From: Hericium rajendrae
Taxonomy: Eukaryota; Basidiomycota; Agaricomycetes; Russulales; Hericiaceae
Reading direction: 5' to 3'
Length of the DNA: 64,000 nt
Assembly (NCBI GenBank): GCA_033439255.1
Contig: CM065879.1
Location: 3,292,501 to 3,356,500, forward strand
Below the pieces are notes generated by a model. It made no database searches. It was not told where the DNA came from and saw only the letters and a list, made by a program, of their open reading frames with translations. The first letter of the stretch is position 1. The number at the start of each line of letters is the position of its first letter. The position numbers and the translations under genes were made by a program. Below, in pieces: positions 1 through 64,000 of this stretch.

Positions 1-1450
1 GTTGCCTCACTGTCCAACAGCTTTCAACATCTTTGATAGATGTGGTGCTCATTCAATTATATTCTATTAGCAAACTCTATACATGGTCTTTTTCTCTTAA
101 TTGTTACAGTTTTATTTGATTTACTAGGTTCAAAAACATTTGAACTCACACATGTTTAGTGGCTGAAGCATTAAATGATGTGTCGTTCAACTTCATCTCA
201 TAACTCCCTCTCTCAAGTCATTCTCACTCATCATTCCTCATCATTCCCATTAGTATAAAGGTTGGATAGTTCGAGAAGGAGTTAGAGGGACCCAGGTGAG
301 TAAAAAAAAATGACTTATATTCTTTTCTTATTGTACTAATCTTGAGAGTCTCACTTATTATTGAGTAAGACTCTCATTTTTGCCTATTTTTTGACACTCC
401 ACAACCACCTGTGTGTCCTCTGACATCTCACATTGCCTCTTACACACCATTTGTACTTGTCCCTACTCCCTATTCCTGTCAGCTCTCATGCCTTCAACAA
501 CTTATGCCTATGCTACTGACACATGTCACTCATCCCAATCACATGTGAACATGCTCAACACCCACATGCATAGCCTCAAGAGCCATAGATGGCTTGCAAG
601 CCCAAGGTCAAGTCTCATTGCTATGATAATAAGACTCAACAATGCATCATGCAACCATGCACTGTATCACCTGCTCTTGTATACTGGCATGCATGGTCCC
701 ATACAATAGTGCTAGTGCAATGTCATAAGTGTATGTGCATGCTGGCTTGTGGTCACACCATCCTTTGTGCATGCAGTACATGTATCAGCACAGAGGCTTC
801 CACCAGCTCACACACAGCCCCAACATATGCAGGCACTTCTCACACCTATGCAGATTATCACATTAGCTCAAGTCATGTATGGCCCTGCCTTGGCTGCATG
901 ATAGGCCACATAGTGCACAGATGCCAGCACATGCACTCAGACAGCCCCACCAGTGGAAATATGGCTGCAAGTATGCATCATAATGCATGCAAGCCAGTAC
1001 ACATGGACATTGTCACATGCCATGTACAGGTCCGCAGCAACCTGATGCCTTACATAGAGCTACAGCTGTACCTTGCACCTTGTGCTATCTTCTTGTGTGT
1101 GGCCATCATGTCTCACATGTAGGTCTGTCATATCACACATAGGCCTGCTGCAGCCCAACACCTTGCACATGCTCCTTGCACCTCGCTCACAGAACTCACA
1201 TCCCACATCTCCCATGTACAGGTCTGTTGCATTGTGTAGGTCTACCACACCTCATATGCAGGCTCATCCTATTGCACATGAGCTCCACCAGCATGCACAC
1301 TTTTACACATGAGCTCTGAGCATTGTGCTGACCTTCAGTACTATACATGCATGCCTTCATTGGCCTGTCTGTGTGCACATACTAGCATGTGGCCCCAGCT
1401 ATGCCCAAACATGCCTGCCTTTGATGATGTCTGATCACATTGTACTTGGC
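1..1450 (+). repeat. Decayed, CpG-poor relative of the CpG-rich block at 20.5-22 kb
   Basis: Scattered segments of this stretch align by eye with 20,540-21,700. Shared landmarks in the same order are a GATTTACTA-GTTC-AAA segment (near 118 and 20,558), GTGGCTGAAG (near 160 and 20,592), a GG-GAGTC-GAGGG-CC-AGGTGAGT segment (near 272 and 20,735), a 32-nt hairpin (344 and 20,793), and a GCCTCAAGAGCC block followed by ATGGC-AGCAAGGCC (near 570 and 21,213). Where the other copy has CpG, this one usually has TpG or CpA, giving runs such as TGCATG and CACATG. The ORFs here (for example 413-709 and 589-1122) have no recognisable domain, and I read the block as non-coding. The left limit lies outside the window or is unclear. 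Confidence 0.7.
344..375 (+). repeat. Conserved 32-nt hairpin, decayed copy
   Basis: GAGAGTCT at the left pairs with AGACTCTC at the right, with an A/T-rich centre. It occupies the same relative position, with the same 32-nt length, as the hairpin at 20,793-20,824. The arms stay complementary although the inner bases have changed from GCTCG/CGAGC to ACTTA/TGAGT. Confidence 0.65.
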
Positions 1451-2339
1451 TCTAGTAGTATAGTAAAATTAATAGAATTTATTACTGTTTGTTATACCTC
1501 TTGAGTCTACAATATAAATATTTTGAACTCATACATTGGGCTTGGGATGCTCTTGTTCTAATATATCTTTGAGTTCTAGGTATGGCATGGTAGGAGTCAT
1601 AGCATTGACTTGAGGAAAGTGGGCCGATGTTTTACATGGCAAGACGATTCCTTTTTTATTATTAGTAACATTTAATAAAGATTATTCAAAAATATACTTG
1701 AAGGAAGATGACCAATACATTGCATGGCAAGATTTTTTTATTTATTGTTAGTTATATTTTATAAAGATTCATAAGTCAAATTGAGAGTCTTGTTTTTTGA
1801 GTTCTAGATAGAACTTGAGAGAAAAGGGCCAATGCTTCACACAGCAAGACAATTTTTTTTTAAATTGTATTAGTAGGTGCCATAAGGCATTTAGAGGCAT
1901 CAGTGGGCAGCATGAGATGTGGTGTCACAAGACAGGCTCATGCATGAGACATGAGAGGTAGGCATTGTAGGGCATGGACAATGTGATAAGTTCATGCATG
2001 GTGCAGTAGGCCTACACCTGAAGACATGCACAAGGCATCGAGAGATAGCAGACTTGTACACAAGATGTCAGCAAGCTATATAAGACCTGTGCAAGGCTCA
2101 TAGTGGGTGCCTGATACCCATAAATCTATGATGAGGTACATGCATGGATGGCACATGTGAATGCTCATCTATGTCATGCTACATTGATGTGGCCATGTAC
2201 ATGCACCACAGCAGAGTTATGCACAATCTGTGCATGAGGTGAGAAGTTTGTATATGCATCATCTGGCAGCATGCATGCACCAGTGCATACAATTTTAGTC
2301 ATCGAAGATAGCACACAAGGTGGATATGGTAGTTTGTCA

Positions 2340-3115
2340 CATTAGCAAATTCATACTGTCTACTATCTCAACTACCAAAGAGCTATGATATTGCAAATTA
2401 CACTTTTAGATAGCAGCCATTAATGCAGTTCTAACAAGCCTTCATGCATTATGATTGGTACAGTATTGACAGAGCTATAAATAAATTAGTCTGCTATATT
2501 ATCAAGGACATACTGTAGTCTGGAGTTTTGAGCTATTCACAGACTCAGACTTATGTAGCACAGCTGGAAAGCCTTTGATTAGTACATTTCAGTGCATTTT
2601 AGAACAAGTAAATCGGTGCAGAACTGATTGACTTACCTCAAGGTCAAGATTCTGAGCAGGAGATCTCAATTTAGAGTTTTGATTTTCAAGTTCTGAGCAG
2701 ACTAGGACCTATGTAACATGCCTGTAAAATGTTTAATTAGTACATTTGAGTGCAGTTTAGAATAAGTAAATTGGTGAAGGACTTACCTCAAGATCAAGAT
2801 CTTAGGGGGGGAGATCTCAATTTTGAGTTTTGATTTTTGAGTTCTAGATGGCCTGGGGCCTATGTAGCATGGCTAGAAAGTGATTAATTAGCAGAGTTCA
2901 ATGCATTTTAGAACAAGTGAATCAGTGGAGAAATGAGAGACTTACCTTAAGGTCAAGATCTTGAGGAGGAGATCTCAATTTCGAGTCTTGAATTTCCAGC
3001 TCTAAACAGAATTGGACATATGTAGAATGTCTGAAAAGTGATTAATCAGTACATTCCAATGCATTTTAGAATGAGAGAATCGGTGGAGAAATGAGAGACT
3101 TACCTCAAGATCATT
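2340..3115. repeat. TATA-containing leader plus ~155-bp tandem array (R1)
   Basis: About four tandem units of 150-158 bp can be followed by the recurring CTATGTAGCATG-like phrase near 2550, 2707, 2859 and 3016 and by the GAGATCTCAATTT phrase. The array is preceded by a leader ending GCTATAAATAAATTAGTCTG (about 2476-2495). A very similar leader recurs at 3160-3270, 6720-6900 and 10,860-11,020. The same R1 unit forms arrays at 11,040-11,630, 12,660-14,400 and 28,330-28,985, in either orientation. Confidence 0.75.
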
Positions 3116-3284
3116 TGGATAATGATGATTGGTTAATTTCTAACCAGGCAGATAGCCTAGCATAGCTCAGAAGGCATCATCTAAAAGCAGCTGTCAATGT
3201 GGTTTTGACAAGCTCTAATACATCCTGGTTGGTGTCAGATTTAGAGACCTATAAATAAATTAGTCTGCCAGCTCAGCAAGTGAG

Positions 3285-3860
3285 ATACATACAAGACGAT
3301 GCATAGATCAGAAAGGCCATTTTGAGCCGTCGGGTTCGAGGGTTCCTGTACCTCCTGGTTCCAAACTGTCGACCACTCAGCGGAAGACTTGGAGATACCC
3401 GTCGAGCCTTGCAGCCAACATTACAAGCATGCAGGATGTAAAGCTCATGAGAAAGCAAGACTTTACTGCTCTCACATTTCAGCACTGAGTTTTGATTATG
3501 TAATCAGTCTTTAAAACTATAGATTTATAGGCATTCTTGTACTTATAGTATACTATAAGAGTAGACATTGTACTAATACTAATTGCTCATTCATTATATC
3601 ATTTTTAGTAATAGCAATAATAATTAAAATCAAAAATCAAAAAAATCTGGCATGAACTGGAATTGAACTTGCAAACTTAGGAGAACTTGCACTTCATCAC
3701 TGAGTTTTGATTATGTAATCAATTCTCATGACCTCTCAACAGCCATTGAGAGGTAAGATCACATGACTGAACTGAGACTTCAAGCCAGCTCTATCGATTA
3801 TTGTGTTGTCTTGTTGTCTCCTTATGATATAACAAGTTTGTTTAGTATATATTATATCAA
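3285..3860. repeat. Body segment of the composite repeat
   Basis: This segment contains a block around 3290-3500 that recurs inverted at 26,340-26,760 and at 27,760-28,150. A B-box-like GAATTGAACTTGC on the opposite strand lies near 3660. A 70-residue minus-strand ORF (3273-3485) recurs in part at 26,592, but the third copy at about 28,000 does not keep it, so I do not call it a gene. Confidence 0.6.
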
Positions 3861-4565
3861 AGAATGCTATAAATTAGTAGATTCCAATACACTTGAGAAC
3901 AAGTAAATCCATCAAGAACTGACCAAGATAGCTAGAGATCAAGTATACTAGAGGGAACAATACAGGAGTGCTTCGTGTTCTGCAAGTTTTGCACCGATCA
4001 AGACATATAAACTATGACTTGAAAGCTATGATTGAGTAGATTTTGATTCACTTGAGAACGAGTGAATCGGCTAAGAACTGATTGAGATAGCTGCAGATCA
4101 AGCAAACTAGGGGGGAAAATACAGAAGTGCTTTGTGTTCTACAAGTTCTGTACAAATCAAAATGCATAAAATATGACTAGAAAGCGATAAATGAGTAGAT
4201 TTAGATGTACTTGAGAATGAGTGAATTGGTCAAGAACTGACTGAGGTAGCTGAGAATAAAGTATACTAGGGGAAAATTACAGAAATGGTTTGCATTCTGT
4301 GAGTTCTGCATGAATCATAACACATAAAATATGACTAGAAAGCGATGAATAATTAGATTCAGATGCACCTAAGAACGAGTCAATCGGTCAAGAACTGATT
4401 GGGCTGGCCAGAGATGAATCATACAAGGGGGAAAATACAGGAGTGCTTTGTGTTCTACAAGTTTTGCACAGATCAAGATGCAAAAAATATGACTAGAACA
4501 TGATGAATGAGTAGATTCTGATGCATTTTAGAATGAGTGAATCAGTCAAGAACTGATCAAGTTGC
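3860..4565. repeat. ~160-bp tandem array R2
   Basis: About four units carry the recurring phrase GACTAGAAAGCGATGAATGA (near 4018, 4178, 4338 and 4490, i.e. every ~160 bp) and GAGTGAATCGGTCAAGAACTG. R2 shares its framework (TCACTCGTTCT ... CTTTC) with R1, so the two arrays are probably divergent branches of one ancestral repeat. Inverted R2 arrays lie at 4790-5730, 10,390-10,720, 24,300-25,345, 25,500-26,230 and 26,930-27,530. Confidence 0.75.
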
Positions 4566-4731
4566 AGTCAAAGAAAAAGTTAGGTCAGACCTGGAGTTGA
4601 ACCTACAAACTCGTCAGATGAGTGATCTTGCAATTAGATAAGCTGACTGCCAAATGGGGGTAGTTACCGTTGAGCATGTCATTTTCAATAGGAAAACCCG
4701 GTACAGAGTAAACGATTCTAAGGAATCATAA

Positions 4732-5730
4732 TCTGACGAGTTTGCAGGTTCAACTCTAGCTCTGACCAGACTTTGTTGATTTAATGTAACTTGATCAGTT
4801 CTCAACCAATTCAGCTGTTCTCAAATACATCTGGATCTACTTATTTATTGCTTTCTGGTAGTATTTCTTGCATCCTGATCTGTACAGAACTCATAAAGTG
4901 CAATGAATTCCTACATTTTCTCTTTGCAACACTTGAATTTGAGCTAACTCCATCAGGAACCTTCAAAACTTTCTGTTTGACCTGCGAGACATCTGACAGT
5001 GTCTGCATGACCTGCAGCAGTTGCATCAGACACATCAGATACTCTCAGACAACATCAGCTAATCTCAGCTAGCTGCAGAATATTTGACCTCAAGATTCAA
5101 AAAAGTATCAATGCAGAATGCTCACAGACTGATCAGAACTGATCAGATTTATATAAATTTTAGATATTGAAAACTTTGTTGCATCTAATGATTAGAGTTG
5201 GATGACTACTATATCTGTCAATAGTTATTGATTTCAAAATATAAAAGCTCTGATCAGAAATTGATCTCTAATTAGAGCCTGCAGCTAGATCAGGTCTTGC
5301 AGTTGATCAGACTCTGCAGGGTCCATCAGAAAGTTTTGAAGGTTCCTGATGTCAGTCAATTCTCTATCGATTTACTCATTCACAAGTTTGTCTGAATCTA
5401 CTCATTCATAGCTTTTCAAACATAGCTCATGCATCTTCATTAGCTAAGAACTCACAGAATGCGAAGTGTTTCTTTTTTTCATCTTCTAAAATGCTTGAAC
5501 CCTGGCTACCTTGGTCAATTCTCCACCGATTTACTCATTCTAACATGCATCAGAATCTACTTATTTATAGCTTTCTGATGGTACCTTATGTGTCAGAATT
5601 AGTGCAAAACTCGCAGAATCCAAATTGTTTCTGCATTTTTCCCTTAGAATGCTTGAACACCAGTTAACTTAATCAGTACTAAGCCAATTCACTTGTTCTC
5701 AAATGCATTCTAATCTATCAGAAAGCCAGT
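4732..5730 (+). repeat. Partial plus-strand 5' module and R2 units, interrupted by a MITE
   Basis: Immediately after the G1 5' end comes the second half of another tRNA-like module in plus orientation (GAGTTTGCAGGTTCAACTC, about 4738-4756). Plus-oriented R2 units follow (4790-4950 and 5352-5730), split by the MITE at 4951-5351. This looks like a second composite element into which G1 inserted. Confidence 0.55.
4951..5351. mobile_element. MITE, CATCAGGAACC family, 401 bp
   Basis: The ends are CATCAGGAACCTTCAAAAC and its inverse, and the target duplication is TC (4949-4950 and 5352-5353). The interior is palindromic and dense in TCTGA/TCAGA hexamers. Copies of the same length lie at 5962-6362 and 15,228-15,628. 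No coding capacity. Confidence 0.9.
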
Positions 5731-5814
5731 CTCTAGTGCAATTTACTGCTTACACAAAGATACAGCCACTTAAATGATACACAGCAAACAAATGTACATA
5801 CTGTTTATTGATAA

Positions 5815-6430
5815 CATCAGCAAAACTCAAAATTTCTGACTGCTCTGAGAGCATCTGAGAGCATCTTTTGTGTGTCTTTTTTATCTGAATATACACTATG
5901 TCTAAGAAAAACAAGACTTGCCTGATGGTCTGATGGTCTGAGATTGTCTAAAAGGCAGATTCATCAGGAACCTTCAAAACTTTCTGTTTGACCTGCGAGG
6001 CATCTGACAGTGTCTGCATGACCTGCAGCAGTTGCATCAGACACATCAGATACTCTCAGACAACATCAGCTACTCTCAGCTAGCTGCAGAATATTTGACC
6101 TTAAGATTCAAAAAAGTATCAATGCAGAATGCTCACAGACTGATCAGAACTGCTCAGATTTATGTAAATTTTAGATATTGAAAACTTTGTTGCATCTAAT
6201 GATTAGAGTTGGATGACTACTATATCTGTCAATAGTTATTGACTTCAAAATATAAAATCTCTGATCAAAAATTGACCTCTAATTAGAGCCTGCAGCTGGA
6301 TCAAGTCTTGCAGTTGATCAGACTCTACAGGATCCATCAGAAAGTTTTGAAGGTTCCTGATGTTCAGACTATTTCAGACTATTTCAGATAAAATTCAGAC
6401 CAGAATCAGAAATTTTGGGTTTTGCTGATG
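5815..6430. mobile_element. MITE with CATCAGCAAAAC ends, interrupted by a second MITE
   Basis: CATCAGCAAAACTCAAAATT at the left is mirrored by AATTTTGGGTTTTGCTGATG at the right. The target duplication is AA (5813-5814 and 6431-6432). A complete 401-bp element of the sister family sits inside (5962-6362). Terminal CATC and 2-bp duplication match the neighbouring families. Confidence 0.8.
5962..6362. mobile_element. Nested MITE, CATCAGGAACC family, 401 bp
   Basis: This is nearly identical to the copy at 4951-5351. The target duplication is TT (5960-5961 and 6363-6364). It lies inside the CATCAGCAAAAC-ended MITE, so it inserted later. Confidence 0.9.
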
Positions 6431-6432
6431 AA

Positions 6433-7618
6433 ATTGAGCAAAAGTGCAATTTATTGGTAGCAGTGGGTCCTGAGACTCAGTCATGTGATCCTACAAGACC
6501 TTGTGCAGCTGAACAAGGTCTTAGTGCCCACTTACATAAGCACAAATTGCTTAGAGAGCCAATACACTGTATTCAGTGATTGCTTTATAGCTCTGCAACA
6601 AAGCTATCAATTGCCAAACAGTAAATTGTGTTCAAACATAGTAATGCATACCTTTTCAGCATGATTTAGAATATGAGAATCGAATCACTGGAAACAGAGA
6701 TATTCTTCAGTTTATGTGCCATATCAGCAAAACAATATTGTCTCCTATCTCAACAACCAATGGTGCTATGATGTTGTACACTGTATTATTAGAAAGCTAT
6801 TGTAAATCTGAGGTCAACAAGTCCTCATACATTATGATTGATGCAGTATCAGCAGAGCTATAAAGCAATCAGTCTGTCACATCATCACAGACATATAGTC
6901 CAATAGATCAGCATTTTGTCATGCTATTTTGTTGTTTATGGCACCATTCTAGAGCTATTGTAAATCTGATTCTAACAAGCTTTAACTCATTCTGATTGAT
7001 GTGATATTGAGAGAGCTATGGTCTGATCTCTATGCCACATCATCAGAAGATATCCAGAAAGTTGGTGATAGCCTCACACCATCATTGGACACCTCAGCTG
7101 CAACTCACTGCAGATGGGGACTGGGCATGTCCAAGTGTTGTAATTAGTGTGCACTACTGGTAGAATCACACTGACTTCAAAGCTATCTGAAGAAAAGAAG
7201 AGAGGACAGAGAGCACAACATCAACTACTGCTGACATAAGCTAAGCACAGCCACCAGACCTTGTGCAGCCAAACAAGGTCTGCTATTGATCACGTGATTG
7301 GCCATTAGCTTTGTTCAACAATACAATGTTTGACATTGATTATATATTCACAGTCAATGGTGTGACTTTCACTGCAACCTATGGGCCAGACAAAAGTGGC
7401 CTAAGGCCATAAGTTACGGGCTGGTCAAAGCCAGCTGGAATCACTGTTTTTGGTCTGTAAGCCACGAATCAGCTGGATTTGGAAATAGACCATAGGTTAT
7501 GGGTCAGCTTGCATAGATATGTACTACAGTTTATGGTGCAGCTCGATCACCCATATTTAATGCCTCACAAATTACGGCCCAACTCAACTGGCCTCATCTC
7601 TGTCTGAATTGACCAGCC
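6433..7618. repeat. Leader modules and small hairpins, no gene seen
   Basis: This holds two degenerate leader modules (6720-6900 and 6960-7040). The TATAAA-bearing stretch is near 6855. Two perfect small hairpins of the form AGACCTTGT...ACAAGGTCT lie at 6495-6522 and 7256-7281. Around 7385-7580 there is CpG-poor sequence with no recognisable coding signal. Confidence 0.5.
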
Positions 7619-7620
7619 CA

Positions 7621-8202
7621 CATCAGGAAGGTTGACAACTTTCTGATTGACCTGATAATTTCTAACCCTACTGACAGCTTCTGATTGACCTGATCCACCT
7701 GAAAGCAATCTTGAGAAGCAAATATCTGATCAGACTTTTACATTCAAGAAAAGACATTTATTGTCAGATATATAAGTTTTTAATCTCTAACTAATAGATA
7801 TATCAAAATCTTTGATATCTGAAATTTTTGAAAATCTGAGAGTGTCTGATTTCAAATCTGGAGGTCAAATATCAGTCAGATGGATCAGACAGTGTCAGAC
7901 ACCATCAGATGCTCTCAGACAGTTGCAGATAATTTTCAGATATTTGACCTCCAGATTTGAAAAAATTCTCAGATCAGACACTCTCAGATTTAGAAAATTT
8001 CAGATATCAGAGATTTTGTTATATCTATTAGTTAGAGATTACAAACTTATATATCTGACAATAAATGTCTTTACTTAAATGTAAAAGTCTGATCAGATAT
8101 TTGCCTGTTAAGATTGCTTTCAGGTGGATCAGGTCAATCAGGAGCTGTCAGTTAGGGTTAGAAATTGTCAGGTCAATCAGAAAGTTGTCAACCTTCCTGA
8201 TG
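7621..8202. mobile_element. MITE, CATCAGGAAGG family, 582 bp
   Basis: The ends are CATCAGGAAGGTTGACAACT and its inverse. The target duplication is CA (7619-7620 and 8203-8204). The interior is a long imperfect palindrome with dense TCTGA/TCAGA motifs. The 88-residue ORF inside (7812-8078) recurs in the copy at 16,759-17,339 only because the copies are nearly identical; I do not regard it as a gene. Confidence 0.92.
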
Positions 8203-8519
8203 CAGTCTCGAACCACTGCATGCACATTCAGACTCAGACTTGAACTTGGATTCGGACTTGTATTATTTGGACTTGGGTTCAGATCTGGACTCGGAATTTT
8301 ACATTCTCAGATCCTTAGACCTCGGACTTATGCTCAAATCTGGCTGCAGATTCAGATTCACTCAACGGACTTGGGCCAACCAGTTTCAGCATGCAATGGA
8401 CTGGTATACGAGAATCAGAATACAATTGTATTGTCTGTGGACTACTACTTTCTCAGTCGGACTATTCACACGATGAAGGGAACTACTGATAAATGCACAC
8501 GAGAATTGATACCTGACTA

Positions 8520-10220
8520 AATAAAATGTAAATAATGAGGAACTGACTGTGACTATGCACTCTCGACCTGGATCCTTGTGACGAGGTGTGTCATCTGGTC
8601 CTTCAACATGTTCTGGTCCACCTGGAGGTTTTGCATCTGGCCCTACAGCACAACGTAGTCCTCCTCCAGGTGCTGCTACCCCAAACTGTTGTCATGTGTG
8701 TGATTTTTGATGAGCCCTCAGAGCTTGCACACTTCCTTCTTGAGATCATCAACCTGGCTTTGGAGAGACTGCACCATTGACCATGAGCATTGTGCAAGGT
8801 CCCAAATTGAGTGCAAGCTCACATCACTAATCAGAGTGACACGACTATTAGAGCTGTTCTTGGTGCTGCTGCCACTGCCCAATCCTCCTGATAAGAGGGT
8901 AAGCACTACATCCTCAGACCAGTCAAAGGACTTCTCACCTGAAGCCTCCCCTCCAATGGCACCTGGCAATCCTCTAGCTACAGACAGACTACCCTCTCAG
9001 TCTGAGTGATGTGGAGGCAGCGTGCAAGGTTTTTTTCCCACAAGAGATGCAGCAGGAACTGGTTCTGCTCCATCGTCGTCTGTAACAACATATTCTGTAG
9101 ACTTCAGAGGGCCTAGAAATATGGTTAATGAGCCCCCATACTCTCAGCGATGGAGTGGATTACCTTTACGTTTCTGTCCTGAGACATTGGTAGCTCATTC
9201 TGTCACTTGCTCCATGGCTTCTCACTTCCTGCCTTCTCCATCGGAACCTCTCTTGCCTGTTCTATGGGTCTTGCCCTACCCACCTGCCAAGGGACACTTA
9301 GCTCGGCATTTCCAACACCACTAGCATGCTTCATTCGAATTTTCAGACCGTATACATCAAGTACCCTTTTGACTACAGGAAGAACAAGGTGAAGACTGAA
9401 TGAAGACTTTAGCATGCAGAAACAAACAAGAGAAAGGCAGATATGCTTATCACTACAGGTAAGTCATCTGGGGGCCCATCAGGCACAGGACTCCCTTTAC
9501 CCTTCTTTCCCATTCCATTACCTGCAGGAGGATCCTGCATGTCTGGAGAGCTCTCGCTTCGGTGTGATGGAGTTGGTTCAGTTCTTGATCCTCCAAACTG
9601 CCTGTCATAACCACATCGAGCTGTTCATTATGTGCAACTCGGAGGCTGGACTGGACTGGTGGAGCCGGTGCAATCACAGCCAGGGTCATTGGAGCTCCAG
9701 AGGGAAGGCTGGGATGTGGTGGTCTTCTGTGAATGTGATTGAAGATCTAGATAGCCTTTGCTCATTTCTCTCCAGAGGATCATCAGTTGTTGCACTCTAA
9801 GTAATGCTTAGTAGTGCCAGATGGGGTGCAGATGTGAAACTAACAGGCTTAATGGCCATTTTAGTCATTGCTAAGATGGCATGTCTCGTAGATTGTACAG
9901 TAGAGGGTCAGATCGGTCTGCTGGTTGATGCAGCAGGTGTCTTTCTACTGTCAACGGACTCAGCAGACCACACAGACTCAGTAGGAAGGCTTTCTGTGGC
10001 CCCATGTGATGTTCCTGGGACTGTGGAGGGGGAAGGGAGGGAGGAGGGAAGGGCACAGTTGTGTTGTGATCCAAATCTTCTGAAACCCACCAATGCTCTG
10101 ACAATGAAATTGTCCCCACACACTTCAACCAATCATCCCTCCCCTCCAAAAAGGAGTCCACCATGCCCGCGAAGGTCTTCGGATCTAACAATTTCTTCAC
10201 CTTTATGAGAGCAACCAAAT
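8520..10220 (-). pseudogene. Broken minus-strand coding relic with coiled-coil segment
   Basis: On the minus strand, open segments follow one another: 10,218-9871, 9689-9453, 9415-9203, 8969-8718, and on to about 8545 through three in-frame stops. The 3' part has heptad-like, Leu-rich segments (SQVDDLKKEV near 8745 and MQNLQVDQNMLKDQMTHL near 8600) that predict a coiled coil, as in retroelement Gag proteins or generic structural proteins. The middle is acidic and serine-rich. I do not recognise the family. CpG is moderately retained compared with the flanking repeats. The region ends where the next composite repeat begins (10,233). It could be a retrotransposon Gag remnant or a captured host gene. 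Confidence 0.4.
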
Positions 10221-11867
10221 TCCTGCCAACAGTTACGATTCCTTAGAATTGTTTACTATTTATTGGGTTTTCCTATTGAAAATGACACCAGAAATGACCA
10301 CTACCCCTATTTGGCAGTTGGCTTATCTAATTGCAAGATCAGTGATCTGATGAATTTGCAGGTTCAACTCCAGGTCTGACTGGACTTTTATTTACACTAG
10401 ATTTCATGTAACTTGATCAGTTCTCAACCAATTCACATGTTCTCAAATGCATCTGGATCTACTCATTTATCACTTTCTAGCAGTACTTTTTGCATCCTAA
10501 TTGGTGCAGAACTCACAGAGTGCAATGAATTCATATATTTTTCCCCTGTAATACTTGAACTTGAGCTAACTTGGTCACTTCTCTACTGATTGACTCATTC
10601 TTAAATGCATCAAAATTTGCCTATTCATAGCTTTCTATTCATACCTTGCATGTCTCAATTGGTTAAGAACTTGCAGAATGCAAATTGTTTCTGTGATTTC
10701 TCTTTAGGAATCATAATTGCTTTGTAGCTCTGCAAGAAAGCTATCAATGAACAAACAGTAAATTGTGTTCAAGCATCTTAAATCATATCTTCTCAACACA
10801 ATTTTGAATACAGAAATAGGATCACTAGAAGTAAAGATATGCTTTGATTTATGTGTTATATTAGCAAAACAATCATTGTTTTGCTATCTCAACAACCAAT
10901 GAGCTATGGTGTTGCAAATTATACTTTAAATAGCAGCAGATAATATGGTTCTAGTAAGTCCTCATATATCATCATTGGTACAGTATTGACAGCACTATAA
11001 ATAGATTAGTCTGTCACATTATGATGAACATACTATAGTCTGAAATTTTGAGCTTTTCACAGACTCAGACCTAGGTATCATGACCCTTTGATCAGTAGAT
11101 TCTAGTACATTTTAAAATAGTAAATTAGTAGAGATTGAATGGACTTATCTTAAGGTCAAGATCTTGAGGGGGAGATCTGAATTTTGAGTTTTGATTTTTC
11201 AGTTCTAGATGGCCTGGGACTTATGTAGCATGGCTGGAAAGCAATTAATTAGAACATTCCAATATAATTTAGAACAAGTAAATCAGTAGAGAAATGAGGA
11301 ACTCACTTCAAAGTCAAGATCTTAAGGAAGAGATCTCAATTTTGAGTTTTAATTTTCGAGTTCTGGGTGGACTGGAGCCTATGTAGCATGGCTGGAAAGC
11401 AATTAATTAGTAAGATCTAATGCAATTTAGAACGAGTAAATTGGTGGAGATCTGAGAGACTTACCTTAAGGTCAAGATTTTGAGAGGAGAATTTGAATTT
11501 TGAGTTTTGGTTTTCGAGTTCTGGATGATATGAGACATATGTAGCATGGCTGGAAAGCGATTAATTAGCACATTCCAGTACAATTTAGAACAAGTAAATG
11601 GGTAGAGAACTGAGAGACTTACCTCATGATTTATTCTGCCATCTTATCAAACACTTGATTATCTTATATCTTGTCAAATAGACAAGCTATTATGGCACAT
11701 GAAGCACCATTTAAAAGCAGTCATTAGTCTGATTTTAATAAGCCCTTACTTACCTTTATCCATGCAATATTGACAAAGCTACAAGAGGATTAGTCTGTCA
11801 CATCATTACAGAGAGATACGTATAAGGATGACTATCACAGCCATCAGGTGGACACCTTATGATACAA

Positions 11868-12448
11868 CATCAGGAAGGTTGACAACTTTCTGATTGATCT
11901 GACAATTTCTAACCCTACTGACAGCTCCTGATTGACCTGATCCACCTGAAAGTAATCTTAACAGGCAAATATCTGACCAAACTTTTACATTTAAGTAAAA
12001 ACATTTATTGTCAGATATATAAGTTTTTAATCTCTAACTAATAGATATATCAAAATCTCTAATATTTAAAATTTTCTAAATCTGAGAGTGTCTGATCTGA
12101 GAATTTTTTCAAATCTGGAGGTCAAATATCTGAAAATTATCTGCAACTGTCTGAGAGCATCTGATGGTGTCTGACACTGTCTGATCCATCTGACTGATAT
12201 TTGACCTCCAGATTTGAAATCAGACACTCTCAGATTTTCAAAAATTTTAGATATCAAAGATTTTGATATATCTATTAGTTAGAGATTAAAAACTTATATA
12301 TCTGACAATAAATGTCTTTTCTTGAATGTAAAAGTCTGATCAGATATTTGCTTCTCAAGATTGCTTTCAGGTGGATCAGGTCAATCAGAAGCTGTCAGTA
12401 GGGTTAGAAATTGTCAGGTCAATCAGAAAGTTGTCAACCTTCCTGATG
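11868..12448. mobile_element. MITE, CATCAGGAAGG family, 581 bp
   Basis: The ends are CATCAGGAAGG and its inverse, with target duplication AA (11,866-11,867 and 12,449-12,450). Its interior runs in the opposite sense to the copy at 7621. It is non-coding. Confidence 0.92.
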
Positions 12449-12659
12449 AACTCACTGCAGATGGAACATGGGCATGTCCAGTATAATCTTGCAATCAATG
12501 TGGCCAACATGGTTGCAATACCATACTAAAGAAAGGACTGAAGGCAGAGAGTGCAACTTAAATGAATGCTGAGATGACATAAGCTTAGCATAGCCACCAG
12601 ACCTTTAACGGCCAGTAAAGGTTTGCAGTCAGTCATATGATCAATTCTCAATCTAGAAC

Positions 12660-14400
12660 TAAAATGCATCAGACTAATTATATGCTTTCCAGTATGCTAT
12701 ATAGGTCTGAGTCTGCCCAGAACTCAAAAATCAAGGCTCAAAATTGAGATCTCTCTCTCAGGGTTTTGATCTTACAGTATATTTCTCAGTTCTTCACCAG
12801 TTTACTCATTCTAAAATGGGCTAGAATATACTAATTAATCACTTTTCAGCTATGCTATTACATAGGCCTCACAGCATTCAAAACTCAGAAATCAAAACTT
12901 GAAATTGAGATCTTCCTTCCCAAGATCTTAATCTTGAGGTGAGTCTCTCATTTCTTCACTGATTCACTCATTTCAAAATGCATTGGACTGTACGAATTAA
13001 TCATGTTTTAGCCATGCTACATAAACTCCATGCTATCCAGAACTTGAAAATCAAGACTCAAAATTGAGATCTCCTCTTCAAAATTTTGATCTTGCAATAA
13101 GTTCTTTAGTTCTCTACTGATTCACTCATTCTAAATTGGGCTGAGATATACTAATTAGTTGCATTCCAGACATGCTATATAAGTCACAGGCCATTCAGAA
13201 CTCAGAAATCAAAACTCAAGATTGAAATTACACCTGTAGTATGCTTGACCTTAAGGTAAGTCTAGCAGTCCTCTACATCAGTAAACATGACTATTTTTCT
13301 GAATGACTGAAAGTGGTTTGAATGGGTCTGAATGGGTCTGAACAATTTTTGAACCTTAAAAAATAATCTGAATTGTCTTATTTTTAATCTAAATCTATCT
13401 GAATTTTAACAAATCAGACCATATTCAGATAGTCAGACTCATTCAGATCACTTTCAGCCATTCAGAAAAATGGTCAAGTTTACTGATGTATTGATTTATT
13501 CATTCTCAAATATACTGGAATGCATTAATCAATTGCTTTTCAGACATACTACATAGGCCTTAAGCTATCCAGAACTCAAAAATTAAGACTCAAAAATTGA
13601 GATCTTCCTCCTAAGATCTTGATCTTGAGGTATGTCTAGCAGATCTTCATCAATTTAAGCATTCTAATATGCATTGGAATGTACTAATCAACTGCTCTTC
13701 AGAAATGCTATATAGACCCCAGGCTGTTCAGAACTCGAAAACCTAGACTCAAAAATGAAATTACTCTCTCAGTATTTATAACTTTAAGGTCAGTTTCTCA
13801 ATTCTTCACTGATTCTCTTAATCTAAAATGCATTGAAATGTAGTGATTAATTGCTTTTCAGACATTCTACATAGGTCCAATTTTGTTCAAAATGTGAACA
13901 CCAAAACTCAAAATTGATGTTACCCCCTCAACATCTTTGATCTTGAGGTAAGTTCTCTAATTCTTTACTAATTCTTTTTAAAATACATCAAAATATACTG
14001 ATTAATTGTGTTTTAGACATCTTACATAGTAGGTCCCATTCTGTTCAAAACTTGAAAACCAAGACTCAAAATTGAGATTACCCCTCCTCTAGTATACTTG
14101 ATCTTAAGGTAAGTCTTTCAGTTCTCCATTAATTTTCTCCTTCTAAAATGCATTAGAGTATACTAATTAACTACTTTTCAGACATCTTACACAAGTTCCA
14201 TTCTGTCTAGAACTTGAAAGCCAAGACTTGAAATTGAGATTATCCCCTCAATATGGTTGACCTTGAGATAAGTCCCTCAGTTCTCTACCCCTTCTGTCAT
14301 TCTAAAATGCATTGAACTGTACTAATTAATTGCTTTTAAAACATCCTACATAAATCCAATTTTGTTTACAACTCAGAAAACAAGACTTTCAATCTAATTA
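12660..14400 (+). repeat. Long R1 tandem array
   Basis: About ten degenerate ~150-160-bp units are marked by AAAACTCAAAATTGAGATC, AGTTCTCTAC-GATT and CTTTTCAGACATGCTACATAGG phrases. A smaller palindromic insert lies around 13,290-13,480, where an AATGACTGAAAGTG arm is mirrored near 13,450-13,475. The units drift steadily towards the 3' end. No gene is seen. Confidence 0.75.
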
Positions 14401-14954
14401 CTAGTAAAACTTTATTCATTTATGCATCTTTATTAAATATAACTAGCAATAAATAAATAAAATCATCTTGTCATGCCAGTGTGAAGCATCAACCCTCTTC
14501 CTTCAAGTTCATTCTAAATTGTATTGGAATGTACTAATTATTTGCTTTTCAGTCATGTTACATAGGTCTAAGTCTGTCTAGAACTTGAGATTCAAGACTT
14601 GAAATTAAGATCTCCTCCTTCAGGATCTTGATCTTGAGGTGAGTTTCTCATTTCTTCTCTTACTCTAAAATGCATTAAACTATACTGATTAATTGCTTTT
14701 CAGACATCTTACATAGATCTATTTTTTTATTTATTTTTTAGAACTCAGAAAACAAGATTCTCAATCTAACTAGTAAAACTTTACTCATGTATGCATCTTC
14801 ATTTAATATTACTAACAAGAAAAAAAATTGTCTTGCTATGCAAAGCATTGGTCATCTTCCTCCAAGTATATTTCTAAATGATCTTTATTGAATGTAACTA
14901 ATAATAAAAAAGGAATCATCTTGCCGTGTGAAGCATTGGCCCACTTTTTCCAAG
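14400..14954 (+). repeat. Three tandem 3'-terminal modules of the Helitron-like family
   Basis: Each module runs from an AT-rich AATAAA-like stretch through GGAATC-TCTTGCC, a short hairpin (TGC/GCA core) and a pyrimidine-rich tract to CAAG, followed by T. The ends are at 14,507, 14,866 and 14,954. The same module ends the elements at 1609/1697/1814 (minus strand), 29,108, 62,563 and 19,279 (minus strand). Confidence 0.65.
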
Positions 14955-14973
14955 TATGGATCAGCAGGGGTAA

Positions 14974-15195
14974 CATCAGGAACCCTACAAACTATCTTAT
15001 AAAATCTTATAAAATCTGATTGAAATCTGGAGAAACTGGTAGTAACACTCAGATTCATCAGGTAGTCAGACACCTAAGACGGGTGTCATCTATCAGAAAT
15101 AATCAGAAATAACTTATAAGATTTCAGATTTATAAGAACAATCAGATACAATCAGATACATCAGACACAGCATAAAATTTGGAGGGTTCCTGATG
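14974..15195. mobile_element. MITE, CATCAGGAACCCT variant, 222 bp
   Basis: The ends CATCAGGAACCCTACAAA and TTTGGAGGGTTCCTGATG are inverse of each other. The target duplication is AA (14,972-14,973 and 15,196-15,197). It is a short palindromic relative of the 401-bp family. Confidence 0.88.
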
Positions 15196-15227
15196 AATGT
15201 GAATGTCTTGTTCTTGTCCAATTTCAA

Positions 15228-15628
15228 CATCAGGAACCTTCAAAACTTTCTGATGGACCCTGCAGAGTCTGATCAACTGCAAGACCTGATCTAGCTGCAG
15301 GCTCTAATTAGAGATCAATTTCTGATCAGAGCTTTTATATTTTGAAATCAATAACTATTGACAGATATAGTAGTCATCCAACTCTAATCATTAGATGCAA
15401 CAAAGTTTTCAATATCTAAAATTTATATAAATCTGATCAGTTCTGATCAGTCTGTGAGCATTCTGCATTGATACTTTTTTGAATCTTGAGGTCAAATATT
15501 CTGCAGCTAGCTGAGATTAGCTGATGTTGTCTGAGAGTATCTGATGTGTCTGATGCAACTGCTGCAGGTCATGCAGACACTGTCAGATGTCTCGCAGGTC
15601 AAACAGAAAGTTTTGAAGGTTCCTGATG
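15228..15628. mobile_element. MITE, CATCAGGAACC family, 401 bp
   Basis: This is close to the reverse complement of the copy at 4951-5351. The target duplication is AA (15,226-15,227 and 15,629-15,630). Confidence 0.92.
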
Positions 15629-15639
15629 AAAGTGACTAG

Positions 15640-16755
15640 GACACACCCCGCATGGGTCTCATACAATTGAAGGTTGCTGAGGAGTTCTGAAGTAGTAGTC
15701 ATATGGGTGGACAAACAATGTTAATGAAGTGAGCGTGGGAGGGGAAACAGTACAACTGTGCTGGCAGACACAGCATCTGGCAATAACCATTGGATGGGCG
15801 ATCTGAGGTGACCATGATGCGTGACTGTGACAACATATTGGTGACACCTCCATGCAGACCAAGAATACCTTTACTGGGTCCTGTCTGCTTGTCCTGTTCT
15901 TGTCCTCTCAAAACAATATGTCTGACAATATCACAAAACAAACAATCTTGAACAAGGTTAGAATGCACTTGTAAACTTGTCACTATTAGTTCACTTAAAC
16001 ATGTCTCTTTTTGAACTCCATTGCTCCTACCTCCTTGTGTTGCATGTACAGAACTTCACCCTTGCTTCACGCCAGTTGCTGAACTGCTGGAATCATGTCT
16101 CAACTAAGCTCCATCAGCCTAGACAGAATTCATCTTTTCTGTCCTCGAGCCAGAATGATTTTGATATCACCCCACCTGAGGCAAGTTTCATCATTATGCT
16201 ATAGAGTCACATCTTCATCATTGGTACAGTGGCTCCATATTATGTTGACATTGATCCTTCCATCAGAACTGGACAGGAAGGTCTGGCAGCATCAGGTCCT
16301 GACTGGTGAGTGCCTACCCTTCACACCAGACTCAACTGAGCAGATCGAGCTGATTAGAAGAAATTGGTGTTTTGCGTCACTTGATTGTGTGGAAGATAGA
16401 GGAATTGCGGGAGCTCATCAAGCTCGATATTCAATTACAGAAAACCTCAGAGCTTTTCTATGAAGAGCAATAGCTAAAATATTCTGGTAGACTCAGTCAA
16501 CTTATTAGAAGGCTTGGACGCTATCCTTAGATTGCAATGGGACATGCTGCGGGTCATCTTATGTCAGGGTCCTAGTCCTAGCTAGAGCTGATCTGACATG
16601 CAAACACTCCTCCGGACAGCAACTGTCTTCAGATGTAGGCTACCCCAGCATCATGTCTAGAATGATGCTTAGCAAGCAGCTTGTCCTAGAGAACCATCCT
16701 TTTGGAAGCATGGCCAGATCTGACAGGCCATTCCAGCTTTCCAGACAGGACCCCA
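15640..16755. other. Unrecognised stretch, possible coding relic
   Basis: CpG-poor sequence of balanced base composition with medium ORFs on both strands (plus 16,095-16,463, minus 15,699-15,983) and none with a motif I recognise. The composition and the presence of in-frame stops resemble a decayed gene rather than repeats. I cannot decide the strand. Some phrases (16,090-16,460, plus strand) have protein-like composition. Confidence 0.25.
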
Positions 16756-16758
16756 CTA

Positions 16759-17339
16759 CATCAGAAAGGTTGACAACTTTCTGATTGACCTGACAATTTC
16801 TAACCCTACTGACAGCTTCTGATTGACCTGATCCACCTGAAAGCAATCTTGAGAAGCAAATATCTGATCAGACTTTTACATTCAAGAAAAGACATTTATT
16901 GTCAGATATATAAGTTTTTAATCTCTAACTAATAGATATATCAAAATCTTTGATATCTGAAATTTTTGAAAATCTGAGAGTGTCTGATTTCAAATCTGGA
17001 GGTCAAATATCAGTCAGATGGATCAGACAGTGTCAGACATCATCAGATGCTCTCAGACAGTTGCAGATAATTTTCAGATATTTGACCTCCAGATTTGAAA
17101 AAATTCTCAGATCAGACACTCTCAGATTTAGAAAATTTCAGATATCAGAGATTTTGTTATATCTATTAGTTAGAGATTACAAACTTATATATCTGACAAT
17201 AAATGTCTTTACTTAAATGTAAAAGTTTGATCAGATATTTGCCTGTTAAGATTGCTTTCAGGTGGATCAGGTCAATCAGGAGCTGTCAGTAGGGTTAGAA
17301 ATTGTCAGGTCAATCAGAAAGTTGTCAACCTTCCTGATG
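16759..17339. mobile_element. MITE, CATCAGGAAGG family, 581 bp
   Basis: This is nearly identical in sequence and orientation to 7621-8202, with one change in the left end (CATCAGAAAGG). The target duplication is TA (16,757-16,758 and 17,340-17,341). The close identity suggests recent or shared mobilisation. Confidence 0.92.
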
Positions 17340-17835
17340 TAACTCAGTCACCATCTAGAACATTGCCCGAGTCCTTCAATCTGCTATGGTGTCACATCCA
17401 CCATAATGACTCAGTGAAACCGTAGAAATTGATGTCAGAGAATTGGTTATAGAGATTGGCATAGCTAGGGAATCATACCCTAGTATGGTATTGGTATGAC
17501 CGGAGATGACATAGCTCTGTTGCACTGGATGTTTCAGTCTGGTAAGAGCATACCTGGGAAGTGGTAATGGACATTGCAATCACTAGAGGACAATAATCAG
17601 ACCATGTACGATTTCAGATTCAAATGATAGGATAGTGTCAACTGTCAGGTCCAAGGGAGGTGTATATCATCATTTGCATCATAAGCCAGAATGGAGGTCC
17701 TTTCAATAACAGGGTGAATAATCACAGATGACATTTGATCCATCAAAATGACAAGACAACATGTGAGGTACAGGTACATGCAGTGACAGAATTGCATAAT
17801 GCAAGCTGGGCTCCCCTGCAACTTCCTTATCCCCC
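17340..17835. other. No feature recognised
   Basis: Between the MITE and the F-box relic I see only CpG-poor unique sequence. A minus-strand ORF overlaps it at 17,645-17,953, but it has no motif I recognise. It may be the decayed 3' flank of the F-box relic. Confidence 0.3.
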
Positions 17836-18957
17836 CTAATCCTCTGCTGTCAACAGAGACTGCACAGAGTCCCATTCCACATCTGCAAGGGTTTGCAAGG
17901 CCTCCACCTGGCCGACTGTGATTGCACAGTTCTGCATAACGAGAGTGAGCCATGTCCCAAGCACTGCATGGTGATAGGCTAGGGATTGCTTGAGAATGTA
18001 GCCAACAGCATAAGAAGGATGAGGGGCAAAGAATTCATGGTTTTCAATCCTCGGATGCTCAGTATCAAAATCCACTTCTGAAAAATGGATTTGGGTGACA
18101 TTTCTGAAGAGATGTGAGAAGTCTGGGGGTATCATTTCTTGGACTTCATTGTGCTCTAGCTTCAGCATGTACGAGCAGGGGGCAGCAAGTGCCATGCATA
18201 ATGTGCAGCCAACGTTGCTCTTGATAGATACAGTGTGAACATTGGTGTAACTGGCAAAATGAGAGATCCAGTTGCTCGACTGCAGATTCTCGTGGCTGGA
18301 CTTGCAGGCTCAGTTTAAACTGTGATCCTTGCCCAACTCCACGATCAGGTGTCAGATGGAGACCTTAGTCTCTGAGCTTGGACAATGGTCCAAGGGCTCA
18401 AGGAGGTACCTGTGCAATACCCCCTCAGACCTCCCGCAGGCAACATGGATGATCACATGTGCACATGGGAGATCTGCACCATCAGGAGGATAGTCTGTGT
18501 CTTGAGGGAGAAGGACATTGGCCCAGAAAGACAGGTCCCAGGACTCAGATGATGAGACAGGCTTGACTCACATCGTCATAAGATAAGGTGCAACATGGTT
18601 ATTGAGAAAATGTGTCATGGTGAAAAAATCATCCACATCAGGAGCATAGCCTAGGATGAAGACATCACATAAGAGAAGTATGTGGACATGCTGGATGACA
18701 TTGCCGATGTGGAGGAATGAATTTGATTCACATGTGAAGTGACAAAGATGAGTCAGCTGGATCATGGGCATGTCTGGAGGGGGGTCAGGCTGAGAAGGGA
18801 AGTAGTGAGACATGAACAATGTCTCTAGTGCACACATTTGAGATAAAGCAAGGATGAGATTGACAAAGGCCTTCTCGAGGGCCAGACCAGCAGCAGGGGG
18901 TGGCTCATGCTCAGATTCAGTGTAGGAAATGCCATCATGTTCAGAATCAATGTTCAT
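17836..18957 (-). pseudogene. F-box/LRR-like protein relic
   Basis: Minus-strand open segments at 18,957-18,568 and 18,195-17,836 are joined by a readable stretch in between. The first has a leucine-rich layout of the Agaricomycete F-box protein type (LALSQMCALETLFMSHYFPS then IQLTHLCHFTCESNSFLHIG), where each phrase resembles a degenerate LRR strand. The second carries SHLFRNVTQIHF, the repeat-like segment usually found nearer the C-terminus. At least three premature stops interrupt it (near 18,565, 18,330 and 18,306), all TGA in the frame, as expected from CGA or TGG by a single transition. The N-terminal F-box itself is not visible, and the MITE begins 180 bp upstream. Such proteins act as substrate adaptors of SCF ubiquitin ligases; this copy is probably not functional. 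Confidence 0.5.
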
Positions 18958-19799
18958 AACATCACTAATGACATGAAGTGATTATTTATGTGCAATTTGA
19001 TGAGGTTACACATGAACGATGCAGACCATGTTGGGACAAAGTAATGTAGCATCATTATGCAGAGCGAAGGTGCTTGCTCTTCAAAGAGGTCTGCAGGAAG
19101 GATACCCATATGGCCGCTCCATAACTCATCAGGAAGGTTGACAACTTTCTGATTGACCTGACAATTTCTAACTCTACTGACAGCTCCTGACTGACCTGAT
19201 CCACCTGAAAGCAATCTTAACAAGCAAATACCTGATCAAACTTTTACATTCAAGTAAAGACATTTATTGTCAGATATACTTGGGGGAAGAGGGCCGATGC
19301 TCTGCACGGCAATATGATTCCTTTTGAATTGTTCTAACTTTGTAGTGTTATTCTCACAGAATTAATAAGATAATAGAGAATTGAATATACTAGTATTATA
19401 ATGCTGCAAAGATCTCCATCTTCAAAGTATATTGTTTTACACTTATCTCTTATTTTTAAACTTTGTTCATCTGAAAAATGTGTAAGTGGTACATAGCTCT
19501 ATGAAGTCTACATAGATTTCATAGTTCCATAGCACTGCCCTTTTCTCTATAGCCAGCATAGCTAAAGGGGAATGCTATATAGTGCTATGAAGCTCAAGGG
19601 AGATGCTATGGAGTGCTATCATAGCTATGAGAGCTGACTATGCAGCTATCATAGTATGTCTATCTATCAAGGCTATCAGATCTATGCTATTGACATATGC
19701 TATACTGAATAGATAGACTTAATTCATCTATGCAAGATATAAAAGCTATCAAAACTATATATATTCTTAGTTGACTATAAAGCCTTATCAGCTTATAAA

Positions 19800-20290
19800 A
19801 GTGACTAGTCAAGATTAATTCAATTTATCACAAAATAAATATAATTTTATTTGTTATTTGAACAAATTTATATTGCATTGACCAACTAATACTACATCAC
19901 AATAACTACTATATATAATGCTACAAGATACAATATAATATTAACAAACATAACATTAACATAAACTAGACCTTACCAAAAAAAATCAAAATATAAACTA
20001 ATAAACCAACCTTAGAAGGCTTACATCATAAAATAAGAAGCCATAACAAACAAAGAAAGCGAAAATGTAATCTATAAGATAAGAACATTAAGCATTAGTC
20101 AACAAAGACAGAAAAGAGATGACTTACCAAATGCTAGAGAATATGAAATAAAAATGACGAGCGAGAAACAACAGACAATGAGCAAGAAACGAGACAACGA
20201 GCAAGAAATAACTTACAATGAGCAAGACACAAGAGACGATGAGCGAGAGATGTTAGACGATGAGCGAGAGACGACAGACGAGAGATGATG
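19800..20290. other. AT-rich left interior of element D
   Basis: AT-rich sequence to about 20,130, followed by a GAGCGAGA/ACGAGCAAG-type imperfect tandem repeat (20,155-20,285) with period near 20-30 bp. No convincing gene. The ORF at 20,134-20,412 (minus) is a by-product of this repeat. Confidence 0.5.
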
Positions 20291-22000
20291 GGGGTTGGAG
20301 AGAGAGAGAGGACGCGCGTCGTGCGAGGCTTATATAGGTGAGCGCGGGTTTGCCCGGCGGAGCCACAAATGTGGCTGCCGGGGCCCGGCCCGAGAGCTGC
20401 CGCGCACAGCATCAGAGGCTAAGTCCCAGATGCTGCTAACTTCATTTCATTTCTCAGTAGCTTACAGTACATTACCTAGACATGGATCTGATACAATCAC
20501 ATTGTACCAACGAAAGCTAGCAGTACACGTTTTTTCCGATTTTAGCTGATTTTATATGATTTACTACGTTCGAAAATGTTCAAACTCGCGTGTGGCTGAA
20601 GAACCGAAGGCGTCGCTCGACTTGTGTCCCGCATTTACCTCTTGTTACATCCTTCCCTTCGTGCCTCGTTGCACTCTCTTCGCTCGAACAACCCCCTTTC
20701 TCCTCCATTCGAAGCTGGAAGGGTCTTGTAGGAGTCAGAGGGGCCTAAGGTGAGTCTCTAAGGCTTTAATTTCCATTGTATCTACTAATCTCGAGAGTCT
20801 TGCTCGTTATCGAGCGAGACTCTCGTTCTTGCATGCTCTTCGACACTCCCCGCCCGTGTGCCATTCGACACCCTACTCCGCCTCCCACGCACCGCCCGCG
20901 CCTGTCTCTCTCCCCGTGCCCGCGCCTTCGACAGCCCACGCCCACGCCTTCGATAGCCCACTCCCGCGCCGCCGACACGTCAATCAGCGACCCCCCGCCT
21001 GTTTGCCACAGCCCGCGGGTGCTCGGGCATCCCGACACGTCACCCACGCGCGGTTTCGACGGGCTCCGTCCCGTGCACGCAGCCGCGACAACGCACGGGG
21101 ATCCCGCCGGCTCGCCATCGGCCAACGCCACGCATACGCACTCCCAACACACCCACACACGCGCGTATCCCCCACCCACACGTCCCCGCACTCCCAACAA
21201 CCGTGTGAACGGCCTCAAGAGCCTGCTCATGTCCCGTGGATGGCCAGCAAGGCCAACGTCGAGTCTCGTTGCCATGGCAATGAGACTCGATAACGCGTCG
21301 TGCGGCCACGTACTGCGTCGCTTGCTCCCGCATGCGAACACGCGCGCGCACGGCCCCGCACGACAGCGCCAGCACAGCGCCACGCCCATCTACGCCAGCG
21401 GACGGTGCGACAGGCTCGCGCCAGCACACGCAGACCAGCAGCGTACGCACGCCGGCGTATGCATGCACACGCCTGCGTTGCGCAGAGCCTCAGTCCGCCC
21501 AGCTCGGACCTAACGGCCCACGCACGGCCGCAGTGCGTGCATGAGCCAAGCAGCGCGCGTGACCCGCACATCTCGCACATGGCCCCAGCAGCGCATGCAC
21601 GCCTGCCGGTGCACGCCGCCGACTGCCGCTCACCCGTTCACGCCGCCGACTACGTACGCATGCTATAGACTGCGCACGCACGGCCGCGTCTGTCCTCGTC
21701 AGTGCGCGCCTGTTTGTGCATGCCTTCATATGCACCGGACTGCGCTCGCATTCCACGTACGATGCGCGCACGACACCCAGTGCCCTCGCCTGCGATGTCA
21801 CCGTCGCTGCGCCGCCTCTCCCCGTACACCCCGCGCGCCGTCTGCTGTGACTCGCGCCCCGCGCCAGCACGTACAAGGTGGACACATGTAACGTGTCCGC
21901 CGCCGTTTCGACTTGCGTACGCGGGGCTGTCAGCTCCGCGCACAGGTCGTGTCGGCGACAGTGTGGGCGAGTCCGCGATGACGACGATTTCACATATGCC
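20290..22000. other. CpG-rich core of element D
   Basis: The stretch is strikingly rich in CG dinucleotides in a window otherwise depleted of them. Long ORFs occur in almost every frame on both strands (for example plus 20,776-21,513 and minus 20,766-21,389). This is what high GC without stop codons produces, and none shows a domain. A TATATAGG motif occurs near 20,331. The block has a decayed relative at 1-1450. It may be a promoter-like or structured-RNA segment; function is unknown. Confidence 0.7.
20793..20824 (+). repeat. Conserved 32-nt hairpin, CpG-rich copy
   Basis: GAGAGTCTTGCTCG pairs with CGAGCGAGACTCTC around a short TTAT loop. It matches the hairpin at 344-375 in size and position. 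Confidence 0.7.
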
Positions 22001-22789
22001 AGTACCGAACCACTTTGTATGTAGTATATTGTAGTAGTTCAATGTTGTGTAATTACCTCAATGTCGTAATACATTACAATGCTAGAAACTATAGACTCCT
22101 ACAGACTGTATAGCAACCTGAGGTTCCATAGCAGCCTTATGAAGCTGTATATTGAACATAGCATCCATAGCTTACATAGAAGAAGACTCAAACATATAAC
22201 TTACATAGCAGACATAGTAGTGTGCTATAGCTATGTAGTACTACATAGCTATCACCCATAGCTATGGCAGCTATGATAGCTCTCATACTTCTGTATAGTT
22301 GTGCAGCCCAACTACATAGCAGCCATAGCACTATAAAAGCAAGCATAGCATTGGCTGGTAGCTATGTAGATTTCACATTTTTGAGATGTTACCAGCAAGA
22401 GTTGAACTAATGACAAAATGATGGTCACGTGCAACAACGAGCCCGGTCAGGCTTGCTGTTGCATGTGACTTCTCAAAAATTGTGTTTACATTTATGAAGT
22501 ACATAAGTGTGGCCTTTGAAAGTCTGTCAACTGTTGTATGTTGCCTAGATTGATTTTATTTTTGCCTTCTAGGGGGGTCTAAATCAGTAATTTGGCTATA
22601 TCTCTGTCAATTCTCTAGCTATAAACATAAACTCAAGTGTTTCTGAGTAGTACTATCAATGGCCATATTAACACGATTTTTACTGATTTTTTACACTACT
22701 CAGTATGTGCCTATTCTCAGATGATTTGATGATTTGCCCCTAGACTTGAATGATTTTTTCGATTTTTTCCTGCTTATAAATTGCTTATG

Positions 22790-22879
22790 TAATCCGCAGC
22801 ACGGGCAAAATGACGTACTCCCGTCCCCCTCATGATGTCATGGGACGGGAGTATGTCATTTTGCCCGTGCTGCGGATTA
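22790..22879. repeat. 90-bp CpG-bearing hairpin inside element E copy 1
   Basis: TAATCCGCAGCACGGGCAAA is mirrored by TTTGCCCGTGCTGCGGATTA. The stem is about 38 bp. The same hairpin of equal length lies at 61,888-61,977 in copy 2, so it was present before element E spread. Confidence 0.85.
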
Positions 22880-23955
22880 TGTAAAACCTTGAAAATAGTC
22901 AAATAGGAGGTTTTGTGATAATTTGAGTGTACCTCCTTAAAGACTGGAGATATCACCGGTCCCTTGATTGCGTCAGAAAGATCTCTATTATGCCTTTTCA
23001 ACGACGCTAGGTACACTACAATTGGATGAGTCAATAAAAAGATATGGCCTCAACAAGTTTGCCCCTACCTCTAATACCAACCCTTCAGTAATCGCTACTG
23101 CGTTTTCTCAATACTTACCCGATCGTCTTGTACAATATACCTTTGGAAAGGTATGAATCAGATCTGTCCAACGGTATCTTTAGCGTGTAAATAGCACCAC
23201 TCGTTGCGCCGCTATGATGCAATCACTATGATCTTCTCCTCAAAGGTATCTTTTGAAGTGATTTGCTCATATCTCAGTCATTTCTGAACCTATTCTCATG
23301 GAAAAAAATGTTCTGAAGAGGTAGAATTTGCCTTTATCATGTTATCATACATCCCACTCACTTACATCAATAACAAGGTGCAGAATATCCTATTAAATAT
23401 GTTTATCTGTTATTTCAACAAGTTTGCACTTTCTTATACTAAAATCTTTCAGTTCTAATAAGACTAGCATTGATTTACATATGCATATAGTTTAACACTA
23501 ATTAAATTTGATTTAGTAGACTGATATCTCTAAGAAACATTTAAAATCACAAAAATGACAATTGTCAGAATCGAACCTACAACCTTACTTTAAGATGTGA
23601 GAAATTATTACTATAAAAGGCATTACATTGGCTGGGTGTCATCTTTTTTGAGTTGAAAAGCGGGTTAGAGTAAACGATTCTAAGGAATCGTAATAAGTTT
23701 TTAATCTCTAACTAATAGATATAACAAAATCTCTGATATCTGAAATTTTCTAAATCTGAGAGTGTCTGATCTGAGAATTTTTTCAAATCTGGAGGTCAAA
23801 TATCTGAAAATTATCTGCAACTGTCTGAGAGCATCTGATAATGTCTGACACTATCTGATCCATCTGATCTGTTTGACAGCAGGTCAATCAGATACTGTCA
23901 GATGCTATCAGATTGCTCTCAGGTCTAGCAGAAAGTTGTCAACCTTCCTAATGCT

Positions 23956-24131
23956 GGACTGCAAGAAATACCAATTCCAAGATCAGCACCGAATGAACCA
24001 AGGATCGAATCAGGTTGAAGAAACCTAAGATAAAGTTGACAAGGGAAAGATGGTGGATGCAATACATGCATTGTGTCAGGAGTGCAATGGTATGTGGGAT
24101 GAAAATGTTATGCCTCCAATACACATCCCTG
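23956..24131. other. Short unique spacer, no gene recognised
   Basis: CpG-poor unique sequence between the split MITE and the third composite element. A 39-residue open stretch starts at 24,015 but runs straight into the repeat, and no motif is visible. Confidence 0.4.
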
Positions 24132-24446
24132 TTACGATTCCTTAGAATCGTTTACTCTATACCGGGTTTTCCTATCGAAAACGACACCAAAATGATCACT
24201 ACCCCCATTTGGCAGTCAGCTTATCTAATTGCAAGATCACTGATCTGATGAGTTTGCAGGTTCAACTCCAGGTCTGGCCGGACTTTTATTTACATTTGAT
24301 TTAATGTAACTTGATCAGTTCTCAACCAATTCACCTGTTCTCAAATGCATCTGGATCTACTCATTTATTGCTTTCTGGTAGTATTTTTTGCATCCTGATC
24401 TGTGCAGAACTCACAGAGTGCAATGAGTTCCTACATTTCCCCCTGC

Positions 24447-24869
24447 TGTCAAGACTCGGTCGTAGACAGCAGAGAACCACCCAAGTCACCAGTGATGATG
24501 AGAGCGAGAGAACAGAGAGCGACTAGCAGCGCAGTGACCTGTATTGGAGGTATAGTACGGTACAGACGAAATGGACAATCTAGGGAAATAGGTGAGCAAC
24601 AGGGAGCCTATAAGTACTGGGATGACAATGGGAAAAGAACAATGGACACCATAACGGGTCGAACAATAGAGTGAGAACAATGGTGGCCAAAAGGAGAACA
24701 ATGGGAGGGAGAACAATAGGATGTCCCAAAGGGGAACAAGGGCATAGGTGAAGGATAGCCCTAGGTCATGTGAGGAAGTGAACATGTGATGGGGCTGCTA
24801 GAGCACATGATCGATGCGATGCCTTGATGGCAGAGAAGAAGGCAGAGAGAAATGGAGCAATCCGTGACA
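24447..24869. repeat. Solo LTR, 423 bp, with 5-bp target duplication
   Basis: It starts TGTCAAGACTCGG and ends ATCCGTGACA. The five bases CCTGC flank both sides (24,442-24,446 and 24,870-24,874). Removing it restores the R2 unit, compared with the undisturbed unit near 10,545. It does not match the copia LTR in this window. CpG is partly retained, suggesting a moderately young insertion reduced by LTR-LTR recombination. Confidence 0.88.
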
Positions 24870-25499
24870 CCTGCAATACTTGAACTTAAGCTACCTTAGT
24901 CAATTCTCAACCGATTTACTCGTTCTCAAGTGCACCTAAATCTACTCATTTATAGCTTTTCAGCCATTCTTCATGCATCTGGATTGGTTAAGAACTTGCA
25001 GAATGCAAAGCATTTCTTTGGTTTCTCCTCTAAAATGTTTGAATCTTAGCTAACTTGGCCAATTCTCCACCGATCTACTCGTTCTCAAGTGCATCTAAAT
25101 CTACTTATTTATCGCTTTCTAGCCATTCCTCATGCATCCAGAGCCATCAAGAACTCGCAGAATGCGAAGCATTTCTTTGTTTTTCTCCCTAAAATGTTTG
25201 AATCCTAGCTAACTTGGTCAATTCTTCACCGATTTACTCGTTCTCAAGTGTATCTGGATCTATTAAGAAGCTGGTCTTCAAAACAATTTACTACTTACAA
25301 AAAGATAGATCCAGTAAAAAGATATACAGCAAACAAAGTTAGATCATTACGATTCCTTAGAATCATTTACCTGTATCAGGTTTTCCTATCGAAAATGACA
25401 TGCTCAACGGTAACTACCCCCATTTGGCAGTCAGCTTATCTAATTGCAAGATCACTCATCTGACGAGTTTGTAGGTTCAACTCCAGGTCTGACCTAACT

Positions 25500-26230
25500 T
25501 TTTCTTTGACTGTAACTTGATCAGTTCTTGACTGATTCACTCATTCTAAAATGCATCAGAATCTACTCATTCATCATGTTCTAGTCACTTTTTTTGCATC
25601 TTGATCTGTGCAAAACTTGTAGAACACAAAGCACTCCTGTATTTTCCCCCTTGTATGATTCATCTCTGGCCAGCCCAGTCAGTTCTTGACCGATTGACTC
25701 ATTCTCAAGTGCATCTGAATCTAATTATTCATCGCTTTCTGGTCATATTTTATGTGTTATGATTCATGCAGAACTCACAGAATGCGAACCATTTCTGTAT
25801 TTTCCCCCTAGTATACTTTATTCTCAGCTACCTCAGTCAGTTCTTGACCGATTAACTCATTCTCAAGTGCATATAAATCTACTCATTTCTCGCTTTCTAG
25901 TCATATTTTATGCATTTTGATTTGTACAGAACTTGTAGAACATGAAGCACTTCTGTATTTTCCCCCCTAGTTTGCTTGATCTGCAGCTATCTCAATCAGG
26001 TCTTAGCCGATTCACTCGTTCTCAAGTGAATCAAAATCTACTCAATCATAGCTTTCAAATGATATTTTATGCGTCTTGATCGGTGCAAAACTTGCAGAAC
26101 GCAAAGCACTCCTATATTGTTCCCTCTAGTATGCTTGATCTCTAGCTATCTCAGTCAGTTCTTGATGGATTTACTTGTTCTCAAGTGTATTAGAATCTAC
26201 TAATTTATAGCATTCTTTGATATAATATAT
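25500..26230 (+). repeat. R2 tandem array of G3
   Basis: Units of ~160 bp carry GACCGATTCACTCATTCTCA-like, CGCTTTCTAGTCATATTTTA and TGTATTTTCCCCCTAGTATG phrases. It is the inverse of 3860-4565. Confidence 0.75.
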
Positions 26231-26760
26231 ACTGAACAGACTTGTTATATCACAAGGAGACAACAAGACAACACAATAATTGATAGAGTTGGCTTAAAGT
26301 CTCAGTTCAGTCATGTGATCTTACCTCTCAATGGCTGTTGAGAGGTCATGAGAATTGATTACATAATCAAAACTCGGTAGTGAAGTGCAAGTTCTCCTAA
26401 GTTTGCAAGTTCAATTCCAGTTCATGCCAGATTTTTTTGATTTTTAATTTTAATTATTATTGCTAATACTAAAAATGATATAGTGAATGAGCAATTAGTA
26501 TTAGTACAATGTCTACTCTTATAGTATACTATAAATACAAGAATGCTTATAAATCTATGGTTTTGAAGACTGATTACATAATCAAAACTCAGTGCTAAAG
26601 TGTGAGAGTAGTAAAGTTTTGCTTCCTCATGAGCTTTACATTCTGCATGCTTGTTATGTTGGCTGCAAAGCTCGACAGGTATCTCCAAGTCTTCCGCTGA
26701 GTGGTCGATGGTTTGGAACCAGGAGGTACTTGACCTGGCGGCTCATCTTGGTCATCTTGT
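26230..26760 (+). repeat. Body segment with B-box-like module
   Basis: Inverse copy of 3285-3860. It contains CAAGTTCAATTCCAG (about 26,406-26,420), another B-box-like tRNA relic, and a 190-bp block also found at 27,940-28,150. No gene is called. Confidence 0.6.
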
Positions 26761-28329
26761 TACAATTTCTTAGAATTGTTTACTCTATACTGCCTTTTCA
26801 TAGTGAAAATGACATGCAAACAATGACTATGCCCATTAGGCAGTTGGCTTATATAATCACACATCTTCAATCTAACGAGTTTGCAGGTTCAATTCCAGTT
26901 CTGGCCGAACTTTTTCTTTTACACTTTGTTTACTGTAACTTGGTCAGTTCTTGACCAATTCACTCATTCTTAAATGCATCAGAATCTGATCATTTATTGC
27001 TTTCTAGTCATATTTTATGCATCTTGATCTATGCAGAACTTGCAGAATGTAAAGCATTCCTGTATTTTTTTCCTAGGATGCTTGATTCTCAGCTAGCTCA
27101 GTCAGTTCTTGACCGATTTACTTGTTCTCAAGTGCATTAGAATCTACTCATTCATCACTTTCTAGCTGTATTTTATGTGTGTTTATCCATGCAGAACTTG
27201 TAGAATGCGAAGCACTTCTGTATTTCTCCTCCTAGTATGCTTGATCCTTAGTTATCTCAGTTCATTCTTCACTGATTCACTTGTTGTCATATGAATCAGA
27301 TGCTACTCATTTATAGCTTTCGAACCATATTTTGTGCATTTTGATCCATGCAGAACTCATAGAACACGAAGCACTTCTGTATTTTTCCTGCTAGTATGCT
27401 TGATCCTTAGCTATTTCAGTCAATTCTCCACCGATTCACTTGTTCTCAAGTGGATCAGATGCTACTCATTCATCGCTTTCTAATCATATTTTATGTGTTA
27501 TAATCTATGTAGAACTCACACAAAAACTCGGTTTTGTGATCTATGTTGCTCAATTATTTTTAGTATACATTAAGCATACTCAATAAGTATATATACTATA
27601 TAGCAATATACTATGTGATCAAATCATTTAATGACTGTTGAAAGATTCAGTCTTAGTATGAGCTCCAATGCAGCAGTGCTTCACTATGGTATGGTCATAC
27701 CATGGTGAAGGTGGTCACGTGTCGTTCATCATGGTACGGCTGTACCATGGTTGTGATCACGTGATGATTACATAATCAAAACTCAGTGGTTCTCTTGAGT
27801 TTGCAAGTTCAATTCCAGTTCATGCTAGACTTTTTTGATATTTTTTAATACTGAAAATAATATAATCAATGAGCAATTAGCATTAGTACAATGTCTACTC
27901 TTATAGTATATTATAAGTACAGAAATGCCTAGAAATGCCTAGAAATCTATAATTTTGAAGACTGATTATATAATCAAAATTTCAGTTTTGAAGCACCAGT
28001 AGTAAAGTCTTACTTCTTCATGAGCTTTACATCCTGCATGCTTGTCATGTTGGCTGCAAGGCTCAACGGGTATCTCCAAGTCATCCGCTGAGTGGTTGAC
28101 AGTTTGGAATCAGGAGGTACTCGATCCAGCAGCTCATCTTGGTCGTCTTGTATGTATCTCACTTGCTGAGCTGGCAGACTAATTTCTTTATAGGTCTCTG
28201 AATCTTACACAAACCAGTATGTATTAGAGCTTGTCAAAACCACATTGACAGCTGCTTCCAGTTCATGTCTTCTGAGCTGTGATAGGCTATCTGCCTGGTG
28301 AGCAATCAACCAATCATCATTATCTGAAT

Positions 28330-28985
28330 GATCTTAAGATAAGTCTCTCAGTTCTTTACCGATTCACTCATTCTAAATTGGGCTGGAATGTACTAATTAA
28401 TCACTTTTCAGACATGCTACATAGACCCCATTCTATTCAGAACTCGAAAATCAAAACTCGAAACTGAGATCTCTCCCCTAAAATCTTGATCTTGAGGTAA
28501 GTCTAGCAGTTCTTGATCAATTTAATTGTTCTAAAATGCACTGGAATGTACTGATTAATCGCTTTTCAGAAATGCTACATAGACCACATGCCATCCAGAA
28601 CTCGAAAATCAAAACTCGAAACTGAGATCTCCCCCCCAAGATCTTGACCTTGAGATAAGTCTAGCAATTCACCACCGATTCAATTGTTCTAAAATGTGCT
28701 GGAATGTACTAATTAATCACTTTCCAAACATGCTACATAGACCCCATTCCATCCAAAACTTGAAAATCAAAACTCGAAACTGAGATCTCTCCCCCAAGAT
28801 CTTGACCTTGAGATAAGTCTAGCAGTTCTTGACCAATTTAATTGTTCTAAAATGCACTGGAATGTACTGATTAATTGCTTTTCAGACATGCTACATAGGC
28901 CTCAGTCCATCCAGAACTCAAAAATCAAAACTCAAAATTGAGATCTTCCTTGCAAGATCTTGACCTTGAGGTAGCTAGAGAATTT
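28330..28985 (+). repeat. R1 tandem array of G3
   Basis: Four units are marked by GCTACATAGACC or GCTACATAGGCC near 28,427, 28,575, 28,733 and 28,891 (148-158 bp apart). It is the inverse of 2540-3115. Confidence 0.8.
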
Positions 28986-29238
28986 TTAGAGAGTTATAAT
29001 CAATCTGATCAGTAAGACTTGACATCATTTATGCACTGTTTATAAATATAACTAACAATGAAAAAGGAATCGTATTGCTGTGCAAAGCATTGGCCCTCTT
29101 CCACCAAGTGAAAGGTTAGAAACTCCCTTATCAGTGATATCAACAAATCTGGTGTGTATTCTTCGAAATCTGCAGGTATTGTAACACCTCCATCTGGATT
29201 GTAGATCAACTGTAGACATCAACAAACCTTTCCATCTA

Positions 29239-29790
29239 CATCAGGAAGGTTGACAACTTTCTGATTGACCTGACAATTTCTAACCCTACTGACAGCTCCT
29301 GATTGACCTGATCCACCTGAAAGCAATCTTAACAGGCAAATATTGATCAAACTTTTACATTTAAGTAAAGACATTTATTGTCAGATATATAAGTTTTAAT
29401 CTGGTTTAGATATAACAAAATCTCTGATATCTGAAATTTTTGAAAATCTGGTTTTTCAAAGATTTCAGTCAGATAGAACAGTGTCAGACACCATCAGATA
29501 CTCTCAGACAGTTGCAGATAATTTTCAGATATTTGACCTCCAGATTTGAAAAAATTCTCAGATCAGACACTCTCAGATTTAGAAAATTTCAGATATCAAA
29601 GATTTTGATATATCTATTAGTTAGAGATTAAAAACTTATATATCTGACAATAAATGTCTTTTCTTGAATGTAAAAGTCTGATCAGATATTTGCTTCTCAA
29701 GATTGCTTTCAGGTGGATCAGGTCAATCAGAAGCTGTCAGTAGGGTTAGAAATTGTCAGGTCAATCAGAAAGTTGTCAACCTTCCTGATG
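29239..29790. mobile_element. MITE, CATCAGGAAGG family, 552 bp
   Basis: Perfect family ends, with target duplication TA (29,237-29,238 and 29,791-29,792). Its right border abuts the arm of the next palindrome. A short deletion near 29,400-29,470 explains the reduced length. Confidence 0.9.
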
Positions 29791-29940
29791 TACTTGTTGA
29801 CCTTGTTTGCCTTTTTTTAATCTGGTTTATCTGGTTTGCATCTAGTTGGTCTGGTTTTTCAGATTTCAGACAAAAACCAGACAAACCAGACACAAACCAG
29901 ATGAACCAGATGAAAAAAAGGCAAACAAGGTCAACAAGTA
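29791..29940. mobile_element. Near-perfect 150-bp palindromic MITE
   Basis: TACTTGTTGACCTTGTTTGC at the left is mirrored by GCAAACAAGGTCAACAAGTA at the right. The interior is built of AACCAGA/TCTGGTT repeats. The ends could carry a TA duplication, but the left TA is shared with the neighbouring MITE. It lies just 3' of the minus-strand relic. Confidence 0.8.
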
Positions 29941-29941
29941 A

Positions 29942-31010
29942 GTGAAAAGGTTTGCTGATGGACTTAGTTTCCTGGACTTCTTGACTGCGTGGCCCGGTTC
30001 ATTGGAATCATCCTCAGGACCTTTTGAAGTCAGCACCACAGACCAAAGCATGAAATCCTGCATACCATATAGAGCTTCAGCATATGATGTCCAGGCCGAC
30101 ATCATTGGTTGCTCATCTCAGTCCTTCACTGCTTCTGCGAGGGTTGGCCGTCCAAGGTCACCATTGTAATCGAACCTGGATTCATTCAATATCACTCGAC
30201 TATGGAAAAGGTTAGATCATACTTCGGAACCACTGCCATCCTCTCTTCATCTAGCCATGTCCTCAGGACCACTACGGACATCCCAAGATGTGACTGCATT
30301 TGTGTGGCAAATGATTTGGTGAACTCGCCAACATGCTTAGATGCTTGTCTGCATAGAGATGACATAAGGACAGATACTAGACATACAGCAACAGTACAGA
30401 CCTGGCCTGCATATCAGGAGGAGCCTCTGTCTTTGTTCACTATGCAGCATACTCCTCATATTGGGTCATCTTGTCTGGAGTAAGGTTGTTCATCATCTGA
30501 CTTACTGCCCGGGAGTAGATTACAATGTGAGCTTTGCTTCCAGGCCGTGCACCACCAGATAGTACTTTGGCATGCTCCATGATGGCATCACATTCCATAT
30601 GCTGGACTACGGCCTTGAGTGTCCATGTTCAGACATACTTAAATGAGTCCACCTTCCAAAGCTGATGCCTGCTATGTTTTAGCAGCCACTCGTATATCAA
30701 CTATATAGCAAAAGTGAGTTAGCAGTGACAGCTCATCAACAGATGCAGGCATACCCACTGGACCCTGGTCAACTCAAGACCTCTGTATGAAAAATGGCCA
30801 AAGAATTGACCACCAGGTGCCTTGAGGTCTGTAATGATATGACATTGTCCAGCCTTTCTGGTCTCCTTAAAGGCTTTCAACTGTGTTTTGAGAAAGTCAA
30901 TCTCATCCTCCGACAGATCAGTCTTGACAGACTTGGACTTCTTCTGTAGAAGGGGACCTCTCAGCATTAAATTGAATATAGGAGGGGTGAACTGAGAGAA
31001 GGGGCAGAAG
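29942..31010 (-). pseudogene. Relic of a TE-associated Agaricomycete hypothetical protein
   Basis: Minus-strand reading gives QFAFFCPFSQFTPPIFNLML, a basic/acidic segment (DEIDFLKTQLKAFKETRKA, then a VQW end at about 30,753), a likely short intron with a GT...AG pattern, and then YEWLLKHSRHQLWKVDSF. Downstream are EHAKVLSGGARPGSKAHI, SRAVSQMMNNLTPDKMTQYE and HVGEFTKSFATQMQSHLGMS. I recall this layout from an uncharacterised protein that is common in mushroom genomes beside transposons; no catalytic domain is visible. Premature stops (near 30,640, 30,442 and 30,195) suit C-to-T change. It is divergent from the TET/JBP and KDZ genes to its right. The family link is from memory and should be tested. 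Confidence 0.5.
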
Positions 31011-31094
31011 AAGGCAAACTGACCAGCAAATGGATTATAGTGTAGCAGAACAACATGGACTGACTTTTTTTTTGTTTTTCATGTACGTCTTCAG

Positions 31095-31506
31095 CATCAG
31101 GAACCTTGACAATTTTCTGATGGAGTCTGACAGTGTCTGACAGTACTCGTGCAAGTCAAATCAGATGCATCAAACAGTATTAGATAGCTGTTAGTTAAAT
31201 CAGACAGCATCAGACTCTATCAGACACTGTCAGCTAAATGGATGTGCAGATGCTGTCAGAGATTTTTCAGAATGCTCTCAGATTTGTAAAAATTTCAAAT
31301 ATCAGAAATTCTGTTATGATATATAATTAGAGATGAATAACTCCTATAGTGAACAATAGGTGTCCACTCTTAAATGTATAAGCTAAATTAGATATGATCA
31401 TTTGAAAAGTAGCTGCAGACAGATCAGACTCCATGAGCTCTATCAGATACTATCAGACACTGTTAGACACTGCAGATCAATCAGAAAATTGTCAAGGTTC
31501 CTGATG
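31095..31506. mobile_element. MITE, CATCAGGAACCTTGACAA variant, 412 bp
   Basis: The ends CATCAGGAACCTTGACAA and TTGTCAAGGTTCCTGATG are perfect inverses. The flanks do not give the usual 2-bp duplication (AG versus CA); a 3-bp CAG is present on both sides instead. The interior resembles 58,938-59,318. Confidence 0.88.
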
Positions 31507-31509
31507 CAG

Positions 31510-32214
31510 ATATGCGGTCTTCAAAGGTAACTAATATGATCTGATCTTTGTCCAATGCTGTACAGACCAAATGAGGAATCTATCACTGGCAATCTCCTGC
31601 CAAAGCACATGTAGATAGCCAAATGCTTGGTGACAAACCTCTGCCATATCAAAGACTGTGACCAACCAGTCTTACTTTCCATGCTGATCCTCATTTCTGC
31701 TCATTCTCCAAGTAAGATGTCCAAAGTCAAAGCAATCTCAATCTATCTGAAACACATGTTTCATTGCTATTTGGCTAACCACCAGAGGGTCGACTTTGCC
31801 AATCCTACCCCGATCCTATACTGGATGCTGTCATCCAACCTATGCTGTGAGCTGGATTATATTGCCCAAGAGTTGGTTGCTGCTTTTCTAAACCATAGTA
31901 TGTGTATCAATTTGAAAATGAGATGATTGAAAACTGATGTAACTTCAGTCCAGATGACTTGGAATGCACAGCATTATGCCAGCCACATTCCGAAGAAATA
32001 CACAGACTCAACTCACCGACAGAAGCATCCCTACACCGGCATTACCCAGGCCTAACCTGGGGTACCAACAATACCTTGTGGCCTCTGATTGATGTCCCAA
32101 TGACAGTCTTGGATATACACACCAATCACCTAGTGTGATACCTACCAGGTGTGCTGTCCCTAGAATGACAGGTGGCAGCTCACATTTGACATCACCTGTT
32201 ATTGTATTGATCAA
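31510..32214 (+). other. Possible 5' portion of the TET/JBP-like gene, unresolved
   Basis: A plus-strand ORF at 31,627-31,926 has protein-like composition (LSSNLCCELDYIAQELVAAF near its end) and a second readable stretch lies at 32,020-32,210. Either may hold upstream exons of the dioxygenase gene or be unrelated. I see no motif to decide. Confidence 0.25.
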
Positions 32215-33152
32215 TTGCTTGTGCAGGCCATCATGTTCAATGCTGCAAAGGTCCTCAAGCTCCTCTTCCAAAGGAGCTGGATTGAAATTTACAGAAAGAA
32301 TGGGCTGATGAATCCAGGACCAGCAGGATCAGGCATTGTCAAGTCTGCAAAGCAAGCAGCAGGCTCGAGGTCCAAGGGAACAAGGTCCAAAGCCATGAAG
32401 TCTCTGACTCGTCATGCTCAAAACCTTTATCATAATTTGGTAATCTGTACCTTGCATCCTAGCTTTGTAGATTTGTCCCCAGCATAGTTTGCACTTGGCC
32501 ATGAGGTATGAGATTCTTCCTTTTATCGTCGATGTAGAATTCAGTGTGTACCTAGATTTTGCTGTAGGACACTCACTTTCCTCTCTACACATTTGTCTCC
32601 CTCAAGACACAGCAGGCAAAAGAATGGCTGCTAGCATTCCAGGAATCAGACACAATCATGAGTGCAATTCTTGGGGTCATATACCCAGAATTATACGAGG
32701 CTGGCATATGGATGTTAGAATGGCTCAGAGATATGCTGGAGTTTCGTGAAGTGATGTGCCACTGGACATCTGCATTTAGTGGTGTCTCGATCATCTCTAA
32801 CCAGGCCACCATGCCACATAGAGATATGAGAGGTCGCACCAAATGGCCAGATCTCTTGGCCACGATCGGCACATATCCTAATGCAGAACTACACCTCCAG
32901 AATCTCAACCTGAGGTTTGCATACAGGTCTGAGACACTAGCTGTGATCTGCTCAAAAATGGTAATCCATGCAGTCCCAGAATGTGGACCGGACAGGGTGT
33001 GTTATGCATTTTGGATGAGAGATGCAGTGCACGAGTGTATGATCATCAAAGCACCAGACTGGTGCAATGACAGTCAGTTCAACATCACATCTGAACCCGA
33101 CATAATGAATGAGTCATCACAGACTCAGGCATCATTACCTTGTTCATTGTAA
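32215..33152 (+). pseudogene. TET/JBP-like 2-oxoglutarate/Fe(II) dioxygenase, probably inactivated
   Basis: The last exon (about 32,576-33,152) carries a complete double-stranded beta-helix core. SIISNQATMPHRDMRGRTKW has the HxD iron ligands (His codon 32,817, Asp codon 32,823). TYPNAELHLQNLNLRFAYRS follows. VIHAVPECGPDRVCYAFWMR has the distal His (codon 32,967) and the 2-oxoglutarate-binding Arg (codon 32,994), and it ends in RDAVHE. Family members oxidise 5-methylpyrimidines in DNA. Upstream, an exon from about 32,215 is basic and reads through to 32,517 except for one TAG at 32,485. The intron at 32,518-32,575 (GTATGA...CTGTAG) brings the two exons into frame. The single stop could be C-to-T from CAG. 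The KDZ transposase lies just downstream on the same strand, the association known for fungal TET/JBP genes. All ligands are intact, so an unseen splice form could still be active. Confidence 0.75.
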
Positions 33153-33349
33153 TAGCATATTCTTATCCCCGATGCTGTGAGATTTCTTGTGTTCCCACAA
33201 TCCCCTTTCTCTGCTGTTCTTCTGTCCTCAGTTCTTCAGTACCATTTTCTTCAGTTGCTGGCCTAATTTTGCTCCTCCTTCTCAATATCCTCTTTACCAT
33301 TTTAATACATACCACCCAGAGTGAAAAAAGGCCATAGCATACAGATCAT
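33153..33349 (+). other. Spacer between dioxygenase and KDZ genes
   Basis: This pyrimidine-rich 200-bp spacer (CTTCTGTCCTCAG, CCTCCTTCTC) would suit a 3' end plus the promoter or first intron of the transposase gene. No distinct motif beyond this. Confidence 0.35.
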
Positions 33350-36325
33350 CATGCAAGAAGAACTTGAGACTGGGCATGGAACATGGAAAGTCAGTCAGCC
33401 AGTGGCTCAACCCAAGCAAACTAAGGAGGCTGATGATGCCTCATCGGACCGGAATGGAAGGGAAAATGTGTTCGTGCTGACAGAAAGGGTGATTCATTAC
33501 GGACTACCCACCAAGGATCTACAGCCAAGGCTGATGCAGCTGCATACATCTCTCTAGAAGCTTCAGTCATGACTGAGCAAGACTGGGAGCTGTATCATGC
33601 CCAGTCACTTAAACCGTGAAAACTCTGTATATGTCTCCAGCTTTGGAATTCATTTCTGTCCTTATATCATTCATGTAGACAGATCGAACATGGCTGACCG
33701 AATGGACAGACACCAAAGATGACTATATTCACATGATTCTCCAGGGTGAGGCCTGAGAGGACACATGTGCCACAGTGCAATGCAAACAGAAACCTGAATG
33801 GCAGTGCAAGGACTGCTTTTACAGTTTGCAATTCTGCACAAAGTGTTGTAAAAGGTGCCACAGTCATTTGTCATTTCACCATGTTTAAAAATGGACCAGT
33901 ACGCATTATGAGCCAGCTTGGCTCAGTGAACTTGGCATTCTCATATATCTAGGACATGCTGGCTCACGCTGTCCATCTATTGCTGGGAATGGCCATGATT
34001 CAGATAGCGCAGAATTCAGGATGACTGTTTCTTTTGAGATGACTCCTTGACCATCCAGCCATTCTGTTTGAGACCTGGACCATTTATTCACAGCATTCTG
34101 TTCACCATCAAGTTCTTCCTCCCAAGGCCCTTCACCTCCTGTCATGAATGACATCCTATCAAGTTCAGAAGATGGGTACTCAGAGATCAGTCATTCAGAA
34201 GTTGTGTCACAGGCTGCTACAACTTGTCTGCCATCTCCAAGTGAATCAACTACCACTAGCAACACCAGCAGGTCACATATCTGATCAATCTTAGAGACCA
34301 TCCATGTTGGTAGAGGCCACTGGAAGGAGAAAGAAGAGACCATTTCTACTGTGACTTTCCAGAAACCCCACATTGATAACTCTGACACTGATTCTCTAGT
34401 CACATCCATGCATTTACTCCCCAATCATCACATCACTAGTACTCATGGAGACACAGGGGATATTGGATGATCAGCTGGGCTGATGTCCGATGTACTTTCA
34501 GAATCTGAGGCTGAGTCACTACCAGCTGCCTCCAAATCTATGTGCAGCTGCCTCATCACACGACCTCATCACAGCTGACAATCATCCCCATCACCACCCA
34601 CACCCTTATTATCAACCCGAAGAATGACTACATGCTTACATAATGGAGCTCAGTCCAATGACGACCACCGAGGACTGGGGTCCAATTGTAGAACATCAAG
34701 TCCGGTGCCTACCATCCACTTTGATGAGTTTCAACGTGCTTCTGCCTACATGGCGAAGACCAAACAGGAAGCCATAGAATGTGGTGTCTTCCAGAAGGAC
34801 CAGCCATGTACGCTAGCTGCAAGCCTTCTTGATGATGATGATTATGTCCATGAGGATGATGGAGACACCAATTGGGAGCATGTCAATGAGGAAGATACCT
34901 TGGCAGAGCTGAACGTCAGGCCTGGAGTCAGAGGCTCCATGCTAGCGAAGATACACCGGATCATATCCTGAACATTGTTGATCGGTCTGGAGTGCACGAA
35001 TTAGGAGTGGTGAACTGCTATTGCTCTACTGATGAACCACTGCACCATCAACTCCTTTGGAGCAATCTATTTTCAGCATTATTCTGTCAGCTCCAGACTG
35101 CGTTCACATTTCAGGTGTTAGAAGACTGTTGTTTGGACAATCTTGAATGCAAAACCTTGTTTTTTCAGTTCTTCAGAAAGCTCTGTCGATTAACCAACCC
35201 TGCCTTTCCAGATTCAGTTCCTGTTGCATTGCATGCCTTAACAGTTCTCTTATTGGCACTAACACATTCTCATAGGACTGTTATCGGGAACTTATGCAGT
35301 CTCTGTGAGTATGGAGGCACCTGCAGTATATGCAATGGTATAGTTTTAGTTATTGCACTAAGATACCAGGAAATGGAGACTTGACATTATTCTGTCTCAC
35401 ATGTCTTCAACCAGGAGAAAACATGCTGCTTGAAGACCAACTGTGAGTCCATTATTTCCCATCTAGGTCTTTTCATTGACTGCTGGTTTTCAGTGACCTC
35501 GATGCATGTATACAAATGCAGGATGGCAACTTTACTGCCCAGTTGGAGAAGATAAGAAGACTGGACAATGATTTCACTTTGAGCGATGGCACTGGGTTCA
35601 TGGTCGAGAGCAAAAGATATCATCAACATCTCCGCAGCAATTGGGAGGTCAGGCAAGAGGTGCATCAACTAAGTAGCATATTGCATTATGTGTTTGGTAA
35701 CTGTTTTACCTGCAACAGCGATCCATATGCAATGACCACCGTGTGGTGAATCAAGTCAATGACTGAAAGAGTAATTTATACTCATCGGGTTTGGAGTCCA
35801 CTGCCTGCATGCATGGGGCATTTATACCGCACACAACAGTGGACTTTCAAAAGGGTGAATGGTAGGTGTATCTCTCTGTCAGTCCACAAAGATAATGTTG
35901 TGCTGATAAATAGTCTGCAGTTAAGTCAATATGGATTACTTCATCTGCCAAGGGTTGGGGTACAAGTCACAAGGTCTGACTACGGCAAGACTCTTGTATG
36001 ACATCGCTTGCTAGTAGTTTGTCAATTTCTACTCATGTGTGGACTGGAGCAAATTCTTGGAACTACCTCTGAACATGGAAATTATATCCGGTATTGGTCT
36101 TTTCCACATCCACGGTCACTGACAAGAATGCCTTGCTCGATTTTCACCAACATTCATTCTGGACACATACTAGATAGATGAGGAGATATTGGAGACATTG
36201 TGGGCTCCTTTGAACGAGATCTCACAAAGTACGAGAGGAATGTCTATCTCTCACGAGAGGGAGATTTTGGATGATCACATGAATGACTCAAATTGGAAGA
36301 AGCTTGTACATAGTAGTATGCATGT
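33350..36325 (+). pseudogene. KDZ-family transposase relic (CxC2-type)
   Basis: The gene can be read along the plus strand in ordered blocks. A charged N-terminal part begins near 33,350. A CxC2 cysteine cluster follows (33,766-33,980: CATVQCKQKPEWQC, CTKCCKRCHSHLSFHHV, LSELGILIYLGHAGSRC). DHILNIVDRSGVHELGVVNC starts at about 34,959, with a TFQVLEDCCLDNLECKTLFF block near 35,110. The catalytic-type QDGNF lies at 35,519 and SDGTGFMVESKRYHQHL at 35,584. YDIAC lies at 35,998, GIGLFHIHGH near 36,090, and EILETLWAPLNEISQSTRGM then DDHMNDSNWKK near 36,183-36,310. This order is that of Kyakuja-Dileera-Zisupton transposases. In-frame stops (33,757, 33,868, 36,013, 36,016, 36,112 and 36,169 approximately) are all explicable by transitions. 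The C-terminal tail is absent. The start is uncertain. Confidence 0.88.
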
Positions 36326-36326
36326 T

Positions 36327-37057
36327 TCAATCATTGTATGAGCTCCCTGACCAGTACTGAAAGTCGAGAGCAGTGAAGTCATTGTGCAGTCTGTCAATTG
36401 ATTGAGCAATTTGATCAAGTGTTCGAGGATATCCTCGTGCATGTGTTTTTGTCAGTTTAACACCTATCTTAATATTTTGACCAAAGTTATCATTGAATAC
36501 AATTTTATTGATTTTCATTGGAAAATGCAAAGATTTAACAGTGGACTCAGAGTCTGAACTTTTACTTTGAGTTGAACCTAAAGGTTGACTCAACATGCCA
36601 CATTGTATAAAGTCTACTGTGCATGCCTTAAGCTTATCCAAGTCTTTGGTTTGTGAGCAACATTTGTCTCAAAGCATTATAGCCACTTGATCTTCTCCAA
36701 GGCTCTTTAACTGCTTTTATATGCTTTGATTCTGTAATACAAGTGCAAAGTCCATTTGGTACTGCAAACTCCTCAATCAAGGGACAATGATGTTTCAATG
36801 AATGCTGTCTAGGAAGATTCTTTTAAGATAAGATGAACACCACCAGTTTCAAAAACTGCACATTCTCTGTAAAATGTTTCAAGAGCAACATCCATAGCAT
36901 TCAAAGTGTCCTTATCAATAATATCTTCTCGAGCAAAGTAGCAAAAATCCAAAAATGCATGAATTGCTCTAACCATTTGTGAGAGTATATGACCATCAAT
37001 AGCAGGTAAGAAGACTTTTATCAGAGCTTTGGAATCATCTCCTATCCATTGATTCAA
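36327..37057 (-). pseudogene. C-terminal relic of a Plavaka-like transposase
   Basis: Minus-strand reading from 37,057 gives NQWIGDDSKALIKVFLPAID, then MVRAIHAFLDFCYFAREDI and AMDVALETFYRECAVFETGG. A shift of frame follows to GLCTCITESKHIKAVKEPWR and QMLLTNQRL, then ARGYPRTLDQIAQSIDRLH near 36,430. I recall these phrases from the C-terminal third of the large Agaricomycete DNA transposases called Plavaka, which are related to the CACTA group. The two ORFs (37,057-36,809 and 36,641-36,327) are joined by frameshift(s). It meets the KDZ relic tail to tail at 36,326, so one may have inserted near the other. The catalytic core is missing. Confidence 0.6.
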
Positions 37058-37191
37058 GTTACGACCCTCAAAAAATCAACAAAGTCCTGGAAATGCAGGT
37101 ATAGCAGCAATTCTTTGATCAATATCTACTATAATCATATGTGCTCTAGTTGGTCCATGTACAAGTTCAAGATATTCAAAAACCCAAGATA

Positions 37192-37391
37192 CATCAGGAA
37201 CCTTCAAACCTTTCTGATTTACCCTACAGACATGCATAATCTGTAGCAATTGCATCAGACATATCAGATACTCTCAGATAACATTAACTACTTTCAGCTA
37301 GTTGCAGAATCAAAAAAGTGTCAATGCAGAATGCTTGCAGACTGATCAGATGTTTGCAGGGTAAATCAGAAAGTTTTGAAGGTTCCTAATG
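37192..37391. mobile_element. MITE, CATCAGGAACC family, 200 bp internally deleted
   Basis: Family ends, with one change at the right (CCTAATG). Target duplication TA (37,190-37,191 and 37,392-37,393). It lies just upstream of the Plavaka-like relic, about 135 bp from its first codon in the window. Confidence 0.88.
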
Positions 37392-37393
37392 TA

Positions 37394-37700
37394 CCAAGTG
37401 ATTTTTGAATGTCCCCTTAATAAGTTGATGAAGCAAGTCCAAAGAGATAAGTTGATGAATATCTGTACGAGGAAAAGAATGTGTAAATGGCTATAAAAAG
37501 AGTATTAGATTCAGATAATACTAAAATGCCTTGCATTTCTCTCTCTCAATCACTCTCGACTCTCTTCATCATTGATTGCCTCTTGAGCAGGTCAGTCTTT
37601 GTTGTTTGTGTGTAGCCTGAGCCCCTACTCGGTCACTACAGGATGTCGGTTCTTAGCAGCTAGTGAGTGACAGGTCTTGACAAAGAAGTGTGATCACAAT
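37394..37700. promoter_or_regulatory. LTR- or promoter-like segment with TATAAAAAG
   Basis: GGCTATAAAAAGAGTATT (about 37,490) is followed by a pyrimidine-rich stretch (TTCTCTCTCTCAATCACTCTC) and a CCTCTTGAGCAG phrase, which looks like a promoter plus leader of an LTR. I find no second copy in the window, and the adjacent gypsy relic runs on the other strand, so this stays tentative. Confidence 0.3.
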
Positions 37701-40700
37701 GCTACTGCGGTGATGATTGGAGATAGGAGGGATGAAGAGGACTCACTAGTTTAGCCATCAATAACTTGTTGTGCTGACATAGTGCACAGGATGAAATGTA
37801 ACCCTAATCAAGGTTGCACTTCATGCTCAGCCAATAGTAGGACTCACGGAGCACAATATAGGACTTATCAGTGTCAAAATGGCCAAGAGAGTTGTGAGCG
37901 AGATGAAAGAGTTGTTCTCAGACAGGTCCAATACATGATATGACTAGTCATTCACCGAGGAAGAGGAGACCATTGTGGAAGGAAGCCGATGGAGTCAAAG
38001 ACAGGTTATCATGCAAGTAGATACAAAATTGATCTGTGTCGTAGCCTACAAGGATGTTTTTCAAAAGTGACTCATCAGATGATACTGGGAAGACAGATGC
38101 AGTGAAAAACTTAGCAGCCAAAGGCTGTCTAGCAAGAAACAGTGCAGCAATGAGGACTGTAGCAGGTAGTGTGCTATTATCAGGCTTGGCGGAGAGATGA
38201 AACAATGTATCAGCAACATAGTTGTCAGGTCCTAGTATGTATTTGATAGTGAAATCATACTTGAAAAGTATTCTTGCCATCAGAGTTATCAATGCAAGAG
38301 CTGTATTTGTGACATGAAGTACTCGAAAGATTGAGAAGCTCTTTTTCATGGACCAGGTAGTTGAGCTCAACACCTTTCAGTTGCATCAAGTCAAAGGCAA
38401 CCAGACAAGCAGATTCTCAGGTCAGGCCAAATGAGAGAATGCTGCCAATGTGCCTAGTCACTGGTATTACAGGTGATAAAAATCTTGTTGTCACCTGAGT
38501 TCTCGTAGTCGATAGTTGTGAGGCATTTACATCTGATGACAATGGCTTTAATGTGATCAAAGGAGTTTGGTGGTCTGAGAACCAATTGGGCCAAGCACAT
38601 TTCACATCAATTATGGTTAAGAGTATGAGGATGCAAGTAAACTCAGCTAGTTGCAGGAGAAACTTCACAAGATAACAAATGAGGTCGAGAAAGGCACGAA
38701 TGTCAGATGTCTTTTTTGGGACTGGCTATGAAAAAATGCAGTCGACCTTGGTGGAGTCAGCCTCAACACCACAGGCAGAGATGGTGTAGTTGAAAAAGGA
38801 GAGTTTTTCACAGAAAAGTGAGATCTTCTTTAGCCAGCAGAAAAGACTGACTATATGCAGAGCTTCAAGAATGAGAGTGACATTTTTGATATACTCTGCA
38901 ATGGATTGTGACCTTATATCATCAAGATAAACATAACATATCTTTCTGATATACTTGCAGCTGCCAAATGTAATGAAAATTACATAAGAGTCATGTGACA
39001 TACCCTCATTGTTTGCCTTCAGAACAGTCGACAATGCTACTTGATAGTGTCATAATGCAATGTATGCTTGAATTCCATCTACTCTAAGAGTTCATGGGGT
39101 CAAAAACTTGTATGTCCACCTTTTGCCTTCAAAACTGCCTTCACTCTGTCTGACATGCGTCTAACGTGCTTGTCGATATCCTCTATGGTGAGAGCATTCC
39201 ATGCATAGTGTACAGCTGGTCAAAGATATTTGGGAGATGTAGAAGAGCATGTATATGGACCTTGAGCTCATGCCAAACTGGTTCAATGGGGTTCATAGCA
39301 GGAGAAGATGATGGATGAAAAAAGTCTCAATCGAGTGAGAGGTGAGTCAGAGTTTTGTTGATTTGCTGGTATGTGAGGATGCACCATCCTACTGGAACTT
39401 CACTGAACCTCTCAGCTCCATCATCTCCCTATAAAAGTCCTTCAAAAATAGCTCCAGAACCTGTTTCTGATACCACTGAGAGTTCATCCTACCACCTTTG
39501 CCTCCAAGATACTCCAGCATCACCAACGGCTCTTTTTTTCTCCACATAATGCATCCTCACACCATAACATGTACAGGTGACTGCTTGAAGGTTGGAACAA
39601 CACAATTCTCCTGCAGGACCTCCTCCGAGCGATGTGTAACATAGATACGACCTGGAGTACCACCAATGTAGATGCAACACTCATCTGACCAAATGATGTG
39701 CTTCAAGTCAGCTTAGCCTTCTTCTGGTCCAGAGTGAGATATGAGACCCTCCTAGTAACCCTCTAGTGGTATCTTTCCTGACTCAAAATCTGTTGAATAG
39801 TGGTTTCATTGATTGGTGGCTCGACCGCCTTTCCAATAGTAGCAAGTGGTACCCGTCGATGGTTTTGAGCTTCTTGCACCACTTGACGCTTGGTACACTC
39901 TGTGGCCTTTGATGGACGGCCACTTCATGAGAGAAAATGTGTCAAGCCAGTTTTCTCATACTTGTGAAAGAGGACATAAACCATGGGAAGAGAGATATTT
40001 TCTTGGTAGGCAGCTTGAGAGACATTCATATCAGATTTGACTGCACCAATGAATCAGTTTTTTTTGGAGAATTATGATGGCAGCAGAAGTTTCTGATAGG
40101 GGGCATCCAAAGGCAGAAGGAGGAAGTAGGTAGTGGTATGGTCACTCGTAGTTGCCAAATGGAGTGGTGAGAATTGTGAGATGGACATCGTCCAGATGCA
40201 CACAAGTCTGAAAAAATGAGTTTGTCATATCCAGTTTTGCCCAGATCTCACCTTTGGCACAGTCTGCAAGGATGTTGTCAATACACAGCAAAGGGTAGCT
40301 GTCTGGAACTGTGTTGGCATAAGCAAGCAGTAGTCCTTCACCCAACACAGCATTGCAGTCAGATCAGCCTTAGAAATCAGAAAAGATGGACACATGTAGA
40401 TGCTAGAACTATGGCAGATGTGCTGAGATGTTGTTGGATGAGAGTTTGCCAGGCCTCGTGATATTTGAACAAGCAGACATAGGAACTGGTCTTGATTATC
40501 TTCTCAGGGTCCTTGAGTTTGATTCAATGATAGACATCGGTCAAGAGCTTATTGACATATGAGATGTCAGCCTCAAAGCAATCCTTGAACTTTGCCTTCA
40601 TCTGACAGTCAAGCTCCTGGAGCTGTTCTGTGTGAGCAAAGGTCCAGACATGGTTATACACAGTGACAACAACACAAGCCTGTATGTAAAGGCTGTTAGT

Positions 40701-41050
40701 GGTACAGTCAGTCTATGTACATTGGCTCATCAGCCAGGCATCAAGATCAATAATGAAGTCCTTACAAAGACACAGAATCTCTGCATGAGAAGGAGTTACA
40801 GGAGGCACAGGATGCAAAAGGTCATAATGAAGATCTTTGTAGACACAGGAACAGAGCTCAGCATCAACAACAAGGCAATTGGAAGTAAAAAAAGGGAGTC
40901 CAAGAATTATGAGGTATGTGAGCAAATTGGACACAATGAGAGCAAGGACAGTGCATGAATGAAAAAGAAAAATAGAAGACGAACAAGAAAGCTTTACCCA
41001 GTGAGTAAAAATGGACGAGTTATTGATAGGTAAAGGAACAGGGTCTGTGT
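37700..41050 (-). pseudogene. Ty3/gypsy Pol relic, interrupted by a Tc1 relic
   Basis: Minus-strand order (high to low coordinates): protease-to-RT linker (IILGLPFFTSNCLVVDAELC near 40,900), RT N-terminus (KLLTDVYH, FKYHEAWQTLIQQHL, then NTVPDSYPLLCIDNILADCA, KLDMTNSFFQTCVHLDD, TTPFGNYE at 40,620-40,142), the Tc1 insertion, and the RT catalytic block KICYVYLDDIRSQSIAEYIK (about 38,930). The RT thumb and RNase H junction follow (ALHIVSLFCWLKKISLFCEK; WPNWFSDHQTPL), then the RNase H end (ILFKYDFTIKYILGPDNYVA; 38,373-37,948) and the integrase HHCC finger (HLAHNSLGHF ... CALCQHN, about 37,915-37,790). Several stops are present. The integrase core is missing and Gag is not recognised. Confidence 0.85.
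39095..40055 (-). pseudogene. Tc1/mariner-type transposase relic
   Basis: Read on the minus strand from about 40,050, there is a helix-turn-helix N-terminus (SDMNVSQAAYQENISLPMVY, HKYEKTGLTHF then SGRPSKATE). A linker region follows (RVPLATIGKAVEPPINETTI; QQILSQERYH), and then the catalytic domain. It has WSDECCIYIGGTPGRIYVTH (first Asp, about 39,690), DGASSHTSKSTK (second Asp, about 39,383) and SPAMNPIEPVWHELK (Glu, about 39,290), i.e. a DD34E-like layout. The tail is IEDIDKHVRRMSDRVKAVLK (about 39,185-39,130). It is broken by at least six stops (many TGA/TAG at Trp or Gln/Arg positions) and two frameshifts. It interrupts the gypsy RT domain between TTPFGNYE and the YLDD block. Terminal repeats were not found. 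Confidence 0.88.
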
Positions 41051-41088
41051 GATCATCAGAGTCAAGAGAATTTTTCTCATCTCCATCA

Positions 41089-41298
41089 CATCAGGAAGGT
41101 TGACAACTTTCTGCTAGACCTGCGAGCAATCTGAGAGCATCTGAGAGCATCTGATTGACTTGCAGATTTTCTGATCTTATCTGAGAGTGTCTGATTTATT
41201 TGTCAGACAAGATCAGAAAATCTGCAGGTCAATCAGATGCTCTTAGATGCTCTCAGATTGCTCGCAGGTCTAGCAAAAAGTTGTCAACCTTCCTGATG
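41089..41298. mobile_element. MITE, CATCAGGAAGG family, 210-bp near-perfect palindrome
   Basis: The ends match the family, with target duplication CA (41,087-41,088 and 41,299-41,300). It is almost completely palindromic, with CTGAGAGCATCTGAGAGCAT on one arm and the inverse on the other. Confidence 0.92.
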
Positions 41299-41299
41299 C

Positions 41300-43175
41300 A
41301 CTAAATGTAGACCCAAGCAATACGGGGTGTGAGAGAGGGCAAAGGTAGAGACCGAGAGCAGAGGTGAGTGACATGCAGATGGACACTAAGTAGCAGGACT
41401 AAACTTTGGCTTTTTGTTCCTGATCTCATTGCATAGGTGATCAGCCTTATAAACAAAGATTTTATAAGAGTCCTTATGAGTAAAGACCTTCTTTGTCCTC
41501 TTCAGGACTCTTGAAGATGTTGTAAAGTATGCCATCATCTATGAGAATGTCTTTGAACCACACTAGCCCATCATGCAAAACACTATGGCAAACTGAGTCC
41601 AGAAGTTCTATGAGTTTGTCAATAGACTGTAAAAAAAGTTGTCAAGAGAACAGTAAAAAGACTATCTCAGAAAAATAGGAAAACTTGCAGTGCCAATGCG
41701 ATCAGCCTCTAACCTACACACCAGATATTGCTGAATGGAAAACTTTTTGTATGAGGACTTAAACAGTTTCAAGCCTTCACTACTTATGGCAAAGCATATA
41801 GGTGTGTTGGACTAGGACTTCAGATGAAGACATTGTTGTTCTACCTGGCATTTCTCCTTCTATGCTGCAGACAATGAAAAGAATATTATGTTGAGGAATG
41901 TTTTCTGATCCTCTTCTGATAGTCAGAAGTAATATTGATATAACATCTCTATGTCTGCTATTTTGACCAGAGAGGATGGAAAGAGCTTTCTGTAGATGAT
42001 TGAGATGATGTTGGCCATGAGGACAGGTGGAATGCCAGATGCTATGTCAGGTGTGATGGTGGACACAATAGCAAGCACAATAGTAGGCATAATGATGGAC
42101 ACAATGGCAGGTGCGATGCTCAGCAGTTCTTTGTTCAGTTCCTATGTGCATACACAATGAGAACAACATGACAAAATAAAGGTAAGACATAATGTACATT
42201 GGTGTCAATAATATTGTCCTATGGGTGTATTCAATAAGTACAGCTTGACAAAATCATAAGGAAAAACATAGCTTGCTTTTTGATGGAGACTATGACATTT
42301 TTCCCTCCTCTCTCCTCTTGTCGTGTATGCAATGATACTGATGCTTAGGATTTTTTTCTTGCGTACCTCCCTACCAACTTGAATAAACATAGAGTTCTGT
42401 GTGGTGGGATCGTCGGTATTGACTTCGAAGACCATGATCACGCCCTGGCCCTGTAACTATGTCAGCAAATCTCCCAGCCTCTCATGTCATACAAGTGGGG
42501 CTTTGACTTTGCTATTTACCTTTTTCATCAGAAGATCACTCTCTTTGAACTCCAGTGAGGATGTAATATCAAGGACTGAAGAGATGTTAGATATGATATC
42601 TGAGAAAACTATAATTGAAGTGGAAACTTCATGATGCTTGTCCATAAAAATGAACTGGAGCTGTGTGTTTTTGCCCAAAGCATGATGAAAAGCAGGGTTA
42701 TACCACAAGAGCTACTATAAATTGTATGTCAGTGTTAGATAGCTGATGAGTTTTTATGCTATGCTACTCACTTTAGTCAACCCTATCTCTGTGTTGCAAA
42801 CACTTAATTTCTTGATACTCATCCATGAATATTTAACATTGCCAAAGAGGATATCATAATCCTTTTTGGAATCAAGGAGACCCTCTTCAAAAAAAGAGTA
42901 GATTGACCCACGAAGAATGAAAGATGAAGACAATGATGAGATCCTTAGGCAGAGATGATTCATGTTGGCAAGGTCATAGATTGGTAGGGGATTTGCGAGG
43001 AAAAGGGGTGTGGAAGGATAATTGTGCTCTGTTGCAAAATAAAACACAGCAACCTTGGAGAAGACGAGCAATCATGTCTATGGGCTGCTGCAATACACCT
43101 ACAACATACCAGTGTCGCATGATTAATGCACTCTGCAAGTACTTGCAGTCGCCAAAAGTAATGAGAATTATGTAA
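41300..43175 (-). pseudogene. Unrecognised minus-strand coding relic
   Basis: Open segments at 43,071-42,754, 42,708-42,487 and 42,441-42,205, with readable text on to about 41,450, run in the same direction. Protein-like phrases include YDILFGNVKYSWMSIKKLSV, FIMDKHHEVSTSIIVFSDII, GVIMVFEVNTDDPTTQNSMF and KASYVFPYDFVKLYL. The pattern of strands resembles an all-beta domain, but I do not recognise the family. Introns may separate the open segments. The copia element is inserted or joined just 5' of this relic (43,224). Confidence 0.4.
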
Positions 43176-43223
43176 GCAATGTGTGATGCGTCGCGTGCTG
43201 GCACTGTGAAACTTATCGCAGAA

Positions 43224-43730
43224 CCTAGGACTTGTGACTAGCTTGTAGTCTCTGAGATTCGATCTTAGAGACACTTGCTGAGTGCGCACTACTTGGGAGT
43301 TGAACCTATGATCTTATGCTTTAATGCACTAGTCAGGATTCGAACCCGAGACCCTTACAGGTCAGTCTAGCACACTTTACCACTTAGCTAACTGCTTGTT
43401 GCTACAGTTCTATTTCTCTCGTTCACATTGCCTTGTCTATTGCTCTGCTTACTTCACTTTCGCTCTTTCGGGCCTTGCCCTTGTTGGTTGTGTCTGCTGT
43501 ACAGTTTTGAAGCCACTGCCCGGCAACTTCCGTAGAGCGTCGTACACCTGCGGTCCCATCGACTGTGAGCTCCTTAGTTGCTCACATTGGACTGCAGGTG
43601 TGTTATAGGATTTCTTTCTCATGTATCTAGTTGCTCACATTGGACTGCAGTCTCTAATCGATCCCTGTGTCTCCCTTTCGCTTCCTGCGCTCCTGAGTCG
43701 CTTCCTATCGCTCAGATTCGCACTTTGACA
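43224..43730 (+). repeat. 5' LTR of the copia element, 5'-truncated (507 bp)
   Basis: It aligns base for base with the last 507 bp of the 3' LTR (48,668-49,174), and I count only about half a dozen differences. The first ~99 bp of the LTR are missing, so the promoter region may be damaged. It contains antisense tRNA-like modules (see the findings). Confidence 0.92.
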
Positions 43731-43744
43731 GGTTATGGGCCCTG
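43731..43744 (+). promoter_or_regulatory. Primer-binding site, tRNA-iMet anticodon-loop type
   Basis: GGTTATGGGCCCTG directly follows the 5' LTR. It is complementary to the anticodon stem-loop of initiator tRNA-Met, the half-tRNA priming mode known from Drosophila copia. Confidence 0.75.
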
Positions 43745-44035
43745 CGCTCTAGCGAAGTTTTCACATCATCGATATCTGCCCATCCACTTGTCCGATCTCG
43801 CCGATCTTTCGCCAACGACGTCGCCTCTGCGTACCTTCGTTGCCCACAAGTTTTCGCGCCGATCCGCTCAGCCATCCGGTCTTAACATCGTTGAGTTACT
43901 CTGCATCTATCTCTTATATCTCTATCCCCTCCGCTCCCAAAAAGCGTCGACCCTTCATTTTATCGACTTCTACCTTCGACGATCAAGCCCGCTACACTAT
44001 AGTGCCTTGCTGGTCTTCCCCGGTCCGACTCAGAT

Positions 44036-47000
44036 ATGTCGAACCCATTTTCTCACCTCATGCAAATTTCGAGGCTTTCGTCCTCGAACTATGTTCAGTG
44101 GAGTGAGGAGATCACCGCGGTCTTGAGGTTGAGGGGTCTATGGGGTATTGTGAGTGGTACTGAGCCCAAGCCGGATGTGAAGGAGACGGATAAGGTTGCC
44201 GATTGGTTGGAGAAGCACGATAAGGCTCTTGGTGCGCTGTTTCTTGCTATTGCCCCGGACCAGCGCATCCATATCCAGGCTTGCAAGTCCGATGCTAAGC
44301 TTATCTGGACCACCCTTCGTTCTGTTCACCTCTCGCAGCGTCCCGGTGCTCGATTCAATGCCTATGACGATCTCTTCTCCATCCGCAAGGGTGAGGAGGA
44401 GTCTCTCGCATCTCTGATGAACCGCATCGATGAGGCCATTCTCCGCGTTCAGAACCTGCGCCCGGACACCTTCGACATCACCAAGCTCGACGAGGAGCTC
44501 GTTTGCATGACCATGATCCGTTCTCTGCCCTCCGACTACGCCTCCTTCTCCTCTTCCTTGCTTCTACTCGAGAAGATGGATCGTTCGTCGCTTCAGGCAG
44601 CATTCCGCAACGAGGAGATCAATCGGATGCATCGATCCGGCGACGTTTCAGGCAAGGATGGTGCCTCTGCACTTCGGACTTTCTCCAAGCCTCCGCGGAC
44701 CGGTGGCAAGCCCTCTGGTACGCCCTCAGGCCCGCGTGTGACGTGCACATACTGCAAGAGAGGTGGTCATAGCGAAGAACAGTGTCATCGGAAGGCCTGG
44801 GACGAGAAGCAGAAGGCAATGGCATCAGGATCTACCTTTGCAGCTCCCGCGGTTGCTCATTCTGCCTCCGTCGTTCAAGAGTTTGCTGGAAGTGCAAGTC
44901 CTTCACTCTCACTCTCTCTCGCAGCCTCTGCCTCACCCTCCTTCGTTGCTGACGATTCCTGGAATGCAGACACTGGGGCCACGTCTCATATGACCTCCCA
45001 TCGCCATTGGTTCGTCGACTACACTCCGCACGTTGTTCCCGTTCGTCTCGCAGACAACAAGGTCGTCTATGCTGCAGGAGTAGGCTCGGTTCAGTTTGTG
45101 CCAGTGGTCGGAGGAAAGGAGCAGCAGCCAGTCATCTTTACTCGAGTCCTTCATGTCCCTGATCTCCGCAATAATCTCCTCTCAGTCCTCTTCCTCACTC
45201 GAGCCAAGGGCTTCACTGTTGTGATCAAAGGCGACTGTATGCGATTCGAGCGCGCTGGTGAGCTGTTCTTCACTGCTAAGGTCAACGGCTCGAACTCTGC
45301 CTTCCTCGAGGGTCATACTATCCACTCGATCGCCTTTGCATGCCTTGCATCGACTCTACCTCTCGATATGTCCCTCTGGCATCGTCGACTCTGTCACCAT
45401 CACGTTGCTGGTGTCCAACGCCTCATTCGTGAAGACCTCGTTACTGGCCTCGATCTCCAGTCGTCTGCAACACCGGATCCGATCTGTGTCGCTTGTCTCG
45501 CAGGCAAGATGCATGCAGATCCCTTTCCGAGCTCTCTATCTCGTGCGGACTCGCCTTTGCAGCTTATTCACACAGATCTTCATGGCCCTCTCGTTGTTCA
45601 GTCCATCGGAGGTTACAAGTACTGGATCAGCTTCATTGACGACTACTCCCGCTTTCGCACCATCTATCTGCTTCGCACGAAGGATGGGGCCTTTGCTGCA
45701 TTCAAGGCATTCAAAGCTTATGCTGAGAATCACTTTGACTCGCAGATCAAGGGCTTGCGAGATGATAAGGGGGGTGAGTACATGTCGAACGAGTTCATTG
45801 CTTTTACCACTGCTGCAGGCATCACTCGTCAACATACCGTGCGGAACAGGCCTCAGCAAAATGGAGTAGCTGAGCGTGCAAACCGTACGATGGATGAGGG
45901 GGTTACCACGATGCTGGCGGAGTCTGGGCTACCAAAGACATTCTGGGGTGAGTGTCTGGCGGCTTATGTGCACGTTTGGAATCGTGTGGGTACCTCTGCC
46001 GTTGAGAATGCCACTCCCTATCAGCTCTGGCATGGCGCGAAGCCTGATGTCTCGTGTCTGCGAGTGTGGGGATGTGCGGCCTATGTGCATGTGCAGAAGT
46101 ACAAAAGGAGGTCCCTGGATCCCCATATGGAGAAGTGCATCTTTATCGGGTATCCGGAGGGGTACAAGAGTTGGAAGTTTTATAATCCACAGACTCGCAA
46201 GTCTGTAATCAGTGAGTGTGCCACTTTCGATGAGCGTGACTTCCCTAGTCGTTCTAGGAACTCCCCATCGACGTCTACATCCTCTTCTTCTTCGCGTTTG
46301 CTTGCTTCCTCGCCTGATGCTCAGGATTCTGCTCCGATGATTGTACCGGTTCTGGAGGGGGATGGTGACGCTCCCTCTTCTCAGCCGTCAGTCAGAAGAC
46401 AGCCTGCTGCTGAAGAACAGGAGCACAACGTTGAACCGGCACTCTCTCCTCTGCCCGCAGCCCCTGCTGCTCTGCTGCCTGCTGCAGCCCCTGCTGTTCA
46501 GCCTGCTCGTCGGGGTCGCTCTGTGACTCGAGGGACCGCGCCTGCCTTGCCAGAGCGTCGAGGAACTCGAGAGCGCAAGCAACCTGGCGAGTGGTGGAAG
46601 ACTCCCAAGACCGATCCGAAGCCCTCTGGGTCCAAGATCAAGTCCGCGGCCAAGTCTTCTACCAAGGTCCAAGCTCCTCCGCCCTCCATTCATGAAGCTC
46701 GGGAGCCTACACCTGCAGTGTCGTCATCTGGATCTGGCTCGGACGTTGAGGACGTCGAGCAGACTTCAGCTGATGCTTCAGAGCTCGAGGAACAGGAGAG
46801 AGACAGCCCGGATGAGCTTGATCTTCTCTCCGAAGGTGCGATGCTCTCTTCTGCTGATTCCGAGCCCATGTCCTTTCGCGAGGCAATGCAACGCCCCGAT
46901 GCACAGGACTGGCTTCTCGCATGTCAGGAGGAGATGGAGGCCCACAAGCGCAATGGCACTTGGTCTGTAGGTCCGCTTCCACCTGGTCGCACTGCGATTG

Positions 47001-48436
47001 GGTCCCGGTGGGTCTTCAAGATCAAGCGGAACCCGGACGGCTCTATTGAGCGATACAAGGCTCGATTGGTTGCCAAGGGGTTCAGCCAGCGTCCAGGCAT
47101 GGATTTCAACGAGACGTTCGCTCCCACATGCAAGTTTGCCTCTATTCGCACTGTCCTTGCTCTTGCAGCCGTCGAGGACCTCTCCCTTCGCTCTTTCGAC
47201 ATCTCCCATGCCTTCATCAACGGTGATCTCGATGCAGAGGTCTACATGAAGCAGCCGGAGGGTTTTGTAGAGGGCGATCCAGGTGATGTGTCTGTGCTGA
47301 TGAAGTCCATCTATGGGTTGAAGCAGGCCGCGCTGTTGTGGAAGAAGAAGTTGACGAAGATCCTTGTGCACAAGATGGGCTTCACCTGCATTCACTCGGA
47401 CAACAGCATCTACGTGTTCCAGAAGGGTGATGTGCGAGTCATAGTGCCTGTCTTTGTGGACGATGGGACCATGGCATCCAACTCGGAGAAGCTTCTTGAC
47501 GAGCTCTTGGAGGAGTTAGCCTCTCACTTCAAGCTTTGGGATTTGGGTGCGACTTCATTTCTTCTCGGTGTTGCAGTGACCCGGGATCGCTCTACTCGTC
47601 GTCTCTTCCTCTCTCAGCACCAGTACATCCTCAATATGCTCGAGCGCTACAATCACAACGATTGCAAGCCTCTCTCGACACCGATGGAGCCTGGACTGCA
47701 GCTTTCGAAGGCCATGAGTCCGCAGACCCCGCAGGAGCGCGAGGAGATGGAGAGCATCCCCTACAGTGCAGTTGGTTCTCTCCTCTATCTCGCAGGTGGC
47801 ACGCGCCCAGACATTGCTTATGCTGTCGGGGTCCTCTGCCGCTTCACCTCCAATCCTGGCATGGCACATTGGAAGGCCGTTCAGCACTTGCTCAAGTATC
47901 TCAAGGGCACAGTTGACTTGAAGCTTGCTTATGGTCCGAGTCCCTCTGGGGCTTCGCCTGAGCTCTTCTCTGCCTATTCTGATGCTGATCATACAGGCAA
48001 CCCGGACAATGGTCGTTCCACATCTGGTTATGTCCTCCGCATCGGTACTGGTGCTGTCAGCTGGTGTTCGAGGCTTCAGACAATTGTTGCCACCTCTACT
48101 ACCGAGGCTGAGTACATTGCTGCCTTCGATGCTGGTCAGGAGGTCTGCTGGATGCGCAACCTGCTTTCGGAGTTTGGCTATGATGTCCTGTCAAGTCCTT
48201 CGACTCTGCACATGGACAATCAGTCTGCCATTGCCTCTTCGAAGCACCCGGAGCACCATGGTCGGATGAAGCATATGCAGCTTCAGTTCTACTGGTTGAG
48301 GGACCAGGTAGACTCTGGAGTGTTGCATCCTGTGTTCCTTGGGACTGCGGACATGCCTGCGGATGCACTGACGAAGGCCCTGGCGAGGGATCGCGTTGTT
48401 AAGTGCCGGGAGATGTTTGGATTGGTTGAAGGTTAG
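44036..48436 (+). CDS. Ty1/copia Gag-Pol polyprotein, intact 1466 codons
   Basis: One uninterrupted frame encodes all retrotransposon functions. The N-terminal Gag region (about 15-200) is of UBN2 type and has YVQWSEEITAVLRLRGLW. A CCHC knuckle CTYCKRGGHSEEQC spans 237-250. The protease motif is WNADTGATSHMT (Asp312). The GAG-pre-integrase/HHCC region has LWHRRLCHHHV and CVACLAGK (447-490). The integrase triad is Asp514 (IHTDLHGP), Asp577 (RDDKGGEY) and Glu613 (NGVAERANRT), with 35 residues between the last two. RT runs from GSRWVFKIKRNPDGSIERYK (about 987), with FVDDG near 1139. RNase H has YSDADHTGNPDNGRSTSGY (about 1313) and DNQSAIASSKHPEHHGRMKH (about 1393). The ATG at 44,036 is chosen because Gag homology starts there. 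GC-rich coding with many CpG, unlike the flanks, marks it as young. It may still be translatable, though the 5' LTR is truncated. Confidence 0.97.
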   Translation: MSNPFSHLMQISRLSSSNYVQWSEEITAVLRLRGLWGIVSGTEPKPDVKETDKVADWLEKHDKALGALFLAIAPDQRIHIQACKSDAKLIWTTLRSVHLSQRPGARFNAYDDLFSIRKGEEESLASLMNRIDEAILRVQNLRPDTFDITKLDEELVCMTMIRSLPSDYASFSSSLLLLEKMDRSSLQAAFRNEEINRMHRSGDVSGKDGASALRTFSKPPRTGGKPSGTPSGPRVTCTYCKRGGHSEEQCHRKAWDEKQKAMASGSTFAAPAVAHSASVVQEFAGSASPSLSLSLAASASPSFVADDSWNADTGATSHMTSHRHWFVDYTPHVVPVRLADNKVVYAAGVGSVQFVPVVGGKEQQPVIFTRVLHVPDLRNNLLSVLFLTRAKGFTVVIKGDCMRFERAGELFFTAKVNGSNSAFLEGHTIHSIAFACLASTLPLDMSLWHRRLCHHHVAGVQRLIREDLVTGLDLQSSATPDPICVACLAGKMHADPFPSSLSRADSPLQLIHTDLHGPLVVQSIGGYKYWISFIDDYSRFRTIYLLRTKDGAFAAFKAFKAYAENHFDSQIKGLRDDKGGEYMSNEFIAFTTAAGITRQHTVRNRPQQNGVAERANRTMDEGVTTMLAESGLPKTFWGECLAAYVHVWNRVGTSAVENATPYQLWHGAKPDVSCLRVWGCAAYVHVQKYKRRSLDPHMEKCIFIGYPEGYKSWKFYNPQTRKSVISECATFDERDFPSRSRNSPSTSTSSSSSRLLASSPDAQDSAPMIVPVLEGDGDAPSSQPSVRRQPAAEEQEHNVEPALSPLPAAPAALLPAAAPAVQPARRGRSVTRGTAPALPERRGTRERKQPGEWWKTPKTDPKPSGSKIKSAAKSSTKVQAPPPSIHEAREPTPAVSSSGSGSDVEDVEQTSADASELEEQERDSPDELDLLSEGAMLSSADSEPMSFREAMQRPDAQDWLLACQEEMEAHKRNGTWSVGPLPPGRTAIGSRWVFKIKRNPDGSIERYKARLVAKGFSQRPGMDFNETFAPTCKFASIRTVLALAAVEDLSLRSFDISHAFINGDLDAEVYMKQPEGFVEGDPGDVSVLMKSIYGLKQAALLWKKKLTKILVHKMGFTCIHSDNSIYVFQKGDVRVIVPVFVDDGTMASNSEKLLDELLEELASHFKLWDLGATSFLLGVAVTRDRSTRRLFLSQHQYILNMLERYNHNDCKPLSTPMEPGLQLSKAMSPQTPQEREEMESIPYSAVGSLLYLAGGTRPDIAYAVGVLCRFTSNPGMAHWKAVQHLLKYLKGTVDLKLAYGPSPSGASPELFSAYSDADHTGNPDNGRSTSGYVLRIGTGAVSWCSRLQTIVATSTTEAEYIAAFDAGQEVCWMRNLLSEFGYDVLSSPSTLHMDNQSAIASSKHPEHHGRMKHMQLQFYWLRDQVDSGVLHPVFLGTADMPADALTKALARDRVVKCREMFGLVEG

Positions 48437-48560
48437 AGAGTCGAGAGATTCGGGGGGAGCTGAGTGGTGTTATGTTTTCTTTCTCTCTTTCTCTCATGGT
48501 CTCTGTTTGCTTTGCTGCACTTACACTCTTTTGTTTCTTTTGCTCAGACATGCCTCATCC

Positions 48561-48568
48561 GGGGGGAG
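48561..48568 (+). promoter_or_regulatory. Polypurine tract of the copia element
   Basis: GGGGGGAG immediately precedes the TG that opens the 3' LTR. A similar tract occurs near 48,453 but is not next to the LTR. Confidence 0.75.
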
Positions 48569-49174
48569 TGTTGAAGTCTTTTGACTCAGCATCCTAGTGC
48601 AAAATCACAGCACAGTCAAGGTTCGATCCTAGGTCCTTCTGCAAGCATGCAGACACCTGGAGTCGAGCCTAGGACTTGTGACTAGCTTGTAGTCTCTGAG
48701 ATTTGATCTTAGAGACACTTGCTGAGTGCGCACTACTTGGGAGTTGAACCTATGATCTTATGCTTTAATGCACTAGTCAGGATTCGAACCCGGGACCCTT
48801 ACAGGTCAGTCTAGCACACTTTACCACTTAGCCAACTGGTTGTTGCTACAGTTCTATTTCTCTCGTTCACATTGCCTTGTCTATTGCTCTGCTTACTTCA
48901 CTTTCGCTCTTTCGGGCCTTGCCCTTGTTGGTTGTGTCTACTGTACAGTTTTGAAGCCACTGCCCGGCAACTTCCGTAGAGCGTCGTACACCTGCGGTCC
49001 CATCGACTGTGAGCTCCTTAGTTGCTCACATTGGACTGCAGGTGTGTTATAGGATTTCTTTCTCATGTATCTAGTTGCTCACATTGGACTGCAGTCTCTA
49101 ATCGATCCCTGTGTCTCCCTTTCGCTTCCTGCGCTCCTGAGTCGCTTCCTATCGCTCAGATTCGCACTTTGACA
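48569..49174 (+). repeat. 3' LTR of the copia element, 606 bp, full length
   Basis: It starts TGTTGAAGTC after the polypurine tract and ends CACTTTGACA. The right 507 bp match the 5' LTR. The left ~99 bp are present only here. A target duplication cannot be scored because the 5' end of the other LTR is lost. Confidence 0.92.
48770..48839 (-). repeat. tRNA-like module inside the copia LTR (antisense)
   Basis: On the minus strand, TTGGCTAAGTGG resembles a Pol III A box and GGGTTCGAATCC a B box, correctly spaced for a tRNA. The T-arm folds and the acceptor is poor. The same module is in the 5' LTR at about 43,326-43,395. It is not a functional tRNA gene as far as I can judge. Confidence 0.6.
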
Positions 49175-49179
49175 CATGT

Positions 49180-51240
49180 CACCAACAAAAAAAAAATCAG
49201 CTGGCGAGAGGAGGATAGTGAAATTAGCTTCTCAGGATTTGAGGAAGAATGCCACGGGATACTCACCACAGTCAGCAAAATCCATTGTTCAGGTGCAATG
49301 GAGCCAATGGGGGAGAATATGGAAGGCATGAGCAGACCGCAATGGTCAAGCAAGGAGAGCGAGATTTTTGGAGCTGAGATGAAATGAGAAAATGTGCTAA
49401 CTCTGGCCGGCAAGCTTGGAGTCTCTCCGAGCACGAGCCAGGGATCGAGGGATTAGAATCTAAAAGCACAGACAAATGGGAGAGTGTACCTCTCTCAGGT
49501 TCCAGTACCTTTCTTGCCTTCACATGAATGATCCCTTCTACTTCTAAATGTACTGAATACTCCACCTTCTCCATACACCATGAGTAGTGAACTGCATGTT
49601 TGCCCGATCTCAAGCAGCCCACTCTGAGATGTGAATGGTGCAGATTTTCACGAGCTTCTTGGTATCCTCTGCCGAACGAGGACTCGATTCGAAGATATCT
49701 GCAATGGCAGATACCTACATCCCATGGTCATTCATACTGGAAAGAGAGTCATCGTGAGAATGGAAACAGAGAGGCAAGGCAACTTGCCTTATATTGACAT
49801 GGCTCTGGTTGATAACGAGCTAAAGGTTTACTTACCTGGGGAACTTCACTCCTTACCTCGGACACGGAATTATATGGTACTACTTAGATGAGTGCATCGA
49901 AGACCAGCCTGAGAAACCCGAGTCAAGATCCAAGGACAGAGGAATCAGAGCACCAGAGCGTGGAGCAAATTGGTTCTTTCGTGCAAATCAGTCCTTTGGG
50001 CCCTTTTGACAGGAATCACCATTCAGCATTTCCAGTACTCCTTCCAAGATCGATCCTGCACTCTCTCTTGACTCCAGCCCTACGGGAGGTCTCATCTATC
50101 CTCCAGAACTCCTCAGAGCCCCCAAAGTTTATGCAGCACTCGATTATTACCTCGTACCAGTGAATATTTCTTTCAGCTTTTCTCCGAAGAGATCCTCTTC
50201 ACTCGACAATGTCTGCATGCAAGAAATGGCTTTGGCCAGAGAATTTGTTCATGCACTCACTAGAGCGCAAGCTGCAGAAGATCGAGAGGAGGATGTTGAA
50301 GATGCACTCACTAGAGCGCAAGCTGCGAAAGATCGAGAGGAGGATGTTGAAGGCATTAGGATGAGAGAATAGATTTGGTGGAAAAGAGAGGACAGTCTTT
50401 GGCCTAGAACATCTCTGTGAGGGCATGCTTGAGAAGATTACCGAGTTATATAGGATCACCAGCATTGCCATTCCCTCACCTAACACCACTTACAAAGTGG
50501 AATCTATGCTCACTCTCCTCACACCCACTGTCCTCAACGAGATCTGCCGGATGGCTGCTGACTCTGACACTGCATCCAAAGCCTCTATGAGCAATGACTC
50601 CTCACCCCAGATAGTCATACCAGTCATGCCACCTTTGTCTGACACTCGCTCTCAGATCGAGGCCTGCATCACAGTGCATATCGGATCAGATGCCAACATT
50701 TCTGACACGCAGTCCTCTATGTCTATTTTCTCGAGTCATGAATATTACAAGATGACCATGGAGGTCGACACACAAGGCAAGCTTGATGCAGTGATAACAA
50801 ATTGATGGAGGGCCTCAAAGAGCGAGCCCGCAATATCTTCAGCAGGTTTAACAGTGATCATTCCCCTCTTATCAGCCCTCAGATATCGCTCCCAGGATTC
50901 TGCACCCAAGCAGACAGGTCAGTGCATGCAGATTCACTGACCTACCCCCACTCCTTCATGGGTTTGAAGCCTACAATGTTCATCATCAGTGAATTTTGCG
51001 ACCATGTTCTCATACCCAATCTTCTTGCACTTGCTGACTCTTCATTCCATCCATTGGTGCTCAGTACCTATTATCATTAGCACGAACTCTGCAGGATCAT
51101 TGTCCTTTGCATGCATGACAATGTTGTGCTGATTCACAAACATTTTGACCAAGAGAACCCTGAACTTCAAGATGCCCTCGAATACCCAATGCTCAAGCTC
51201 ATACAGGAGTATGCTGGATCTGCGGAAGTACCACACCAGC
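49180..51240 (+). pseudogene. Unrecognised plus-strand coding relic(s)
   Basis: Plus-strand open segments with protein-like composition follow each other: 49,631-49,891 (HELLGILCRTRTRFEDICNG; GKRVIVRMETERQGNLPYID), 50,160-50,372 (with a 17-residue in-frame duplication), 50,425-50,805 (EKITELYRITSIAIPSPNTT; Ser/Asp-rich tail) and 50,802-51,080. A further readable stretch to about 51,230 includes KLIQEYAGSAEVPHQPQL. They may be exons of one gene. No family recognised. The copia element inserted at its 5' side. Confidence 0.35.
50250..50351 (+). repeat. 51-bp tandem duplication, in frame
   Basis: Two adjacent 51-bp units (50,250-50,300 and 50,301-50,351) encode ALTRAQAAEDREEDVE-like repeats with few differences, within an open frame rich in Glu and Arg. 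Confidence 0.85.
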
Positions 51241-51299
51241 CCCAGCTATGAAATTATATTGTGTACCAGCAACTTGCCTGAAGTGTATTACAAAAACCC

Positions 51300-52830
51300 C
51301 AGCAGTTACTGCCCGGGGCCTTGCCATGTACAATATAATTCACTCGTATTATAATGTTGCTCGGGGCCACTTACCGGGCTGTACACTATACACTGCTGCA
51401 TGCTTAGCATGCTTACTTGCTCAGCACCATGCCTGCTTTGCCTCAGCACTATCCACTACTTGCTTCTTGCCTCAGCTAGGTGCTCATCACCTCCTGTTCT
51501 GCCTGTCCTCAGCTACACAAGTGCTCAGCTACATGCTCACTTGCACATTCTGCCCTTGCACTTAGGCCCGCTCCTCACCACCACTGCTTGCTCCCCGCTG
51601 CCACCACTGCTCGCTCTCTGCTGTACATGCCCTGCCTCAACTAAGCACTCATGCACCTCTCGCCCTCGGCCCTGTAACAGACGATAGAGGTCGAGCTGCT
51701 ACTGCCCAGGAAGTCCAGGATAGGCGAGCGAGTGAGGAGGGTATAAAGGTGTCGTAGACCTCCTAGAGAGAGTCCACGAGCTAGAGCTAACAGAACTGAG
51801 GATGCCTCAGTCCTGCAGCCAAGCAGATGAGTGATGAGCTGGCACCTCCTCTGAGGGCCAGCAGCAGATATAGACCTCCTGATGAGGGTTTTGGGGGCCA
51901 CACACCTTCCTTTATTCCCAATAAGGAAATTTGCTCTAAGTACATGATTCAAACTCAGCTATCTGAATAAGGAAACTCTGCAAAACTCGAAAAGTAGGCC
52001 AGGTAGAAAAGAGTAAGAAAGTAGAAGACTATAGTAGTAACTGATAAACCATCCATTACAAGCCCCTTGGCTACACCACTGCATGGGCCTTCTGCCACCA
52101 CCATTCATCCTCTGGCATTATTGTTGTGGTGCATGCTATCAGCATCACTGGTGCTGTGCTGTCATCATTGCTATGTCATTAGCATGCATAGACATAGGTG
52201 CTAGTACCATGCACCATCACTGGAGCCCATACATAGTTGCTATGTGTGGTGCATGGCTGTTGTGCATGGCGGGTTGTTGCTAGATATCAGGTATGGGTGG
52301 CCACAGCATGCACTACTCTGCAGTACAGCGTGTTGCTGTTGGGGTGAAATGCATCATGCGCAGGCTCCAGTGCACGTTGAGTGACACTCAGAGGTGCAGG
52401 GGGCTGCGTGGCAGCAACACAAGAGGTGTGGGGGCAGTGGATGCACAGCAGGCATGCTGGTGGTCAGCACATGCATGTTGGTGTCTTGGTTCTTGGTGCT
52501 AAGCAGGGCATGCACATGCACAGGTGTCAGACATACATTGCACACATGTTGGGTGCACAGATTTGTCTTACATGATGCTTGCATGTTCAAGTGTGTTGAG
52601 CACACTTGTGTGCATGAATCCGATACTCATGGAAGGGGGCAAAGAGTTGCTAAAAGCTGTAAGAGTTGCTGAAAGCTGTGAGAGAGGGCCGGAGAGGGTA
52701 TCAGATGTACATGATGGCTAGAAAAAGGGGAGCGAGCAGACACAAAGGCAAGACATGCAATGGGTGCAGAGCTATGCATAAGCACAAAGAGGAGGAGGGC
52801 ATGCAGGACAGGAAGGGTGTGCAGGTGCAA
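51300..52830. other. CpG-starved, TGCATG/CACATG-rich decayed sequence
   Basis: The composition is that of a formerly CpG-rich stretch after deamination, like 1-1450, with many overlapping ORFs on both strands and no domain. A slightly CpG-richer segment with a TATAAAGG motif lies around 51,700-51,780. I see no reliable gene. Confidence 0.5.
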
Positions 52831-52837
52831 AGGGAGA

Positions 52838-53196
52838 CACTGCGGGCAAAGACCCATAAAACCCTAGAATATTTGATGAAGTAATTTTGGATATGTGGTC
52901 TAAGACTTGTTAAGGACTGCCATGATTATTTTGAGAAGTACTTTCTAAAAAAGCCACGAAAGAATTCACAAGGGCTGCTGCAGACATTAGAGGAATAAAA
53001 TAGGAATAAACCATGTGTAAGCATGTATTCCTCTTTTATTCCTCTAATATCTGCTGCAGCCCTTGTAAATTGTTTTGTGGCTTAATTATAAAGTACTTCT
53101 CAAAATATTCACAGCAGTCCTTGACAAGTCTAAAGCCACATATTCAAAATTACTTCTTCAGATATTCTAGGTTTTGAGGGGTCTTTGCCCACAGTG
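52838..53196. mobile_element. CACTG-ended palindromic MITE, 359 bp (CMC/EnSpm-like)
   Basis: CACTGCGGGCAAAGACCC at the left is mirrored by GGGTCTTTGCCCACAGTG (one mismatch) at the right, and pairing continues for most of each arm. The flanks share AGA (52,835-52,837 and 53,197-53,199), a 3-bp target duplication. CACTN ends with a 3-bp duplication are the hallmark of the CACTA/EnSpm superfamily. Confidence 0.88.
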
Positions 53197-54575
53197 AGAG
53201 GACAAGCTGCGTAGCAGCTGTGATGCAGCTTAGCAATCACTGAACGTCAGTGGCTGAAGGCCAAGATGACTGACGTTTGAGAACAGGTGTGCATGTGCAC
53301 GAGTTTGGGGCCCTTCTGGCCAGATTTTGAAGTATAGATGCATAGATACTGTAGTTGGCCAGATAGATGGTATGTCTTGAAGATACTTATCCCACTGAGC
53401 AAAACTTTTACACTTAGTATAGATGCATAGATACTGTAGTTGATAATGTATATACAAAATCTCATGCAAATATAAAGGTGTTTCGAGCCAGAACAACAGA
53501 ATTATACTAACCCTACTGTAACCTTAGATGGTATGTCTTGAGGTGTAGGCTTTATCACCGAGAATGATACTTATCCCACTGAGCAAAACTTTATACACTT
53601 AGTATACAATGTATGTACGAAGACTCAAATTTTTTGGACTCGATCTCAGAGCTTGAGATCTGAAATACATCTAAAAATATAGTCCATAGAGCGAGAAATC
53701 ATCTATTTGACTAGATCCTAGATACAGCTACCTCAGAAATACAATAAAGTCATATTATGCTCCAACAGTATGCTAAAATGTATCTAGAAGACCCAACCAA
53801 TACAATGTACGAGAGAGATATGCTGCACAACTGCAGCTCAAATCTTGTGCCCGGTATGCCCAAGACCTCAATTTGAGCTTGATGCGTTAACAAGCACCTT
53901 TTGTTTTAGACATGCTTATCACTGTTTTGCACACAGAATGCTTCCAGTCTATTCAATTCATACAAAATGTCATATTTACATTATTCTAATGTCTCTATAG
54001 CTACTATTCATTAATTGTAGACTTTAGTATAATTTATTGGCTTTGAAACACATCTTTGAATTTTGTCAGCCTCATTTGATGCACTGTTCGGCAATTGCTG
54101 GTCAGTACCACAATGCTCATGGCTGAGCCTGTCCTATTCCTCCTTCTCCTCCCATCAAACAGGGATGACCTAGAGCTCAATAGCCTACAAATTTGTAAGT
54201 TCTTTGCTTTTTAATTCATATCTACATGTGTCACTGACTATATCATTCTTCTTTTAGCCCTCAAGTGTGATGATGTTGCACCACAGGCCATAGAGCTCCC
54301 TGGCCATGCAACCTCCTCCTCCTATACTTGCAAATGCATGCCTCTCTGTGTATCCCTCTCTACCGTGCTTACTACAAATGTGTATCAGACATCATCTATG
54401 TGTGTGCAAGGCTATGACATTGTACTCCTACCATTATTGTGACCTCCAGCATGCACTCCAATGTGTGCATGCCAGCAGCCCCACATCCCTGCTCATAGGC
54501 TGCACCCACTTCCAGAATCCCTTTAGTACAACTGTGTCAAATCTGCATGCATAGCAAGTCATGCGCACAGACCAG
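53197..54575. other. Unique AT-rich stretch with a small local duplication
   Basis: The phrases GATGGTATGTCTTGA, ATACTTATCCCACTGAGCAA and CACTTAGTATA occur twice (about 53,365-53,420 and 53,525-53,605). AGATGCATAGATACTGTAGT occurs twice too (53,333 and 53,421). No coding signal beyond short ORFs. Confidence 0.45.
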
Positions 54576-55123
54576 CTTGTTGTAACTGCCTGAGTTGCTT
54601 TGCTCGGGAGCTGTTCGCTCGAACTCTGATACTGCTCTGTTTGCTACAGACTATGGACAAGACAATGATTGACTCTTAGACACTGCCTTTTAGCTTTTAG
54701 CTACTATCCTTGGAGAACCCTCAGGCTATGTATTTATTTACCATTGACTTTGTCTCCTGAGCCACAGTAGAGTAGGATCCTGGACATGTATTTAAAAGAT
54801 GTACAAACTTACGCCAGAATCTTCAGAATTCTCTCGTGTCTCACATCTGTCCGACCCATTCCGCATCCATCAAATCTGAGGGCAAAACCTCACTTGATCA
54901 AGTGAGGGGTCTTCTATACTTCTTTACTTAGTCACTCATTAATCTTCTTAACTGCAGTTACTGTTTATTTGTCTTAGTGCTCCGTCAACTTATTTCTTGT
55001 TGACACTGTCATCCCTCTTGATCGTTGGTAAATTTTTCATGGTCCATTTTTTATTCATACTCACGAAGGTACTTCTGACCTTGTTGCAAAACTGTTTAAT
55101 TATCTAGGTACAAGTATGCTGTC
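54576..55123 (+). other. Probable 5' LTR and leader of the second gypsy element
   Basis: A TGTTGTAACTGCC start near 54,580, a TATTTAAAAG TATA-like motif near 54,792 and a pyrimidine-rich leader precede the Gag ATG at 55,124. With the 3' LTR missing, the borders cannot be proved. Confidence 0.4.
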
Positions 55124-58100
55124 ATGGATCCTCCAGCTGATCCACCTGCACCACCTCTCGATCCCTTTCAAGTTCTGGCCCAGTCAATGACCCCCCAGTC
55201 CTATCAGGCTCTTCGACATATCCTTGATGAGACTTTGACTCACGTTCAGGTCGCTGAGCAGAATACCATCATGGCCCATCAACTGTAAGGTATTTTTCAG
55301 AATGCCTTAGCTAGTGTGAACTTTACCGTGCAGGTGCCTTCTCTGGTGGCTCCTCAGAGCTCTCGTCCGATGACCTTGAAGGCAGAGCTGCCGACTTTCC
55401 AAGGCCTCCACACTGAGAATGTCTAAGACTGGCTCAGCATCATCGAGAATCAACTCACCGCCAACTATATTCTGCCCACCGACTGAAGCATCACCGTTAC
55501 CTCCCTCTTCTACGACAATGCCTTTACATGGTATCTTGTGCTCAAGCACGTAAACAACAATGTTGCACTGACTTGGACTGACTTGCGTGCCACATTATTG
55601 CATGAGTTTAACTTGCCAATCTGCATTGATAATCTGCGCAACTGCATGTGCAAGCTCTGTTATCACGGAAGTGTTTCTGACTTTATTTATCAGTTCCAGA
55701 AACTTGAGATGCAAATCTCACCTACCGACATGGCCTTTGGTGACTGCCAGGCCTACTTCCTACTATCTCTTCCTCACAATTTCACCTTCCACATCTGTCG
55801 CTCTCAAGCGACAAGTATGGCTGCTGTGTATGAAGAAGCCATGCGTATTTGAAAACAGCTCAACAATGTCACAACTCACTGCGATGCTGACTGATGCAAC
55901 GGGTGATGTGAATGTGAACGTTCCATCTCACCACCTGTGCGATCCATTTTCCATGCACCTCCTATGTCGACTTCGACTCTGACTTTGAACTTGTCATTGT
56001 CGACTCCAATGGACCTCGAGACAATGACAACTGGACCACCAAATGGCAATTGCCCACGTTGTGACCCTTCCTGTGTCCGGTGCTTCAACTGCAATCACCG
56101 CAGCCATATTGCTCACGACTGCTGTCAGCATCGCAATTGGCCCAATGATACCAATGCACCTGGTCACTCTGTGCGTGCACTCGCACATCCACTCTTCGCA
56201 TTGGCCCACAACAAACTTCTGGTCTCTGACATTGAAGATCTGCCATTGTCATGCAATCCATTGGACTGCTTCTTTATCGAAGGTCCCTACAGCTCCAATA
56301 CATCTCAGCTGCCTGTTTACACCTTTAGTGTTGGCCTATACTCGAACTGCACCCTCAGCTGCTGCGGTTGAACTTCTGTACATACCATACTCGACTCTGG
56401 TGCCAAGAACAACTATGTTGCCTGCCGGACTGTCTGCTGTATCGGCACGGATTATTTCCCAATTGATCCGCAGCCTGTGGTTGGTGCCGGCAGGACTACA
56501 ATGTCTGGTTTTGTGCGCTTCTCGATGTGGGTTGGCACCGTCATCGAGAAATGCTGCACGTATGTGCTGGACGACAACTGCTTCCAGTACGACCTTTTGC
56601 TGGACTGGAACTGGCTCGGTGAACATCATGCTGTTCCTAGTTGGTCAGATGGCTCATATCAACTTATTGTGCTAGGTTTCAACACTATTTTGACACTTCA
56701 GCTGTCACGCGCTACTGGTTTCTTGCATGTTCCTTGTGTGCCCTCCATTCCCCTTCATCTTGCTATTGGTCCCCATCGTGCTGATGAACAGAAGGCATTG
56801 TTGCATGAGTCCACACCTCCTGTGTTTGTCACACCACCGGCTATGCCACACCTTGCACCAATTCTGGAACTCGAGGATCTTGATGATGACTTCACCCTCC
56901 TTGAATCTGACTCTGTCCAGAATGCATCCACCGAGGCCGTTGTCGCTTCGGAGGGGGTAGATTTGGTAGAAAAAGATGAAGTTAGTAAGCCCTCCTCTTT
57001 TGAACAGAAGATCAAGAACATGATGAAGAAACTTGTACCTGATATTTTTGGCAAGAAGGTAGGCTTCCTGCCTCTTTGTCATTGGGTTTATGAAGTTGAC
57101 ACCAGAGATGCCAAGCCTATCTGCACACACAGATGCCCACTCTCACCACTCAAGCACAAGGCCATCAAAGAGTTTATTGATGACAGTCTTCATGACAGTG
57201 TCATCGAACCGTCATCCTCGCCTTGGTCATCACCACTTCTTCCGATCCGGAAGAAGGATGATACGTTGCATATTTGCATTGACTTTTGCATGCTGAACTG
57301 AGTTACAGTTCTGAATGCAGCACCTCTACCATGCATTGATGACTGTTATGTCAACCTTGCAGGTGCCAAGTTCTTTACCTGCCTCGACCTCCATACTGGA
57401 TACTGGCAGGTATGCTTATCTGAACCTATCAAGGAGAAGACTGCATTTACCACTCGCTATGGCCATTTTCAATTTCGCATCATGCCCTTTGGATTAACGA
57501 ACACACCTTTGACCTTCCAGAGTATGATGAATGATATTCTTCACATGCTTCTTGACCAATGCGTTATGGTTTATCTAGATGATATCATTATATACTCCAA
57601 GACTGAAGAAGGCCACATATGCGATGGCTGCTGTTATGCAACACTCGGTAAGAACAGCCTGGTCATCAATGAGAAGAAATGCTTTTGGGGACTTACTGAA
57701 ATCCTTTATCTTGGCCATATCGTGTCAGATGCAGGCATACGTCCAAATCTGGACAAGATCAAGGCTATCCTGGACTGGCCACGCCCATCAAACATCACAC
57801 AGGTTTGCAGATTTCTCAATCTTGTGGATTACTATCATCGATTTATTCGTGGCTTTGCCAAGATCGTTAGTCCCCTGTATGACCTCCTTACCGGCATGCC
57901 AAAGAAAGGATTGGCCATCACCTGGAACAAAGACTGTGAGTCCACATTCAATAATATGAAATTGTGGCTTACTTCGACTTCACTTCTCATTCATCCTGTT
58001 CTTTGGTGACTATTCATTATTGACACTGATGCCTCTAGCAACTGCATAGGTGCTATGCTACAGCAAGCACTGTCACCATTCCGTGACAAGAATATGGGCA

Positions 58101-58850
58101 AAGACAAGAGTAAGTCACTCGTACATTTTGCATTCAAGAAAAATGACTTATGGCCTGTAGCGTTCGACTCACAGCACATGACACCAACTGAGCAGTGCTA
58201 TTCGGTGCAGGAGCACAAGATGCTCGCAATCGTCTTCATGCTACACAAATGGTGCAACTTTGTTGAAGGCTTGCCAGTCTTGGTACGTATCGACCATGAA
58301 TCCCTCAAGCATTTTCTTACGCAGAAGCACCTTGGGTGCCATCTTGCATGCTTTGTCGATGACATCGCACATTTTGACGTGCAAATTATCTATAGGCCGG
58401 GGAAGCATCAGTTAGTCACTGATGCACTCTCTTGTTGCGAAGGACATGCTGACTTACCCGATTCACAGACCCTTGAGCCTCAACTCATTATGCCTGCAAA
58501 AATTATTGAGCTCGACAAAGACCACTCGTTGGTCTTCGTAACACTGGTGCAATACCACATGCAGCTCCTCAATGATGAAGACTCACTCAAATTTACTGAC
58601 CTGCCATTCGCACTTGTCAATGGTGCACTTTACCATAAGATCACCACCCATGACAGTAAGCACCTCATCCACATACTGACCTCCCTACCTGAAGCTGAGG
58701 CACTTGTATACACTGTCCACGTTGACCTCGCACACCTGGGTACCTCAGCTCTAGCTTAAGCAGTCTGCCTTTGTATATGGATGCCCTACATCACCAAGAT
58801 AGTCAACCGTGTTGTATGCTCTTGCGATGCTTGCTAATTCGCACGATGTG
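55124..58850 (+). pseudogene. Ty3/gypsy Gag-Pol relic in one frame with at least ten stops
   Basis: A single frame runs through the element. Gag starts at 55,124 (MDPPADPPAPPLDPFQVLAQ) with WTDLRATLLHEFNLP near 55,575. The CCHC knuckle CFNCNHRSHIAHDC is at about 56,085 and the protease motif ILDSGAKNNYVA near 56,387. RT has VIEPSSSPWSSPLLPIRKKD, FTCLDLHTGYWQV, FRIMPFGLTNTPLTFQSMMN and MVYLDDIIIYSK (57,565-57,600). RNase H has DTDASSNCIGAMLQQAL near 58,023. The integrase HHCC finger is HVDLAHLG ... CSCDAC, where it is cut off near 58,850. Stops lie at 55,286, 55,424, 55,484, 55,850, 55,892, 55,904, 56,369, 57,299, 58,007 and 58,757, yet no frameshift is needed. Most fit CAA or CGA changed by C-to-T. 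The integrase core and 3' LTR are missing. Confidence 0.9.
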
Positions 58851-58937
58851 AGCATTAGGGTGGCGAGGGAATGGGAGGGTAATTTTACCAGTAGTGACTT
58901 TTACCGGTAATTTACGTGACAATTACAGTCATTTCTG

Positions 58938-59318
58938 CATCAGGAACCTTGACAACTTTCTGATTGACCTGCGGCCATCTGATAGCATCTGTCAGAACTC
59001 GTGCAAGTGAAATCAGATGAATCAGACAGTATAAGCTAGCATCAGACACTATCAGACACTATCAGTTTGTTGAACCTCAAGCTGAGCTTAGAAATTTCTC
59101 AGAATGCTCTCAGTTTTGTGTAAATTTTGGATATCAGAAATTATGCTATAGTGGATAGTTAGAGATGGATAACTACTATGGCTAACAATAGATATTAACT
59201 CTTAAATATATAAGCTGAATCAGATATGGTCATTTGAAAAGTAATGTCAGACAGATTAGATCTTACAGTAGGGTTAGAAACTGTCAGACTCGTCAGAAAA
59301 TTGTCAACCTTCCTGATG
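58938..59318. mobile_element. MITE, CATCAGGAACCTTGACAA variant, 381 bp
   Basis: The left end is CATCAGGAACCTTGACAACT; the right end is AGGAAGG-type (TTGTCAACCTTCCTGATG), so it mixes the two end families. Target duplication TG (58,936-58,937 and 59,319-59,320). Confidence 0.88.
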
Positions 59319-59589
59319 TGATCGGCATGAAATCTTGGGTGTCAAATTGGGTAAATGTCATACATTTTCTCTGTAGCGCATATACAAATGGCATTCGTAG
59401 CATATATCAACTCGAAGGTGATCAACAAGCATGGTTGAAGTGCACAAATGTATCTACTGTGTATCCCACGGAGCGAGCTTGTGGCGTGGCTGAGATGTGT
59501 TCCTGACACCTTCTCAACCTTCCAGAAGATCTGCAAGTCCTCGTTGAACTTTCCCATCATCATTCTTCTCATCGTGTCTGCAAGCATGG

Positions 59590-61191
59590 ATATGATTTGC
59601 CATCTTCAGATGTACTTGGTCTCCTTGCCGGAAACGCTTCCCAAGCCGTCGATGCTGTCAGTGGATTTCCGCGACTTTTCATATGATGCAGAATGGGCAG
59701 AGGATGAGGGCATAGAACATGCCATTAACCGGGAGCTAGAAGTTTGTCTTGGGCCCAAACAATATCACCGGGACACATTTAAAATCACAGAACGGGGACC
59801 GGGTATTGAAGCCCTCGCGCAGGTGCTCGAAGGATGTCTGGAACAGTTTTCGGACTCGGTGATCATGCAGAAATGGGTTTTCGACTCTATTAGAGCAGCT
59901 GAGAATGTGTACACAGAAGCAGGCTTAGCACTGGTATGTCTCGTAATATCCCTTGGTCAATTTGTATATCCCTGGGTTGACAATAGTATGTTAGCCATCC
60001 CTTGTGTCTGTCTCTCTCACGAAGTCCACTAGCAGCGGCAAGAAGCACAAAGCAAACAGTGCGCCCGCGAAGGTCAAGCGGCCTGACACAAAGTTACTTG
60101 GTGACTTCGAAGACGATAGATATGAAGACCTACCTGAACCACCAAAGCGTAATAGCGGTGCACAACCACATCCCTTGCTATCAAAAGTAAGCTGCCATTA
60201 CAAGCTCCAAGTACCCGAAGGCAACAAGGACAGCCCTGGTAATAAAGATGAGGATGGCAGCAATAACAACAATGGGGACCACGGCGACGGTGACAACAGC
60301 CCCGATGCATGTGCCGAAGGAGGTTTACAGGACTGTGAGCCGGGCAAGAAAGGCAAAAGTAGTCGCAAAAGCAAAGAGAAGGACAAAGCGAGCTCAGATT
60401 GGTGGTGCTATATCGCCAGTCGTAGTTGTGGGACAACCTGGGTAAATTCAAACCTTCAGCGCATTTTCAAGCATGCCGTATCATGCGAGTACATACCTTT
60501 CGATTTGCGACGTCAAGTACGCGAAGTGCTAGCCAAGAAAGCTGCTGGGAATGCTGTTGCGAAAGGCAGTAACCTATGGCCCATTCACTACGGGTCAGAC
60601 AGTGACAACGTGGATGCACGCCCAGCTAAACCAGTCAAGACTGTAGTTGGGCAGCCCTCCGCCTCGAAGGGCATCAAGGTATCTGACAATTTACAGGGTT
60701 TTGTCAGCGAAGGGAAGAAACAGATTAAACAGAAAGCGGACCATCATCTGATGCTGTACCTCGTATGCAATGGTGTCGCCATCCGTACTGTCCAGTCTCG
60801 ACACCTGCTGGCATTTGCTCGCACTCTCGCGTCATGGTATACCTCACCATCAAAAACCACCATCCTTGATCGAATGATCCCGGAGGAGGCTGCACGAGTC
60901 TCGGTGGAGACAGGCCACTACCTTCAAGGTTGTCAGAACCTGACTATATCATATGATGGCGGGAAGATCAGACATCCACGCAGTGTCTACACAATTAACA
61001 CAACCACCCCCGAACGGCGCAGCTATCTGATGGATCTTGTTGATGTCTCGTGCGTAAGTTACGATTCCTTAGAATTACGATTCCTTAGAATCGTTTACTC
61101 TAACCCGCTTTTCAACTCAAAAAAGATGACACCCAGCCAATGTAATGCCTTTTATAGTAATAATTTCTCACATCTTAAAGTAAAGTTGTAG
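59590..61191 (+). CDS. DUF659/hAT-like protein, 5' exons, interrupted by element E
   Basis: A first exon (about 59,590-59,933: FRDFSYDAEWAEDEGIEHAI ... AENVYTEAGLAL) ends at GTATGT, consistent with an intron. The next exon covers 60,004-61,051. It has a BED-finger-like start (WWCYIASRSCGTTWVNSNLQ then RIFKHAVSCEYIP). A DUF659-type segment follows (LMLYLVCNGVAIRTVQSRHL; PSKTTILDRMIPEEAARVSV; NLTISYDGGKIRHPRSVYTI; SYLMDLVDVSC). The exon ends at a good donor, GTAAGT (61,052-61,057), so the last in-frame residues to 61,191 are intron plus transposon. No stop interrupts about 350 codons, and CpG is retained, so the gene is young or was under constraint until recently. Downstream exons are not found after the transposon. 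hAT-derived proteins of this kind act as transposases or domesticated DNA-binding factors. Confidence 0.65.
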
Positions 61192-62563
61192 GTTCGATTC
61201 TAGCAATTGTCATTTTTGTGATTTTAAATATTTCTTAGAGATATCAGTCTACTAAATAAATTCAATTAGTGTTAAACTATATGCATATGTAAATCAATGC
61301 TAGTCTTATTAGGACTGAAAGGTTTTAGTATAAGAAAGTGCAAACTTGTTGAGATAACAGATAAACATATTTAATAGGATATTCTGCACCTCGTCATTGA
61401 TGTAAGTTAGTATGGTCTATGATAATATGATAAAGGCAGATGTTACCTAGTCAGAACATTTTTTTTCATGAGAATAGGTTCAGAAATGACTGAGATATGA
61501 GCAGATCACTTCAAAAGATACCTTTGAGGAGAAGATCATAGTGATTGCATCGTAGCGGAGCAATGAGTGGTGCTATTTACACGCTAAAGATACCATTGGA
61601 AAGGTCTGATTCGTATCTTTCCAACGGCATATTATACAAGATGATCGGATATGTATTGAGAAAACGCGGTAGCGATTACTGAAGGGTTGGTATTAGAGGT
61701 AGGGGCAAACTTGTTGAGGCCATATCTTTTTATTGACTCATCCAATTGTAATGTACCTAGCATCATTTGAAAGGTATAATAAAGGGCTTTCTGACTCAAT
61801 AAAGGGACCGGCGATATCTTCAGTACTTAAGGAGGTACACTCGAATTATCACAAAACCTCCTATTTGACTATTTTCAAGGTTTTACATAATCCGCAGCAC
61901 GGGCAAAATGACATACTCCCATCCCATGACATCATGAGGGGGATGGGAGTACGTCATTTTGCCCGTGCTGCGGATTACATAAGCGATTTATAAGCAGGAA
62001 AAAATCGAAAAAATCATTCAAGTCTAGGGGCAAATCATCAAATCATCTGAGAATAGGCACATACTGAGTAGCATAAAAAATCAGTAAAAATCGTGTTAAT
62101 ATGGCCATCAATAGTACTATTCAGAAACACTTGAGTTGATGTTTATAGCTGGAGAATTGACAGAGATATAGCCAACTTACTGATTCAGACCCCTAGAAGG
62201 CAAAAATAAAATCAATCTAGGCAACATACAACAGTTGACAGACTTTCGAAGGCCACACTTATGTACTTCATAAATGTAAACACAATTTTTGAGAAGTCAC
62301 GTGCAACAGCGAGCCTGACCAGGCTCGCTGTTGCACGTGACCATTATTTTGTCATTAGTTCAACTCTTGCTGGTAGCAAAGTTTAAAAATAAGAGATAAG
62401 TGTAAAACAATATACTTTGAAGATAGAGATCTTTGCAGCATTACAATACTAGTATATTCAATTCTCTGTTATCTTATTAATTCTGTGAGAATAACACTAC
62501 AAAGTTAGAACAATTTAAAAGGAATCGTATTGCCGTGCAGAGCATCGGCCCTCTTCCCCCAAG
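61075..62563 (+). mobile_element. 1.49-kb Helitron-like element E, copy 2, uninterrupted
   Basis: It starts TTACGATTCCTTAGAATCGT (hairpin, stem ACGATTC/GAATCGT). A B-box AGGTTCGATTCTAGC lies near 61,190, a 90-bp hairpin at 61,888-61,977, and a CGTGCAACAGCGAGCC/GGCTCGCTGTTGCACG hairpin near 62,300-62,340. It ends GCCGTGCAGAGCATCGGC, a short pyrimidine tract and CAAG. Insertion is between A and T without duplication. The 86-residue ORF at 61,733-61,993 recurs in copy 1, but it runs through the hairpin and is probably fortuitous. Confidence 0.72.
61888..61977. repeat. 90-bp CpG-bearing hairpin inside element E copy 2
   Basis: The same palindrome as 22,790-22,879, with complementary arm changes such as CCCGTCCC versus CCCATCCC. 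No unambiguous target duplication. Confidence 0.85.
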
Positions 62564-62700
62564 TCGTTTACTCTAACCCGCTTTTCAACTCAAAAAAGAT
62601 GACACCCAGCCAATGTAATGCCTTTTATGGTAATAATTTCTCACACCTAAAATATAAAGATAAGGTTGTAGGTTCGATTCCACCATCTGTCATTTGTTTT

Positions 62701-63216
62701 CTCTTTTCTTACTGAGCATGATACAGCTTTCAGTCATGCTTGATTATTTATAACCAAAGCTTGTAGAGAGATGTGTGCATCTGTATCAGTCATGATTGTA
62801 GACTATTGATAGGTAGTTCATGATGAGCGACTCTTTCTGTATGCTTCTTGCTTTTAGGCACATTAGATGAGATATCCTTGGCCTTCAAGTTAGGGCTTAG
62901 CTCGTATGACTAGTCAACTGACTTTTTACATTTACACTCAGTCTCAAGTTTTTCTTGCATGATGATCTGTATGCCATGGTCTTCTTGCACTCTGAATAGC
63001 ATCTATTAAAATGATATAGAGAATATTAGAAAGAAAAAGCAAAGTAAAGCTAGTGACATTGATTTATCTAATGTAATACTATGCGCAATAAATTCAGAGA
63101 ACTAACTATATCGTGGATCTCTGCCCTCTTGTACTTTGCCTTAGTGAAAAATAAAAGAGAAGTCAATAAACTCTGCTATTGTGCCATACAATCATTTCTA
63201 CTGTAGAGTAATGCCA
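62701..63216. other. Unique AT-rich spacer, no gene recognised
   Basis: AT-rich unique sequence downstream of the transposon. It may include the 3' untranslated part of the minus-strand gene that ends at 63,217. No repeat or motif stands out. Confidence 0.4.
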
Positions 63217-64000
63217 CTACTTGTGACGAGTCTTCTTGGATGGCTGACTTGAATTCTCATCTGCCTCCTCATCTATACCCTTCCTCTTTTCCACCTCCTC
63301 TACTACTTTATCAGCACCAATAGTCTTCCACACCTTTATATTTTCTGCAAAGTGAGTCTCTATCCAGGGAGGACTCTGATAGCCATCAAGCTTCTTCCAC
63401 ACTGATTGTGATCCATCTCCAACATAGGGCTGCAGGCTTTCAGGAAGGTCCGCATTGGCATCAAGCCACCACCTGTTCATTTGGTCTTGCATCCTCAGTT
63501 TCTTGGTCCAGAAGGTCTCCAAGTCAGAGCAGAGAGAGAAAAATAATGAAGAAGAGGACATCTTGAGATCAACAGCCTTTAGGAGATCTGGCCTCTTTTC
63601 AATCTGCTCTCTATAATAGATCCAAGCCTGAGCCACCTTTTTGCTGCTCTCAGTAAAGAGTGCCAAGGGATTGAGTGAATTCTCATGACAGCCTTCACTG
63701 AGATAATGCATGATCATCTTTGTAAGAGCAAGTCCATTGATAGATCTGTGGGCTTGAATTGTAGCATCAGGTCGAGATATATTGTTCTTGACAACTGATA
63801 AGCTTGAAGCAAAGATGACAGCATGTGCAGCTGCTAAAAAGATGTGCATCCCTTGAACAGTTTTGATATCAGGATACTCAGCTACAATATACTTAGAGAG
63901 GATAATACAAATCAAATTGTAAGATAGAACTCACCACAAGGAGAGGGATGGTCCAACAGATGAGCCCACCAAGCCATGAAGTCAGCTAGTATAGGACGAA
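63217..64000 (-). CDS. Hypothetical protein, C-terminal exons (gene continues beyond the window)
   Basis: The final exon runs from 63,881 to the stop at 63,217. A 53-nt intron (63,934-63,882, GTGAGT...TTGTAG) joins it in frame to an upstream exon from at least 64,000 to 63,935 (DFMAWWAHLLDHPSPC). No stop interrupts about 240 codons. The protein is mostly helical and polar, with Trp-rich stretches (EQIEKRPDLL, DLETFWTKKL, NRWWLDANADLPE, PWIETHFAENIKVWKTIG). It ends in a charged, nuclear-localisation-like tail (EEVEKRKG ... SKKTRHK). No family recognised. The ATG within the exon (63,915) is likely an artefact because it lies in the intron. It is the best candidate for a live host gene here. Confidence 0.65.

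Follow-up and report, generated by a model that had tools for sequence, protein, structure and literature searches.

Short repeats with TT and CAAG ends in Hericium rajendrae belong to a Helitron family with RepHel-encoding members of about 26 kb

The locus considered here raises a simple question. Short repeats of the basidiomycete Hericium rajendrae start with TT and terminate with CAAG, directly ahead of a T. To which class of transposons do they belong, and which enzyme moves them? The original prediction, made on a stretch of 64,000 nucleotides (the window), was a rolling-circle group with a CAAG instead of a CTRR end and a TT instead of a TC start, mobilised in trans. The unusual end pair is seen in small and in large copies. 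The rolling-circle assignment is supported by large elements which possess the same two ends and encode a Helitron_like_N domain plus a PIF1 helicase. Very probably, the short elements are non-autonomous Helitrons that move in trans by a rolling-circle mechanism, and the autonomous-type members of the family are elements of about 26 kb which encode a RepHel protein (DUF6570, Helitron_like_N Rep, PIF1 helicase).

Two short copies, E1 and E2, are present in the window (Table 1). The predicted length of about 1,490 bp is accurate: E1 has 1,489 bp, and E2 has 1,492 bp after removal of the nested insertion and one TT; 1,411 positions of E2 are identical to E1. When the genome (46.8 Mb, 19 contigs) was searched with E1, at least 42 rows were obtained at an E value of 0. 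Among the best 40 of 351 candidates at least 27 copies, E1 counted, are full-length and, besides E1, at least 10 full-length copies are 98-99% identical to E1. This near-identity speaks for a recent spread, and the family may well be active at present.

Table 1. Coordinates of the elements, their terminal structures and the empty-site equivalents within the window.
Feature	Position	Strand	Remarks
E1, 1,489-bp non-autonomous Helitron	61,075-62,563	+	A at 61,074, T at 62,564; read directly
E2, second non-autonomous copy with nested insertion	19,279-23,693	-	read directly
2,921-bp element inside E2	19,468-22,388		termini CATCTSAAAAATGTG; flanked by TT on each side
Asymmetric inverted repeat of E1, 5' arm TACGATTCCT	61076..61085	+	from base +2; reverse complement at 62520-62529
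Asymmetric inverted repeat of E1, 3' arm AGGAATCGTA	62520..62529	+	34 bp from 3' end
5' hairpin of E1	61077..61094	+	7-bp stem, 4-nt loop; DNA fold -5.8 kcal/mol, z -5.0
3' hairpin of E1	62532..62549	+	followed by 14-nt tail ending CAAG; DNA fold -5.7 kcal/mol, z -1.6
Large Helitron hosting E1, first 16 bp	61059..61074	+	E1 then inserted; element resumes at 62564
Large Helitron, continuation	62564..64000	+	runs past the window to C2:3396774, with nested insertions; colinear markers
Large-Helitron ORF, 237 aa	63217..63930	-	at first colinear marker; no Pfam match
Region from family-C 5' end to CAAG 3' end	24132..29108	+	more 5' ends inside at 25347, 26760
Region with 5' end 10233	10233..14954	+	CAAG 3' ends 14507, 14866, 14954
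Region with 5' end 4731	1609..4731	-	CAAG 3' ends 1814, 1697, 1609
Empty-site equivalent, E2 (A^T)	17108..17267		160 bp gap-free, 97.5%
Empty-site equivalent, L087 element (A^T)	7771..7888		118 bp gap-free, 100%
Empty-site equivalent, L058 element (G^T)	17230..17346		117 bp gap-free, 99%

At least nine CAAG 3' ends followed by T had been claimed for the window. Nine were found, all nine with T as the next base; the ends at 14,866 and 1,697 have a common flank, thus the nine are not all independent. The underlying scan, in which up to 7 mismatches were allowed, returned 12 matches, of which three lack CAAG; ten Markov controls returned 1-4 matches apiece. The proposed search of the whole assembly was carried out with both ends. 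With up to 2 mismatches the 20-bp 5' start occurs at 307 genome sites, and with up to 3 the 22-bp 3' end occurs at 278; the reversed control patterns gave 0 in either case.

How do these elements insert? Nine insertion sites have an empty counterpart: six are A^T, two G^T and one T^T, and at every one there is neither duplication nor loss of target sequence. The two exact empty sites of the original prediction are among them, i.e., the rejoined flanks of E1 and of E2 align gap-free at A^T. Those of E1 match the family's own 5' module (e.g., 96 bp at 99%). The E1 host had been described as a copy of this module; by sequence this is correct, and the host can now be specified as the 5' tip of an autonomous-type element. 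The repeat equivalent to the E2 host, described as a known MITE in the original prediction, recurs several times in the window. Some paralogues of the E2 and L087 hosts align with gaps of 1-12 bp; we relied on the ungapped alignments. Three further sites were judged by match lengths, not by letter-by-letter alignment: L003 (A^T) has an equal-length junction match at one genome place (200/200 bp), L007 (G^T) matches at 25 places, 24 of them at 202/202 bp and one at 203, and L057 (A^T) has equal-length junction matches at five places. For L005 (T^T) nine matches are 12-13 bp shorter than the query; in the one that was read a 12-bp indel is located about 42 bp from the junction, with none at the junction. 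Finally, a composite element of 7,122 bp (C4:1814512-1821633) interrupts a RepHel element at A^T according to the alignment coordinates, the 3-bp overlap of which is accounted for by the element's own TTA.

The sampling behind these sites was as follows. Joined flanks, 33 in number, were compared with the window; some of the rows are not true pairs, since they begin at an inner 5' module of a composite. Twelve joined flanks were used in a genome search, and a junction-spanning match was obtained for four of them; the other eight, the large element on contig C2 included, had no junction match among the best 40 of 556 candidates, which is also the range within which the four were found; these eight say nothing either way. 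The junction rows of three elements were discarded as artefacts (1 and 7, AT-rich simple repeats; 17, the right flank of which is itself a 5' module), and self-matches of element 0 at its own locus were left uncounted. Formally, a 1-bp duplication of T is equivalent to an insertion before T; a similar ambiguity is pointed out for FoHeli (PMC5148889).

The claim of insertion between A and T needs revision on one side. All 44 distinct 3' ends that were read are followed by T, and the absence of a duplication holds at the nine sites. The A side does not hold as a rule: ahead of 52 distinct 5' ends stand A (31), G (12), T (8) and C (1). These 52 are what remains of 61 ends when nine inner 5' modules of composite elements are subtracted, and both counts refer to fetched loci, mostly close matches, which are a subset of the 307 and 278 sites. 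Thus the target rule is N^T with an obligatory T; on the other side A is favoured and C is rare, and a strict A^T is not the rule. With a T ahead of the element in 8 of 52 cases, the insertions neither conform to the TT target by which Helentrons are recognised nor to the Helitron2 target, i.e., TTTT followed by T or C.

The termini have a distinct architecture. E1 starts with TTACG, its 5' terminus being TTACGATTCCTTAGAATCGT. The inverted repeat of E1 comprises 10 bp and is asymmetric: the 3' arm is the reverse complement of element bases 2-11. In two large elements, both read at that end, the 3' arm is AGGAATCGT, and 9 bp are retained. A hairpin is predicted at each end. Taken as a single sequence the 3' hairpin exceeds its shuffles by a moderate margin only, 11 of 200 being equally good. 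In the 11 ends compared, of which nine are from the window and two from large elements, 98.7% of cells are paired; the variation consists mostly of G-U variants plus two two-sided changes, and covariation is within the range of shuffles (67-70 of 500).

Short, numerous elements with an inverted repeat near both ends could be regarded as MITE-like derivatives of a cut-and-paste transposon with a DDE transposase. We consider this extremely improbable. The extreme termini of the small elements lack an inverted repeat, the nine sites are free of duplications, and the ends are common to RepHel elements. In the loci read the ends are constant, and the partner encodes RepHel, not a DDE transposase.

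This partner deserves a closer look. Full-length RepHel copies with the same ends had been proposed as a check, and they exist. The Helitron_like_N profile (PF14214) has 67 matches in the genome. Eighteen of these are situated in copies that resemble L089, a stretch which precedes the Rep at C2:3391087. The shared 3' end follows the Rep at a distance of 5-7 kb, on the same strand, in 13 of these copies; for the remaining five the 3' module is at 12.8, 16.3, 16.8 or 28.3 kb, or there is none. Outside this group none of 48 Rep rows has the shared 3' end (49 rows minus one with a 3' end which is itself the second half of one of the 18). The pattern of the 35-bp 3' module, derived from two of the 18 Rep copies, has 92 sites in the genome. 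Two RepHel copies are alike through CAAG plus T and dissimilar beyond.

The large element has a DUF6570-Rep-PIF1 gene. By hand comparison a PIF1 match follows the Rep at 2.4-3.5 kb in 15 of the 18 copies; the three remaining distances are 4.0, 4.1 and 14.0 kb. At C11:2,085-2,089k the same open frame of 2,305 aa is reported for the Rep and the PIF1 match alike. In the part of the C2 protein that was fetched, DUF6570 (E 3.9e-41) and Helitron_like_N (PF14214, E 1.2e-29) are recognised. When the C2 Rep was compared with the 20 best-scoring other Reps of the genome, 16 of these showed 26-32% identity and four had no match. Of the stretch of about 2.5 kb that follows PIF1 the end was read, and the last 85 aa of RepHel match no Pfam family. 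When accessory ORFs and the RepHel C-terminus were compared with Pfam and PDB nothing exceeded the cut-off (a weak DUF6978 match had an E value of 0.0084).

The 5' ends of the large elements were assigned by means of colinear markers. Two markers, about 1 kb and about 8 kb from the 5' end on C3, precede the L089 stretch and the Rep with order and orientation conserved in eight large copies (C3 + and -, two on C11, C5, C2, C12 + and -). In six of the eight (C3 +, C3 -, C11 at 2,109k, C5, C2 and C12 +) the family 5' end precedes the first marker by about 0.95-1.06 kb, E1 being subtracted in C2, and in seven of the eight the shared 3' end lies 5-7 kb behind the Rep, the exception being C5. From the coordinates of the located ends four copies measure about 26.6 (C3 +), 26.0 (C3 -), 25.9 (C11) and 25.1 kb (C12 +). 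In the C12 + copy another 5' module follows about 80 bp in from the 5' end. A position about 9.6 kb ahead of a Rep, C4:1829314, was rejected as a 5' end of the large element; it is not similar to the corresponding place of the C2 copy, which has the look of a retrotransposon.

The large element hosting E1 is this C2 copy. It is damaged: the PIF1 match contains one stop, and at least two elements are nested in it, a second small element (L057, C2:3367717) being inserted further along. L089 and L092, both internal to large elements, have no match anywhere in the window. E1 and the C2 copy have about 145 bp in common at the 5' end and about 55 bp at the 3' end. TET/JBP genes are a reported cargo of some fungal Helitrons (PMC12730594). 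Here, 46 TET/JBP matches were recorded in the genome, 38 over the cut-off, and by hand-compared coordinates none falls within the eight large-element intervals.

The layout of the elements fits rolling-circle transposition by a RepHel protein. By analogy with the superfamily the Rep would nick one strand at ^TTACG next to the 5' hairpin, and the helicase would peel the nicked strand away. Transfer would terminate past the 3' hairpin, at CAAG, and the displaced strand would be joined directly 5' of the target T with no target duplication. Small elements, which have retained about 145 bp of the 5' end and about 55 bp of the 3' end of the large ones, would use the same machinery; most likely they are mobilised in trans. 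A head-to-tail CAAG-TTACG junction was not found in the assembly at up to 3 mismatches, thus circles or tandem products have left no trace. Nine inner modules with a fixed flank represent composites in which two 5' ends are combined with one 3' end. In the FoHeli model transposition begins at an outer 5' end and halts at the first 3' end (PMC5148889); the nine inner modules fit this model.

Replitrons and IS605-like elements are HUH transposons without a helicase. Transposition of a single strand by such an enzyme would suit sharp ends without duplication, and it could be argued that an element of this kind mobilises the small copies. This is scarcely credible: elements which carry both shared ends code for a PIF1 helicase in addition to the Rep.

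Three families, A, B and C, can be distinguished among the 5' modules. The blocks kept between the family consensuses (39 modules) are the terminal 40 bp or so, a short GACACC, and GTTTGCAGGTTCAAYTCC or TTGTAGGTTCGATTC. The latter block resembles a Pol III B box, the consensus of which is GGTTCRANTCC. GGTTCRANYC is found at 116-127 bp in 27 of 36 modules; 30 of the modules were assigned to one of the three families, and 26 of these have it. As the modules share a common descent, the count of 27 in 36 is no independent statistic. Such a block could signify that the 5' modules are retroposed heads of tRNA-derived SINEs, with a secondary association with the CAAG end. We consider this very unlikely, as the large RepHel elements begin with the same module at the same base, and no tRNA was detected by ARAGORN in the window or by Rfam at E values up to 5 in two modules. 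What remains of a tRNA or SINE reading is the B-box-like block by itself. A more far-reaching proposal is that of a multigene autonomous lineage of about 26 kb, colinear in at least eight copies, in which the B-box-like block, kept across three otherwise diverged end families, has a role in expression or transposition through binding of Pol III/TFIIIC. In our view this is improbable. No publication was found that links a Helitron to TFIIIC and a B box.

Where do the elements belong among the known Helitrons? The protein content, Rep plus PIF1, and the lack of a duplication make the family a Helitron: there is a RepHel partner, insertion beside T leaves no duplication, and a hairpin is located 14 nt from the 3' end. 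Canonical Helitron1 has RepHel, no duplication, a 3' hairpin near the end and a T on the 3' side in common with the present family, yet it starts with TC, not TT, ends with CTRR, not CAAG, requires an A, and the asymmetric inverted repeat is a feature of the family here and not of Helitron1 (PMC5148889, PMC4289320). Could the elements be canonical Helitron1 all the same, with TT and CAAG as drifted TC and CTRR, and the inverted repeat being incidental? An A precedes 31 of 52 elements, the 3' hairpin with its short tail resembles Helitron1, and HELPO2 of Pleurotus, with Helitron1-like features, ends in CTTG (PMC4289320). We hold this to be possible, though rather unlikely. The 10-bp asymmetric inverted repeat and the 5' hairpin are marks of Helitron2 (PMC5148889). 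TT and CAAG were seen instead of TC and CTRR in the copies read, large RepHel copies too, with the proviso that these loci were selected by those same ends. The TT and CAAG ends together with an A that is not obligatory argue against a canonical Helitron1.

An asymmetric terminal inverted repeat and a hairpin at each end constitute a Helitron2-like architecture. By this end architecture the family looks Helitron2-like; its target differs from that of Helitron2, which inserts between TTTT and T or C (PMC5148889). The closest comparison is with FoHeli1 and FoHeli2 of Fusarium oxysporum, also Helitron2-like. The published account describes a likewise asymmetric inverted repeat, the 3' arm of which lies tens of bp inside, a hairpin at each end, a non-autonomous copy nested within an autonomous one, and composites with several 5' ends and one 3' end. 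FoHeli differs in that it starts with TCAG and ends with ATTTT, measures 5-6 kb, or 9-11 kb in its other group, as compared with about 26 kb for the present elements, and has the target TNAT followed by A (text) or T (legend); thus FoHeli, although likened to Helitron2, also departs from the Helitron2 target (PMC5148889). Helitron2 has been reported in Agaricus bisporus (PMC12730594).

HELPO1 and HELPO2 of Pleurotus ostreatus likewise have RepHel and occur as 1.5-kb non-autonomous and >10-kb copies, and HELPO2 departs from CTRR (CTTG). They differ by a T[C/G] start, a CTRR or CTTG end and A^T insertion, and the longest is given as 13.7 kb in one place and as 15 kb in another (PMC4289320). Helentrons and their non-autonomous HINE/DINE-1 relatives share sub-terminal inverted repeats 38-60 bp from the 3' end, a 3' stem-loop, and non-autonomous copies which outnumber the partner; the target, however, is TT, and a Helentron carries an endonuclease domain fused to RepHel (PMC4067079).

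As non-canonical fungal Helitrons have already been published (FoHeli; HELPO2), the elements are to be viewed as a new family of a known type of transposon, a conclusion which is well supported. A publication on a CAAG-ended basidiomycete Helitron was not found; Repbase was outside this search and may list the family. The pair of TT and CAAG ends and the size of about 26 kb are not matched in the parts of the FoHeli and HELPO descriptions that were compared, the large element being longer than either (PMC5148889, PMC4289320).

What does this mean? Many orphan repeats in one genome are now tied to a RepHel partner. TT...CAAG^T is an addition to the end patterns of Helitrons, and detectors based on TC and CTRR would miss it. 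With its abundance, near-identical copies and clear pre-insertion sites the family would be a good system for examining which ends a Helitron transposase requires.

Composite elements, i.e., those with more than one 5' end, may be fed by self-insertion near the 5' tips of large copies. In both family-A copies of the large, autonomous-type Helitron whose 5' tip was read, a second 5' module (the 5'-terminal stretch shared by small and large elements) is located less than 100 bp from the 5' end. The open frame which enters the 5' tip in the window has no match in Pfam. Of note, the junction of the rejoined flanks of the large element reads GTAAGT and resembles a splice donor.

The 5' modules share a B-box-like pattern, GGTTCRANYC, in 27 of 36 cases (pattern count, loci L029-L058 and the window) at an offset of 116-127 bp. 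A consensus comparison demonstrates that the block which contains it is kept across the three diverged 5'-module families. tRNAs were detected neither by ARAGORN in the window nor by Rfam in two 5' modules.

The palindromes of E1, the 1,489-bp non-autonomous copy, fold as DNA with -44 and -27 kcal/mol (z -13 and -10) and recur in many further copies, seen as opposite-strand matches in the genome search. The element nested in the second copy, E2, is similar in its termini and flanking TT to the pattern described for PlavakaB, CATCA..TGATG with a 2-3 bp duplication (PMC12730594).

Features in the window and at one further locus
Feature	Position	Strand	Remarks
TET/JBP dioxygenase domain, PF12851	32619-33020	+	E 1e-16
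1,477-aa uninterrupted frame	44003-48436	+	
Frame entering large Helitron's 5' tip	59995-61191	+	
5' tip of large copy with second 5' module, window	61059-61075		offset 16 bp
5' tip of large copy with second 5' module, L100	C12:1203760-1203960		offset about 80 bp
2,921-bp element inside E2	19468-22388		termini CATCTSAAAAATGTG; TT on both sides
Long near-perfect palindromes, E1	61890-61975; 62297-62340		
B-box-like GGTTCRANYC, 5' modules	61191-61200; 62671-62680		

Judged by eye, the 1,477-aa frame reads like a Copia-type polyprotein. The TET/JBP domain has 46 matches in the genome, including the one in the window; none lies inside the intervals of the eight large Helitron copies.

Genome-wide, Helitron_like_N yields 67 matches. 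Compared with the 20 best-scoring other Reps, the Rep of the E1 family is 26-32% identical to 16 and remains unmatched to 4, a sequence divergence which indicates that the genome houses several deep Helitron lineages.
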